DNA from: a virus | Direction: 5' to 3' (one strand) | Length of the DNA stretch: 51,238 nucleotides | Virus record (IMG/VR): IMGVR_UViG_3300027131_000004 | Location: 1 to 51,238 of that record | Part shown: positions 1 to 51,238 of the stretch, piece after piece | How the letters are laid out: every line of letters starts with the position of its first letter | Numbering within the stretch: position 1 is the stretch's first letter | The notes under the pieces: model-generated | Databases searched by the model: none | What the model was told of the DNA's origin: nothing | The model's input: the letters and a program-made list of their open reading frames with translations, nothing else | Made by a program: the position numbers and the translations under genes

Positions 1-11
1 AATAAATTTAG

Positions 12-134
12 ATGGCAAAGGCAAAATCAGCTGGGGATAACCGCAAGGTTAAGTTTGGTAAGAGAAGAAAAGGTTCTGCACAGAAGTCATTTAATAAGCA
101 TGATAGGAAAGACAGAAAGTATAGAAGGAAATGA
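12..134 (+). CDS. Small very basic phage protein (40 aa)
   Basis: This is a short ORF starting ATG at 12 and ending TGA at 132-134. It encodes 40 residues with a large excess of Lys and Arg (for example GKRRKG near residues 16-21 and a terminal YRRK) and no hydrophobic segment. Its stop overlaps the next start as ATGA, which supports real translational coupling. Function is not recognised. The charge suggests nucleic-acid binding, possibly packaged with DNA or acting at the portal, but that is inference. Only 11 bases precede it here, so its promoter would lie across the window edge if the molecule is circular. TAAATTTA at 3-10 resembles a -7 box with one mismatch. Confidence 0.55.
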   Translation: MAKAKSAGDNRKVKFGKRRKGSAQKSFNKHDRKDRKYRRK

Positions 135-520
135 GTACCGCAACAAAAACAAATCCTGCATTATGGAAACGAATAGTATCAAGGGTAAAGTCTGGTTCTC
201 GTGGGGGAGATTCGGGGGAATGGAGTGCGAGAAAAGCACAATTAGCGGTAGCCTTATACAAAAAATCTGGTGGTGGCTATCAAGGAAAGAAGTCAAGCTC
301 AAATTCGTTGTCGAAGTGGACGAAGCAGAACTGGACGACTTCATCTGGGAAACCCTCCAATGGGAAGATGAGATACCTGCCAAAGAAAGCTTGGGAAGCC
401 CTAAGCCAAAAGGAAAAGGCAGCAACAAACAGAGCAAAGGCAGAGGGGGACAGAAAGGGAAAGCAGTTCGTGGCACAGCCAAAGGAAATAGCAAAAAAGG
501 TAAAAAGGTATAGGAAATGA
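131..520 (+). CDS. Basic phage protein, DUF5872-like
   Basis: A 129-aa basic protein starting ATG at 131, inside the stop of the previous gene. It has a Ser/Gly/Lys-rich N-terminal half and a conserved-looking core: LSKWTKQNWTTSSGKPS near residues 59-75, then GKMRYLPKKAWEALSQKEK. The KW...W...SGKPS...RYLPKKAWE pattern resembles the DUF5872 family of small basic proteins of phages and large DNA viruses. That match is from memory. The C-terminus is Lys-rich. No enzymatic motif is visible. It is co-transcribed with the two flanking basic genes, so a nucleic-acid-binding virion or late role is plausible. Confidence 0.6.
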   Translation: MSTATKTNPALWKRIVSRVKSGSRGGDSGEWSARKAQLAVALYKKSGGGYQGKKSSSNSLSKWTKQNWTTSSGKPSNGKMRYLPKKAWEALSQKEKAATNRAKAEGDRKGKQFVAQPKEIAKKVKRYRK

Positions 521-825
521 TATCAGGAGTAAAGAGAGTGGCTGGCGGTATTATGTACCGTGGGGAAAAGTTTCCCGGCTTTAACAAGCCAAAGAATGCT
601 CCTGCTGGTGATAGCCATAAAAAAGTGGTACTAGCCAAGAAGGGTGATAAGGTAAAAAAGATTAAATTTGGTTATAGAGGTATGCAGGATTTTACCCAGC
701 ACAAAGACCCGAAGCGTAGAAAAAACTACTTAGCTCGGTCTGGCGGGATTAAAAACAAATCCGGTGCCCTAACTAAAAACGATATATTCTCAGCTAACTA
801 CTGGGCGAGACGTGTTCTCTGGTAA
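517..825 (+). CDS. Small basic phage protein (DUF5754-like)
   Basis: A 102-aa Lys/Arg-rich protein whose ATG at 517 overlaps the preceding stop by four bases. The C-terminal half reads FGYRGMQDFTQHKDPKRRK (about residues 50-68), followed by an LARSGGI segment and a terminal SANYWARRVLW. This resembles a family of small phage and giant-virus proteins in which a K/R-rich stretch is followed by a terminal YWAxxVxW motif. The family assignment is from memory. It is the last gene of the first transcription unit, followed by a strong terminator at 862-887. Function is unknown. Confidence 0.6.
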   Translation: MISGVKRVAGGIMYRGEKFPGFNKPKNAPAGDSHKKVVLAKKGDKVKKIKFGYRGMQDFTQHKDPKRRKNYLARSGGIKNKSGALTKNDIFSANYWARRVLW

Positions 826-861
826 TCTAGCTTTTTTCATGTTTGATTTTTTGGTTGAAAG

Positions 862-887
862 AGCCCTGTTTCTACAGGGCTTTTTTG
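862..887 (+). terminator. Rho-independent terminator
   Basis: A perfect 7-bp stem AGCCCTG/CAGGGCT (862-868/875-881) with a 6-nt loop runs directly into a T-run at 881-886. It ends the unit of three small basic genes and lies just upstream of a promoter element. Confidence 0.85.
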
Positions 888-889
888 TG

Positions 890-897
890 TATTTTTG
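890..897 (+). promoter_or_regulatory. Bacteroidota -7 promoter element (TATTTTTG)
   Basis: TATTTTTG is an exact match to TAnnTTTG. It sits between a terminator and the ATG at 902. The start codon is only four bases downstream, so the transcript would be leaderless or nearly so. I see no clear -33 TTTG at the usual distance. Confidence 0.45.
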
Positions 898-901
898 TGG
901 A

Positions 902-1345
902 ATGACACTCTATAAAACCTTCAATTATAAGATTCCGATTTTCTATGTTCCCCTCAAGATTGTGGTGGGGATGACGATGAGGGATGCCCTAAAGAGCAAG
1001 GTGTTTAGTAAAGAGGATAGGGAGGAATGTAGCGACTCAGGTGCTCTGGCGTTTACACAAAAGGACTCCATATATCTTGCTATCCCATCTGCTGACGAGG
1101 ACATTCAGTATGTCGTGCATGAAATAATCCATGCCAAGAACTATTTATATAAGATGAGAGGTATACTTCCAGATGTAGAAAACGATGAGAATGAGGCATA
1201 TCTGGTTCAATATATCTACGAGAAATGTATTGATGCAAGAAGAAAGTTCTTTAACTTTGTATCCAAACAAAGGGATAATGAAGCTATTGCACAACAAGGC
1301 ATTGGTTCTGGTGGACCCGGAAGCCAAGTCGAAGAAGAAGATTAG
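902..1345 (+). CDS. Small HExxH metalloprotease-like protein (zincin)
   Basis: A 147-aa protein. The motif VVHEIIHAKNYL (HEIIH at residues 73-77) is a zinc-binding HExxH helix. A later NEAY (E98) is in the position expected for the third zinc ligand of gluzincin-type peptidases. There is no signal peptide. I chose ATG 902 because it follows the terminator and the -7 box; an in-frame start at 812 would overlap both. The gene leads the operon that runs into terminase, so it is expressed late. Possible roles are head-protein maturation or peptidase activity in lysate or virion; the substrate is unknown. It could also be an inactive structural zincin. Confidence 0.65.
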   Translation: MTLYKTFNYKIPIFYVPLKIVVGMTMRDALKSKVFSKEDREECSDSGALAFTQKDSIYLAIPSADEDIQYVVHEIIHAKNYLYKMRGILPDVENDENEAYLVQYIYEKCIDARRKFFNFVSKQRDNEAIAQQGIGSGGPGSQVEEED

Positions 1346-1352
1346 CACCCCG

Positions 1353-1850
1353 ATGGGTGATATAGAACTCTATATTGCCAGCGACTATTCATGGGACAGC
1401 AGGGTTTCTTCAAGTACAAGCGGTATACTTCTTGAAGATTTTAAGGGTGCACCCAAAGGCTCAGTAGTTATATTCAACCACAGGGCAACCACACAGGATA
1501 ACGAGATTGATGACAAAATATATTTAATTGACAATGCATTCATATACTTCTACCTTGATGGGAACGACCCAGTTCCCTTCGCAGGTTATTTTCTCATTTC
1601 CCGAATCAAGAAACGCAAGTACTCCTCAGAGCTGGTGCATATACCAGACGGATGGGCTGAGGACAACTACGACAATATCTTCAGAATTGAGAGAACTCCG
1701 AGAGGACACACAGATTTTCATGCAGGTCAGGAAGTGATAGCATATAAGTATAGCGACTACGAGATACCCTATGCTGTAAACGGAGTCCATGCAAGTGTGA
1801 TACGTCTTAAAGAGGATGATATATTAGCTTTATCATATATGGAATTATAA
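1353..1850 (+). CDS. GroES-like co-chaperonin (putative)
   Basis: A 165-aa protein starting ATG 1353, seven bases after the previous stop. The frame is open further upstream, but only inside the previous gene. Residues 122-160 read like the GroES C-terminal half: a GQEVIAYKYSDYEI segment followed by VIRLKEDDILAL, matching the family pattern vGDkVlfgkyaG...(v/i)(l/m)rE.DIlA. An earlier region (about 35-65, GSVVIFNH...DKIYLIDNAFIYF) has similar beta-rich spacing. Phage-encoded GroES analogues such as T4 gp31 work with host GroEL to fold capsid protein, and the place upstream of terminase, portal and capsid fits that. Assigned by pattern only; it could be another small beta-barrel protein. Confidence 0.5.
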   Translation: MGDIELYIASDYSWDSRVSSSTSGILLEDFKGAPKGSVVIFNHRATTQDNEIDDKIYLIDNAFIYFYLDGNDPVPFAGYFLISRIKKRKYSSELVHIPDGWAEDNYDNIFRIERTPRGHTDFHAGQEVIAYKYSDYEIPYAVNGVHASVIRLKEDDILALSYMEL

Positions 1851-2155
1851 TGGCAAAGAAAACACTAGAACAAGAACTAGAGTTTTATAGACAGGATGGG
1901 ATAGTCGGTCTATACTACTCGCTAAATAAAAAACTAAACGAGCTATCTAAAGCTATAGATGGTTCCACTATAGACTTCTCAAGCAGAGATGATAAATCAT
2001 TTGAGAGGCTCATGAAAGCTATGGTGGAGTCTAAGCTTATAGCCGAAAACATGAAATGGCTTCGTACAGAGTTCGCCCTAACTGGGGATGAAGAAAAGGA
2101 TAAGACTGCAACAAGAAGACCATTGATTGAAGAACTTTCAAGAAATGGAAATTAA
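1850..2155 (+). CDS. Unknown small helical protein upstream of terminase
   Basis: A 101-aa charged protein, probably helical, starting in a TAATG overlap with the preceding stop. The sequence (MAKKTLEQELEFYRQDGIVG at the N-terminus, then alternating charged and hydrophobic residues) has no recognisable catalytic motif and no membrane segment. It overlaps the next gene by 11 bases, so all genes from 902 to 4758 appear translationally coupled. Its position just before the putative small terminase makes a packaging or head-assembly role possible, but nothing in the sequence proves it. Confidence 0.6.
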   Translation: MAKKTLEQELEFYRQDGIVGLYYSLNKKLNELSKAIDGSTIDFSSRDDKSFERLMKAMVESKLIAENMKWLRTEFALTGDEEKDKTATRRPLIEELSRNGN

Positions 2156-2744
2156 TTTAAAGAAGCCAGAGATACGAAAGATGGATAAGCAGATGCTAAC
2201 GAATCACGTTAGTAAGATGCAGACGTACCATAAAGATGTAGTGAGGGGCATGATAAAAAAATCAGATGTCCTTAAGAAAAGGATTCGTAATAAGGATGAA
2301 CTGATTAAGAATTTAAGGTACCAAGTTTTTGTGATGACACGAAGGCTGTATGCACAGAAGCTAAGGTATAGTAAAGAGAAGACGATAGCTAAGAATGCAA
2401 TGTATGATAAGGCTATAAACAATATCGTTAGCAAAAGGAAAGAGCTTATTGATATACCTAAGTATCACATGGCTTTGTTTGAGCTAAGTAAAGTTTTTGA
2501 AAAGCCTGAAATGTTCATCATACTTTTGCTTTGGGCAAGTAGATACGAGTACTATTCAAAGAAAGAGTTTGAACTAAACTTCAAGAACTCACCCATTCGT
2601 TTCACTAAGTATAACAGGATGCTTCTTCGTGAAGGATACGCAAATAAGTGGGAGGTAAAAAGAAGTAGTTACTTTATTTCTGCGAAAGGTAAAGAGCTAG
2701 TAGAGAAAATAAACAAATTTGTTTACAATAGACTGAATGGCTAA
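2145..2744 (+). CDS. Coiled-coil plus winged-helix protein, putative small terminase subunit
   Basis: A 199-aa protein. The first ~110 residues are strongly basic and look like a coiled coil. Residues ~115-195 look like a winged helix-turn-helix: helix-rich, then YNRMLLREGYANKWEV and a beta-wing-like SSYFISAKGKELVEKI, reminiscent of MarR-type wings. I chose ATG 2145; the upstream in-frame alternative is a TTG. Position directly before TerL with an 8-base overlap, DNA-binding fold plus coiled coil, and size all fit a small terminase subunit (TerS) that recognises phage DNA. TerS proteins diverge too much to confirm by eye. The alternative is a transcription regulator. Confidence 0.5.
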   Translation: MEINLKKPEIRKMDKQMLTNHVSKMQTYHKDVVRGMIKKSDVLKKRIRNKDELIKNLRYQVFVMTRRLYAQKLRYSKEKTIAKNAMYDKAINNIVSKRKELIDIPKYHMALFELSKVFEKPEMFIILLLWASRYEYYSKKEFELNFKNSPIRFTKYNRMLLREGYANKWEVKRSSYFISAKGKELVEKINKFVYNRLNG

Positions 2745-4758
2745 GAAAATAGAGATATATGGCACCAAAATTGAACTTCCTGAAGAAAGGAATGTATTCA
2801 AAAACTCGACCAAAAGGGATGAGCAAAAATTTGTTAGAATTTCAGTTCCGGATGACTTTTCTTCTTTGGAGTTTGATTCTGAGGGGATACCTATTTATAC
2901 AGACAGTCAAGCTTCTTTTGTTAAGAACGAATACGAAAAAATAAGGAACGGATATTGGTTCTATAATAACGGGGAACCAACATATATAACTGGTCTACAC
3001 TACTTCTATCTTAATTACTGGACGCTTGAAGATGGCGGTAAGCCAGATTATAGGGATGCAGACAGAAGATGGTTTTTATTCAGAAATCATTGTGAGGCTT
3101 TACCCCAATGCTTTGGTATCATAAGAATAAAGAAACGAAGGGAGGGTGCTACATCTCAAGAGGCTTGTGCATTAGTGTATAAGGCTATTATGCGACCTAA
3201 GTCTAACTGCGGTATAGTGAGTAAGACTGGTAACCCAGATGCTAGGGATGTGTTTCAGAAGATGATTGTATGGGGATACAAGAACCTACCAGTATTTCTA
3301 AAACCTTCTATAGAGGATGAGACCTCTAAGACGAGCCTCGTATTCTCTCCTCCAAAGAAAAAGAACAAGACCGTTGTAAGGACTAAGGGAAAAGTGTTTG
3401 ATGATGACATGGGTCTTGAGTCTGTTATTGATTACCGTGCAACAGCTTTAAACTCGTATGACTCAGGTAGGATTACTGCGATATTGATAGATGAGGGAGG
3501 TAAGTGGCCCAAAGACGTACCAATCAATAAATACTGGCCCATCGTAAGAAAAACGCTAACGAGGGGTATGATTAAGGTTGGATTTGCGGTAATACCATCT
3601 ACGGTAAACGACTCAGAGAATGGTGGTATAGAGTTCAAGGAACTTTTTGATGGCTCAGACCATCTAGGTCAAGATATTACGGCTACTGGATTATTCCAAT
3701 ACTTTACCCCAGCCTATGACGGGTATGAGGGATTTATAGATGAGTACGGGATGTCTATTATAGACAACCCAACAGAAAGGCAGAAGCAGTATATAAAGAA
3801 GAAGTTTGGGGTGGATATACAGATGGGTGCAAAGGATTTTCTACTAAAACAAAGAGAGATTATTAAAGACCCTACAGCACTTTCCGAAGAAATACGGATG
3901 AACCCATTCTCTGTTGAAGAGGCATTTAAGATAGATGCTAAGAAGTGCTATTTCAATAGCGACAAGATATACGAACAGATAAACTTCTTGTCAGAGAATC
4001 CTGTAAGGATGAGGAAAGGTAGCTTCTTCTGGAAGGATGGGCATAAGGGTGGGGATGTTTATTTTCAGGACTCATCTGAAGGGATGTGGCATATACTTGA
4101 GCTACCAACTGTTGAGAATATGTCACAGGTTGGAGATAGGGGTAGGGTACCGGGGAATACACCAATCTACACCATAGGTGTTGACCCTTTTAGAAACTCT
4201 ATGGCTAGTTCAAAGTATAGTTCTATGGGTAGTGCTTGGATTTGCAAGAAGTACAATACCACAGACCCAGAAAATACGGGTATGCCGATAGGTCATTTTT
4301 ACGGAAGACCAAAGCTGAAAAGTATGTTTGATGAGGAAATGCTGAAAGCTGCGGTTTATTATGGATGTAAGTTGGTGTACGAGCTTGATGCCGGGGATGA
4401 CGTGGTTAGGATAGCCTTAGAGAATAAGTTGATTAATTACATGAGCAAGACTCCTAGCTCCGCCATCAAGCCGGGAAGGGAAGGTCAAAAGACAAAAGAG
4501 TGGGGCGTAAAGAGTTCTGACCCATTTGCGATGAGCCAACAGCTAGAACTTGCTATTCAGTTTATTGAAAACCATTGTCATAAGATTTATTATAAAGAAT
4601 TACTGGAGGAGCTTCTGGTTTATGACCACATGAATAGAACTATCTTTGATAGAACGGTAAGCTTTATGATTAGTCTTTTGGGTATGGTAGAACATAGGGT
4701 CGTGGAGGAGTCTAAGCCGAAAGTGCTCATGATACAAAAATTTAAGCTTAATTTGTAA
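2737..4758 (+). CDS. terL: Terminase large subunit (packaging ATPase-nuclease)
   Basis: A 673-aa protein. The N-terminal ATPase shows a deviant Walker A (RIKKRREGATSQ, about residues 130-141) and a Walker B ILIDEGGKW (249-257) with the catalytic acidic pair DE. The C-terminal RNase H-like nuclease begins at YTIGVDPFRNS, with D483 the likely first metal ligand. Further acidic residues lie at ELDAGDD (~544-550) and near VYDHMNR. TerL docks on the portal, translocates DNA into the prohead and cuts concatemers. Start ATG 2737 overlaps the putative TerS gene by eight bases. The length is larger than T4- or lambda-type TerL but typical for Bacteroidota podoviruses. Confidence 0.92.
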   Translation: MAKKIEIYGTKIELPEERNVFKNSTKRDEQKFVRISVPDDFSSLEFDSEGIPIYTDSQASFVKNEYEKIRNGYWFYNNGEPTYITGLHYFYLNYWTLEDGGKPDYRDADRRWFLFRNHCEALPQCFGIIRIKKRREGATSQEACALVYKAIMRPKSNCGIVSKTGNPDARDVFQKMIVWGYKNLPVFLKPSIEDETSKTSLVFSPPKKKNKTVVRTKGKVFDDDMGLESVIDYRATALNSYDSGRITAILIDEGGKWPKDVPINKYWPIVRKTLTRGMIKVGFAVIPSTVNDSENGGIEFKELFDGSDHLGQDITATGLFQYFTPAYDGYEGFIDEYGMSIIDNPTERQKQYIKKKFGVDIQMGAKDFLLKQREIIKDPTALSEEIRMNPFSVEEAFKIDAKKCYFNSDKIYEQINFLSENPVRMRKGSFFWKDGHKGGDVYFQDSSEGMWHILELPTVENMSQVGDRGRVPGNTPIYTIGVDPFRNSMASSKYSSMGSAWICKKYNTTDPENTGMPIGHFYGRPKLKSMFDEEMLKAAVYYGCKLVYELDAGDDVVRIALENKLINYMSKTPSSAIKPGREGQKTKEWGVKSSDPFAMSQQLELAIQFIENHCHKIYYKELLEELLVYDHMNRTIFDRTVSFMISLLGMVEHRVVEESKPKVLMIQKFKLNL

Positions 4759-4766
4759 TATCTTTG
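4759..4766 (+). promoter_or_regulatory. -7 promoter element upstream of portal
   Basis: TATCTTTG starts immediately after the TerL stop codon and lies 17 bases before the portal ATG. It is the same octamer seen at 9924, 20241 and 28625, which suggests one late promoter class. No -33 TTTG is visible at 19-20 bases upstream. Confidence 0.6.
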
Positions 4767-4783
4767 TACACTAAAGGGATGTA

Positions 4784-7072
4784 ATGTCTAATTCAAACGC
4801 ATTGCTCAATTTCCACGCTGCACCTTCTAACAAGAAGAAAAGCAAGGACTTTGGGCTAAAGATAGCTAAACATATTGAAGCCCACTTTGCTGGGCAATAC
4901 TATACTGATAGGAATAAACGTATAGAAAAAAACGTAAAGTTTGCTATGGGTAAACAACCCATGCAGGAGTACCTATCTCAAATGAATATTGATGGTAAGG
5001 ATGTGTATATCAATCTGGATACCACTCCACCACCCATCGCACCAAAGTTTGTAGAGGTTATTGTGGGTAGCTTAATGAAAAGACAGGAAACTCCAAGAGT
5101 TTCAGCTATCGACCCTATCTCCGTTAAGCAGAGGTTTAATGAGATGGCTGACGCTAAGTTTAGGATGGAAAACAAGGATTTCATTTCCAGCCTAGAACAG
5201 CAATTGAACCTAAAGCTAACAAACGAGCAAGAATATACTCCAGAAGATAATGATGACCTTAAGTTGTATTTTGAGCTTGAGCATCGTTTGCCGGAAGAGA
5301 TTTTCTTTGAAGAAGGATTGCAATATGTATTAGATAGCAACTCTTCAAACGTGGTAAAAAGAAGGCTGATTTTTGATATTATAACTGCCGGATATGCTGC
5401 CACCAAGTCTATCATGGACAGCAACGGAAAGATTAAGATTAAGAGATGTATACCTCAAAACATGGTGTACTCCTTCTCTGAATATGATGACTTTAGAGAT
5501 AGCTCCTTTATCGGTGAGGTAACTCCAATGAAGATAAGCGAGCTTCGTGTTTTATACTCAGAAGTTGATGAGCAGTTGTTTTTTGAGATTTCTCAGAAAG
5601 TAAAGGCTAGAAATACAGTAAGCAGATGGGATGAGAAATATCGTTATTCAGATACTAGACCATATGATGAGCTTACAGTTGATGTACTTCAATTTGAGTT
5701 AAAGACAATAGATAACTTGTTGTATCAAGTTAAGAAGACATCCAATGGCTCTATCGTTGTTGATAAGAAGGAAAATGCACCAGAAAAGATTGGTGATAAT
5801 AAGGAGATGATTGATAAGAAAATCTTTGTTATCTACGAGGGTGCGTATGTGATGAATAGTGGCATTATGCTTGATTGGAAGAAGCAACAGAATATGATTA
5901 AGCCTTCTATGCCAGAGAAAATGGCAGAAGCTTACTTCAGTTATTCCATCTTCATGCCAGACAATTACGAGCTGAATAATCTTCCAATGATTCAAAGGAT
6001 GGAAACCTCTATCCGTCAGATGACTTTAACTCATATGAAGATTCAGCAAATTGTAGCTAAGATGAGACCCGCTGGTCTTATCATTGATGTTGACGGTTTG
6101 CAGAATATCTCTCTCGGAGAGGGTAAGTCTATTTCTCCACTTGAGATTCAAAAGATTTACGACCAAACTGGTAATATATACTATCGTTCAATGACCGAAG
6201 AGGGTCAAAGAGCTGGTTCTCCTATCGCAGAGATTGCGAATAGCGGAAGCGTTCAGCAGTTACAAGAGCTTATTAATATCTTCAACTATTACCTTAATAG
6301 GCTTCGTGAGGAGACTGGTATCAATGAGCTAAGAGATGGGGCTGGTATAAATCCTCGTCTTGGTAACAAACAGCTTCAGGCTGGTATAGCTGCATCTAAT
6401 AATGCAACGGACTTTATTTATGACTCGTATATCAACATCATTGAGAATACGATGATGAAATGCGGTATCCTTTTAGCTGATGCTGTTAATTATAGGGTTG
6501 CTGAATACGCCAAGGTGGTAAAGGCGAACATAACTGGTAGGTATTTTGATATCAAGGTTGATATGTTGCCAGATGACGACTACAGACAATATTTAGAGGG
6601 AATGGTTCAAACGGCTCTATCTTCTGGTCAAATTGACTTTGAAACTGCATTTAATATTAGAAATATTAAGAATATTAAGCTAGGTGAACTATATTTGTCA
6701 AGAGCTACGAAGAAGAAGCAGAAGGAGGCACAAGAACAGGCTATGCAGAATAGTCAAATGAATGCTCAGTCACAGCAGGAGTCACTACAGTTGAAAGCTC
6801 AGATGGATGCTCAATTAGAGCAGATTCAGGGTGAATACAAAGTGAATACTGTTAAGACTGAACAGGCTATGAGAGCAGAGAGTGATATGCAGATGTTCGT
6901 TATGGATATCCTAAAGAAATCCTACGAAATGGATAAGCCTTTGACTCCAGAACTTCAAAAAATAGTAGACAACTACTTCCAAGCTCAAGAAGCTAGGGCT
7001 ATTGCTATGCAACAGCAGATGGCTGCACAGCAAGAGGCTGAAGCCGAGCAAGAGCAAGAACAAGAGCAATAA
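4784..7072 (+). CDS. Portal protein
   Basis: A 762-aa protein directly after TerL and before scaffold and capsid. It contains the segments typical of large podoviral portals: an N-terminal PKFVEVIVGSLMKRQ (~87-101), a central helical stretch around METSIRQMTLTHMKIQQ, and LREETGINELRDG with NKQLQAG shortly after (crown/stem region). The last ~120 residues are Gln/Glu-rich and predicted helical (barrel or disordered tail). It forms the dodecameric DNA channel at one capsid vertex and docks TerL and the neck. The pattern resembles crAss-like portals, though I could not run a search. Confidence 0.88.
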   Translation: MSNSNALLNFHAAPSNKKKSKDFGLKIAKHIEAHFAGQYYTDRNKRIEKNVKFAMGKQPMQEYLSQMNIDGKDVYINLDTTPPPIAPKFVEVIVGSLMKRQETPRVSAIDPISVKQRFNEMADAKFRMENKDFISSLEQQLNLKLTNEQEYTPEDNDDLKLYFELEHRLPEEIFFEEGLQYVLDSNSSNVVKRRLIFDIITAGYAATKSIMDSNGKIKIKRCIPQNMVYSFSEYDDFRDSSFIGEVTPMKISELRVLYSEVDEQLFFEISQKVKARNTVSRWDEKYRYSDTRPYDELTVDVLQFELKTIDNLLYQVKKTSNGSIVVDKKENAPEKIGDNKEMIDKKIFVIYEGAYVMNSGIMLDWKKQQNMIKPSMPEKMAEAYFSYSIFMPDNYELNNLPMIQRMETSIRQMTLTHMKIQQIVAKMRPAGLIIDVDGLQNISLGEGKSISPLEIQKIYDQTGNIYYRSMTEEGQRAGSPIAEIANSGSVQQLQELINIFNYYLNRLREETGINELRDGAGINPRLGNKQLQAGIAASNNATDFIYDSYINIIENTMMKCGILLADAVNYRVAEYAKVVKANITGRYFDIKVDMLPDDDYRQYLEGMVQTALSSGQIDFETAFNIRNIKNIKLGELYLSRATKKKQKEAQEQAMQNSQMNAQSQQESLQLKAQMDAQLEQIQGEYKVNTVKTEQAMRAESDMQMFVMDILKKSYEMDKPLTPELQKIVDNYFQAQEARAIAMQQQMAAQQEAEAEQEQEQEQ

Positions 7073-7098
7073 TTGGGTAATTAAATAAAAACAAATCT

Positions 7099-8250
7099 AT
7101 GACTTCAAATGAATTCAATCCGTTTGCGGAATCCACATGGAATGAGGAACCGCAGAACGAGCAGACAGATTCTTCACAAGAAAAAGAATCACTAAATTCG
7201 CAAGAAAGTAATACTGATGACTCAGAAAAATCAGATGTCGAGGGTAAGAATGATGACGGACAGCCAGAAGGGAAAGCTTCGGATGATTCTGGGCAAGAGC
7301 CTTCAGGAGACGGCAATGCAGCTGGAAGCGATGATTCGCAGGAAGAGGATGAGGACTTTCAACCTGAATTAGACTTCAAGAACGAAGTTTCTAAGAAGGT
7401 ATTCGATTCAATAGTATCCGGTAACTACGCAGAGGTTGCTCCTATCATATATGAGCAGACCGTATTATCTAATCTTGATAAGCTATCAGACGAAGAGGTT
7501 TTGAAACTGATGATTCAGTACGAAAACCCAGACATGACTGATACCGATATTCAAAAGGAATATAACGACAGATATTCTCACGAAGAGGAAAAAAAGGATA
7601 CATCCTTTATGACCGAAGATGAGGTGGCAGAATACAATAAGTCCGTTGAAAGAGCTAAGAAAAGAGCTCTTAAAGAAGTCAAGAAGGATGCAAGAGATGC
7701 TGTAAAATACCTATCAGAGAAGAAGGTTGATATTGAGCTTCCTAATATTTCTGAATACATGAAGTCTATGGCTCCAAAGTCTGTAGATAATTCAAAAGAG
7801 GTAGAAGAGTATAATAAGTACATCCAATCTGAAAGAGCTAAATACGAGTCTAGCATTGACAATGGATTAGAGGCTGTGAAGCCTTTTGAGATGGATTACA
7901 AGGATGATGATGTTTCCTTTAAGGTAAACTTTATACCTAACAAGGAAGACCTTACTAGCATGAAGGATGACCTAAAAAAGTTCACTTTAGAGGACTTTTA
8001 CGGACCTAGATACTATGACGCAGAAAAGGGCGAGTACAAGACAAGTGCACTTGCCGAAGACATATATTGGCTAAACAACAGGGATAAAATCATAAAGTCT
8101 ATAGTATCTCAGGCTGTAAGCTCCGCTAAGGCTAATATGCTGAAGAACATTAAAGGTGTTTCTATAGGAGATTCCCCTTCATCTAGGTCATCTTCTCAGA
8201 GTACTAAGAGTGACGTTGATGCTTGGGTTGAGAAACTTTATAGCATGTAA
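7099..8250 (+). CDS. Putative scaffolding protein (acidic, low-complexity N-terminus)
   Basis: A 383-aa protein. The first ~90 residues are an acidic Ser/Asp/Glu/Gln-rich disordered tract. Residues ~90-330 are charged and helical, and the tail is Ser-rich. Position between portal and major capsid protein, very acidic composition and helical charge pattern are the usual signature of internal scaffolds, which nucleate the prohead and are then removed. No protease motif is visible inside it. If it is cleaved, the small zincin at 902-1345 would be the only visible candidate protease. The gene ends 24 bases before a strong terminator. Confidence 0.65.
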   Translation: MTSNEFNPFAESTWNEEPQNEQTDSSQEKESLNSQESNTDDSEKSDVEGKNDDGQPEGKASDDSGQEPSGDGNAAGSDDSQEEDEDFQPELDFKNEVSKKVFDSIVSGNYAEVAPIIYEQTVLSNLDKLSDEEVLKLMIQYENPDMTDTDIQKEYNDRYSHEEEKKDTSFMTEDEVAEYNKSVERAKKRALKEVKKDARDAVKYLSEKKVDIELPNISEYMKSMAPKSVDNSKEVEEYNKYIQSERAKYESSIDNGLEAVKPFEMDYKDDDVSFKVNFIPNKEDLTSMKDDLKKFTLEDFYGPRYYDAEKGEYKTSALAEDIYWLNNRDKIIKSIVSQAVSSAKANMLKNIKGVSIGDSPSSRSSSQSTKSDVDAWVEKLYSM

Positions 8251-8273
8251 ACCGACCCCTTCCCATGCAATAT

Positions 8274-8304
8274 ACCCGGTCTGCAGGTGCAGCCGGGTTT
8301 TTTG
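8274..8304 (+). terminator. Strong rho-independent terminator between scaffold and capsid genes
   Basis: The outer stem ACCCGG/CCGGGT (8274-8279/8293-8298) continues, after a single T bulge, into the inner stem CTGC/GCAG. Six T residues follow at 8298-8303. It separates the capsid gene transcript from the terminase-portal-scaffold unit. Confidence 0.88.
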
Positions 8305-8329
8305 TTTTATAGATATAAAAAAAACATCC

Positions 8330-8337
8330 TATATTTG
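8330..8337 (+). promoter_or_regulatory. -7 promoter element for the capsid transcript
   Basis: TATATTTG lies 26 bases after the terminator. The expected start site near 8343 falls just before the first hairpin of the structured leader. The leader to the capsid ATG is therefore about 140 nt, far longer than any other in the window. Confidence 0.6.
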
Positions 8338-8342
8338 CATTA

Positions 8343-8483
8343 TCTATTTGGCAGTACGCCAAGCTCTTACGACCAAGTGTGGTCAGTTTTACAAAAATCA
8401 TTTATTGGATGTGCGGTTTCGCATGCGAGTTCGATTCTCGTAAATGAACCAATTTTATTTTTAACAATTAAAAGTGCATAAAA
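8343..8483 (+). ncRNA. Structured capsid-gene leader with tRNA-like element
   Basis: The inferred leader folds into consecutive local structures. Hairpin TTGGC/GCCAA is at 8348-8362 and hairpin GACCA/TGGTC at 8371-8384. A tRNA-like unit follows at 8398-8451. In it, a 7-bp acceptor-like stem TCATTTA/TAAATGA (8398-8404/8441-8447) encloses a small hairpin TGCG-GTTT-CGCA (8412-8423) and a T-arm CGAG-TTCGATT-CTCG (8426-8440). The T-arm has the canonical TTCRANY loop. Base A and then CCA follow at 8448-8451. There is no D-arm or anticodon arm and the unit is only 54 nt, so it is not a normal tRNA. All pairings were read by eye. The short ORFs here overlap these structures and look spurious. Confidence 0.5.
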
Positions 8484-9833
8484 ATGCCTATTAATCAACC
8501 TTCTGGCGTACAACTTGGTACTGGTGTTGGTCGTCAGTTTGTGAGTGACTTATCACTCTTAAAGCCACAATTCTATGACAAGTTCGTAGAAAAGTATGGC
8601 AACCAGAACTACACTCAGCTTCTTGAGATGATTGGATTGAAAGCTGTAGTACCGGGACGTGAGTTTTTCCACTTTGAGTCTTACGGTAAGCTTCATTCTT
8701 CTATCAAGATTACTGCTGCATCTACTGTATCTGTAACCAACTCTGGTGTTACAGTTACTTTGACTGCTGGTTCTCACTACAATAGTGGTGCTCAATCTCC
8801 AGTTCGTGTAGGTGAAGTTGTTGAAGCTGCATCTTCTGGTGTTCAGTACAAAATCACAGGTGTTAACAAAACAACTGCAGGTGCTCACACAGCTACTATC
8901 GTTCCGTTGAAGAATGCTTCTTCTACTTTGGCTGCTGGTGAAATTTTGTTGTTCCGTGGCGTAACTGAGGCTGGTGAAGCTTCTTCTGCTGCTGACACAA
9001 TTGCTAACCTTACAGAAAAGAAAATCTTCACAACTACCGAGATTCGTGAAGATTACAAAATCACAGACCGTGCTAAGATTGAAGAAATCTACCTGAATTT
9101 TGAAGGTGGTTCTTTCTACACTTACAAAGGTTTGGATGAGGCTGTAAGACGTTTCATGAACAATAAAGAGTTCAAGCTTATCTTCGGTTCTGATGCAGAT
9201 AACATCTCTGGAACTGTAGGTGCTAAAGGTCTTATTCCTCAAATTGAGGCTGGTGGACAAACTTACCAATACGATATCGCTGGTAACACAGTTGGTTTCG
9301 GAATGGAAGATTTCCATAACCTTGTTCGTCAAATTGACTTTAATGGTGGTGCTCAAGAATACCATTTCTTGATGGATTCTTACTTGAGAACTGCTGTTGA
9401 TGACTCTTTGTTCGCTAAATATCAGAATGGTGCTATCGTTTGGGCTAACGCTGGTGGTTCTCAGGATTTGGCTGTTAAATACGGCTTCGATTCTTTGAAG
9501 ATTGACGGTGTTACCTTCCATCTGAAGAAGTACTTGCCTTTCAACTCTGAGGCTATCTACGGACAGTCTTTGGCAAGTAACGGAAACAAATTTGACTTCT
9601 ACGGAGCTTTGATTCCAATGAAAGAAGGACGTGATGCTCAGTCTGGAGATAAAATCCCAGCAGTTCGTATCGTGTCTAACGAAGTTGAGTCAGGTAAGGA
9701 AGTTAAAGTGTGGGAGACTGGTGCTCTTGCTAAGGTTCCGACTTCTGACAAAATGGAATTGAACGTGCATCACATGGCTTACTGCGGATTGCAAGTTTTC
9801 GCAGCTAACCAGTTCATCGTTGTGAAGAAGTAA
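8484..9833 (+). CDS. Major capsid protein
   Basis: A 449-aa protein placed after portal and scaffold, with its own promoter, terminator and long leader. The sequence is rich in Ala, Gly, Thr and Val and beta-rich in the middle (residues ~75-160, likely a surface insertion). It has an N-terminal helical region and a C-terminal segment, NVHHMAYCGLQVFAANQFIV, typical of HK97-fold capsid C-termini. Codon choice differs from its neighbours: most Arg codons are CGT, while neighbouring genes use AGA/AGG, as expected for the most highly expressed protein. HK97 fold is inferred from context. Confidence 0.85.
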   Translation: MPINQPSGVQLGTGVGRQFVSDLSLLKPQFYDKFVEKYGNQNYTQLLEMIGLKAVVPGREFFHFESYGKLHSSIKITAASTVSVTNSGVTVTLTAGSHYNSGAQSPVRVGEVVEAASSGVQYKITGVNKTTAGAHTATIVPLKNASSTLAAGEILLFRGVTEAGEASSAADTIANLTEKKIFTTTEIREDYKITDRAKIEEIYLNFEGGSFYTYKGLDEAVRRFMNNKEFKLIFGSDADNISGTVGAKGLIPQIEAGGQTYQYDIAGNTVGFGMEDFHNLVRQIDFNGGAQEYHFLMDSYLRTAVDDSLFAKYQNGAIVWANAGGSQDLAVKYGFDSLKIDGVTFHLKKYLPFNSEAIYGQSLASNGNKFDFYGALIPMKEGRDAQSGDKIPAVRIVSNEVESGKEVKVWETGALAKVPTSDKMELNVHHMAYCGLQVFAANQFIVVKK

Positions 9834-9858
9834 TAGTGTCATAGTTTAATCCCAATGT

Positions 9859-9890
9859 ACCCCTGCAGGTTCTCCTGTGGGGGTTTTTTT
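9859..9890 (+). terminator. Rho-independent terminator after capsid gene
   Basis: An 11-bp stem ACCCCTGCAGG/CCTGTGGGGGT (two G-T pairs) with loop TTCT is followed by seven T residues. It ends the capsid transcript. Confidence 0.9.
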
Positions 9891-9899
9891 ATGCATTAT

Positions 9900-9931
9900 T
9901 TTGTAATAAACCAACAAAATGACTATCTTTG
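9900..9931 (+). promoter_or_regulatory. Promoter with -33 TTTG and -7 TATCTTTG
   Basis: TTTG at 9900-9903 and TATCTTTG at 9924-9931 are separated by 20 bases, close to the Bacteroidota consensus TTTG-N19-TAnnTTTG. It lies 21 bases before ATG 9953. This is one of only two late promoters here with a good -33 element. Confidence 0.72.
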
Positions 9932-9952
9932 TTAGTATTAAACTAAAACGCT

Positions 9953-10852
9953 ATGGCACAAAAAACTAAGAGAACCTTAGATGATAATGGTAATCTTGTT
10001 GTTGAGCAAGAGCCAACAATGGAAACGGCACTAAGCTCAATCACCCTAGAAAAGAAAGAAGTTAAAAAAGAGCCTAAGACTTACGTCTTTAAGCTTATCA
10101 CAAATGCTTCACCTAATGACAAGAAGCAGTTCCCTCCAAGATTTATGTTGGCTAATACCGACATCGTTTTTGATGAGGAGGCTGGTTACAAAAGAGCTAT
10201 GCGATATCTTCCGGGAATCAACACCTTATGGGTTGACGAGCAAGATAATCTCCCTGAGAATATCGTTAACCGCAGACCTTCTATCACTTTTGTAGACGGA
10301 TTCTTATATGTACCCGCTACGGATAGAATGCTTGTAGAGTTCTTGACAAAAAGTAACAGGTGCTTGAATGCGGAGCATAGAGATGCTAATATGCCAGCAA
10401 CATATGAGATTATGAACTTTGAGGCTATCTCAAAGAAGAATATCCAAAATGTAAAGACTAAGCATGAGGCTATGAAGATTGCACTCTCTGCGTCAGAGCA
10501 GTCAATGCTTGAACACATTGATTATCTTGGTATCACTAAAATCAATGCACAGGGGATAGAAAAAGACTCTGATGAGCTTCGTGTTGAGTATGTATCTGTG
10601 GCTGAAAATAGACCAGAATTGTTCCTTAAATCCTACAATAATCCGACTACAAAGGCGTTCCATTTGGTTAAAAATGCCTTGGAGTCTGGAATCCTCACCG
10701 AGAGCATAACTCCGGGTCAGGTTCATTGGGCAGAAAGTAGAGGTTTGGCAGCTGTAATCCCAGCAGGTGAAAAAACAGTTGAATACCTTGTTAAGTTCTG
10801 TTTTAAGGAGGGAGAAGGACAACGCTTCTACGAAAGGCTTAAGGGTCTGTAA
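9953..10852 (+). CDS. Putative virion protein downstream of capsid
   Basis: A 299-aa soluble protein with its own full promoter. The N-terminal ~45 residues are charged and probably disordered. The rest mixes strands (TYVFKLITNASPNDKKQFPP) and helices, with no catalytic motif or membrane segment. Position after the major capsid protein and before the connector genes suggests an abundant head-associated or decoration protein. It could equally be a non-structural head-assembly factor. No named family is recognised. Confidence 0.6.
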   Translation: MAQKTKRTLDDNGNLVVEQEPTMETALSSITLEKKEVKKEPKTYVFKLITNASPNDKKQFPPRFMLANTDIVFDEEAGYKRAMRYLPGINTLWVDEQDNLPENIVNRRPSITFVDGFLYVPATDRMLVEFLTKSNRCLNAEHRDANMPATYEIMNFEAISKKNIQNVKTKHEAMKIALSASEQSMLEHIDYLGITKINAQGIEKDSDELRVEYVSVAENRPELFLKSYNNPTTKAFHLVKNALESGILTESITPGQVHWAESRGLAAVIPAGEKTVEYLVKFCFKEGEGQRFYERLKGL

Positions 10853-10859
10853 TTTGTGG

Positions 10860-10867
10860 TATATTTG
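10860..10867 (+). promoter_or_regulatory. -7 promoter element
   Basis: TATATTTG lies eight bases after the previous stop and 30 bases before ATG 10898. No -33 TTTG at the expected distance. Confidence 0.5.
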
Positions 10868-10897
10868 CCTTATATTACTCAATAAAACACAATTTTT

Positions 10898-11626
10898 ATG
10901 CTTAATGACATGTTAGCAAAAATGGCATCAAAGCTTGGAGCACCCAAGTCAGATGACATGGAACGTGAGGATACGGCTCCAGACCCTAACGGAGAAGATA
11001 ATCCTATTGACAAAAGATACAAGGCTGGTGCAGTAATTTCTAGTTTAAGACCAAAGCTTATTGAAGCTCTTAGAAAGAAAGACCCTAAGAAGTTCGACTC
11101 TTTCATGGAGCAGTATAATACGATACTTAAAGACCAGACTTCTTTGGTTAGACAAGGAAAGTGGGAAGAAGGAAAGAAGAAGCTCATGGAAGCTCAAGAC
11201 TTCGCACAGAAATCTGACCTAGAAACATACTTGTCCCCAGATGAAATCAAGAAGACTTTAGGTAATGATTATGATGCTTTCCTAAAAGCTACTATAGATA
11301 TGGGGCTTGCACAGAACCCAGAAGAAAAGAGTAAAACTCTTGTTGGCTCTAAGGAGCAAGGTAAAGTAGGTGGACTAGGAGATATTAAGTTTGGTAGAAG
11401 ATTTGCTACTATGTTGGCTCCTACTGGTATTGCTGGTGAAGGTTACAGAAAGACATTCAAGTATGACCCTTCAAAGAAGACTGTAGAACTTGACACCGAG
11501 AATACATTCATCTTAGACGATGCTAAGAAGAGAATGAAAGAGTTAGGTCTGTCCAATTTGGATGATTTAATTAAAATGGATGTTTCTGGTAACAAGCCTA
11601 TGATGTTGGCAGGTGAAAGAGAATAA
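10898..11626 (+). CDS. Unknown late protein, possibly head-associated
   Basis: A 242-aa charged protein. The N-terminus is Met-rich, followed by an acidic linker (residues ~20-35) and a Lys/Glu-rich helical region. A Gly-containing segment (GSKEQGKVGGLGDIKFGRRF, ~145-164) follows, then a terminal domain with strands (YRKTFKYDPSKKTVELDT). No enzymatic motif is visible. It is a single-gene unit between its own promoter and a terminator-like hairpin at 11654. Context within the head-to-neck block suggests a virion or assembly role only. Confidence 0.55.
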   Translation: MLNDMLAKMASKLGAPKSDDMEREDTAPDPNGEDNPIDKRYKAGAVISSLRPKLIEALRKKDPKKFDSFMEQYNTILKDQTSLVRQGKWEEGKKKLMEAQDFAQKSDLETYLSPDEIKKTLGNDYDAFLKATIDMGLAQNPEEKSKTLVGSKEQGKVGGLGDIKFGRRFATMLAPTGIAGEGYRKTFKYDPSKKTVELDTENTFILDDAKKRMKELGLSNLDDLIKMDVSGNKPMMLAGERE

Positions 11627-11653
11627 TTGGCTTTCATATTATTAATTCAATAC

Positions 11654-11675
11654 GGGGGGCATTGCCCCCTTTATT
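11654..11675 (+). terminator. Terminator-like hairpin
   Basis: GGGGGGC/GCCCCCT (11654-11660/11664-11670) forms a 7-bp GC-rich stem with a 3-nt loop. A short interrupted T-run (TTTATT) follows. The weak T-run makes partial termination likely. Confidence 0.65.
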
Positions 11676-11686
11676 GTTAAAAATGT

Positions 11687-11694
11687 TAATTTTG
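11687..11694 (+). promoter_or_regulatory. -7 promoter element very close to a start codon
   Basis: TAATTTTG matches TAnnTTTG and ends five bases before ATG 11700. If used, the mRNA would be leaderless or nearly so. Confidence 0.4.
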
Positions 11695-11699
11695 TAGTA

Positions 11700-12341
11700 A
11701 TGGCAACAGTTCAGCAATTATATGACACGACCCAATACCTTATAAACAAGTACGATGGGTCATTTATGTCTCAGGATGAGTTTCTTCAGGCATACAATTT
11801 AGCATCTACCGATTATTTCAATTACTTGATTGACATGTCTTACGCTGTAATGAGTAGAAATAACATATACAGCACTCCGACAAATGCGGATAATCAGACT
11901 ACCGAAACATTATCCCCTTTCTTAGTTTTTGAGCAATTATTAGCTTCCCCTTATAACAAGCCAGCAGACTATGCTAGAGCCATCTATTTAAAGACGGCAT
12001 ATCCCGGTCAGGCTCCTATGAATGGCAAATTTGCAACTAGGATTGAACCAACTGTGCTTGATAGCAAGTTGTATTCCGATATAGATTCTCCTAATGCTGA
12101 AGACCCCGTATATATTGAGTCTGGTGGTAGTTTTTTCTTTTATCCATCTAGCCCCTCTGTTGGTGTTTGGCTTACTTATTACAAAAAGCCTATAAGGAGA
12201 ATTGCTGTAGACGGGACATCTGTTGAATGGGCTGATAATAAAATTAACAATGTTCTATTTCGAGTTCTTGGATACTTAGGTATTAACCTGAAAGACCCAA
12301 GTTTGATTCAATTCGGGAACATCAAAAAGGTTGACGCATGA
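11700..12341 (+). CDS. Putative neck/ring protein 1
   Basis: A 213-aa protein that starts the block of four coupled genes leading to the large tail protein. It has a helical N-terminus (VQQLYDTTQYLINKYDGSF, then FLQAYNLASTDYFNYLI). A beta-rich C-terminal half ends in a short helical motif (LFRVLGYLGINLKDPSLIQF). Small connector or ring proteins in this position assemble under the portal in crAss-like and related podoviruses. Position and length support the call; no diagnostic motif does. The stop overlaps the next start (ATGA). Confidence 0.5.
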   Translation: MATVQQLYDTTQYLINKYDGSFMSQDEFLQAYNLASTDYFNYLIDMSYAVMSRNNIYSTPTNADNQTTETLSPFLVFEQLLASPYNKPADYARAIYLKTAYPGQAPMNGKFATRIEPTVLDSKLYSDIDSPNAEDPVYIESGGSFFFYPSSPSVGVWLTYYKKPIRRIAVDGTSVEWADNKINNVLFRVLGYLGINLKDPSLIQFGNIKKVDA

Positions 12342-12931
12342 AAAGAAGACAAGCTATAGAATTGATAAAAAGAACCCATTATGGTGGGTTGGTTCCAGTT
12401 GATGCATCTCACTCAGATAGAGAAGTCAATATTCTGCTCAACATGGGTATAGCTATTGCTGCCCAGAGAGCATACATGGGTAATATTCAAGTTGATAATG
12501 AGGAGTTTATTGGGGATGCTTTTTACATAACAATTACAGGATTAACTATAGAATCAGATAATTCTGTTGAGCTGGCTTATACTCCTATTAGTGCTAAAAT
12601 CGGTGTCGCTATCTCAAACATTAAAGTAAGCGGTCTTGAAAAGCAGCCTATGCCTATCTCATCTCACGAGATTTTTTTATGGGATGAACTTCCTGTAGAA
12701 AAAGGACGTATAGGATACTACATAAACGGAAGTAGGCTTCAGTTTTTATCTAAGATTCCGTTAACAGATAAAACAATGTCTGCAAGACTTGTAGGAACCC
12801 CGGATTGGAATACATTAGAAGAGGAATTAAATATTCCTGCAGATAATATTCCATTCGCTATTGACTATGCAGTTGGAATGCTTGATAAAAGAAGACAAGA
12901 AGATTTAGCATCAAGAACAGGTAAAGAATAA
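12338..12931 (+). CDS. Putative neck/ring protein 2
   Basis: A 197-aa protein coupled to the previous gene by a 4-base overlap. It has an N-terminal helical segment (RRQAIELIKRTHYGG, then LLNMGIAIAAQRAYM), a central beta-rich part, and a helical C-terminus (PFAIDYAVGMLDKRRQEDLA). This helix-strand-helix layout with strict position before an adaptor-like protein fits a ring or connector subunit. No catalytic residues are visible. Function is inferred from synteny only. Confidence 0.5.
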   Translation: MKRRQAIELIKRTHYGGLVPVDASHSDREVNILLNMGIAIAAQRAYMGNIQVDNEEFIGDAFYITITGLTIESDNSVELAYTPISAKIGVAISNIKVSGLEKQPMPISSHEIFLWDELPVEKGRIGYYINGSRLQFLSKIPLTDKTMSARLVGTPDWNTLEEELNIPADNIPFAIDYAVGMLDKRRQEDLASRTGKE

Positions 12932-12934
12932 AAA

Positions 12935-13678
12935 ATGAAAATATCAAAGGCAATATACAGGTATATATCTCAAGCTGGCTATAATAATGGTCACTATAGG
13001 AGATTGTACGACATAGCTGTACGGGGTACCAAAGAGATAGGTCTTGATGTTACATCATCTCCTAAGACCATAAGACTTAATGTACTGCCTAATAAAACGG
13101 TACAACTCCCAGCAGATATGCTAAACGTATTGAATGTTGGTGTTGTAAACAATGTTGGTCAGATAGCGTCTATAATGAGAGATGATACTGTTACTGCTTT
13201 TAGAAAGTTACAAACGGAGACATCAAGATTTAATGACAATGATTTTGCTACAGCTCCTATTGACAATACACGATTAAGAGATTTTGCTTACTTAAATTCA
13301 ATAAACGGAAGCTCAGACTACAAAGCATTCGGTGCATACACTAAGACTACGTTTATTGGCACATATACCATAGACGAGGACACTATGATTTTAAATCCAG
13401 AGTTCCCGTATGACTATATCATAGTTGAGTATATGGCAACAATAGATGAAGAGGATGTGGAGATTGCGGATATTGCTGAAGAGGCTTTGATAGCTTATAT
13501 AGCTTGGAAAGATTCTCAGTATATGCCTACTGGAAGAAAAATGAACTTATCAGAGAAAACAATCAGAAGGACAGAATTTTATAACCAGAAAAGACTTCTT
13601 AAATCTAGAGTACATCCTTTCCTTCCTTCCGAAGCTAGAGATGTTTCTTTTGACAACGAGAAGCTTATCGTTAAATAA
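12935..13678 (+). CDS. Putative head-tail adaptor/connector protein
   Basis: A 247-aa protein starting four bases after the previous stop. It begins with a helical region (YRYISQAGYNNGHYRRLYDI). A beta segment with the LPADMLNVLNVGVV pattern follows, common in head-tail connectors where a strand-Pro-Ala-Asp-Met turn precedes a core strand. After a central insertion comes a helical end (AEEALIAYIAWKDSQYM). This order resembles gp4/gp11-type adaptors of short-tailed phages. It likely bridges portal and tail nozzle. Assigned by pattern and context. Confidence 0.58.
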   Translation: MKISKAIYRYISQAGYNNGHYRRLYDIAVRGTKEIGLDVTSSPKTIRLNVLPNKTVQLPADMLNVLNVGVVNNVGQIASIMRDDTVTAFRKLQTETSRFNDNDFATAPIDNTRLRDFAYLNSINGSSDYKAFGAYTKTTFIGTYTIDEDTMILNPEFPYDYIIVEYMATIDEEDVEIADIAEEALIAYIAWKDSQYMPTGRKMNLSEKTIRRTEFYNQKRLLKSRVHPFLPSEARDVSFDNEKLIVK

Positions 13679-13680
13679 AT

Positions 13681-16600
13681 ATGGCACAATTTTCACAGCC
13701 TAAAAGCATTAATGGTGGTCTTAATACAGACTATGACAATGAGTTATTGCCATCTGGTGACTACATTGATGCTAGAAATATAAGCACCTATGGTGGCGTA
13801 AATAATATAGTTGGTAATGCCGAAATTCAGTTAAAGGATTTAGACGGCTCTACGAACTTTTTTTTAACAAGCAGCCACGTTGTAGTAGGCTCTGTTACAA
13901 ATACGCTAAGAGATTCTATTATTTATCTTATAGCTCATACGGGTGGGAATCACTTAATAACTGAGTATAATCAGATAACTAATATCCACTCAATCATTGT
14001 AAAGTGTGGAACAAATGCACAGAGTGCAGCAATAAACTTATCAACAACTGTTCAATGTCATAACCCAAGAATTATCAATCGTGCAGATACTTCAGAAGAA
14101 GGTGATTTGCTATTCTGGCTTGATAAAGACGGAGTTCCAAGAAAGCTAAATATAAGAAAAGCTAAGACGCTTGGCTACTTTGGCAACATCATTGAGGAGT
14201 TTACAACGGTTATAAAGAAGCCACCTATGTTCTCTCCGTCAAATGTAAACCTAGTTAGGGTTAGTGACGGAAGCTTGATTGTGCAAAATAAAATGTACCA
14301 ATTCGCATATAGGTACATATACGATGATTATGAGAAATCTGTTTTTTCACCGATTTCAAATACTCTTATCCCATACTACATATTCAATGAAACCAACATT
14401 ATACCTACTGATACTTCTATAGGGTACAATGCGGTAAGGTTTACAATACAATCTGGCTCTGCAAACGTAAAGGAGATTGAGGTAATCTATAGGGAGTATT
14501 TTGATGGAATATGGAGCAACTTTTACACCATAGATACTATAGTATCAACTGGCTCTCCTATAACATACACCTTTACTGGTGCTGGTCAGAAAATACCTTT
14601 AGATAATTCTGAGGCACCAGATGTTTTGCAGTTTGACTATGTTCCTATTTCAGCTAAGGCTCAGGAAGTAGTAAACGGAAATGTTATAACATACGGAAAC
14701 TTTAAAGAAGGATATAATAAGTCAAACATATCTTCTACTGTTGGTCTAACATCTTCAAATTACGTTAGTGATAATAAGATGTTCTTTGACGACAACTTGA
14801 ATCCAGCATCTAATATGATACTGAATCCGGGCGGTAAGTATAAGATTGGAGTGGTATACCTTGATGAGCATGGAAGAAATGTGGGTGTGTTTACTGGGAA
14901 TAGCATGGTTGTTGATGTACCACATATCCATTGGTCTCCATCTCTTTTAGCTGCCGGAACAGGTACTGCTTGGTGGAATACAAGACAGACTTATTTACCA
15001 TATATTCAGATAAGCTCTGCAGCACCATCTTGGGCTAAGTATTTCAGACTAGCTATTACAGAAGATAATAACTATGAGTCAGAGGTTATAACAGATGTTA
15101 TAGATTTTAAATATGGGGCACTCAGTACAAGCGGTTTAACCTGTAGTCTTACTAACATAAGCATACTACCTCAGCCTAATGGCGGACCTGCTGCCGACAT
15201 ACCATTTTATAAGTCTTATGGAAGTCATCAATTCTTAAAGGTAACATATAGTAATTGTGACACAAATGCACCAACAACCTCATATTACGATATAAGTCTA
15301 AATCCGCATTCATTGACATATAGGAATAAGCCTATCAATGACCCCGGAAGGATGATTTTTGAGTACAAGAAGCTTGTTTCTGCTGTAGAGAATACGGATT
15401 ATACTGTTACCGTAAATACTCCACCACAAGCTGGAGGATATACAAATTCAATACCTACTAATGATTTTCAGCCAACTATAATATCACCATCTGGTCAGTC
15501 TACAGTATGGACAGTAGAGTGGAGGTATGTTGGCTCTACTAATACATATCAAGATGTAAGATTACAGGTTTACTATACTGGTAGTATATATGGAGCAGCA
15601 AGACTCCCATCTGACCCTACCGCATATATAAATCTTACCAACCCAGATACAATAGTTCCCAATCAGAACTTCCTGTTCTATACAGATTATAGAGTACTAA
15701 ACTCTGGTGACTATATAAGTCAGGCGTTTATTTATTCAGCAAATGAGTATGCACAGGGGGCTAGTGGAACTGTTACTGTTACAAACACATCAGCAGACAT
15801 TATTTATGTTTCCTCTGGTGGTGCTTCAGTAGCTATAAATCCGGGTGCTTCTGCACAGATTAGTGTTCAATACGGATATACGATATCTGCTTACAAATAT
15901 CAGACAGTTACTGGTTCTGTGAGTGATTCATATGTTACTGTTACTATTGTAAATAGCGGTGTTCTGCCGTCTAATGACCAAACGGTTCCAAGACAGTTGG
16001 CACTTAGAATAAACAATCTTGGTTATACTTTCCAGAGTGGTGATGAAATATCTATAGTTTATGATTACTATAAGAATAAACTACAATCTGGTGCGTATGA
16101 TGGTATAGGTATCAACGAAAAGGTTTTCAAAGTAATAGACCTTCTTATAGACCCAGAGTTTTATGAGTCTAATGGAACTACTGTTACACTAGATGGTAAT
16201 TGGATTCAAGTAGATGAGTCTGCTAAAGACTTTATGACTGCATGCGGTGATACCTCTGGTGCTACACAAATTATTGGTCTAAAGGCAAAGATTCTTAGAA
16301 GAAAGAAGATTACTTCTACAGGCTCTCAGGGTGATGTATTTTACGAACTACCACATACGTTCCTTTGTAGCTCATACGTTGCTGGAACGCAAATTGAAAT
16401 GACACTAGCTGGTGATTCCATGTTTAAATCTGATTATGTGGTTCTTGAGGGTTCAACGGCTACTCCGGTTGGTGGAAAGACGGATTCGGTTCAACGTGTG
16501 TTCTATTCAAGTGTACCAACTAAAAACTACTTGATTCAAGAGGACAATCTTTCTCCACTTTTCTTAACTAAGATTAATAAGAACGGAAGACCAGCCGTAG

Positions 16601-17634
16601 AAGATAAACAAGCTAGACAAAGAGAGTTTCCTGCAACTGTAAGATGGTCGCAGAATCTTGAGTTTAATAGTAATGTCAATGGATTGAATAGGTTTTTATA
16701 CTTAGATTTTAAAGACCTAGATGCTTCATTTGGTCCTATTAAAAGATTAAGTGTTAGGGATAGAATGCTGAGAACTTATCAAGAGGATAAGGTTGGTATG
16801 CTCCCTGTCTATCAGTCAATTATTACAAACGCTGCTGGTGGAACGGATTTGACACTATCTACCGAGCTATTTAATAATGTCCAGTACTATGCTGGTAATT
16901 ATTCTATAGGTAATGCTACGGGAAGCTTGGTGTCTGATTCTTATGCAGATTATTTTATAGATGATATACGAAAAGCTGTTTGCCGTCTTGGATTAGAAGG
17001 TATCACACCGATATCCATTACTACAAATATGAACTCTTGGGCTACAGAAAATATCCTTGATGATGCTAAGTATGTTGCTGGATACGACTCTTCTAACAGA
17101 AGTGTTATATTCTCAAGTGAGAAGGGTAGTAATAAGTTCACTATATGCTATTCTGAGAGAACCGAGAGATTCGATTCCTTCTATACATACTACCCGTACA
17201 CAATTAATTCTCTGAATAACAGACTGTACACTTCTTTTAATACTGGAACTTTATGGGAGCACAAGAGTAATGTTAGCTACTGCAACTTCTATGGAGTTCA
17301 GAATGATGCTAAAATAAGGGTGATTCTAAATGAGAATCCTATTGTAAAGAAGATATTTATGACCTTTACGGAAGTGGCAAATAGTTTATGGGTTGCTGAT
17401 TATGTGAAAGGGGCTGCAAACGTGCTAGATTCGTCTATACCGTATTCATTTTTTAGAAATCAAGAAGGGTTCTTTAATGCTCCTTTCTTGAGGGATAGCG
17501 GAGCTGCTACGCCAACAACGGGTAAGCCGATAAGAGGAAACTGGTGTATTATGGAATTAAAAGCTTTAACCCCGTCTAATTATGTAACTTTGCTTATGCT
17601 CAAATATGGGTATAACGAATCAAAGATAAATTGA
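13681..17634 (+). CDS. Tail nozzle / stabilisation ('muzzle')-like protein
   Basis: A 1317-aa protein. The N-terminus (MAQFSQPKSINGGLNTDYDN, then LPSGDYIDARNI) is the usual opening of podoviral stabilisation or tail-nozzle proteins, where strands from DARNI-type repeats begin a beta-propeller. The rest is beta-rich with many Thr/Ser/Tyr/Asn and no helical coil, consistent with beta-propeller plus beta-sandwich domains. A Gly/Ser-rich variable insertion lies at ~650-760. Proteins of this type cap the tail tube below the connectors. Starts two bases after the adaptor stop. Function is moderately certain from the N-terminus and the order of genes. Confidence 0.65.
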   Translation: MAQFSQPKSINGGLNTDYDNELLPSGDYIDARNISTYGGVNNIVGNAEIQLKDLDGSTNFFLTSSHVVVGSVTNTLRDSIIYLIAHTGGNHLITEYNQITNIHSIIVKCGTNAQSAAINLSTTVQCHNPRIINRADTSEEGDLLFWLDKDGVPRKLNIRKAKTLGYFGNIIEEFTTVIKKPPMFSPSNVNLVRVSDGSLIVQNKMYQFAYRYIYDDYEKSVFSPISNTLIPYYIFNETNIIPTDTSIGYNAVRFTIQSGSANVKEIEVIYREYFDGIWSNFYTIDTIVSTGSPITYTFTGAGQKIPLDNSEAPDVLQFDYVPISAKAQEVVNGNVITYGNFKEGYNKSNISSTVGLTSSNYVSDNKMFFDDNLNPASNMILNPGGKYKIGVVYLDEHGRNVGVFTGNSMVVDVPHIHWSPSLLAAGTGTAWWNTRQTYLPYIQISSAAPSWAKYFRLAITEDNNYESEVITDVIDFKYGALSTSGLTCSLTNISILPQPNGGPAADIPFYKSYGSHQFLKVTYSNCDTNAPTTSYYDISLNPHSLTYRNKPINDPGRMIFEYKKLVSAVENTDYTVTVNTPPQAGGYTNSIPTNDFQPTIISPSGQSTVWTVEWRYVGSTNTYQDVRLQVYYTGSIYGAARLPSDPTAYINLTNPDTIVPNQNFLFYTDYRVLNSGDYISQAFIYSANEYAQGASGTVTVTNTSADIIYVSSGGASVAINPGASAQISVQYGYTISAYKYQTVTGSVSDSYVTVTIVNSGVLPSNDQTVPRQLALRINNLGYTFQSGDEISIVYDYYKNKLQSGAYDGIGINEKVFKVIDLLIDPEFYESNGTTVTLDGNWIQVDESAKDFMTACGDTSGATQIIGLKAKILRRKKITSTGSQGDVFYELPHTFLCSSYVAGTQIEMTLAGDSMFKSDYVVLEGSTATPVGGKTDSVQRVFYSSVPTKNYLIQEDNLSPLFLTKINKNGRPAVEDKQARQREFPATVRWSQNLEFNSNVNGLNRFLYLDFKDLDASFGPIKRLSVRDRMLRTYQEDKVGMLPVYQSIITNAAGGTDLTLSTELFNNVQYYAGNYSIGNATGSLVSDSYADYFIDDIRKAVCRLGLEGITPISITTNMNSWATENILDDAKYVAGYDSSNRSVIFSSEKGSNKFTICYSERTERFDSFYTYYPYTINSLNNRLYTSFNTGTLWEHKSNVSYCNFYGVQNDAKIRVILNENPIVKKIFMTFTEVANSLWVADYVKGAANVLDSSIPYSFFRNQEGFFNAPFLRDSGAATPTTGKPIRGNWCIMELKALTPSNYVTLLMLKYGYNESKIN

Positions 17635-18077
17635 TGAGTGGAGACATCATCATAAGGGAGAACGATGACAGGGTGGATGAGCTTGAGGCTTTTATGGCTG
17701 ATAATTATCAGACTATAGATTTGCCTCTTGTACATAGGTTTACCTCCGGCATGTATATCAGAGAGATATTTATGCCAGCAGGTAGCTTAGTTACGAGCAA
17801 GATTCACAAGACCGAACACCCGTTTACTGTCTCCAAAGGAAAAGTGGCTGTGTCTATTGATGGAAAGGAATGGGAGGAGTTTGAGGCACCGTACACAGGG
17901 ATAACGAAGCCGGGAACGAGAAGGATATTGTATATCATAGAGGATTGCATATGGACGACATATCATGTCAACCAAAGTGATTCTCAGGATTTAGAGGAGA
18001 TTGAGGAGAGATTGATAGAAAAGAGAGAAAATGATTTGTTAAAAACTGTATTGGAAAATAAAAAAATAGAGTTATGA
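17634..18077 (+). CDS. Cupin-domain protein in the tail operon
   Basis: A 147-aa protein. The start ATG 17634 sits in a TGATG overlap with the tail-nozzle stop. The middle has a cupin-like beta-barrel pattern: IREIFMPAGSLVTSKIHKTE, then PFTVSKGKVAVSID, and PGTRRILYIIED. His residues at HKTEHP may form part of a metal site. The C-terminus is a charged helix. Small single-cupin proteins of this kind recur next to tail genes of phages from several hosts; their role is not established. It may modify or bind a glycan, or act as a chaperone. Family assignment is fairly safe, function is not. Confidence 0.6.
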   Translation: MSGDIIIRENDDRVDELEAFMADNYQTIDLPLVHRFTSGMYIREIFMPAGSLVTSKIHKTEHPFTVSKGKVAVSIDGKEWEEFEAPYTGITKPGTRRILYIIEDCIWTTYHVNQSDSQDLEEIEERLIEKRENDLLKTVLENKKIEL

Positions 18078-18946
18078 GTTTCGCAACAATAGCAATAGTA
18101 GGTGGTGCAACAGCACTTGCAGCAGGTGGTGTTGGAATCGCATCTGGTGCTTCTAGAACAAAAAAGGCTAAGAAGCAAATTGCTGGTCTTGAGTCTAAGG
18201 AGCCTGCTTACAATATACCAGACTTCTATAAGCAAAACATTCTAAAAGCTGAAGAAGCTTCTAGAAAGCAAATGGATTTAGCTAACCAGATGGCTGGTTT
18301 AGGTACTGACTTTGCTAAAAAACTTCAAGAAGACCAAAAGAGATTTGCAGAGCAATATACCGCTGGTGCAGAAAAAGGGGCAGCTGACATAGAAAGACTG
18401 GGCAAAATGGCTATGATGAGAGGATTAGGTCCTGCTGGTCAGATGGGTGCAGATATTATAGCACAACAGGGTGCTGGTGCTCTTAAGAGTGCTACAGACC
18501 GTAGAATGGGTGGTGCTATGGCTGGCGGACTTCTGAGACAACAACAACAAGGAATCAATTCCTTAGTAGGTCAAGCATATCAAGCTCAAACTGCAGGATT
18601 AGGTCAGTATATGGGTGCTAAACAATATGGAGTTGGATTAAGACAGCAGGCTTTAGGGCTTGGATACCAAACCGGAGTAGAGGCTGGAAGGCTTGGATTT
18701 GGTGCACAGATGTCTGGATTAGAGGCTGTTCAGAAAGCCGGATTAACTGGATTTGGATTAACCTCTCAAGCTGGAAACATGTTGGCACAGGCTGAACTAA
18801 TGAAGCAGCAAGCTGATTGGGAAAAGTGGGCAAACAAATATCAATCCGCTAGAGCAGACTTAGCTCAGGGAAGAGCTCAGACATCTTCTGCTCTTGGTGC
18901 TTTGACTCAGCTTGGCGGAACAGCAATGGGAATGTATAAAGGCTAA
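18074..18946 (+). CDS. Putative internal virion / DNA-ejection protein (Gly/Ala-rich)
   Basis: A 290-aa protein overlapping the cupin stop by four bases. It opens with a hydrophobic Gly/Ala segment (IAIVGGATALAAGGVGIASG, ~6-25) that could insert in membrane. A basic patch, a long coiled region, and a Gln/Gly-rich repetitive C-terminal half (several GLGxQ/GLxxQ motifs) follow. Similar architecture is seen in ejected internal proteins such as T7 gp14-like or P22 gp7/gp20-like proteins. Location before the 427-aa and 2780-aa proteins supports one ejection module. Inferred, no exact family. Confidence 0.55.
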   Translation: MSFATIAIVGGATALAAGGVGIASGASRTKKAKKQIAGLESKEPAYNIPDFYKQNILKAEEASRKQMDLANQMAGLGTDFAKKLQEDQKRFAEQYTAGAEKGAADIERLGKMAMMRGLGPAGQMGADIIAQQGAGALKSATDRRMGGAMAGGLLRQQQQGINSLVGQAYQAQTAGLGQYMGAKQYGVGLRQQALGLGYQTGVEAGRLGFGAQMSGLEAVQKAGLTGFGLTSQAGNMLAQAELMKQQADWEKWANKYQSARADLAQGRAQTSSALGALTQLGGTAMGMYKG

Positions 18947-18950
18947 TAAT

Positions 18951-20234
18951 ATGAGTAGAAGACTTGAAGTAATACCAACTGGGTATATAGACTATGGTGC
19001 TGCTGCACAAAAGTTCATGACTGGGTTTCAGCAGGGCAGAGCTATGCTTATGCAAGAAGAGGAAAGACAAAGACGCTTGCAGGAACTTGAGAATCAAAGA
19101 GCATCTATAGCTAATACTATATTCAGACAGCATCAAGCTGACGTAGAAAGATTCGGCACAGACCTTTCTACTTCAGAGAAGCAAGCTTTTACTGCTCAGT
19201 TTGATGGAATTATGGAAGCCAATCGTGGCGTTCAAGATTTTATTTTGAAGGGTGGTAAGGTTAATTCATCTGAATATATAGCACTTCAAGATGCTATAGA
19301 AAAACAGAAGAAAGACTTACAGATGCGAATAGGTGCGATAAAAGAGATAAAAGACGGCATGTCGCAGATAGTAACTCTTCAAAAATCAAAGTATGAGGGA
19401 TTTGATGGAGACGCAGCTACCTTGACAGATATGTACAACCGTGTTCTTAAAGGAAGCTATATACCTTCTATAGATATTCCAAATAAAACATCTATTACGC
19501 AAAAAGCATTTGTTGCACCGGGTGTTGTATACGAATCATATATTCCAAAGATTTCTGTTAATCAGCAAGACCATGTGGTAAAAGATTCTAATAAAAAAAT
19601 TATAAGAACAGAGAAAAAGCAGATGCCTGTTTATTCTGATTTGGAGACAGTTGCATATGATGCCGTAAATGCTCCATCTGTTAATTCGTCTGGTGTAATG
19701 AGGGATTTCAATAATTTCAAAACATTGAATAAGGATGGTCTGACTAAGGATTATCAAACCAGATACGATTTGTACAAAATGTACATGAAGGACAGCAACA
19801 AGCCTGAGAAAGAAATTAAGGACTTCCAGCCAGTTGACTATGTAATGATGGAGATGATTGCTAGGAAGTATAAGCCTGCACCAGATGAAGCGGAGAGATT
19901 CTATAAAGAAAGCTCTGGTCGTGGTGGCGGTGGTACTATTTCAGCTGAACAAGCAGCATTAATGAACAAGATGATTGCAGACTATTTTAGCGGAGATGCT
20001 AAAAAGAGGACTGGCGTTGTTGACAAACTAGCTGGAGGATTAAAGACCAAAGGATGGTCTATGGGCTTCAAAAATAATGCATTCGATGCCAGTAAAGGAG
20101 CCGATGAGTGGAATGAAAAGGGTATAAATTACAAGATTGGTATTAATGAAAACAACGAAAATAGGTCTGCATTGATGGCGGTAATTAAAGCTTATTTCTC
20201 CGCAATAGGAAGTGCTGGAGTTATGCAACGATAA
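18951..20234 (+). CDS. Putative internal virion protein (coiled coil)
   Basis: A 427-aa protein. I start at ATG 18951, right after the previous stop; upstream in-frame codons overlap that gene. Residues ~30-160 are Gln/Glu/Arg-rich helices, probably coiled coil. The C-terminal half has a GRGGGG linker near residue 320. No enzyme motif is visible. It is encoded between a Gly-rich membrane-active-looking protein and the giant polyvalent protein, so a cargo or ejection role in the virion is likely, but this rests on position. Confidence 0.55.
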   Translation: MSRRLEVIPTGYIDYGAAAQKFMTGFQQGRAMLMQEEERQRRLQELENQRASIANTIFRQHQADVERFGTDLSTSEKQAFTAQFDGIMEANRGVQDFILKGGKVNSSEYIALQDAIEKQKKDLQMRIGAIKEIKDGMSQIVTLQKSKYEGFDGDAATLTDMYNRVLKGSYIPSIDIPNKTSITQKAFVAPGVVYESYIPKISVNQQDHVVKDSNKKIIRTEKKQMPVYSDLETVAYDAVNAPSVNSSGVMRDFNNFKTLNKDGLTKDYQTRYDLYKMYMKDSNKPEKEIKDFQPVDYVMMEMIARKYKPAPDEAERFYKESSGRGGGGTISAEQAALMNKMIADYFSGDAKKRTGVVDKLAGGLKTKGWSMGFKNNAFDASKGADEWNEKGINYKIGINENNENRSALMAVIKAYFSAIGSAGVMQR

Positions 20235-20240
20235 ATCTAC

Positions 20241-20248
20241 TATCTTTG
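20241..20248 (+). promoter_or_regulatory. -7 promoter element for the giant virion protein
   Basis: TATCTTTG, the same octamer as at 4759 and 9924, lies 16 bases before ATG 20265. AAGGAT just before the start may also help ribosome binding. Confidence 0.6.
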
Positions 20249-20264
20249 TTAATATAACAAGGAT

Positions 20265-23200
20265 ATGAATTTTGAACAAAATTTTAGCCCTTTAGACACA
20301 GAGAGTTCCGAGTATCAATCTATAAATATAGTACCACTCGTAGAGCCTATTTCTAATCAAACAGACCAAGAGGAGCCTAAGCTACCTTCACTATCTGAGA
20401 AAGCTAAAGGAGTAAAGGATACTATGCCCCCACAGGTTAAGGCTCCAAACTTTGAGAACCTTAAGCTGACTACATGGAAACAGACTGGTGGTCAAAAAAT
20501 AATTGATGTTGTTATTACTCCTCAGATACAATCTGTATACGATTCATTTAAGTACTCTCAGGATTATATCAATGCTGTAATTAAGGATAAATTAGATACC
20601 CTACCACAACAATCACAAGAAAGAGAAAATCTTAGAGGATATATCTACAAAGCCAATGAGGCTAATACCGTAGAAACAGGTGCTGTCAGAACAGAACTCG
20701 TTTACAATATGATGAACGAATTTTCTGACATTCAAACTAATAATAGAACAAGAGATTCATTTATAAGAAGCCAATATAGTCCAGCGTATCACTCCGAGTC
20801 GAAAGCACTCAGGGATGAGTACGAATCTTCTGAGCTAAAGGGTTTGCTTTCAAAAAGACAATACTCTGCCCTTAAATCTCTTTCATATGGAAAGCAGGCA
20901 GACTATCAAGAATATATCAAGGTTATAACCGATGATAAAGCTTCTGCAGTAGACAAGGAGTTAGCGTTACTTAACCTAGATAGAATAGGAACAGGTATAG
21001 ATTTAGACGCTTCTACTAAACTGATATTTGACGCTAAATCTGGTCAGATTGATAAATCAAAAATCAATGAAGGAGTAAATCTATACAACAAGTCTACATC
21101 AGATTTTGCATCGGTTGACGAAAAGATAAAAACACTTGAGCTTAATAATCCATACAATCTAACAGTAGCTAAAGGGATATTTAATCGTGCTATTCAAAGA
21201 GGATTAGCCGTAGGTGCTTCTGCGGATATATTAAACGTATCATCAGAATCAAGTGGAATAGATTACAACAGACTTGCTGATTTGCAAAGAATGCAACAGG
21301 AAGCAAGAAGTTCAAAAGCATTTGAGGATTGGCATAAGAACCCAACATTTGAAAACTTCTCTAAGAACCCAATAGGAATCATTGCTGAGATGTCTCTTGA
21401 GAGCCTTGTGGCAATGTATTATCATGGTGCTTCAAGGATAGCTGCTGGCGTAACCGCTGGTGCAACCGCTGGTAGTGTTGTTCCGGGTGCCGGAACTGCA
21501 GTAGGTGCTGGGTATGGAGTTATGGCTGGTATGGGTGTAACGTCCTTGAATCTTGAGTATAGCGGTCAAATACTTGAGGGTATAGCAGCTGCAGGGTATA
21601 ACACATCATCTGCGGAGGATTTACAAAAAGCATTTCAGGATAAAGCATTAATAGATAAACTAAAGGCAGACGGATATAAGAAGGGTATACCAGTAGCATT
21701 ATTGGATATGCTCAGTATGGGTGTGGCTGGTAAAATAGTAACTAAAACTGGTAAAACTGTAGGCGGTAAGATTATCGGAGGATTAGCGGAGTTGGGAATG
21801 CAAGCTACTACAGGCATGGCTGGGGAAGCTACAGGTCAATTAGTGGTGTCTGGTAAGATTACCAGCATGGCTGATATATACGCAGAAGGTATGGGTGAGA
21901 TTGGTCCGGGTGTTGTAGAAACTGCATTTGGTACAGTTCAAGAAAACGCTAAAAATAATAAGCCTATTAGCAAAAAAGACTTAGCCATCGTAATAGATGG
22001 TATGGGTCTTCAAAAGGCATACGATAATATAGATGTATTAATTGGTTCTGGGCAAGTAACTGAGCAGGCTGGTCAGCAGTTAAAAGATGAGGCAAAAGCT
22101 TCATTTGAGAAAATGCAGAAGATGCCTCAGTTGCTTTCTGTAGATGCTAAGTCTAAAATCATGGACTTGGTTGACAAGAGAGACGACCTTATTAAGAAGT
22201 CTGAAAATCTTGATGATGTATTTAAGAAAGAAGCAAAAGATTTAGCAGAGCAGTTAAATAAGAAGATACTAGAAATAGCTAACGAAGATATTAGTTCACA
22301 ACAAAAACAGAAAGAAAATGCCATTAAAGAAAGCGGTGGGACTCAGCAAAAAAGCGTTCCAGAAGGCGGTATCAGCCAATATCCGGGAACTGAAAAAGTC
22401 CAAGAACAAGCGACCACAGAAACAGATATTAGCAATCGCCCTATCGGCAGCACGGAAGAAGTAACACCACAGTTTCAAAAGACTGGTCCTATAACTATTC
22501 AATGGGAGAAGTCCCCAGAAGGGAAGGGAGACCCAAGTATTTCTTCTAGAAACCCAATAGTAGTTGAGGCAGCACAGAATCTGAAAGCAGGTAAGATTAG
22601 CAATGAGGAATATCGTGCTACTGTATCTGAGAATAGTCCAATAACGCCTATAACTAGGTTCTTTGACCCAGCTACTGAGCAAGAGGTAACGAATGCATTA
22701 AGCAAAGACAAAGTTGCTAAAGTAAATGCTACTATCTTAGATAATACTACAGTTGGTTTAAGGTTAGACATACCTGCATACTCTAATAATAATACATGGG
22801 TGGTATCTGTGCATGAAGGAGATACTAATGCTGGGAAGGCTATTTCTTATAGAAACGTAGCAAGAATTACAGATGTTACTTTTGGTGTAGAGCCAAAAGC
22901 TGCACTATCTATAGCCTCTGGAGTACCTAAGACTACTATCGGTAGAATGTTTGGGAAGTGGCAGAATATGGAAGGTGCTAACATGGAGCAGCAGGGTGAG
23001 AATGCAAAGAAGATTGTACAAGAAGTGGTAAATAATCCAGAGTGGGTACAGGTTGGAATGAATCCATTCCGACACTCCTATTTCTATGATAGGAGCAGTC
23101 AGCAGATGGGAAGACCTATAAAGTCTGCCCAAGAAGTTGTTCAGATAGGAGGACTTGTGTACGCTAAAAATCCTGAATACGGAAACTGGACAGATGAGTC

Positions 23201-26200
23201 TTACAGGGTAAAAGGAATGCTTGATTCAAAGGGTGCTCCTATTCAATTCCAGACAAGTAATACTGGTGCCAATGAAGTGTCAGATATTACCACACAAATG
23301 AATAAAACGGGTGAGAATGCGTTAGACTTTAAGGTTGACGATGCTGTGAAATCTACTGCAAAGGCAGATGTAAATAATTTGGTTTCAAGACAGGGTAATG
23401 CTGCGACTCCAGCAGTAGTAAATATATCTGACTTCATAGGTAAGCCTATCATGGTAACTATATCAGATGAGCTTACTACAGGTGATATTGTAAATCCAGC
23501 TACAGGGAATGTGATAAAGGGATTGATGGGTGGTATTGGATTTAACTACACACAGGGCAATACTGGTTTTGCTTGGGCATATACAGATGAGGCTACTGCA
23601 CAGGATACTCTGAATGCAGCTAAGGAGATATATAAGAAGAATCCAAGCCTATATCCAGATGGGATAGTCCCTGTTGCTGTTGTTAAGATGGGAACAGAGG
23701 CTATAAACTCAAATGAGGCTGTTTTTAGGGTACTTCTAGACAACCTAAACTCTTTACCAAAGGCTAACCTAAAGAACGCCTATAAGGCTCTGGTTGATGA
23801 TATAAAGCTTAATTTGGACAGGCTTTCAAATCTAGCTAAGACAAAAACATTATCTCCTAGTGAGAGAAATGCATTAAACGGATACAGACAACTAGCACAG
23901 GAATATCTAAAGCAAAATAAGTCCATTCAGGAAGTGGTAACAAATATTGCACAGCTCAATATTAACACAAGACCACTAATAATGGACAGAATAACCGCTG
24001 GTGAGGTTGGATTGCTTACGGATGTAAATAGGCTACGAGCAGATAAACCTGTTACAAAAGCATTGATGCAGGGGCTAGGAAAGGAAGATATTAAGAAAAT
24101 ACACTTAGGATGGATAACAGAACCACTTAGAGACCCTGCAATCAAGAATGTACCAGCTAGGCACGTTATAGGGTTTGTTGGCATAGACGCTACCGCTGAG
24201 ACAATAGAAAGGTCAAACCATCCTAACTACCCATTCTCTTTAAAAGGAAAGGGGCTTGGAGTAGTTGAGAATACAGCACATTTAGCCTCTGTTATGCCTA
24301 CTGCGTATGGTAATGCGGTAAAGAAAATAACTGATGCGGTGGCTGGTAACAAAAAGATTACACCTGCTGAATCTGTTAGTAGAGCTATGCCTTCTGGACT
24401 TGCTAATGCAATTTTCAGAGGAAAGAATATAGTGGAACAGGAATCAGAACTATCTAACTTGATGGGATTCCTAAACCTATCATTCCCGAATGTTACATTC
24501 TTTACAGACCAGCAATCATTTGAAGATATTATCGCATCTCCTGATGTGAAGAAATATGTTAAGGAAGGGGAGATTATTTACGGACTAACTACAGATGGTA
24601 AGATTTACTTAAATCCATCTATAGCTACTGCAAATACTGCAATACATGAGATGGGTCATATCTGGGTAGATTATATCCAGAACATGAAGCCTGAATTATT
24701 TAATAAGGGTATAGAATTAGCAGAGGGAACAGAAGAACTGGAGAAAGCGAAAGCACAGCTTGGTGACAACATAAACGCTAGAAAAGAAGCCCTTGCTATG
24801 CTTATTGGGAATCGTGGAGAAACGATTGTAAACGCTGCAAAGAAATCTAAGTTCAAAGAATGGCTGGTTGGTGTTTGGAAGTTCCTGCAAGAGCAGTTCC
24901 CTTCATTAAGAAACATGAATCCTGAGCAGATTGAATCTTTGACACTTGAACAATTTCTTGGAGGTGCATTAAAAGATATCTTATCAGGCAAACCAATCTC
25001 TGAGGTAAAAGAGGAATATGTGCAGATAGGTGCTGCAGCTCAGAAGATGAGTGATATTGTTCCTTTTGAATCACAATTACCAGAGGGCCCTCAAGGACCT
25101 AAACCAACAGGTGAGGTTGGTCCTGTAAAACAACCTTCTGGTGTTCCAGCTAAAAAGAAGTACGAGTGGGAATCATTTAAGAAACAACCGGGCATTCCGG
25201 GTGAAGAGATGATTAAGACATCCACAGGAAGATATGTGGCTACAGAATCTATGCGTGGTCAGATAATGGATAGAGATAGAACGCTGAAGGAAATTAAAAA
25301 GGCTACTCCTTCTCTATTGTCCAGAATAGTTGCTTCTGTTAAAGTCGGCATATTAGATAATCAGTATAACGTAATAAAACTACTTCAGTCTGTTGGTCGT
25401 TCTGGTGAGTTAGTCAAAGCATATCTTTTGACAAGAAATAGTGCTAGTACTACTGCTATGGCTATGGCTGAGGAGGCGGTAAAAAATATATTTGGCGGTC
25501 TATCCAAAACTAAAAAGTATGTCTTTGGAGATACATCAATATCTGAATATGTCCTATTTAATCAAATGATAGGATACCAAAGGGTAATATCTATTCAGAA
25601 ACAGATGGATGAGACTTATCAATTAATGACTCAGGCGTACAATAATATTAAAAGTGCTTTAGAAAATAATCCTAATGCAGATATTTCTCAAGATTTAAAA
25701 GAGTATAATAGGCATAAAAATAGACTTGTTGAGAATGGAATGATTGATGAGAAAGGTAATTATGTTGGAGAGTCTTTGGATACCGAGTTTGCACTAGGTC
25801 AGGTTACAGCTACACAAGCTTATAATTTATTACAGGAGGTAAGAAGTACTATTGGAGAAGAGGATTTCGCACAGTTGATGACTCGTTCTGAGGCATATAG
25901 CCAATACTTCAACTCAATGATGAAGAGTAGAATGGAGGCTGGATTAATTTCTCAGGATACCTATAACTATTTATCTAAATTCTTCTACGCACCAACAAGG
26001 TATATAAGCTCTATTATAGCAGACCCTATCTTATCTATGGCTCGTCCAACGACCTCTTATTCTAATGACAGGAGCCTTAAGATGAAGCAACTAAAGGGTG
26101 GTAGCGAAAGACTAAACGCAAGTGATTACGAGGGTTTATTAAAAGGAATCATATACGCTTCAGAGTATTCTATTGCCGAGAATAGGGCAACAAACAGATT

Positions 26201-28607
26201 CTACAATTTAGTTGATGAGAACAAAGATGCATTTGAAGAAGCTGGAATACGAGTAGGCACTAAGTATGTTTTGGTTGAAGAAAGCAATCAGCTTCCTGCT
26301 GAAGATGCTATAGACCTGAACATGAAAGCCATCTCAGAAGGTAAGAAACCAGAGGGGACTAAAGAATTACCATCTGGTCAAAAGCAACTGCCTTACAAGG
26401 GAATAGAAAAGGCTGGTAGTAATATAGTAAAATCAAATGAACCTACTACTGGTATAAAAACAAAAGGAGCTGAAACTGTAGATGCTGAGGTTATAGTGGA
26501 TGAAGATGGAAATAGATTTTACGCAGTTCAGGTTCCGCTAAAAGAAGGGGAAGACTACATAAAGACATACTTTAATGGACAGAGAAAAGATATCATTGTA
26601 CCTAAATGGTTTGCAGAAGCTTGGAACAATGATAACCTAAAGAGTTCTCCTACTATTACTTGGGTGGGTAAACTAACTGGTGCTAACTTACTGAGAGTTA
26701 TCGCAACTGGTATCAACCCTGTCTTTGGTGTGGCACAGCTTATACCAGATACCATTTCTGCTTATGCTGCAACAGTTGGTGAGAGAAAATACTTACCATT
26801 ACTTATAGATTATCCTAAGTTTTTCATTAAAACACTTGCAGCTGGTAAGGATATTAGCAAGAAGACCCCAGACTACATAGAGGCTACAAAATATGGTGCC
26901 ACCACAAATTTCTATAATGGAGGTTCTGTAGAGTTTGAGAGAGGTCTTCTAGGAAAAGAAGATAAATCTCTTGAGAAGATTATAGAAGAATGGAATGTTC
27001 CGGGACTAAAGCAATACATACTTGGCTCTAAGAAAATTACAGAAACTACGGAGCAGATGACTAAGGTTGCTTTATACAGAAGTATCAGAGATGGAAAAAT
27101 TGCCGAGTACAAGAATCAGTTTGGCTCTGAGCCTACTAGTCAGGATTTAGAAGATATTAGAATAGAATCTGGTGCATTAGCACGTTCAACCGCAGACTTC
27201 CATAGAAAAGGTACATATGGCTCTGACTTGAATAAAGTTATTCCTTACTTGAATGCAGCTATTCAGGTTCAACGAGCTGTGCTTGGTTCAGCTAAACAGA
27301 ATAAATCTAAGACCTTATACTACAGTATGGAGTTTGCAGCGTATACTACACTACTGCTCCTTTCGGCTATAGGTATGGGTGATGACGATGAAACGAAAGA
27401 GAAGAAGCGTTTAGCATACTCAAAATGGTCTGATTTTGATAGGGGTAATAGGGTTCCTTTATTCTTCATTGAATCACAGAATAGATTTATAAGTGTAAAA
27501 CTCCCTGAGTTTTTAGTTCCTATCAATACTTTAGTAAGCAAGTCTATACAGAGAGGAGTTCTTGAGCAAAATCTTGAGTACTCTGATGTAAACTTCGCAA
27601 AAGACATGAAAGAAATCACCATGTCTGTTATGGAGGAGTTTCCTGTAACACAGTTTGCTAATGTAGAGAAGGTTCTGTCAAGAAACCCAATGTACTCCGG
27701 AATGAGTAAGTTCTTTATGAACAGAGACCCATATAGGCAAGAGGAAGTTGTTGCATTTGAGAAGTCCACTAAAGACTACCTTGAAGGTGCAAGAATTGGT
27801 GAAAGAAGGGCAGCTGATATCTACCAAAGAATTGGTAAGGCTAGTATGAGTCCTATACTTCCAGAGGGTATATCTCCTAAAAGATTAGAAGCAGCGGTAA
27901 ATTCTATACCTTTTGAAAACAACCCATTTAGTGGCGTACTGGTATATGCAACTGAACTGGCTACAGATGAGAAGAAGCTATTTGAGGAGAGATACGGGAA
28001 AGGTGCTCTAATGCAAATCCTTAAAGCTTCTGGAATATCTCAGAGATATTTCAAGGAGGGTTCTAAGGTTAATCAAGGATTGACAGACAACTCAATAAAC
28101 GAGATAAAGGATAGAAGCGAATTCAAGGATTTACTCGCTAAGTCTATAATACCTAAGTTTGATAGCCTAGCCACTACCATGACTCGCAGAGAGGCGTATC
28201 TGGCTGTAAAAGATGATTTTATAAAGAGCCAGTATAAGAGCTTAGACCCTGAGCAAAAGAAGATTGCTAGGACTTGGTTTGATGGGGAATTTGTGAATAT
28301 GGCTAAACGAGATGTACAAGACCCGATGATTCAGCAGATTCTGGGAATGACTACTGCGGATGCCAAGCTAGACGCAATAAACGAAACGCTTCAGACTATT
28401 AAGCAGACAGACTCATCTAAAATAGAGTTTCTGAAAACCTTGTACGATAAGGGCCTTATGAAGACGGGAGATATAGGAACAAGGTTAAATCAAAGGGGTA
28501 TGAGGATTAAGAATAATGGAGAACCGAACCCTTACTTTGAGCCAGAGATTGGCTATATACGGGATGAGATGAAAAGGATAGTGGAACAGCTAAGAGCTAA
28601 CAAGTAG
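20265..28607 (+). CDS. Giant polyvalent virion protein with zincin motif and LPD38-like region
   Basis: A 2780-aa protein, about one sixth of the window. N-terminal ~390 residues: helical. Residues ~390-440: a Gly/Ala-rich hydrophobic stretch that could enter membrane. Residues ~750-1100: segments resembling recurring domains of phage large polyvalent proteins (LRLDIPAY, then SYRNVARIT; RHSYFYDRSSQQMG; PIMVTISDELTTGD). HEMGH lies at 1461-1465 in AIHEMGHIWVDYI, a zinc-peptidase helix. Residues ~2150-2420 resemble LPD38, including ALARSTADFHRKGTYG (~2303-2318), with a hydrophobic segment near 2350-2375. Such proteins are packaged and ejected into the host with the DNA. I looked for DxDGD-type RNA polymerase motifs and saw none. 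Confidence 0.75.
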   Translation: MNFEQNFSPLDTESSEYQSINIVPLVEPISNQTDQEEPKLPSLSEKAKGVKDTMPPQVKAPNFENLKLTTWKQTGGQKIIDVVITPQIQSVYDSFKYSQDYINAVIKDKLDTLPQQSQERENLRGYIYKANEANTVETGAVRTELVYNMMNEFSDIQTNNRTRDSFIRSQYSPAYHSESKALRDEYESSELKGLLSKRQYSALKSLSYGKQADYQEYIKVITDDKASAVDKELALLNLDRIGTGIDLDASTKLIFDAKSGQIDKSKINEGVNLYNKSTSDFASVDEKIKTLELNNPYNLTVAKGIFNRAIQRGLAVGASADILNVSSESSGIDYNRLADLQRMQQEARSSKAFEDWHKNPTFENFSKNPIGIIAEMSLESLVAMYYHGASRIAAGVTAGATAGSVVPGAGTAVGAGYGVMAGMGVTSLNLEYSGQILEGIAAAGYNTSSAEDLQKAFQDKALIDKLKADGYKKGIPVALLDMLSMGVAGKIVTKTGKTVGGKIIGGLAELGMQATTGMAGEATGQLVVSGKITSMADIYAEGMGEIGPGVVETAFGTVQENAKNNKPISKKDLAIVIDGMGLQKAYDNIDVLIGSGQVTEQAGQQLKDEAKASFEKMQKMPQLLSVDAKSKIMDLVDKRDDLIKKSENLDDVFKKEAKDLAEQLNKKILEIANEDISSQQKQKENAIKESGGTQQKSVPEGGISQYPGTEKVQEQATTETDISNRPIGSTEEVTPQFQKTGPITIQWEKSPEGKGDPSISSRNPIVVEAAQNLKAGKISNEEYRATVSENSPITPITRFFDPATEQEVTNALSKDKVAKVNATILDNTTVGLRLDIPAYSNNNTWVVSVHEGDTNAGKAISYRNVARITDVTFGVEPKAALSIASGVPKTTIGRMFGKWQNMEGANMEQQGENAKKIVQEVVNNPEWVQVGMNPFRHSYFYDRSSQQMGRPIKSAQEVVQIGGLVYAKNPEYGNWTDESYRVKGMLDSKGAPIQFQTSNTGANEVSDITTQMNKTGENALDFKVDDAVKSTAKADVNNLVSRQGNAATPAVVNISDFIGKPIMVTISDELTTGDIVNPATGNVIKGLMGGIGFNYTQGNTGFAWAYTDEATAQDTLNAAKEIYKKNPSLYPDGIVPVAVVKMGTEAINSNEAVFRVLLDNLNSLPKANLKNAYKALVDDIKLNLDRLSNLAKTKTLSPSERNALNGYRQLAQEYLKQNKSIQEVVTNIAQLNINTRPLIMDRITAGEVGLLTDVNRLRADKPVTKALMQGLGKEDIKKIHLGWITEPLRDPAIKNVPARHVIGFVGIDATAETIERSNHPNYPFSLKGKGLGVVENTAHLASVMPTAYGNAVKKITDAVAGNKKITPAESVSRAMPSGLANAIFRGKNIVEQESELSNLMGFLNLSFPNVTFFTDQQSFEDIIASPDVKKYVKEGEIIYGLTTDGKIYLNPSIATANTAIHEMGHIWVDYIQNMKPELFNKGIELAEGTEELEKAKAQLGDNINARKEALAMLIGNRGETIVNAAKKSKFKEWLVGVWKFLQEQFPSLRNMNPEQIESLTLEQFLGGALKDILSGKPISEVKEEYVQIGAAAQKMSDIVPFESQLPEGPQGPKPTGEVGPVKQPSGVPAKKKYEWESFKKQPGIPGEEMIKTSTGRYVATESMRGQIMDRDRTLKEIKKATPSLLSRIVASVKVGILDNQYNVIKLLQSVGRSGELVKAYLLTRNSASTTAMAMAEEAVKNIFGGLSKTKKYVFGDTSISEYVLFNQMIGYQRVISIQKQMDETYQLMTQAYNNIKSALENNPNADISQDLKEYNRHKNRLVENGMIDEKGNYVGESLDTEFALGQVTATQAYNLLQEVRSTIGEEDFAQLMTRSEAYSQYFNSMMKSRMEAGLISQDTYNYLSKFFYAPTRYISSIIADPILSMARPTTSYSNDRSLKMKQLKGGSERLNASDYEGLLKGIIYASEYSIAENRATNRFYNLVDENKDAFEEAGIRVGTKYVLVEESNQLPAEDAIDLNMKAISEGKKPEGTKELPSGQKQLPYKGIEKAGSNIVKSNEPTTGIKTKGAETVDAEVIVDEDGNRFYAVQVPLKEGEDYIKTYFNGQRKDIIVPKWFAEAWNNDNLKSSPTITWVGKLTGANLLRVIATGINPVFGVAQLIPDTISAYAATVGERKYLPLLIDYPKFFIKTLAAGKDISKKTPDYIEATKYGATTNFYNGGSVEFERGLLGKEDKSLEKIIEEWNVPGLKQYILGSKKITETTEQMTKVALYRSIRDGKIAEYKNQFGSEPTSQDLEDIRIESGALARSTADFHRKGTYGSDLNKVIPYLNAAIQVQRAVLGSAKQNKSKTLYYSMEFAAYTTLLLLSAIGMGDDDETKEKKRLAYSKWSDFDRGNRVPLFFIESQNRFISVKLPEFLVPINTLVSKSIQRGVLEQNLEYSDVNFAKDMKEITMSVMEEFPVTQFANVEKVLSRNPMYSGMSKFFMNRDPYRQEEVVAFEKSTKDYLEGARIGERRAADIYQRIGKASMSPILPEGISPKRLEAAVNSIPFENNPFSGVLVYATELATDEKKLFEERYGKGALMQILKASGISQRYFKEGSKVNQGLTDNSINEIKDRSEFKDLLAKSIIPKFDSLATTMTRREAYLAVKDDFIKSQYKSLDPEQKKIARTWFDGEFVNMAKRDVQDPMIQQILGMTTADAKLDAINETLQTIKQTDSSKIEFLKTLYDKGLMKTGDIGTRLNQRGMRIKNNGEPNPYFEPEIGYIRDEMKRIVEQLRANK

Positions 28608-28624
28608 TTAAAAAGTATATTAAG

Positions 28625-28632
28625 TATCTTTG
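28625..28632 (+). promoter_or_regulatory. -7 promoter element for the fibre cluster
   Basis: TATCTTTG lies 14 bases before ATG 28647, in the 39-base gap after the giant protein. No -33 TTTG is visible. Confidence 0.6.
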
Positions 28633-28646
28633 TAAAAACGTAAAAA

Positions 28647-29192
28647 ATGGCAATATTTCAAGCAAACCTGACAGTTCAGGTTGCATATGACGCAACAAAA
28701 GTCACCTTTGTAGATAGCAGTAATTATGGTGGAACAGAGACTGCCGGAGGTGGAGCCGTGGTTGGTATATCAAATGCCACTACAAGAGTGGTAAGAGTTT
28801 ACAGAACTATAGATACATCTACACCTTGGAAGACATTTACATTTGCCAGCGGTAGTTTAATATTTGAGGCTACGGGAGCAAACAATCTACCTAGTGCTGC
28901 ATATAGATTTGAGTTTGAAATCACCAATACGACTGGTGTTACCTTAACACCTTCACAGAAGCAAGACTATGGCGTATATCCAGTAAACGTAACAGAAAAG
29001 GCTAAATATCTAAAGTATGTTATGGATATGAAGAATAACCCTAAACTCCGTGAGGATAAGGTGTATATCAAAAATCTTAGCTTGTTTGCTGCAGAACTTG
29101 ACCTATCAGATTTCATGGCTGAACTTGGTGATATCCAGTCTAGCCAAGATGCAATAGACAGAATTAATAACTATGTAATAAATCTATTCTAA
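28647..29192 (+). CDS. Putative tail-associated structural protein
   Basis: A 181-aa protein. The N-terminal ~110 residues are beta-rich (Thr/Val/Gly), with a start, FQANLTVQVAYDATKVTFVD, similar to small tail or baseplate proteins. The C-terminal part is helical and acidic (LSLFAAELDLSDFMAELGDI). It leads the fibre transcript and is coupled to the next gene through TAATG. No named family is recognised; a role in attaching fibres to the tail is an inference from position. Confidence 0.5.
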   Translation: MAIFQANLTVQVAYDATKVTFVDSSNYGGTETAGGGAVVGISNATTRVVRVYRTIDTSTPWKTFTFASGSLIFEATGANNLPSAAYRFEFEITNTTGVTLTPSQKQDYGVYPVNVTEKAKYLKYVMDMKNNPKLREDKVYIKNLSLFAAELDLSDFMAELGDIQSSQDAIDRINNYVINLF

Positions 29193-29455
29193 TGTATACC
29201 CAAGCAGAACTAGCAAATATCAGAAATTCAGGTGTTCGCCTTTGGTCTTCATGGGCTGGGATAGGTTATTCAAAATTGACAAATACCTTAAACCCAGACG
29301 ATTATGAAAAGCAAGTGCTTTTTTATATAATCAACAAGGCGTTAAAGTTTGCCATGGATGGTGACAATATCAATGATTCTGTATTATTAGCTAACCTTCT
29401 GGTGGGTGTGGATTCGATAGCTGACGGAAATAAACTATCTCTCTCAATCATATAA
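29192..29455 (+). CDS. Unknown small fibre-cluster protein
   Basis: An 87-aa protein starting in a TAATG overlap. Mostly helical (YTQAELANIRNSG; NPDDYEKQVLFYIINKALKF), without motifs or membrane segments. It sits between two putative tail proteins and ends one base before the next ATG. It may be a minor tail component or assembly factor. Confidence 0.5.
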   Translation: MYTQAELANIRNSGVRLWSSWAGIGYSKLTNTLNPDDYEKQVLFYIINKALKFAMDGDNINDSVLLANLLVGVDSIADGNKLSLSII

Positions 29456-29456
29456 C

Positions 29457-29963
29457 ATGCCATCACTAAACATTCAAAATAGCATACTGGTACCATCGGA
29501 GGACGCTTCTATAACGGGTCACTCCAACTCGTCCAGCTTGATACCTGAGAGGATTGACCTTTCTGGTATTGACCTGTCTGGGACTGGTGGTATTGTGCCT
29601 GATGTGCTTATTGACAACATATACAATTCCAACAAGATTAATGAGTGGAATTACGCCTACCAAAAAGTAGTGCAATCTGTAGATGTAAGTAATGTTGGGA
29701 ATCTATACACAATCACGTTAAATTTCTTAGACGGCACTTCCATATCCGACACCTTTACGGTAATTCAGGACAAGAACTATGTTCATGACCAACAAGTAGC
29801 TTCTGATACTTGGGTAATTACGCATAATTTAGGTAAATTTGCTTCCGTTGGAATTGTGGATACTGCTGGGGATGAAGTAGAGGGGGAAGTAAGACATAAT
29901 TCTAATAATCAAATAACAATAACATTCACAGCACCAGTAAGCGGAAAGGCTTACATAAACTAA
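29457..29963 (+). CDS. Tail fibre/adaptor protein with terminal HNLG module
   Basis: A 168-aa beta-rich protein. The last ~45 residues form a recognisable phage module, WVITHNLGKFASVGIVDTAG, followed by a strand and FTAPVSGKAYIN. The same module in diverged form ends the next protein, 29970-31061. Such modules occur at the tips of tail appendages and upper-fibre adaptors. It probably connects the long fibre to the tail. No enzymatic residues are visible. Confidence 0.55.
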   Translation: MPSLNIQNSILVPSEDASITGHSNSSSLIPERIDLSGIDLSGTGGIVPDVLIDNIYNSNKINEWNYAYQKVVQSVDVSNVGNLYTITLNFLDGTSISDTFTVIQDKNYVHDQQVASDTWVITHNLGKFASVGIVDTAGDEVEGEVRHNSNNQITITFTAPVSGKAYIN

Positions 29964-29969
29964 AGTAAA

Positions 29970-31061
29970 ATGGCAAAAAAAGTACTCGTAAACCTAGACC
30001 TCAGTAAAAATCAGATACTGAACGTAGCGTTACAGAATTTAACATCTGCACCCAGTTCACCTGTAACTGGTCAAATTTATTACAACTCAACAGACAAGGC
30101 TGTCTATTTTTGGGATGGTACATCATGGATTAACGTATCCGGTGACATCACAGAAGTTGTAGCCGGAAGTGGTCTAACTGGTGGTGGTAATAGTGGTTCA
30201 GTTACGCTGGATTTGAATCCAGATAACGTAACTATCGAAGTAAATAACGATATCGTTAGACTTAAAGACTTAGGCGTATCTACTGGTAAGCTTGCTGATG
30301 GTGCAGTAACCACAATTAAGATTGGTAACAATCAGGTTACGTTTGCCAAAATGCAACAGATTTCAGACCTAAAATTGATAGGTAATGTGTCTGGTGCTAC
30401 AGGTAACCCTGCCGAGGTTTCAATCATAACAAGTACATCACTTTCTGGTGCTAGTAACTCTAATATCCCAAGTACTCTTGCTGTTAAAACATATATTGAT
30501 AGTGCAATCGGTGGACTAGGAAATCTTGAGGGTGCATGGGATGCATCAACAGGTTCTTTCCCTTCAGCGGTTGGTGGAACAAAGAAGGGTGACTACTGGT
30601 TCGTGAGTGTTGCAGGAACAGTTAACTCTGTTTCATTTAATGTTGGAGATGTAATCATCGCAAAAGTTGATGCAGCTTCTACTTCCTTAGCTACAGACTG
30701 GATTCAGCTTGAAGTTAACAGAGACCAAGCTACAGAAAGCACATTAGGTCTTGCTGAAATTGCAACACAGGCTGAAACAAATGCTGGTACTGATGACCAG
30801 AGAATTGTTACTCCTTTAAAGCTTAAAACTTTATTGGATGCCCGTGTAGGTGGATATGCAGCAAACGTAGGTAATGGTGCTGCAACTTCATTTGCTGTAA
30901 CTCACAACTTGGGTACAGTAGATGTGATTGTAATGTTGAAAGATAATACTACTCTTGAGGAAGTTTTAGCTGATGTGGTTATCACAGATGCAAATACCGT
31001 TACGGTTAGTTTTGCAACTGCCCCTGCAGCAAACGCTTACAGAGTAATTATAAAGAAATAA
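29970..31061 (+). CDS. Tail fibre-like protein
   Basis: A 363-aa protein. It begins with a fibre N-terminus (KVLVNLDLSKNQILNVALQN) and the widespread segment GQIYYNSTDKAVYFWDGTSW. Repetitive beta regions follow (GSGLTGGGNSGSVTLDL), then a Gly/Ser/Thr-rich shaft. It ends with an HNLG module (FAVTHNLGTVDVIVMLKD). Likely a trimeric appendage that joins or precedes the giant fibre encoded 12 bases downstream. Confidence 0.68.
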   Translation: MAKKVLVNLDLSKNQILNVALQNLTSAPSSPVTGQIYYNSTDKAVYFWDGTSWINVSGDITEVVAGSGLTGGGNSGSVTLDLNPDNVTIEVNNDIVRLKDLGVSTGKLADGAVTTIKIGNNQVTFAKMQQISDLKLIGNVSGATGNPAEVSIITSTSLSGASNSNIPSTLAVKTYIDSAIGGLGNLEGAWDASTGSFPSAVGGTKKGDYWFVSVAGTVNSVSFNVGDVIIAKVDAASTSLATDWIQLEVNRDQATESTLGLAEIATQAETNAGTDDQRIVTPLKLKTLLDARVGGYAANVGNGAATSFAVTHNLGTVDVIVMLKDNTTLEEVLADVVITDANTVTVSFATAPAANAYRVIIKK

Positions 31062-31073
31062 ACATATCTCTAA

Positions 31074-34000
31074 ATGAGAATTTTAGCTAACTTAAACGTA
31101 GTTGGCACGCTGGACTTAGATTCAGTAGCCAATGCTGGTGTAGATACAGATAGGTTTTTAGTACAGGATTCTAACGGTGTTGTAAGATATAGGACGGGTG
31201 CGGAAGTAGCATCCGACATTGGAGCTTCCAACCTTGCTGCATCTGTGCTGAAGCATCAAGTAAAACTCGGAGAAGCTATAGCTAAAGGTCAAGCAGTATA
31301 CGTTTCATCTTCCGATGGAACTAATATGATTGTATCTAAGGCATCAAATGCGTCAGAAGCTACTTCATCAAAAACGCTTGGATTACTAGAAACAGGGGGT
31401 GCATTAAACGCACAGGTGAATGTTATTACAGAGGGTTTGCTGGCTGGTCTAGATACATCTACTGCAGTCGCTGGAGACCCTGTATGGCTTGGAACTAATG
31501 GTAATCTTATTTTCGGTTTAAATAATAAGCCTTACGCACCTGCACATTTAGTGTTTGTGGGTATTGTAACAAGAGTTCAGCAAAACAACGGAGAGATTTT
31601 CATTAAGCCACAAAACGGCTTTGAGTTAAGAGAAATTCACGATGTACAGATAACTACTACTCCTAATAACAATGAGGTTTTGTCTTATGAGACATCTTCT
31701 TCATTGTATAAGATGAAGTCTATCCCAACATTGCTTGGTTACACTCCGGCTGATTCGGCTAGGATTTTAACAATAAATGGCACAGCACACGACCTATCGG
31801 CAAATAGAACATGGAACGTAGGTACAGTTACATCTGTCGGTCTCTCAGTACCAACTGGATTTGCTATAGGTAGTTCACCTGTTACTGGTAGTGGAACTCT
31901 TGCTCTATCATTTGCAGCAGGATATAGTTTACCTACAACAGCATCTCAGTCTAACTGGGATACAGCATATAGTAACAGGATTACTTCACTAACTACAACT
32001 GGTACAAGTGGTGCAGCTACTTTATCAAGTAATGTATTAAATATACCTAACTATACACTTGCTGGATTAGGCGGTGTTAGCGGTTCTGGTACAACAAATA
32101 CATTGCCTAAGTTTAGCTCATCTACTGGTCTTACTGATAGCATTATAAGAGAAGTGAGTGGTAGTAGATTACTGATAGGTACAGGTACCGTAGATGACAC
32201 TACAAGCATTATTCAAACTAACGGAGAGATAAGAGCTGTACATTTAACTCTTAGTGGTGCAGTAAGTAGTAATACTAACCTATGGATTAAATCTGTAACA
32301 GGATTCTTAGGACAGATTATCTATATGAATAATTCTAATATGACATTTGCCCTACGGGACAATGCTACATATTGGGATGTTTATTCTTATGTTACTGGTA
32401 GTGCTGGACAGAAGCTCATTGTATATGCTAATGGTACAGTTAAATTACCGGGCTATACTTCTAACGGATTTTTAAAGACATCAGCTTCTGACGGAACGCT
32501 GGTTGTTGACACAAATACATATTTAACGGGTAATCAGAGTATCACACTTAGTGGTGATGCTACAGGTTCTGGTACTACTTCTATTGCGGTAACACTTTCA
32601 AATAGCGGGGTTACTGCTGGAACATATCGTTCTGTAACAGTAGACTCGAAGGGTCGAGTAACTGCTGGTACTAATCCTACTACAATATCTGGATATGGTA
32701 TCACAGATGCTTACACTAAGACAGAGATAAACAACTTCTTCTCTGGTACTACTGCAATTACGGGGTATAATAAATCAAACTGGGATACTGCATTTGGTTG
32801 GGGGAATCATGCCTCACAGGGGTATGCTACTACCAGCTATGTTACAACTCAGATTAATAACCTTGTTGCTGGTGCACCCGGATTACTTGACACTCTGGAT
32901 GAGTTAGCAGCAGCTTTGGGTGATGACCCGAACTTTGCTACTACAGTAACTACTGCTCTTAGCAATAGGCTTCGTGTAGATACTGCTACTCAGGGGTTGA
33001 CTAGCACGCAACAATCTAATGGTAGAACTAACTTGGGACTTGGTAGTTTGGCTACCTTAAGTTCTATAGGCAATTCATATATCACAGACCTTGCTTGGTC
33101 TAAAATTACTGGTGCTCCTAGCTTTTTAACTGCTGAGGCTGATACGTTAGCAAGTGTTACTGGACGAGGTGCTACTACATCTAGTGCAGTTACATTTAAT
33201 GCAGGAATAACTGTTAATGGTACAGCACATAGTATCTTTAATAAACCATCAACATCTGCATATCAGACGGTATCATTATTTGGGACAAGCGGTGGAGGGG
33301 TATTTATAACATCAGATAATGCCATTGTGGGCAGAGGTGCATACTATAATAGCGGTTGGATTGCTACCGCTACGAGTGGAGCAGCCTTAGATTTTACTGC
33401 CATTTCTGGAGGGGTAGGAATATTTTATTTTACAGGAGCAACTGTTGGTGGTGCTCCTACAATGAGTGCTACATATACTCTTTATCATACTGGTAATCTA
33501 ACTAACTTAAATCAGTTAACAAACGGTCCGGGTTATATTACAGGAAACCAAAACATTACTCTAAGTGGTGATGTAACAGGAAGTGGAGCCACATCTATAG
33601 TAACGACTATTGCAAATAATGCAATAACTACTGCTAAGATTAATAATGGTGCAGTAACCGCTGCAAAACTTGCAACATTTGGAGCAGGTGAAGGATTATC
33701 TTGGGCAGCTAATACAGATGGGGCTTCTATCATATTTGAATCTACTGGTGATGGAGCTAGTGGTGGTAGGGCTTTGTCAAACCTTCTTATTGCTCTTACT
33801 GATAATGGAGACGAAGGATTAAAAGTTACCTCAGCTGGTGCAGAGCTGTTTTATGTAAATACTAACCAGCTTCAGTACAAGGGGAATAATATATGGACAG
33901 CTGCAAATCTTACTAACCTTAACCAGTTAACGAATGGTCCGGGGTATATCACATCTTCTGGTAGTATTACAGGTTCAGCTGGGTCTTTATCTGATGACTC

Positions 34001-37000
34001 TGGATATATTAGAACTAGGGGTGGTGGTACTGAAGCAAACATAGATACATATACCGACAATGGTGTACGTTCAATAGCATTTACAGGTTATTCACAGCAT
34101 TTATTAAGCTGGAATGTTGGCGGTTCTCCGGGTACTATTCAGCAGATGTTTCACTATAATACTCCAGCTAATGGATGGAGAATAAGGAACAAAACAGACA
34201 ATAACACTTGGTCTTCTTGGGGTTATGTAGTTATGACATCTGCAAACCAAGGTTTGATTAGCGGAACTATTGCTACACAGTCTTGGGTACAATCTCAGGG
34301 GTATGCGTCAGGTGGTCCTTTTATCCCGGTATCTGCTAATACAAATGCTACTGGTTGGGTTTCTTTCTCTGCTTCAACTCAGGGTACTCCAATAATCAAA
34401 GCTATTCAACAAGATACTGCTTCTGGATATTATTTATTCCAAGGCGTAACTGGGAGTACAGAGGTGTACAGGGTGGACAGGGGTGGTAGTGCTTATTTTG
34501 GGGGTACTATTCAAACAGACGGTAACATCTATATATCAAACAATGGTGGGCGTTTATATTTCGATAGACCCAATGGAGCTACTGTAGGTGCAGTAGGTTG
34601 GCATACTAACGATGTGTTTTATTTAGGAGGTCATCCAGATTATGGACCCGGAGCAGGGAATACTGTACGAGTGTACGGATTTGGCTCAGACCTTAGCCTT
34701 GGTAATGCAAATGCGGGAGATGTTATAACTATTAGCAATAGTGGTGCGATAACAACCAACTATGCTATTACTGCTAACAATAAGATTTACCTAAACAGCA
34801 GTAATACTGCTGGAAGTTGGGGGTATGCTGGCTTATTTGTAGATAGGAATAACGCTGCCAATAACTATATACCATTCTCATTTGAAAGCCAATACGGTAA
34901 CCACTCTTGGGGTATTGTTGCAAGATACCATATACAAACAGGTGGTCAAGATAAACCATCTATTCAATTTACTTCAACTGGAAGTAACGACAGATGGAGT
35001 TTAGGTTTTTGTTCAGGTAGTGACTGGAATTTCCGTATTACTCAAAACCAAGGATATAGAACTGATAATTCAGGACAAGATGGTTGGGGTACTGAAAGAT
35101 TTAAAATAGATACATCTGGTAATACATATGCTGCCATAGGAGGAACATTATACGCAAACGGTACGCAAGTTATAACTAATAATGGAGGTACTTGGAACAT
35201 TAATGTTACTGGTACAGCTAATTCTGAGACTCTTGCTACAGTAGTATCAAGAGGAAGTTTAACTACAAATACAATAAATGTTTCAGAAACTACAGGTGGA
35301 GGTTTTATGTACCGCACAAATAGTTCATGGGGTGGATGGGCTAGACATGGATTTTCGTTTGGGAACGGTTCAGGTACAGTAATGAAAGCATTTGGTGCAT
35401 ATGGAGATTCCGGTGCATCTTTGTCTTATATGTACTTAGGTACAGACTATTCAACTAACACACTTCGTGTTTATGATAACTATGTGTATATACCGGGCCT
35501 TGACTTAGCAATATCCAATGCAAATAGTAGTCACTCAAGAGGAAATTATTTTAGAGGTAGCTCAAGTCATTTAGTTATTGGTACAGGTGGAACGCTTTAC
35601 TTAAACTATGGTAATACTAGCGGTGAAACACGCATTGATGGAACTACATATATCAATAATGCAATAGCATTACATGCCAATAACTATAACTCCTACGCCC
35701 CTACATTAACTGGTGGAGGAGCTTCTGGTACTTGGGGTATTAGTATTACAGGAAATGCTGCTACACTAGGTGGATATGGACCTAATCAAACTGGGGGAGC
35801 CTATACTATAGTTCAAAGAGATGCAAATGGATATATACAGAATTCATATTTCTATATGTCGGGTGGAGGTTCTGAAAGAAACTCTTCCGGTCTTGGATAT
35901 ATAGCAGGTTTTAACTCTAGCGATTACTATGTAAGAAGTTATAACTCAACAGCAGTAGCTTCCTTCTTGGGGCTTGGCTCAATGGCATATCAAAATACAG
36001 GCTCCTACTATACTACCTCTAACTCAATCTATACTAATGCTGGTAATTTTACAACAGCTGGAACAGGTTGGTATAGGGTAGCGACTACAGGAAGTGATGG
36101 AAGGGGAACATATTATGTTGAAGTATATACTACTGGAGGAAACCATAATCCATCTTATTTGAAGATATTAGCTCATGGTGATTGGGGCAATGACAAACTG
36201 GTTACCGTAGAAACTGATGGTGGATTCCCAGCAAGTGCGGTAAGAATAACAAGGGGGGCTAGTAATACATTCTTAGAAGTATACTTTACAACCACAATTC
36301 TAGGTGCTAGTTTAAGAGTTAATAGATTAGGATTTGATAGCTCTGTTCAGATATATACAGGAGCTCTCCCATCTGGTGGTGATACATTAAAAGACCAACT
36401 ACCAGTTGATTCTAAATTTATAACCCAATCTATAAGTGCAACAAGTAGGATATATGTAGGAAATGGGGGAGAGACACTTGGTCTGATTGGAATGGGAGCT
36501 TCTAATCTATATGGATTAGGTATTTCTGGTGCCTATACTTCTTTATATGGACATTATCAAGGAAATGGTGTTCAGCTGGGTTATTATAATGGTTCTTCGT
36601 TTACGCCTAGATTAATTGTAAATAATGGTGGTGATATAGTTTTAACATCCGGGACTAGTGGTACAACCGGAAAGTTAATCTTTAAAACAACAGATAACTC
36701 AGACCTGAATAAATACATAATGCAGGATGGGTATTGGACTGTAATAGGTACACACTCTAACGAAGGATTAAGAGTAAGAGATTCTGGTGGGAATATATTG
36801 ATAAATATTGCTGGAAGTACAAATGGATACCCAAGCAGAGTTGGTATTGGGACTACCACTCCATCGTATAAGCTTCATGTTGCAGGGGATATATATGCGG
36901 ATGGTGGTTGGATGAGAATATCTGGTACCGCTGGTTTATACTGGGAAACTTATGGTGGTGGTTTTAGAATGACTGGTTCTTCTTATGTAGAAATGTATAA

Positions 37001-39281
37001 TAATAAGAGCCTTCATATGCAATACGGTTCTGTAGATTATGTGGGTTCTATGTATTTAGAAAGTGGTGGACAAGGCGTACACCTTCAGCCTAATACAAGT
37101 GGTTCTTACGGTTCACTTCAAATAACAAGTTCTCGTAATGGCTGGCCCGGGATATACTTTACTGTTGCGGGAACTAGCTTGATGGTCAACTCAAACGAAA
37201 GTGGATTCTATCGTCAAGGTTATGGTTGGCAAATGAGATGGGAGAATGGTACTGGATATGTTCATAAAAACGGACAGGGTGGTGGTACATCTGCTACTAT
37301 TTTAGATACAAGTAACTATACCACTTGGGCCCAGCCAAAAGTATACCAAGGACAAAGTGGTGGAGATTGGCAGAATTTTACCAATGACGTTGGAGAGTTC
37401 AGAGTAGATGAGGTTCTTAATATAACAAGCGGTGCTCATAGTAATTATCCTCCTAACGTCTATACATACGGTGGTGTACTTTCTTGGAGACTTAACAACC
37501 ATAGCTTCCAGCTTTACGCTTCTCATACAGGAGACCTTACATTCAAAACACAATGGGGTAATGATAACTACTCTGGTTGGAGAAGAATACTACATGAATC
37601 CAACTATAATAGCTGGGTTCCTACACTTACAGGTGGAGGAGCTAGCGGTACTTGGGGTATTAGCATTACGGGTAATGCTGCTACTGCTACTAACTCTACT
37701 AATTCTACAACATCTACTCAAACTTATCGTGGAATAGTAGAAGACACAAGGGCTGCACAAAGAACACCAAATAATTATGATGATTATAGGGTTAGCTGGG
37801 AATTTAGTAATCAAATTACTGGCGTAAACTATGGAGGTAGTTCATGGTGGTCTTTGATGACAATACAAGGATGGCATGATGGATACTCTGCTTGGCAAAT
37901 AATAGGTCCATCATCATCTGCTGTTGACAATTTCTATTTACGAACAGGTAATAACACCAGCTGGAATACAGTTAGAGAAATTATTCACTCTGGTAATATA
38001 GGTTCACAGTCGGTCTCCTATGCAACATCAGCTAACTCCGCTGTTAGAGTAGACGGAAGTGCAAACGCAGCAACTTTATATGCTAATAATTCTTCTTATG
38101 GTTCTTGGAGAGTTGGAGGTAGCAGAAACGGTTGGTATGGTATAGAATTTGAGAATCAGGCAAACCTGATGATGAATACTGATACAACAGGTTTCCATAA
38201 TAATAGTTATGGGTGGCAATGGAGATGGGCTCAGGGTACTATATATGTAAATAGAAGCACTTATGGCGGAGGTACTCAGTATACTGTATTAGATAGCGGT
38301 AACTTTACCTCATGGACTCTACCAATAGGAGGAAGCTGGTATGGTTCAGGGCTTCCCGGTTCTAGATGGAATGGATTGTCTGTAAATGGTGGAGAAATAG
38401 TATTTGGTAACGGGCTACCTAACGCCAACCAGATGGGTATCCTTGTGGATGGATGTTATGTGGCTGGCGAGAATAATGGTTTCTGGTCCATGGATGGTAC
38501 TAATACTTGGGGTAGCAGAAGGGGTATGTATTGGGATGGTTCTTATTTAAATTTCACAACCAATACTCCTACTGCTAGATTTCAAAACGTATCTGTTGAT
38601 GGGGAAGTTAACTTTAATCAAAATAGCAACAGAAGGTTATATGGAGCTTCTTTAGGTTCTGGCTATAATGCCATAAGAATGGCTGGCGAATGGAACACAT
38701 TTGATGTGATGGGTCGTGTTTTAGACTGGACTGGTTCAAACCTGCATTTTGGTAATGGCTATAATGGAGAAAGCCATGCTAGCTATTATGTTGTGGTGGG
38801 TAACCCGGTTTCCTACTTTAAAGTAGAAGGACCTATTTATGCCACAGGGGATGTTATTGCCTACTATTCTGACAGAAGACTAAAGCAAAATATTCAACCT
38901 ATAAATAGTGCATTAGATATAATTAATAAGATAGGTGCCTATACGTTTGAATGGAACAAAAAGTCTGAAGAAGTGTGGGCTAAAAAAGAAGGTGATAAAG
39001 ACTTTGGATTAATATCGCAAGAAGTAGAAGCAGTTTGGCCTATGGGTGTTGCTATTCAGGGAGGTAAAGATATTAATGATAAATATGATTATGGTAACCC
39101 TGATTCAGAGCACTACGACCCGTTGCATGTGGAGAAAAATCCAGATGAATACAAGACGGTTAGGTACGATAAAATGGTAACTCTTGCTATTGCTGCTATC
39201 AAAGAGCAACAATTACTTATAGATAATCAACAAAAACAGATTGAAGAACTAAAAGCCCAGATAAATGGCACTTCCAAGTAG
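31074..39281 (+). CDS. Giant tail fibre with C-terminal peptidase S74 chaperone
   Basis: A 2735-aa protein, rich in Gly/Ser/Thr/Asn/Tyr, with repeated beta-structural motifs. The N-terminal ~200 residues resemble the fibre attachment domain ([16 protein letters not shown]). The shaft holds repeats such as [32 protein letters not shown] (twice) and [18 protein letters not shown] (twice). The C-terminus is a peptidase S74 intramolecular chaperone: SDRRLKQNI starts at the likely self-cleaving Ser2599. [15 protein letters not shown] and a terminal coiled coil follow. The chaperone trimerises the fibre and cuts itself off. This is the main receptor-binding candidate; the receptor is unknown. Confidence 0.88.
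35700..35765 (+). repeat. Fibre module repeat A, copy 1 (copy 2 at about 37620-37685)
   Basis: Both copies encode [18 protein letters not shown] preceded by PTLT. The DNA is also similar, with scattered synonymous changes, so the copies are old or under selection. This motif is common in fibres that end with S74 domains. Confidence 0.75.
37127..37325 (+). repeat. Fibre module repeat B, copy 1 (copy 2 at about 38118-38315)
   Basis: The two segments encode the same order of motifs: SRNGW(P/Y)GI, a MxN(S/T) strand, GF then YGWQ(M/W)RW, and a GGGT turn leading to [10 protein letters not shown] or [10 protein letters not shown]. The protein similarity is clear while the DNA has diverged, which points to an internal duplication of a receptor-proximal beta domain. 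Confidence 0.65.
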
Positions 39282-40158
39282 CGGACAATTAGGAATGAGT
39301 CAGATAAATACTGAGCTAGGGCGTTCTAGTACTGCTCAGATATCTCTGAATACTGCCGAAGATGGCGGATACGGAGCTATTAATACTAACTCAACCTCAA
39401 GGCCTAACTCATCTAATCCAGCTGCTATAAGTGAATGGTATAGTTATAACCATTCTGCTGCTGGTGCTACATGTCCTGCACCTACTATTAATAATGTAAC
39501 AAGGTGTAGTACTTATGCCATTCTAGACATTTCTTATAGTACATGTACCAATTTAGAAGTTGAATACAGTTCTAATGGAGGTGCTAGCTGGACTACAGAA
39601 GGTAATACGGGTTGCGTTACGACTAAGTATGTATATAATCTTAGTCCATCTACCACCTACCTATTTAGAGCTAGGGTTTGGTGTGCTGCTACAGGAACAT
39701 GGTCTAATAAGAGTAATGTAGCTAATACTACAACCTGTGCAGCATACGGAACATATATTTCACAGTTCTGTTCTGGCGGAGCTCTTTATTATACATACGC
39801 AGATGGATGTTGTGGAACATATAATACACTTATAAATTCTTGCGACTCAAGTTGTGGGTGTTCTACAACTCCATGTACTGTAGAAACATGGTATGCACAG
39901 CCTGATGATATAACAGCTTGTTGTAACCCCGGTTTTGGTAGTTCTTATACAATAAGTTATCAGGGAAATATAAGCCTGATGACATCCCCTCCAACTATAT
40001 ACCTTGGCAGTAATTGTGGTACTGGGATGGGTCTAACTGCACCTGAAGGATATTATTACACGGGGAATGCTAATTACCCAGTTGTATATGTAAACAGAGG
40101 TGATACTGCTGATTTAGTTGTGTGTCCTGTATGTCAAGGCGGAGGAAAAGAAGAATAA
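39265..40158 (+). CDS. Cys-rich tail-tip-like protein with FN3-like domain
   Basis: A 297-aa protein whose ATG lies 17 bases inside the end of the giant fibre gene. The N-terminus ([20 protein letters not shown], then [11 protein letters not shown]) is a phage motif found at the start of tail appendage proteins. Residues ~75-155 look like a fibronectin type III domain ([32 protein letters not shown]). The rest is Tyr/Gly-rich. I count about 18 Cys, including CC pairs and a terminal CPVC, unusual for a cytoplasm-made virion protein. It could bind metal or form disulfides after lysis. Likely an adhesin or fibre accessory. Confidence 0.6.
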
Positions 40159-40161
40159 TAA

Positions 40162-40398
40162 ATGAATACTATGCTATACTTTAAAAAAGAGAACTATTTT
40201 TTTTACAGGCTAAATCCAGAGACTTTTACTTGCATGGAGTTATTTAGCTCTGGACTGCAAAAAAGACTAATGGTTACCAAAGACCAGCAGATTTACAATG
40301 AAACTTTAACCAGAATTCAAAACGCCGGGTTTGAGCCGTGCACAGCAGATGAATTCCAGAACCTTTTAACCCATGTATTAATCAAGCTATCAGCCTAA
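40162..40398 (+). CDS. Unknown small protein after the fibre genes
   Basis: A 78-aa protein starting three bases after the previous stop. It has aromatic-rich N-terminal strands (LYFKKENYFFYRLNPETF) and a helical C-terminus (YNETLTRIQNAGFEPCTADE). No motif is recognised. It may be a fibre assembly factor by position. It ends the fibre transcript; no clear hairpin terminator follows in 40399-40437. Confidence 0.5.
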   Translation: MNTMLYFKKENYFFYRLNPETFTCMELFSSGLQKRLMVTKDQQIYNETLTRIQNAGFEPCTADEFQNLLTHVLIKLSA

Positions 40399-40437
40399 AA
40401 TCATACCCGTAAAAACAAGGTTTTCAATATATTTTAG

Positions 40438-40445
40438 TAATTTTG
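40438..40445 (+). promoter_or_regulatory. -7 promoter element
   Basis: TAATTTTG lies 32 bases before ATG 40478 in a 79-base gap. The leader between them is A/T-rich (AATTAATAAAAAACGTAAAA), which favours translation in Bacteroidota. Confidence 0.55.
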
Positions 40446-40477
40446 TTTACAACTTCTAATTAATAAAAAACGTAAAA

Positions 40478-40762
40478 ATGAAGACAATTTTAGTAGAGGC
40501 AGCATCTGTAGAACTTAACGGAGCCACTTTGGGAACTGTAAATCAAGTTACCATCAGCGGTGCTGTTGAGCTTTTCGGTACTTCTGGAAATGCTTGGGTA
40601 AGCCTTATGGGTAATGGCGTTAGTCTTGCTAACAAAACAGTTACTATCTCAGAAGGTCTTTCTGAGGCTGGTGCTGATTGGGCGTTAGTTGAGGCTGATA
40701 TCTTAGCTCAACTTGGTTTGACTAAGGCTGCTGACCAGAATCCAGCTCCAACTCAACCTTAA
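40478..40762 (+). CDS. Small beta-rich protein, possibly abundant (decoration candidate)
   Basis: A 94-aa protein with its own promoter and an A-rich leader. The sequence is Ala/Gly/Val/Thr-rich with regular strands (KTILVEAASVELNGATLGTV; NKTVTISEGLSE). A helix and a Pro/Thr/Gln tail (QNPAPTQP) follow. It has no Arg. Codons favour GCT, GTT and CTT, as in the capsid gene, which suggests high expression. Size, composition and codon use fit a capsid decoration or other abundant virion protein, but it is far from the head genes and no family is recognised. Confidence 0.6.
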   Translation: MKTILVEAASVELNGATLGTVNQVTISGAVELFGTSGNAWVSLMGNGVSLANKTVTISEGLSEAGADWALVEADILAQLGLTKAADQNPAPTQP

Positions 40763-40813
40763 TTAGCTATACATAGCTAAAAATGACTGACGAATAATCA
40801 GAACGGATATACT

Positions 40814-41029
40814 ATGCATAAAATCGAAGAGATAGTTAGGTCTTGGGCTAGTGCTATTAAAAGCACAGAAGAGGAGGAAAAGAGGGCTTCTGTAAGGTTG
40901 CAGATATGCTCTATCTGTGAACATAAAAAGGAAGCAGTATTCGGGAGCTATTGTGGTAAGTGTGGGTGCCCTCTAAAAGCTAAAGTCTTCACTCCGATGA
41001 TTCCGGGATGTCCTGAAAAAAAGTGGTAA
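40814..41029 (+). CDS. Small zinc-ribbon-like protein (Cys-rich)
   Basis: A 71-aa protein. A helical, charged N-terminus precedes a Cys cluster: CSICEHK, then YCGKCGCPLKAK and a terminal GCPEKKW. The CxxC...CxxCxC...C arrangement fits a small zinc ribbon. Similar small Cys-rich phage proteins occur in many Bacteroidota and cyanophage genomes (DUF6171-like, from memory). Function unknown; nucleic-acid or protein binding is usual for such folds. Confidence 0.65.
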   Translation: MHKIEEIVRSWASAIKSTEEEEKRASVRLQICSICEHKKEAVFGSYCGKCGCPLKAKVFTPMIPGCPEKKW

Positions 41030-41034
41030 TTTTT

Positions 41035-41066
41035 TTTGGTTGTATAAAACCACATTATTACTTTTG
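41035..41066 (+). promoter_or_regulatory. Promoter with -33 TTTG and -7 TACTTTTG
   Basis: TTTG at 41035-41038 and TACTTTTG at 41059-41066 are spaced by 20 bases. ATG 41087 lies 20 bases further. This is the other late promoter with full consensus geometry. Confidence 0.7.
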
Positions 41067-41086
41067 TAGAAATAAAAGGTTAAACA

Positions 41087-41539
41087 ATGGCTAAAGTAAG
41101 TAAATCGTACAGAGACCTGCTAGGTCTAGTTCAAACACTCAACATTCTTTTAGGTAATGAGGAGTTCGTTAAAAACGAAACAAAAGGCGTTAAAAAGCTA
41201 CAGAAGGTAGGAGAGAAGATGAAATCTCATCTTGACACTTACAATGAGAAATTAGAGGAGATTCGCCTTGATAACGCTAATACTGATAAAGACGGAAGTC
41301 TTTTATTGGATGAGAAAGGTGGATATAAGTATTCAAAAGACGGAATTAAGAATTTGAATAAAAAGGTTAAGGAGTTGTTAGATTCTGAGTTTGAGTTCTA
41401 CCAATTTACCTTTTCAAAAGACGGAATTGATAACTATGCATTCCTGCAAGGATGGGTTGAAGGGTTAGAGTTTCCTGAGCTGAATCAAAATACTGAGGAA
41501 GTAGAGGAGGCAGAAGTTATCCCTATGGATGCCGAATAA
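41087..41539 (+). CDS. Unknown helical protein with own promoter and terminator
   Basis: A 150-aa protein, Lys/Glu/Leu-rich, mostly helical. A central linker carries NANTDKDGSLLLDEKGGYKY (~80-99) and the C-terminus is acidic (EEVEEAEVIPMDAE). No membrane segment or enzyme motif. It is a single-gene unit between a full-consensus promoter and a strong terminator, so it is probably needed in quantity or at a different time from its neighbours. Not recognised. Confidence 0.65.
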   Translation: MAKVSKSYRDLLGLVQTLNILLGNEEFVKNETKGVKKLQKVGEKMKSHLDTYNEKLEEIRLDNANTDKDGSLLLDEKGGYKYSKDGIKNLNKKVKELLDSEFEFYQFTFSKDGIDNYAFLQGWVEGLEFPELNQNTEEVEEAEVIPMDAE

Positions 41540-41563
41540 TTGTGAGAATGGGTTAGAATGAAT

Positions 41564-41591
41564 AGGGGTGCCTCTGGCACCTCTTTTTTTT
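41564..41591 (+). terminator. Rho-independent terminator
   Basis: A 9-bp stem AGGGGTGCC/GGCACCTCT (one G-T pair) with loop TCT is followed by seven T residues. It separates the unknown 150-aa gene from the lysis cassette. Confidence 0.87.
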
Positions 41592-41661
41592 GCCTTGCAC
41601 CTACTTTTTAACTTTGCATGAAAATTTTTTGAAAATTCATGCATTTATTAACTAACCTTTA

Positions 41662-41669
41662 TATATTTG
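41662..41669 (+). promoter_or_regulatory. -7 promoter element of the lysis cassette
   Basis: TATATTTG lies 19 bases before ATG 41689. The 70 bases between the terminator and this element are AT-rich with an inverted-repeat-like AAAATTTTTTGAAAATT near 41620-41636, which could be a regulatory site. Confidence 0.6.
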
Positions 41670-41688
41670 TGTAAACAAACAATCTAAT

Positions 41689-42318
41689 ATGAAACAGCAT
41701 GTCATTTATCTAGGCGTAATCATCCTACTTATCCTTATTCTTTTTAGGGCAGAATGTGGGAGACCTGCCACTAAAGGCGAAGATATTAAAGTAAATGGAA
41801 AGAAGTATGAGCTAGTAAAACGGGAGATAGATACCGTATTCGTAAAAGTTAAGCCAGATGTGGTGTACAAGCAGGGTAAGACCATCTATCGTGATACCAC
41901 CATCTACCAAGAGATACCATATTTAGGAGCTATGGAGCTTGGTGATGAGCTTATGCACAACTACTATGACTCAATCTTGATGTCCCACTTTGCTAAGAGG
42001 GTGTTTACAGACACGATAAAGTTCGGGACTAATGGAAGCGTATACATCAAGGACACCCTTCAGGAGAACGCCATTCTATCTAGAACGACCAATTCAGACC
42101 TTATTTTCCCAACTATAAAGGAAACCATTACCGTAAAAGAGAAGCCCAAGAATCAGCTCTATTTAGGTGCTAAAACGATTCTGGGCAATAGTAATATTAG
42201 TGGTGTTGGTACAGGGCTTATGTTAAAGACAAAGAGGGATAGGGTGTATGGTATCGGTGCCATGATTGACGGGCAAAAAAATGTTAATTTTACAGTAGAT
42301 TTTTATATAAAACTGTAA
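41689..42318 (+). CDS. Membrane-anchored protein, candidate unimolecular spanin
   Basis: A 209-aa protein. Residues ~5-20 (VIYLGVIILLILILF) are a single N-terminal transmembrane anchor. A periplasm-facing region with short strands and a helical part (GDELMHNYYDSILM) follows. The last ~55 residues look like amphipathic outer-membrane-type strands ending in Phe-Tyr-Ile-Lys-Leu. It is first in the lysis cassette, before holin and endolysin. Anchor plus terminal strands that could reach the outer membrane fit a spanin that fuses the two membranes at lysis. No spanin family is recognised by sequence, so this is inference. Confidence 0.5.
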   Translation: MKQHVIYLGVIILLILILFRAECGRPATKGEDIKVNGKKYELVKREIDTVFVKVKPDVVYKQGKTIYRDTTIYQEIPYLGAMELGDELMHNYYDSILMSHFAKRVFTDTIKFGTNGSVYIKDTLQENAILSRTTNSDLIFPTIKETITVKEKPKNQLYLGAKTILGNSNISGVGTGLMLKTKRDRVYGIGAMIDGQKNVNFTVDFYIKL

Positions 42319-42320
42319 AT

Positions 42321-42554
42321 ATGAAAGCATTTTTTTCTTGGATTAAAGGATTCATCTCTTCTAACGGAGAAGCTTCTAGTAAAAGATTGGTCGGTGTATT
42401 ATGTGCAGGATTTCTTTGCTGGGCATTAGTTCAGGGGAAAGAACATCAGCCTTCAGATGCCTTAGTTTGGGCGGTGGCTGGTCTGTCAGCAGCAGCACTT
42501 GGTTTTACATCATACGAAAAAGCTTTGAAGGGAAATGAATCTGGAAAGGCTTAA
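42321..42554 (+). CDS. Holin (two transmembrane segments)
   Basis: A 77-aa protein with two hydrophobic helices (about 22-38, VGVLCAGFLCWAL, and 46-63, ALVWAVAGLSAAALGF). It has a short basic N-terminus and a charged C-terminus. Size, topology and the 20-base overlap with the endolysin gene fit a class II holin that permeabilises the inner membrane at the set time. Confidence 0.7.
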   Translation: MKAFFSWIKGFISSNGEASSKRLVGVLCAGFLCWALVQGKEHQPSDALVWAVAGLSAAALGFTSYEKALKGNESGKA

Positions 42555-43131
42555 TTCCATTTTACCTGCAAAAGTAGCAGAGCAGATACCTTCCGTAGTA
42601 GAAAAGTTTAAGATTGACACTACGCTAAGGCTAGCCCATTTTTTAGCCCAATGTGCTCATGAGAGTGGTTCATTCAAGGCAACAAAAGAGAACCTAAACT
42701 ACTCTGCACAAGGTCTTTTAAAGACTTTCCCTAAATATTTTAAAGACTTAGAAACAGCAAAGCAGTTTGAAAGAAAGCCAGATGCTATTGCTGACCGTGT
42801 TTATGGTGGAAGGATGGGTAATACAGAGCCTAATCACGGAAGTATGTACAAGGGAAGAGGATATATCCAGCTTACAGGACGCACAAACTACTCAGCTTTT
42901 GATAAATTTGTTGAGGAAGATATATTGGCTAATCCAGAATTAGTATCAACAAAATATCCAATGCTTTCAGCAGCTTGGTTCTGGGATAGCCGTAAGCTAA
43001 ATGCCATAGCCGACACCGGAAGTACTGATATTGTTGTCACAAAAATTACAAAATTGGTGAATGGTGGTACGCATGGTCTAGAAGATAGGCTTAAGAAATT
43101 CAGAGTGTTTTTCTCTACGTTAAGCAGTTAA
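42535..43131 (+). CDS. Endolysin, glycoside hydrolase family 19
   Basis: A 198-aa protein. The catalytic region reads HFLAQCAHESGSFKATKENL (E43 and E52 are the likely acid/base pair). YKGRGYIQLTGRTNYSAF follows near residues 102-119, both hallmarks of phage GH19 chitinase/lysozyme-like endolysins. AAWFWDSRKLN and TKLVNGG complete the family pattern. It cleaves the glycan strand of peptidoglycan. No signal peptide, so export depends on the adjacent holin. ATG 42535 lies inside the holin gene. Confidence 0.92.
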   Translation: MNLERLNSILPAKVAEQIPSVVEKFKIDTTLRLAHFLAQCAHESGSFKATKENLNYSAQGLLKTFPKYFKDLETAKQFERKPDAIADRVYGGRMGNTEPNHGSMYKGRGYIQLTGRTNYSAFDKFVEEDILANPELVSTKYPMLSAAWFWDSRKLNAIADTGSTDIVVTKITKLVNGGTHGLEDRLKKFRVFFSTLSS

Positions 43132-43141
43132 GAATAATTGG

Positions 43142-43149
43142 TATATTTG
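43142..43149 (+). promoter_or_regulatory. -7 promoter element before second holin-like gene
   Basis: TATATTTG lies 18 bases before ATG 43168. It makes a TTG start at 43138 unlikely, since that would lie upstream of the promoter element. Confidence 0.5.
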
Positions 43150-43167
43150 CTTAATGTTTTTAAGAAA

Positions 43168-43371
43168 ATGCAAAGCAACACAGATACAGGAGGCGTTATA
43201 GGGATACCAGCTACGGTTTTGACGTGGCTAAATTTCATTAACCTAGTTAAATTAACACCCGTTTTGCAATTCGTAGTTACCTTATTATCATTAGTTTGGC
43301 TTATAATTCAAATATCAAGTTGGTCTTCAAAGAAATTAAAAGAATTAAAGCGTAAAAATGCCAAAAAATAG
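43168..43371 (+). CDS. Second small membrane protein, holin or antiholin candidate
   Basis: A 67-aa protein with hydrophobic segments at ~9-26 and ~31-50 (PVLQFVVTLLSLVWLIIQIS) and a Lys-rich C-terminus (KKLKELKRKNAKK). Start ATG 43168 follows a -7 element. Together with the first holin it flanks the endolysin gene, so it could be an antiholin, a second holin or a superinfection-exclusion protein. Only topology supports the call. Confidence 0.55.
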   Translation: MQSNTDTGGVIGIPATVLTWLNFINLVKLTPVLQFVVTLLSLVWLIIQISSWSSKKLKELKRKNAKK

Positions 43372-43645
43372 ATACGCTGGGTCTCACCCAAGCTACAAAG
43401 CCTTGAATTGGTCTAAAGAATCCATAGAACGTAAGAGAAAGTACGATAAGGAATATTCTGCCTCAAAGGAAAGAAAGAAGTATAGAGCAGAACTGAACAG
43501 GGCTAATAAGAAAGCCGGAACATATGGTAAGATGAGAGCACTAGGAATGGATAGAAGCCATACAAAGACGGGTGCCTTAGTCATGGAAAGAGCTTCCGCA
43601 AACAGGGCTAGAAACGGAAGAAACGGGTCGTCTTCAAAGAAGTAA
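43358..43645 (+). CDS. Small basic phage protein, last gene of the late strand
   Basis: A 95-aa protein, rich in Lys, Arg, Ser and Ala. The pattern HPSYKALNWSKESIERKRKY, then ERKKYRAELNRANKKAGTYG and DRSHTKTG, is a small conserved protein seen in many marine and Bacteroidota phages (from memory, no assigned function). The basic composition suggests nucleic-acid binding. It starts 14 bases inside the preceding gene and its stop abuts the stop of the convergent gene on the other strand. Confidence 0.65.
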   Translation: MPKNRYAGSHPSYKALNWSKESIERKRKYDKEYSASKERKKYRAELNRANKKAGTYGKMRALGMDRSHTKTGALVMERASANRARNGRNGSSSKK

Positions 43646-44050
43646 TCAACGAATATTTAGTATCTCTTTTAGTGGTATAAGCATCATCTTAGAGCTTTTA
43701 TCATCCCCACCCATTATCACTTTATAGTTACCCATATTATCTTCTACAAACTTTCTGAGCTTTTCAGTACTAAATACAATAATAATATCTGGCTCAATTA
43801 TTTTATACACCCAATGCTTTGATTCTGTTTTCCTTATGCCAGAATCCTTGCCTCTGCATTGAAACTCTATGGCTATATTACCTGTGCGGTGTGCCATAAA
43901 ATCTGACTTAATCTCAAAGCTATCCCCCTCAAATACATCCATCACAAGGGTTTGCTGTTCATTACCCCTCTGAATATCTTTTCTAAAATTCTTTTTAATG
44001 TCATACTGCGAAAAAGCTCTGTCTGGAGCTGTTTCAAAATGTTGACTCAT
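43646..44050 (-). CDS. PD-(D/E)XK nuclease-like protein
   Basis: A 134-aa protein. Core motif: DSFEIKSDFMAHRTGNIAIE, continuing FQCRGKDSGI. D50, then E62-F-Q64 with a following Gly-Lys-Asp-Ser-Gly, matches the small phage PD-(D/E)XK family in which the Lys of ExK is often Gln. SKHWVYKI follows as in related endonuclease domains that bind DNA ends or junctions. Likely a DNA repair or junction nuclease of the replication module. It is the last gene of the early strand, coupled to the previous one by ATGA. Confidence 0.68.
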   Translation of the reverse strand: MSQHFETAPDRAFSQYDIKKNFRKDIQRGNEQQTLVMDVFEGDSFEIKSDFMAHRTGNIAIEFQCRGKDSGIRKTESKHWVYKIIEPDIIIVFSTEKLRKFVEDNMGNYKVIMGGDDKSSKMMLIPLKEILNIR

Positions 44051-44280
44051 GACGATAGACCTTTTATTTGTTTAATAATTTCAACGGAAACTACCTCTGC
44101 TTCTTTCCAACTATCATATTTTGTTTTCTGCTTCGGTGTGATTCCTCTGTCTTCCAGAGCTCTCCTTGTTTGATAATCATTAAGCGTTTGAGTATCTATG
44201 GCTAACTGACCCACTACTACCTCAGATGTTATAGTATCACCTTTTTTATTCTTCAATGTGGCGTTGGCTAGATAAATCAT
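44047..44280 (-). CDS. Unknown small early protein
   Basis: A 77-aa protein, strands first (YLANATLKNKKGDTITSEVV), then helices with many Lys and Glu. No motif is recognised. It lies between the RusA-like gene (35-base overlap) and the PD-(D/E)XK gene (4-base overlap), so translation is coupled to the recombination genes. Confidence 0.5.
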   Translation of the reverse strand: MIYLANATLKNKKGDTITSEVVVGQLAIDTQTLNDYQTRRALEDRGITPKQKTKYDSWKEAEVVSVEIIKQIKGLSS

Positions 44281-44674
44281 ATACTCTAATTTTTAGGTTG
44301 TCGGTTATTTGGTTGTGCTTTTTATATTCGTATAGAACGGACTTAACCGTTTTTACATTGTCATCTGGGATAGTCTTAGTTCCCTTAACATAATCTAGGA
44401 AAACTTTGCTCCAGAATCCTAATCTGTTTTCAATATCAAAGGCATTTCTTTTGGACTCGTAAACATATGAAATATGTAGCTCTTTAGCCTTTTTTGTAAA
44501 CACTTTTTGGTTTACGAATGCCTTCAATGTCTGCTTTGCTTTGTCTACTATCCCCTTCCTCACAGACCAATGTGTGTTTGAGTAAAAGAGGTTCATAGAG
44601 GTATATCTCTTTTGCCTACCGATAAGGTAGTAATTGGGTACGGGTGATATATTAAACTCGTAAATTAATTTCAT
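44246..44674 (-). CDS. RusA-like Holliday junction resolvase
   Basis: A 142-aa protein. The RusA signature is visible as FDIENRLGFWSKVFLDYVKG (D80, N83, D94), followed by TIPDDNVKTV (D104, D105). These acidic residues bind the catalytic metal in RusA. The enzyme cuts four-way junctions made by phage recombination and frees branched DNA for packaging. Its ATG lies at the end of the T-tract of a terminator hairpin (44675-44706), so expression may depend on readthrough. Confidence 0.75.
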   Translation of the reverse strand: MKLIYEFNISPVPNYYLIGRQKRYTSMNLFYSNTHWSVRKGIVDKAKQTLKAFVNQKVFTKKAKELHISYVYESKRNAFDIENRLGFWSKVFLDYVKGTKTIPDDNVKTVKSVLYEYKKHNQITDNLKIRVYDLSSQRHIEE

Positions 44675-44706
44675 AAAAAAATAGGAAGGGGAACTAATCC
44701 CCCTCC
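44675..44706 (-). terminator. Minus-strand terminator/attenuator before the RusA-like gene
   Basis: On the minus strand an 8-bp stem GGAGGGGG/CCCCTTCC (one G-T pair), loop ATTAGTT, is followed by TATTTTTTT. It ends the transcript after the SSB-like gene, but the next gene starts directly after the T-run with no promoter of its own in view. Confidence 0.8.
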
Positions 44707-44767
44707 TCTATTTCAACTAATCCCAATGCATCTATTAGTTTCTGAACTAACGGATACCTTTCTACTA
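44694..44767 (-). other. Possible -1 frameshift extension of the SSB-like gene
   Basis: At the 3' end of the SSB-like gene the reading is CTC CCT TTT followed by TAG TAG. C_CCT_TTT is an X_XXY_YYZ slippery heptamer directly before the stop. A -1 slip continues as LVERYPLVQKLIDALG and then LVEIEEGD, ending at TAG (44694-44696). The -1 frame has a TGA just upstream and no early start codon, so this segment could be made only by frameshift. It fills an otherwise empty 90-base gap in a tightly packed operon. No experimental support. Confidence 0.4.
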
Positions 44768-45010
44768 AAAAGGGAGGTCACTAGCGTATTGTTTTGCTTT
44801 AGGCTCCTCTTTTTTAACATTGTTCTGATTTGCTTCAGCATCACTCACTAGACCACCTAGATAAGCCTTGCCGTTTTTAGCCTGTTTAACCCAAAGGGCT
44901 ACACGGAATTTTTCACCATTCAGCTCAATGTTGCCAGAGTAGTCTGGGCTTTTCTCTGATTTCTTTTCTTCATTCTTGAAGATGGAAATCGTGTTTTTGG
45001 TTTCTGCCAT
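44765..45010 (-). CDS. SSB-like protein with acidic DLPF tail
   Basis: An 81-aa protein. The pattern NTISIFKNEEKKSEKSPDYS, then GNIELNGEKFRVALWVKQAK and a KNGKAYLGG strand, resembles small OB-fold-like phage proteins. The C-terminus ASDLPF is the kind of acidic-hydrophobic tip that bacterial SSB uses to recruit partner proteins. It probably coats single-stranded DNA or bridges replication proteins; it is shorter than a full SSB. It ends with two tandem TAG codons next to a slippery heptamer. Confidence 0.58.
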   Translation of the reverse strand: MAETKNTISIFKNEEKKSEKSPDYSGNIELNGEKFRVALWVKQAKNGKAYLGGLVSDAEANQNNVKKEEPKAKQYASDLPF

Positions 45011-45016
45011 AACTGT

Positions 45017-45247
45017 TTATTTAATTGTGATTGAAAACTTTTTTCCAGATGCCTCAAGGTATTCTAGGATAGCCTGAAGCGAAACCTTTCTTGGCTTACC
45101 ATTAGCGGAACGATAATTCCTAAAGAAGTTCACATAGGTATTATAGTATCCCTCTGGTGCACGAAGTTTCTCTGTATCCATCATGGCTCTATAGACATGA
45201 GGATGCTTATCTTTTAGTGTGTCTTGTGTAAATCCCTCTTTTGCCAT
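45017..45247 (-). CDS. Unknown small early protein
   Basis: A 76-aa basic, helical protein (DTLKDKHPHVYRAMMDTEKL; VSLQAILEYLEASGKKFSIT). Its start overlaps the preceding stop by one base (TAATG), so it is coupled. No motif. It lies directly upstream of the SSB-like gene in the same transcript, so a replication or host-takeover role is possible. Confidence 0.55.
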   Translation of the reverse strand: MAKEGFTQDTLKDKHPHVYRAMMDTEKLRAPEGYYNTYVNFFRNYRSANGKPRKVSLQAILEYLEASGKKFSITIK

Positions 45248-45624
45248 TATATTTCAGTTTTATAGTCTTTGATTCCCAATATTTTTATACTATCTAGTAT
45301 CCCACTTACAAGCTTTACTTTTATTTTATACAACTTTGTGTTAGGTTTGGAGTAGCAGATAAGTGAGTCATCAAAGTTCTGTTTTATCCTCCCAACAAAT
45401 CTAGGTACCATTACCACTCCAAACACTCTATTGGGTGCTGGCTCCAAGTCATACACATAATCAAACATAAACATCTGCCTAGATTCATTAAATATGTATA
45501 AATCGTATTCATTACTTAAATCTTTTGTCTGCCAAATAGAAATACCCCCATCCCACCAATCTTCATCTTGTATTGCTTCCGGCAACCAAGAAACGGGTAT
45601 TTTAAGTTCATCATGCCTTGCCAT
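45247..45624 (-). CDS. Unknown early protein, first gene of a promoter-led unit
   Basis: A 125-aa protein. I prefer ATG 45624; the frame also allows GTG 45630. The sequence is beta-rich with many aromatic and acidic residues (QDEDWWDGGISIW; FMFDYVYDLEPAP). No family is recognised. It is the first gene after a full-consensus promoter overlapped by a perfect 9-bp inverted repeat, which marks it as tightly controlled. Host-interaction proteins of phages are often placed this way. Confidence 0.6.
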   Translation of the reverse strand: MARHDELKIPVSWLPEAIQDEDWWDGGISIWQTKDLSNEYDLYIFNESRQMFMFDYVYDLEPAPNRVFGVVMVPRFVGRIKQNFDDSLICYSKPNTKLYKIKVKLVSGILDSIKILGIKDYKTEI

Positions 45625-45631
45625 TATCACG

Positions 45632-45663
45632 GGTTTAGTTGTTTACAAATTTATAACTAAACC
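45632..45663. promoter_or_regulatory. Perfect inverted repeat over the early promoter (candidate operator)
   Basis: The arms GGTTTAGTT (45632-45640) and AACTAAACC (45655-45663) are 9-bp exact reverse complements. They are separated by 14 bases that contain the -7 box. The expected transcript start lies between or at the arm nearest the gene, so only one arm would be transcribed. It therefore acts, if at all, as a DNA operator rather than an RNA hairpin. Confidence 0.6.
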
Positions 45664-45677
45664 TTATTATTAGCAAA
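45646..45677 (-). promoter_or_regulatory. Early promoter with -33 TTTG and -7 TAAATTTG
   Basis: On the minus strand, TTTG (plus 45674-45677) and TAAATTTG (plus 45646-45653) are 20 bases apart. It drives 45624 downwards. Confidence 0.75.
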
Positions 45678-45679
45678 TT

Positions 45680-45895
45680 TTATTTTTTAAATGTTTCTTT
45701 ATAGTATTGTTCTGCTTGTTTAGTTGCTTCCATTTCAAGAGGTCGTAACAATCCAGATAAATGAGCATTTTCTATCTGTTTTTGCTCCATTGATTTTGAT
45801 GTTTCTTCAAGAAACTCCCAATCAGTTGGCAGAAACTTTTCTTTAATGTGGTATATCTCATCAAAGTGATACAATAACCATTCTACTGCTGTCAT
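45680..45895 (-). CDS. Small early phage protein (MTAVEWL family)
   Basis: A 71-aa helical protein. I start at ATG 45895, one base after the previous stop. The opening MTAVEWLLYHFDEIYHIKEK and the closing AEQYYKETF are a pattern common in small early proteins of Bacteroidota phages (from memory). Function is not known. The upstream in-frame region belongs to the previous gene. Confidence 0.6.
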   Translation of the reverse strand: MTAVEWLLYHFDEIYHIKEKFLPTDWEFLEETSKSMEQKQIENAHLSGLLRPLEMEATKQAEQYYKETFKK

Positions 45896-45896
45896 A

Positions 45897-46091
45897 TTAT
45901 CTATTTTTAGTTGGTGTTCTAATTGCAGTAACTGAGCCAACCTTGTCAACCTTAATATCATTAAAACCTAAATTATCCCCGCATGACTCACAGGTGATAA
46001 TTTTATCGTGTATTTCGGAATCCCAAACATACTCTGTGATTTCCTTCCCACACTTGCATTTGTACTTACGGGGTTGAAATTTATTTGACAT
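45897..46091 (-). CDS. Small zinc-ribbon protein
   Basis: A 64-aa protein, start ATG 46091 (46097 is possible). The Cys pattern YKCKCGKEITEYV, then CESCGDNLGF, is a four-Cys zinc ribbon (CxC...CxxC). Small zinc ribbons of this kind bind nucleic acid or proteins in early phage operons. It sits after a terminator-like hairpin and directly before the MTAVEWL gene. Confidence 0.62.
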   Translation of the reverse strand: MSNKFQPRKYKCKCGKEITEYVWDSEIHDKIITCESCGDNLGFNDIKVDKVGSVTAIRTPTKNR

Positions 46092-46104
46092 ATTCATTGT
46101 TTTA

Positions 46105-46136
46105 AAATAGAGTCCCCATATAGAAATACAGGGACT
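46105..46136 (-). terminator. Terminator-like hairpin between exonuclease and zinc-ribbon genes
   Basis: On the minus strand, AGTCCCTGTAT-TTCT-ATATGGGGACT forms an 11-bp stem with two G-T pairs (plus 46111-46136), followed by CTATTTTA. The T-run is weak, so partial termination is likely. Confidence 0.5.
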
Positions 46137-46155
46137 TGATTGCTTGCCATATGAA

Positions 46156-46941
46156 CTACTTAACCCATCCGGGTAATGATAACTCGTATAATTCCTCAGA
46201 CCCACTCTTAGAGTATCCGACTGTAGGGAATCCAATAGCCTTCCACTCCTTAAACTCATCAACCAATCTATTGAACTCCTTAACACCATGACTTACATAT
46301 TCATCACTAGCCATAAACATACTAACAATATGCGGTGCTCTATTCTCTACAACGATATACACTACTGGACATTTATCAGATAAACCCATCCTCTCTATTG
46401 CAGTCCTGTATATCCCAGCCTGTATGTGATATTTCTTATTATAAAAATCCTTTATCACATCTGTTGGATTGGCGGTAACTGACGTTTTTATTTCTAACAC
46501 AAAGGGTGTATCATTCTGCTTCCCTATCCCATCAATGTATCCGTTTACAGGCATACCTTCATGCTCGAATCTAAAATGACATTCTCTCGCATCAAGTTTA
46601 GATAGAATATTTACAGCCATAGGAGAATCATAGACAGCAGATGCTATATTCTTAGCAGTCTCCCATGTCTCAGGGTCTATAACTTTCTTGCCTTCATTAT
46701 CCTGCTCAAACTTAATCTTCGCCTCCTTATCCTCTTTCTTTCTCATGTCAAACTTTGGAGCAAGAACATATTCATTATCCACCTCATCCGGCTCAAGAAT
46801 CATACAATGTACGAGTGAGCCTAACAACATCTGCGGTGTTTGTTCTTTCACCTGTGTTATATACTTAATATAATGCACAGGGGATGTATCAAACTGAGAA
46901 AGAGAGCTAAAAGAAAGCGGTCTTTGATTTAAATCTATCAT
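46156..46941 (-). CDS. RecE-like / DUF3799 PD-(D/E)XK exonuclease
   Basis: A 261-aa protein. It shows GSLVHCMILEP with H45, VNGYIDGIG (D137), VLEIKTS (E150 and K152) and HIQAGIYR with Q174. These are the catalytic and structural residues of lambda-exonuclease-type and RecE C-terminal nucleases. It resects DNA 5' to 3' so that the annealing protein in the next upstream gene (ERF) can pair strands. The two genes overlap by one base, as expected for a synaptase-exonuclease pair. Confidence 0.85.
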   Translation of the reverse strand: MIDLNQRPLSFSSLSQFDTSPVHYIKYITQVKEQTPQMLLGSLVHCMILEPDEVDNEYVLAPKFDMRKKEDKEAKIKFEQDNEGKKVIDPETWETAKNIASAVYDSPMAVNILSKLDARECHFRFEHEGMPVNGYIDGIGKQNDTPFVLEIKTSVTANPTDVIKDFYNKKYHIQAGIYRTAIERMGLSDKCPVVYIVVENRAPHIVSMFMASDEYVSHGVKEFNRLVDEFKEWKAIGFPTVGYSKSGSEELYELSLPGWVK

Positions 46942-47396
46942 TAGAAGAAATCTTTTGTGGCAACTGCTTTGCCATTGGTTGAAAATTTTGGTTTCTCTGC
47001 TGGCTCTTTCGCTGGTACTCTAGTTTCTTGAACACCGGAAGCATCAGTATCTTTATCAGTCACTAGACCTAACGCTGCAGATAAAGCATATCTTCTTAGA
47101 TAAGTTATAGCAGAGCCTAGTACCTGAAAGTCATTCATACCTTTTAATTGGACACCGACAGGTATGGCTACAGAAGATTTAATATTCTCTCCGCTTTCAA
47201 TATGAAAAATTACCGTGTCAAGAAATTCTCCATTTAAAAGTTGAGTGAAACCCAAGCCATGCTTTTTCATTAATGGGTTAATCTTTTCAAAGATGGCTGG
47301 TAAATCTGCGTAAGAGTAGCCATAACCTGTGGTACCTTTATGAATTACAGGTACTTCTTGCTGAAATGCTGCGAGTGCAGTAAATAAATGTTTCAT
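46941..47396 (-). CDS. ERF-family single-strand annealing protein
   Basis: A 151-aa protein. The ERF signature is clear: GYGYSYADLPAIFEKINPLM (residues 24-43) and GSAITYLRRYALSAALGLVT (~105-124), followed by DKDTDA. ERF proteins form rings and anneal complementary single strands, driving recombination, circularisation and concatemer formation. The C-terminal ~30 residues are a Pro/Lys linker plus KDFF, possibly a partner-binding tail. It has its own full-consensus early promoter. Confidence 0.9.
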   Translation of the reverse strand: MKHLFTALAAFQQEVPVIHKGTTGYGYSYADLPAIFEKINPLMKKHGLGFTQLLNGEFLDTVIFHIESGENIKSSVAIPVGVQLKGMNDFQVLGSAITYLRRYALSAALGLVTDKDTDASGVQETRVPAKEPAEKPKFSTNGKAVATKDFF

Positions 47397-47411
47397 GTTA
47401 TTGATTTTTTA

Positions 47412-47443
47412 CAAAGTTAAAGTATTGTTTGAAAACAACCAAA
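47412..47443 (-). promoter_or_regulatory. Early promoter of the recombination genes with spacer palindrome
   Basis: On the minus strand, TTTG (47440-47443) and TAACTTTG (47412-47419) are 20 bases apart. The 14-bp palindrome TTGTTTGAAAACAA (47425-47438) lies inside the spacer, where a bound regulator would block sigma factor. Confidence 0.75.
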
Positions 47444-47449
47444 TATATT

Positions 47450-47767
47450 TTATTGTTCAACGTGTTTTTTTAACGTCTCAAATATTTCTTTACAAGCATC
47501 TGTGTTAACAGAACTCATCAATAAAACAGTTTCTGCTATGTAATGTATCTTATCATCTTCCATCTCTGATTCTATAATCTTAGATGCGTCTGGATTAACA
47601 GATTTTAATTTATTCTCAAGAAAGGTATGCGTCTTTATAACATTCGTGCATACATTCTTGTATTCAAAAGATACGTTTGTAGCCCGTATTGATTCAGCAT
47701 AAAGAGATGCAGCCTTCATTAAATTACAAAGAGAAGCAAACTCCATTCCTAATCTTCTAATATCCAT
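47450..47767 (-). CDS. Unknown early helical protein
   Basis: A 105-aa protein, almost all helical (GMEFASLCNLMKAASLYAES; IHYIAETVLLMSS). No membrane segment and no motif. It lies one base downstream of the 85-aa gene in the minus-strand operon headed by the promoter at 49178. It may be a host-interaction protein; nothing identifies it. Confidence 0.55.
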   Translation of the reverse strand: MDIRRLGMEFASLCNLMKAASLYAESIRATNVSFEYKNVCTNVIKTHTFLENKLKSVNPDASKIIESEMEDDKIHYIAETVLLMSSVNTDACKEIFETLKKHVEQ

Positions 47768-47768
47768 C

Positions 47769-48026
47769 TTAGTTAATTAATTCGTCAATGATAATACCTT
47801 CTTCTTTTACTATATCCCATATTGCATCGTATGTCATTTCAACTGCATCTATAGGTGTAATGTTTTTATCATTCTCTATTGCTCGTTCAACCTGATACAT
47901 CATAGTCTTTTTAGAATTATATAATATATTCCATAAAGCCATAGCCATACTAAGGGACTTTACTGCCCGTAAATGTGCCATATTATCATCTTGGTCATTT
48001 AAGTCAAACTCAAGAATTGCTTTCAT
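47769..48026 (-). CDS. Small early phage protein (MKAILEF family)
   Basis: An 85-aa protein. The opening MKAILEFDLNDQDDNMAHLR and the following AMALWNILYN are the pattern of a small protein common in early regions of many phages; function is unknown. The start overlaps the dNMP kinase end by 17 bases. Confidence 0.62.
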   Translation of the reverse strand: MKAILEFDLNDQDDNMAHLRAVKSLSMAMALWNILYNSKKTMMYQVERAIENDKNITPIDAVEMTYDAIWDIVKEEGIIIDELIN

Positions 48027-48552
48027 TGTTCATGTTTTGGTTTATAATACTTAATATGTTTTGCTTTAATTTATCTACATCACCATCGTTTACAATGGTT
48101 GCATCAAACTTATATCCATCAAGTGCAGTTTCTGATGGGTGTGCATTGACTGGACTTACATTAGGTCTTTCTATTCGGAAAACCATTCCACCAAAGTCCT
48201 TAACATATGCATACTCATTGGGGAATCTACAGTCTGTTATCAACCATTTATCATTTGAATGGTAATCGGAAAATAAAGACATTACCCAAGCATCTTTATG
48301 CAATCCATCTCTTATTGCATCTGTTCCAATTTTCTGTAGCATTTCCCTTCCTGTCATACCCCACCCAGATATTTCTGCATCTTTAATAAACTGCTGTTCA
48401 AACATTGAAGATGGTATACCCGTTAGAATACTTGCAATATCTTTCAATTTCTGAGAAAACTTCTTTATCTGAAACGATGGATATTCTGACTTTATTATTT
48501 CGGCTGCAGTATCTTTCCCAGATTTTGCATAGCCAGAAAAAGCTATTATCAT
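48010..48552 (-). CDS. Deoxynucleoside monophosphate kinase-like protein
   Basis: A 180-aa protein. P-loop at GYAKSGKDT (7-15). Then a substrate-binding region (TGREMLQKIGTDAIRDGLHK), WLITDCRFPNEYAYVKDFGG and FRIERPN follow. This is the T4 gp1-like phage dNMP kinase pattern, which phosphorylates dNMPs (often including modified ones) for DNA synthesis. It supplies precursors together with host ribonucleotide reductase, since no other nucleotide genes are visible here. Confidence 0.8.
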   Translation of the reverse strand: MIIAFSGYAKSGKDTAAEIIKSEYPSFQIKKFSQKLKDIASILTGIPSSMFEQQFIKDAEISGWGMTGREMLQKIGTDAIRDGLHKDAWVMSLFSDYHSNDKWLITDCRFPNEYAYVKDFGGMVFRIERPNVSPVNAHPSETALDGYKFDATIVNDGDVDKLKQNILSIINQNMNNESNS

Positions 48553-48854
48553 ATTTCACTTTTTATATTAAACAATACTGAAACAGGTTCATCAAAACTA
48601 TCTGCATGTTCTCCATTTCTCTCAAGTATTTTTATACTTTCTACAATCCTATCAAAACCATCATGAAAAAACGACTTCAAGTTGTCCCCTATTTGTATGT
48701 ATGGTCCACCAGATGGGTCAACCATATTTACCTCATACGGCTCTTCATCAAAACCATACCGCAAATACTTTCCACCATCCATAGTAACTGTGCCGTCACC
48801 ATTATCCGTGAAATATATTTTATCACGGTACCTGTTGTTGTACTCTGTTGTCAT
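48549..48854 (-). CDS. Unknown early protein, beta-rich
   Basis: A 101-aa acidic protein, strands first (KIYFTDNGDGTVTMDGGKYL), then mixed. Overlaps the dNMP kinase start (ATGA) and the upstream gene, so it is coupled in the operon. No motif. The composition resembles small soluble inhibitors or binding proteins, but that is only an impression. Confidence 0.5.
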   Translation of the reverse strand: MTTEYNNRYRDKIYFTDNGDGTVTMDGGKYLRYGFDEEPYEVNMVDPSGGPYIQIGDNLKSFFHDGFDRIVESIKILERNGEHADSFDEPVSVLFNIKSEI

Positions 48855-49162
48855 AACTTAATTTTAAATATTTTATAAATTAAAAAAAGAAGACATCCTC
48901 TGTATATTAATTCAATACATTTCTCTTGTGGGTAGTATCCAGCATTAAAAATACCATCCGTTGTTTTTAAAATCTTCCAATATATAACCTTATCATTAAA
49001 CCAATCATCGCATGAATTAGCAAACTCAATAGTCAGGCTATCCCATCTCCCTCTAAAGAAAAAGTAATAGCCTAAAAAATATCCTTCAGCTTGGACAGGG
49101 CATATACCCATCGGTTTGTACGCCCATTGTATAGGCAATAATCTTGCTAATACTTTTTTCAT
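48851..49162 (-). CDS. Unknown early protein, possibly membrane-associated
   Basis: A 103-aa protein with many aromatic residues, and a hydrophobic C-terminus (CLLFLIYKIFKI, about residues 90-101) that could anchor it in membrane. No recognisable motif. First gene after the early promoter at 49178, so it would be among the first proteins made. Early membrane proteins in phages sometimes block superinfection or host defences; here that is speculation. Confidence 0.5.
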   Translation of the reverse strand: MKKVLARLLPIQWAYKPMGICPVQAEGYFLGYYFFFRGRWDSLTIEFANSCDDWFNDKVIYWKILKTTDGIFNAGYYPQEKCIELIYRGCLLFLIYKIFKIKL

Positions 49163-49177
49163 TGTTTTAATTTAGAA

Positions 49178-49208
49178 CAAATGTAATCATAAATTGTATA
49201 CAAACAAA
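49178..49208 (-). promoter_or_regulatory. Early promoter with spacer palindrome
   Basis: On the minus strand, TTTG (plus 49205-49208) and TACATTTG (plus 49178-49185) are 19 bases apart, the canonical distance. TTGTATACAA, a perfect 10-bp palindrome (49194-49203), lies in the spacer. Confidence 0.75.
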
Positions 49209-49228
49209 ATATTTTATAAAATTTATTT

Positions 49229-49245
49229 GTTCTCTGTTTGAGAAC
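49229..49245. repeat. Inverted repeat downstream of primase-helicase
   Basis: GTTCTC-TGTTT-GAGAAC, 6-bp exact arms with a 5-nt loop, lies just after the primase-helicase stop and before the early promoter. Without a T-run it is a weak terminator at best; it may be a regulator site. Confidence 0.45.
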
Positions 49246-49256
49246 TGCAAACAAGA

Positions 49257-51047
49257 TTAAAAATCTAGCTTCTTCTGATGTGCGTTATGGGTACTATAAG
49301 GGAACAATCCATGCTTATCGGTAAATCCTATTCTAGTGTACCTCAACTCTATTGGCTCCTTGTATTTACCCTTAATCAACCCATACAGCTGGTCTCTGTC
49401 TGTCTTAGCAATATAGACCTGACATCCATTGTTTCTAATCGTATGGTCATCATCTTCCCAAGTAGTTCTGTGGACACAAATGAATTGGTCAGCCTTGTTG
49501 AATAGCATGGCTCCCATCTCAGCCTGCGCAGCCGTAGGCATCTTGTCCTCTCTCTGTGCCTCTGTATTGGTATGGGCAGTAAGCCATAGGTTAATACCCG
49601 TTCTCAGGCAATAGTTACGAAATAGTGTATACGCTTCTATAACAGAATTATATCTTTCCTTTCCGGGTAACTTCAAATAATTGAACGGGTCAACCAGACA
49701 AGCATCAATAGAATACACAGACCTAACCTTATCCATCAAGTCAAGCACTTGAACAGGCTCTAGCAAGTCCTCGTTTCTTAGTATTACAAACTTATTACTT
49801 ACCCACCTATTAGACCTTTCAATCTCCAGCTCTGTTGCATCTTCAATACGCTTACCCATATTGTACTGATTCAGAATAAGCCTTACTGATTCAGTTGAAT
49901 TCTCACCGCAATAGATAGCCCATTTCCAGCCATGCGACTTCGCTGCAATAATGCAAAACCATAAAGCAAAGGATGTCTTACCGCTATGACCATGACCAAG
50001 AACCACCGTTAAAGCCTTCTTGATGAATTTAAAATGTGGGTCAAACTCAATATAGCCCGTTTCTAGCCCCTTTTCAAACTCACCCCTCTTGTACTTCAGT
50101 AGAAAATCTAAGCCCTCCTGTTCGCTTTGTGTGAACTTAAGGATGTCTTCCTCTTTAATAGCCTCTGCAAGTGATATTTTTAAAAACTCATCTTGAATCT
50201 CATGGATGGGAGAAAGCTTACCATGAGTAATTCCATTCTCCATAGTTCTTATGGCATCCCTGTAGTCTTCTTCACCAAGCTCGTATCTACGATGTTCTAA
50301 CGCACCAAGTAAAGCAGACCTTCCAATATCTTCCTGAATGATTCCACCTGAAATAAATCCACCTAAAAGCCTACCTGCACGAAGCATCTTGTCATTCCTC
50401 TCACCCTGCTGTGCGTTTAAGAAAAGGTTACATACTAGCTCTAGCTTTCTAAAATCTGTCTTACTAGCCTTAGTAGGCTCAGATGTTAGGGTTAGAACTT
50501 CTTCTGTGATTACTTCAGTAAACTCAAGAGCATCCTCGTTTATGTATAACTCAGGGTCATGACTAACAAAAAGAATTCTTGAGATATTACTGCATTTCTC
50601 ATCAATTCTAGGGTAATTTTTTATGATAGCCCTGTAATGGTCTCTGTAACTTTCACATGAATGGATACGCATTAATGCGTGTATACCCTTGCCAGATGCA
50701 GATTTCCAGATTGCGTAGATGTGTGGGTCTTCTTTCAGCTCCTCAATCTGTGCATGTATATCATCAACAGAGCTATCCTTCATATCAAAATCCATAGGTG
50801 CAAACCCTGAAAACTCTGAAATACCATTCTCAGTTCTGCTTCCCTTGTTAAAAACTCCTGTCCAAGTTACACATGGTAAATCACCTTTTCCTACCCCCGT
50901 TTCCCGTATTGTTTGAATTAACTTAGCCCACCTTCCTAACTTAATCCAATTAAGCACATTGGTTAAAACAACATTGATTGGCACATCAACTGAATTCTTG
51001 TTCTGATACACAGAGACATATCTCTCTAAATTTTTTTCACTATTCAT
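49257..51047 (-). CDS. Primase-helicase (BT4734/VirE-N-like primase plus DnaB/RecA-type ATPase)
   Basis: A 596-aa two-domain protein. The N-terminal ~170 residues match BT4734/VirE-N primase-like modules: SGFAPMDFDMKD with D86-F-D88 as the metal site, SASGKGIHALMRI (116-128), then RILFVSHDP. Residues ~200-290 form a helical linker domain. The C-terminal ATPase has Walker A GHGHSGKT (351-358), Walker B CLVDPFN (450-456) and a DnaB-like sensor region with LWLTAHTNTE. It primes and unwinds DNA. It is the only replication enzyme seen, so synthesis probably uses host polymerase. It lies next to the iteron block. Confidence 0.88.
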   Translation of the reverse strand: MNSEKNLERYVSVYQNKNSVDVPINVVLTNVLNWIKLGRWAKLIQTIRETGVGKGDLPCVTWTGVFNKGSRTENGISEFSGFAPMDFDMKDSSVDDIHAQIEELKEDPHIYAIWKSASGKGIHALMRIHSCESYRDHYRAIIKNYPRIDEKCSNISRILFVSHDPELYINEDALEFTEVITEEVLTLTSEPTKASKTDFRKLELVCNLFLNAQQGERNDKMLRAGRLLGGFISGGIIQEDIGRSALLGALEHRRYELGEEDYRDAIRTMENGITHGKLSPIHEIQDEFLKISLAEAIKEEDILKFTQSEQEGLDFLLKYKRGEFEKGLETGYIEFDPHFKFIKKALTVVLGHGHSGKTSFALWFCIIAAKSHGWKWAIYCGENSTESVRLILNQYNMGKRIEDATELEIERSNRWVSNKFVILRNEDLLEPVQVLDLMDKVRSVYSIDACLVDPFNYLKLPGKERYNSVIEAYTLFRNYCLRTGINLWLTAHTNTEAQREDKMPTAAQAEMGAMLFNKADQFICVHRTTWEDDDHTIRNNGCQVYIAKTDRDQLYGLIKGKYKEPIELRYTRIGFTDKHGLFPYSTHNAHQKKLDF

Positions 51048-51074
51048 GTAAAGTACTTTAAAAGTATAGTTTAT

Positions 51075-51115
51075 CTTGTATTATTACTTGTATTATTATA
51101 CTGTATTATTATGGG
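51075..51115. repeat. Three AT-rich direct repeats
   Basis: CTTGTATTATTA at 51075, CTTGTATTATTATA at 51087 and CTGTATTATTATGGG at 51101 share the core TGTATTATTA with 12-14 base spacing. The AT-rich repeats next to iterons resemble a DNA-unwinding element. Confidence 0.7.
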
Positions 51116-51116
51116 T

Positions 51117-51205
51117 GAAAATTTTTTCATCCCCCCATGAAGATTTTTTCATACCCCCCTAGAAATTTATTTCACCCCCTTTGGAAGATTTTTTCACACT
51201 AACCC
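51117..51205. repeat. Four tandem iterons of 22-23 bp
   Basis: Repeats start at 51117, 51139, 51162 and 51184 (steps 22, 23, 22, two helical turns). Core GAAxATTTxTTCAY is followed by a C-run: GAAAATTTTTTCATCCCCCC, GAAGATTTTTTCATACCCCC, GAAATTTATTTCACCCCC, GAAGATTTTTTCACACTAAC. Each core is near-palindromic (copy 1 contains TGAAAA-TT-TTTTCA). All copies sit on one face of the helix. Confidence 0.8.
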
Positions 51206-51238
51206 GACCAAAAGGCATGTCACCTGAAAGCATAATAA

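Follow-up and report, generated by a model that had tools for sequence, protein, structure and literature searches.

The window, the complete 51,238-nt stretch of IMG/VR virus record IMGVR_UViG_3300027131_000004, contains a major capsid protein (MCP) gene preceded by a long untranslated leader (Table 1). The MCP product matched phrog_13704 virion structural protein (E 2.5e-34) and, distantly, a protein of Cellulophaga phage Calle_1 annotated as structural/major capsid protein. Relatives of the TerL and capsid proteins belong to phages that infect Flavobacteriia, making a Bacteroidota host likely. Elsewhere in the window, a Chitinase class I (GH19) domain (42535-43131) marks a probable endolysin, a replication block on the minus strand (46156-51047) comprises exonuclease/PDDEXK, ERF recombinase, deoxynucleotide monophosphate kinase and BT4734-like primase/DnaB helicase genes, and two very large reading frames (20265-28607 and 31074-39281; 2780 and 2735 aa) are probably virion-associated.

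Transcription unit of the capsid gene and its relatives

Searches of viral contigs with the capsid protein retrieved largely overlapping sets of 42, 53 and 20 loci. The leader was identical to that of the window in four contigs, and homologous leaders were identified at the loci L005 (capsid 94% identical) and L006/L007 (87-88%). Comparisons were thus made between three divergent phage lineages, with MCPs 87-94% identical and four-fold sites 61-69% identical. In all relatives with capsid identities of 69% or less, the capsid gene starts ~25-40 nt past the upstream stop codon and is preceded by neither promoter nor leader, indicating that the combination of terminator, promoter and leader is confined to this clade.

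A Bacteroidota-type promoter box was found at the matching position in the relatives, as TATATTTG in L005 and TATCTTTG in L006. According to PMC9723704, the TAnnTTTG motif of Flavobacterium is located at -12 to -5, which would place the capsid transcription start near 8342 and predicts a leader of 142 nt, compared with a median 5' UTR of 24 nt given there for F. psychrophilum. The remaining TAnnTTTG promoters in the window lie near their start codons. Such boxes were noted at 9924, 10860, 11687, 40438, 41059, 41609 and 41662 (regions 9834-11700 and 40399-41689); as they occur in most intergenic gaps, the phage apparently depends on promoters of the host sigma-A type.

The terminator upstream of the promoter was absent from the output of a simple terminator scan, probably because its stem is bulged; analogous terminators occupy the same position in L005 and L006, which also have hairpins analogous to the terminator 3' of the capsid gene. 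From its own promoter and a terminator on each side, in every lineage, the MCP mRNA is predicted to be monocistronic.

Table 1 Features of the capsid transcription unit (window coordinates)
Feature	Position	Strand	Sequence or remarks
Intrinsic terminator of upstream (portal/scaffold) operon	8274..8304	+	ACCCGG-T-CTGCAGGTGCAG-CCGGGT, then TTTTTT; read from sequence
Bacteroidota sigma-A -7 box	8330..8337	+	TATATTTG (TAnnTTTG); predicted +1 ~8342 (A)
Hairpin H1	8347..8363	+	UUUGGC-AGUAC-GCCAAG; kept in all lineages; G-C to A-U on both sides
Hairpin H2	8371..8384	+	GACC-AAGUGU-GGUC; loop AAGUGY in all lineages
Acceptor-like stem, 5' strand	8398..8404	+	TCATTTA (UCAUUUA); 4/6 conserved pairs with both-side changes among lineages
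UUGG, proposed stem-less D-loop	8405..8408	+	GG putatively docking on T-loop; invariant in 4/4 aligned sequences
Middle hairpin H3	8411..8424	+	GUGCG-GUUU-CGCAU; pairing kept throughout; both-side change in one pair
T-arm	8425..8441	+	GCGAG-UUCGAUU-CUCGU; 3/5 stem pairs changed on both sides
Acceptor-like stem, 3' strand	8441..8447	+	TAAATGA (UAAAUGA); 7 Watson-Crick pairs with 8398-8404
ACCA	8448..8451	+	Discriminator A 8448, CCA 8449-8451; confined to the window's phage species
Spacer up to start codon	8452..8483	+	U-rich then A-rich; start context AAAAATG
MCP gene	8484..9833	+	Sole gene of transcription unit
Intrinsic terminator 3' of capsid gene	9859..9891	+	Strong; 11 pairs, 7 G-C; terminator scan

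Structure and conservation of the leader

The earlier note had described positions 8398-8451 as a 54-nt tRNA-like unit with a 7-bp acceptor-like stem, a T-arm and a terminal CCA, and each of these elements was found where it had been placed. The T-loop (TTCGATT, 8430-8436) sits on CGAG/CTCG plus a G-U pair; the 21-nt connector contains TGCG/CGCA pairing, and H3 is positioned like helix 2 of tmRNA or a variable arm. A scan of both strands of the 51-kb window for a 7-bp acceptor, a 4-bp T-stem and a TTCRANY loop retrieved this single site, and the same acceptor/T-arm pattern occurred in none of 100 first-order Markov simulations using the dinucleotide frequencies of the window. The architecture is not expected by chance. 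Its folding energy is unremarkable (z = -1.27 for the unit and -1.13 for the leader), and thermodynamics by itself would not pick out this region.

The unit forms only the 3' half of a structured 5' UTR that extends over ~8342-8483. H1 begins ~5 nt into the predicted transcript, and no second hairpin of its sequence was found in the phage. In H2, one pair has changed on both sides and another is seen as G-U, A-U and G-C. The loop motifs AGU (H1) and AAGUGY (H2) are invariant across lineages. The two loops (AGURM and AAGUGY) resemble each other and might be tandem sites for one protein.

Five helices, namely H1, H2, the acceptor-like stem, H3 and the T-arm, were present in all lineages in an alignment whose acceptor columns were placed by hand, with N as spacer. 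In this alignment 98% of cells pair and 10 of the 25 pairs have changed on both sides, among them pairs of the acceptor stem and T-stem, so that the check for covariation proposed in the earlier note was passed. None of 500 shuffles reached the observed pairing, slid versions gave 28-47%, and RNAalifold returned the same helices. Because the acceptor columns had been hand-placed, the leaders were realigned automatically from sequence only with MAFFT; the consensus energy had z = -4.6, with 0 of 500 column shuffles as good, and the helices recovered were H1, H2, the T-stem and H3 in part, but not the acceptor. As a check on hand-placement bias, the realignment is limited to the T-arm, H1, H2 and H3. 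Sequence identity between lineages in the part of the leader 3' of H2 is ~52-61%, which does not exceed that of four-fold sites (61-69%); this part nevertheless remains paired, which argues for selection on the fold and not on the sequence. G-U cells favour the mRNA-sense strand.

The T-loop reads U-Y-C-R-A-N-Y in each lineage (UUCGAUU, UCCGACU and UUCAAUU), with C at position 2 in L005; in tRNA, position 2 of the T-loop is U. The acceptor and T-stem have 6+4 or 6+5 pairs in the relatives compared with 7+4 in the window, and the stacks of the two comprise 11, 11 and 10 pairs in the three lineages. At the position of ACCA, L005 has GCUG and L006/L007 have CUAU, so that CCA is not kept; the acceptor end lies 36, 38 and 32 nt from the ATG. 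The 54-nt unit with 7+4 stems and CCA therefore describes the window correctly, but the conserved unit is larger and both the 7+4 stems and the CCA are species-specific.

For the window and L006, an extended hairpin is favoured by 4-5 kcal/mol on nearest-neighbour energies, which leave out tertiary contacts; UUGG is base-paired to the 3' strand of the T-stem in this hairpin. Both-side changes number four for the extended hairpins, all of them in the shared acceptor stem, vs eight for the tRNA-like fold. The extended hairpins are consequently less supported as the conserved structure, and the substitution pattern supports the view that evolution favours the tRNA-like fold. Taken together, the comparative data from three independent lineages provide strong evidence that the leader is a real structured RNA without an Rfam family. 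The tRNA-like reading was thus borne out as a fold conserved upstream of MCP in relatives; H1 and H2, the D-loop-like UUGG, the promoter, the terminators and the covariation of H3 had been overlooked.

Further copies of the leader were sought by several routes. Relaxed H1/H2 pattern searches of viral contigs gave, among the matches listed, the seven known contigs and chance matches; most of the latter were visibly intragenic and, among those listed, none exceeded ~21 bits with the model. A pattern search of genome contigs yielded four chance matches and no further copy of the leader. Among 40 phage records, model R1 detected no further copy, and it had no matches in 297 genomes of the Bacteroidota phylum, a search that lacked a positive control. 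No DNA similarity was found in named phages.

Relation to known RNA classes

The leader is neither a tRNA nor a tmRNA. ARAGORN predicted no tRNA genes, the tRNA model RF00005 did not match, and the conserved fold contains no anticodon arm and hence no cloverleaf. A tRNA-type acceptor stem on a T-arm with a U-Y-C-R-A-N-Y loop is present in all lineages; a 3' CCA is encoded only in the species of the window, and the RNA runs on into the capsid gene. At the Rfam gathering score the leader matched no family. With E up to 10, matches in the window, L006 and L005 were weak and mutually inconsistent, the top related one being tRNA-Sec (19.7 bits, insignificant), and the yjdF model gave no match even at E = 10.

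The closest architectural likeness is to the tRNA-like domain of tmRNA, which also combines an acceptor stem, a T-arm, a stem-less D-loop and a helix placed between the D-loop and the T-arm (PMC3968760); for the leader, the stem-less D-loop is suggested by helix topology and the invariant UUGG. Unlike tmRNA, the leader has no mRNA-like domain with a tag frame, no pseudoknots and no tmRNA match with ARAGORN or Rfam; its middle hairpin is short, its CCA is not conserved and it sits 5' of a coding sequence. With the yjdF riboswitch and leaders made of grafted tRNAs, it shares a tRNA-like fold in a 5' UTR, a GG in the D-loop and the T-loop; for these, ACCA-independent enhancement of translation has been reported (PMC9142559). 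The phage leader differs from yjdF, a riboswitch that responds to azaaromatic ligands, in its junction, in preceding a capsid gene, in its extra 5' hairpins and in having no known ligand. In plant-virus tRNA-like structures such as that of TYMV, viral RNA likewise mimics the tRNA elbow (PMC4810234), but these lie at genomic 3' ends and the TYMV acceptor is pseudoknotted, whereas the leader belongs to the mRNA of a DNA phage and has no pseudoknot. Structured 5' UTRs, many of them without an Rfam family, are also described in a member of the Bacteroidota, Flavobacterium (Flavo-1 and 64 structured 5' regions); these precede cellular genes and, in the available text of PMC9723704, none is described as tRNA-like. 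The conserved fold 5' of a coding sequence places the leader, structurally, among the tRNA-like mRNA leaders.

Possible role in capsid synthesis

Since the fold was kept in related phages while its letters changed, the leader probably helps to make capsid protein. We infer its function with moderate confidence as a whole, and more tentatively, at somewhat short of an even chance, as that of a cis-acting translational enhancer of the capsid mRNA with H1 and H2 as stabiliser or binding sites. The precedent comes from tRNA-like leaders in which cis-tRNAs raised in vitro translation 2- to 6.3-fold and yjdF alone by 60%, in which changing GG to UU in the D-loop-like loop brought enhancement near background, and in which changing ACCA had minimal effect, so that the elbow and not the ACCA end is responsible (PMC9142559). 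The phage leader shares with it the T-loop, the GG, independence of CCA and an A/U-rich spacer, and for this reason the enhancer reading is preferred. The yjdF work was done in an E. coli system on an mRNA with a Shine-Dalgarno sequence (PMC9142559), but Bacteroidota initiate without Shine-Dalgarno pairing, and A-rich starts lacking it are normal in that phylum (PMC6847099).

Ranked behind the enhancer, and in our view unlikely, is a pure mRNA stabiliser, in which the folded leader would shield the capsid transcript from 5'-end-dependent decay and the tRNA-like fold would be merely compact and nuclease-resistant. The strict conservation of H1, so close to the predicted +1, and the monocistronic, terminator-bounded nature of a transcript for an abundant protein are consistent with it, but a generic stabiliser would need neither the T-loop consensus and invariant UUGG nor the conserved loops AGU and AAGUGY. 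Similar conserved loops in H1 and H2, as in tandem binding sites, would suit a two-state regulator, less probable again, in which the leader shifts between the tRNA-like fold and the extended hairpin. Capsid output would then be set through binding at H1/H2 by a ligand or by a phage protein, the capsid protein itself included, in the manner of yjdF or of autogenous control. Every lineage can adopt both folds, and in the window and L006 the extended hairpin is the lower in energy; against this, it shows no both-side changes apart from those in the acceptor stem common to the two folds, and there is no known ligand or binding protein.

The earlier note had raised recognition by the CCA-adding enzyme, EF-Tu and RNase P, but the loss of CCA in the other lineages argues against CCA-dependent recognition, including the 3'-RCCA contact of RNase P, as the conserved function. 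It also weakens a processing signal, by which cleavage at 8398 by host RNase P would separate a small RNA carrying H1 and H2 from a capsid mRNA headed by the tRNA-like fold. The T-loop, a stack of 11 pairs and the ACCA of the window would suit this enzyme; the stack nevertheless falls below the 12 pairs of tRNA and the -1 nucleotide varies (A, A, C), leaving processing improbable. Attenuation of transcription, with the tRNA-like stem and U-runs terminating unless relieved, is more improbable still. A U-rich tract does follow the stem in all lineages, but the stem is A+U-rich, 3-6 nt separate it from the U-run, the terminator scan was negative and the G+C-rich terminators flanking the gene are clearly different. 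Least credible of all is descent from a tRNA gene, either as the remnant of a host gene (att site) or as a decayed phage gene; the class-II-like middle hairpin with its T-arm and the weak tRNA-Sec score recall such an origin, but compensatory change is not decay, no tRNA was found by ARAGORN or RF00005, and no tyrosine integrase (PF00589) exceeded the cut-off in the window and four relatives, a search confined to tyrosine integrases in records that may be incomplete. The remark that a tRNA-derived attP is less likely agrees with our results, and attenuator, att site and decayed tRNA are all disfavoured. One of the contigs with a leader identical to that of the window, IMGVR_UViG_3300027508_000036, has a Phage_integrase match below cut-off (15.2 bits, minus strand; L242, G001:C1:4020-4262), probably outside the region represented by the window.

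As a translational enhancer, the leader would act in cis to raise capsid-protein output from a strong monocistronic transcript. By analogy with tRNA, tmRNA and yjdF, the GG of UUGG may dock on the T-loop, a contact known from the tRNA elbow (PMC4810234), and the resulting elbow, 32-38 nt upstream of the AUG, would favour ribosome loading or initiation, while H2 and H1, the latter right next to the 5' end, might protect the mRNA or bind a partner. A bolder version, possible though rather doubtful, is that the leader is a natural tRNA mimic, independent of any ligand and built like the tRNA-like domain of tmRNA, which drives capsid synthesis by contacting the ribosome of the host (at the E site, for example) or an elbow-binding host factor in a host clade that initiates without Shine-Dalgarno sequences.

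To our knowledge, tests of tRNA-like translation leaders have so far dealt with the yjdF riboswitch and with artificial tRNA grafts. If the enhancer reading is true, a covariation-supported tRNA-like leader before the most abundant virion protein of a phage would be a naturally selected case. It would make addressable, in Bacteroidota, the question of how highly expressed genes recruit ribosomes without a Shine-Dalgarno sequence, and H1, H2 and the tRNA-like domain would provide a compact list of parts for capsid-gene control in uncultivated phages.
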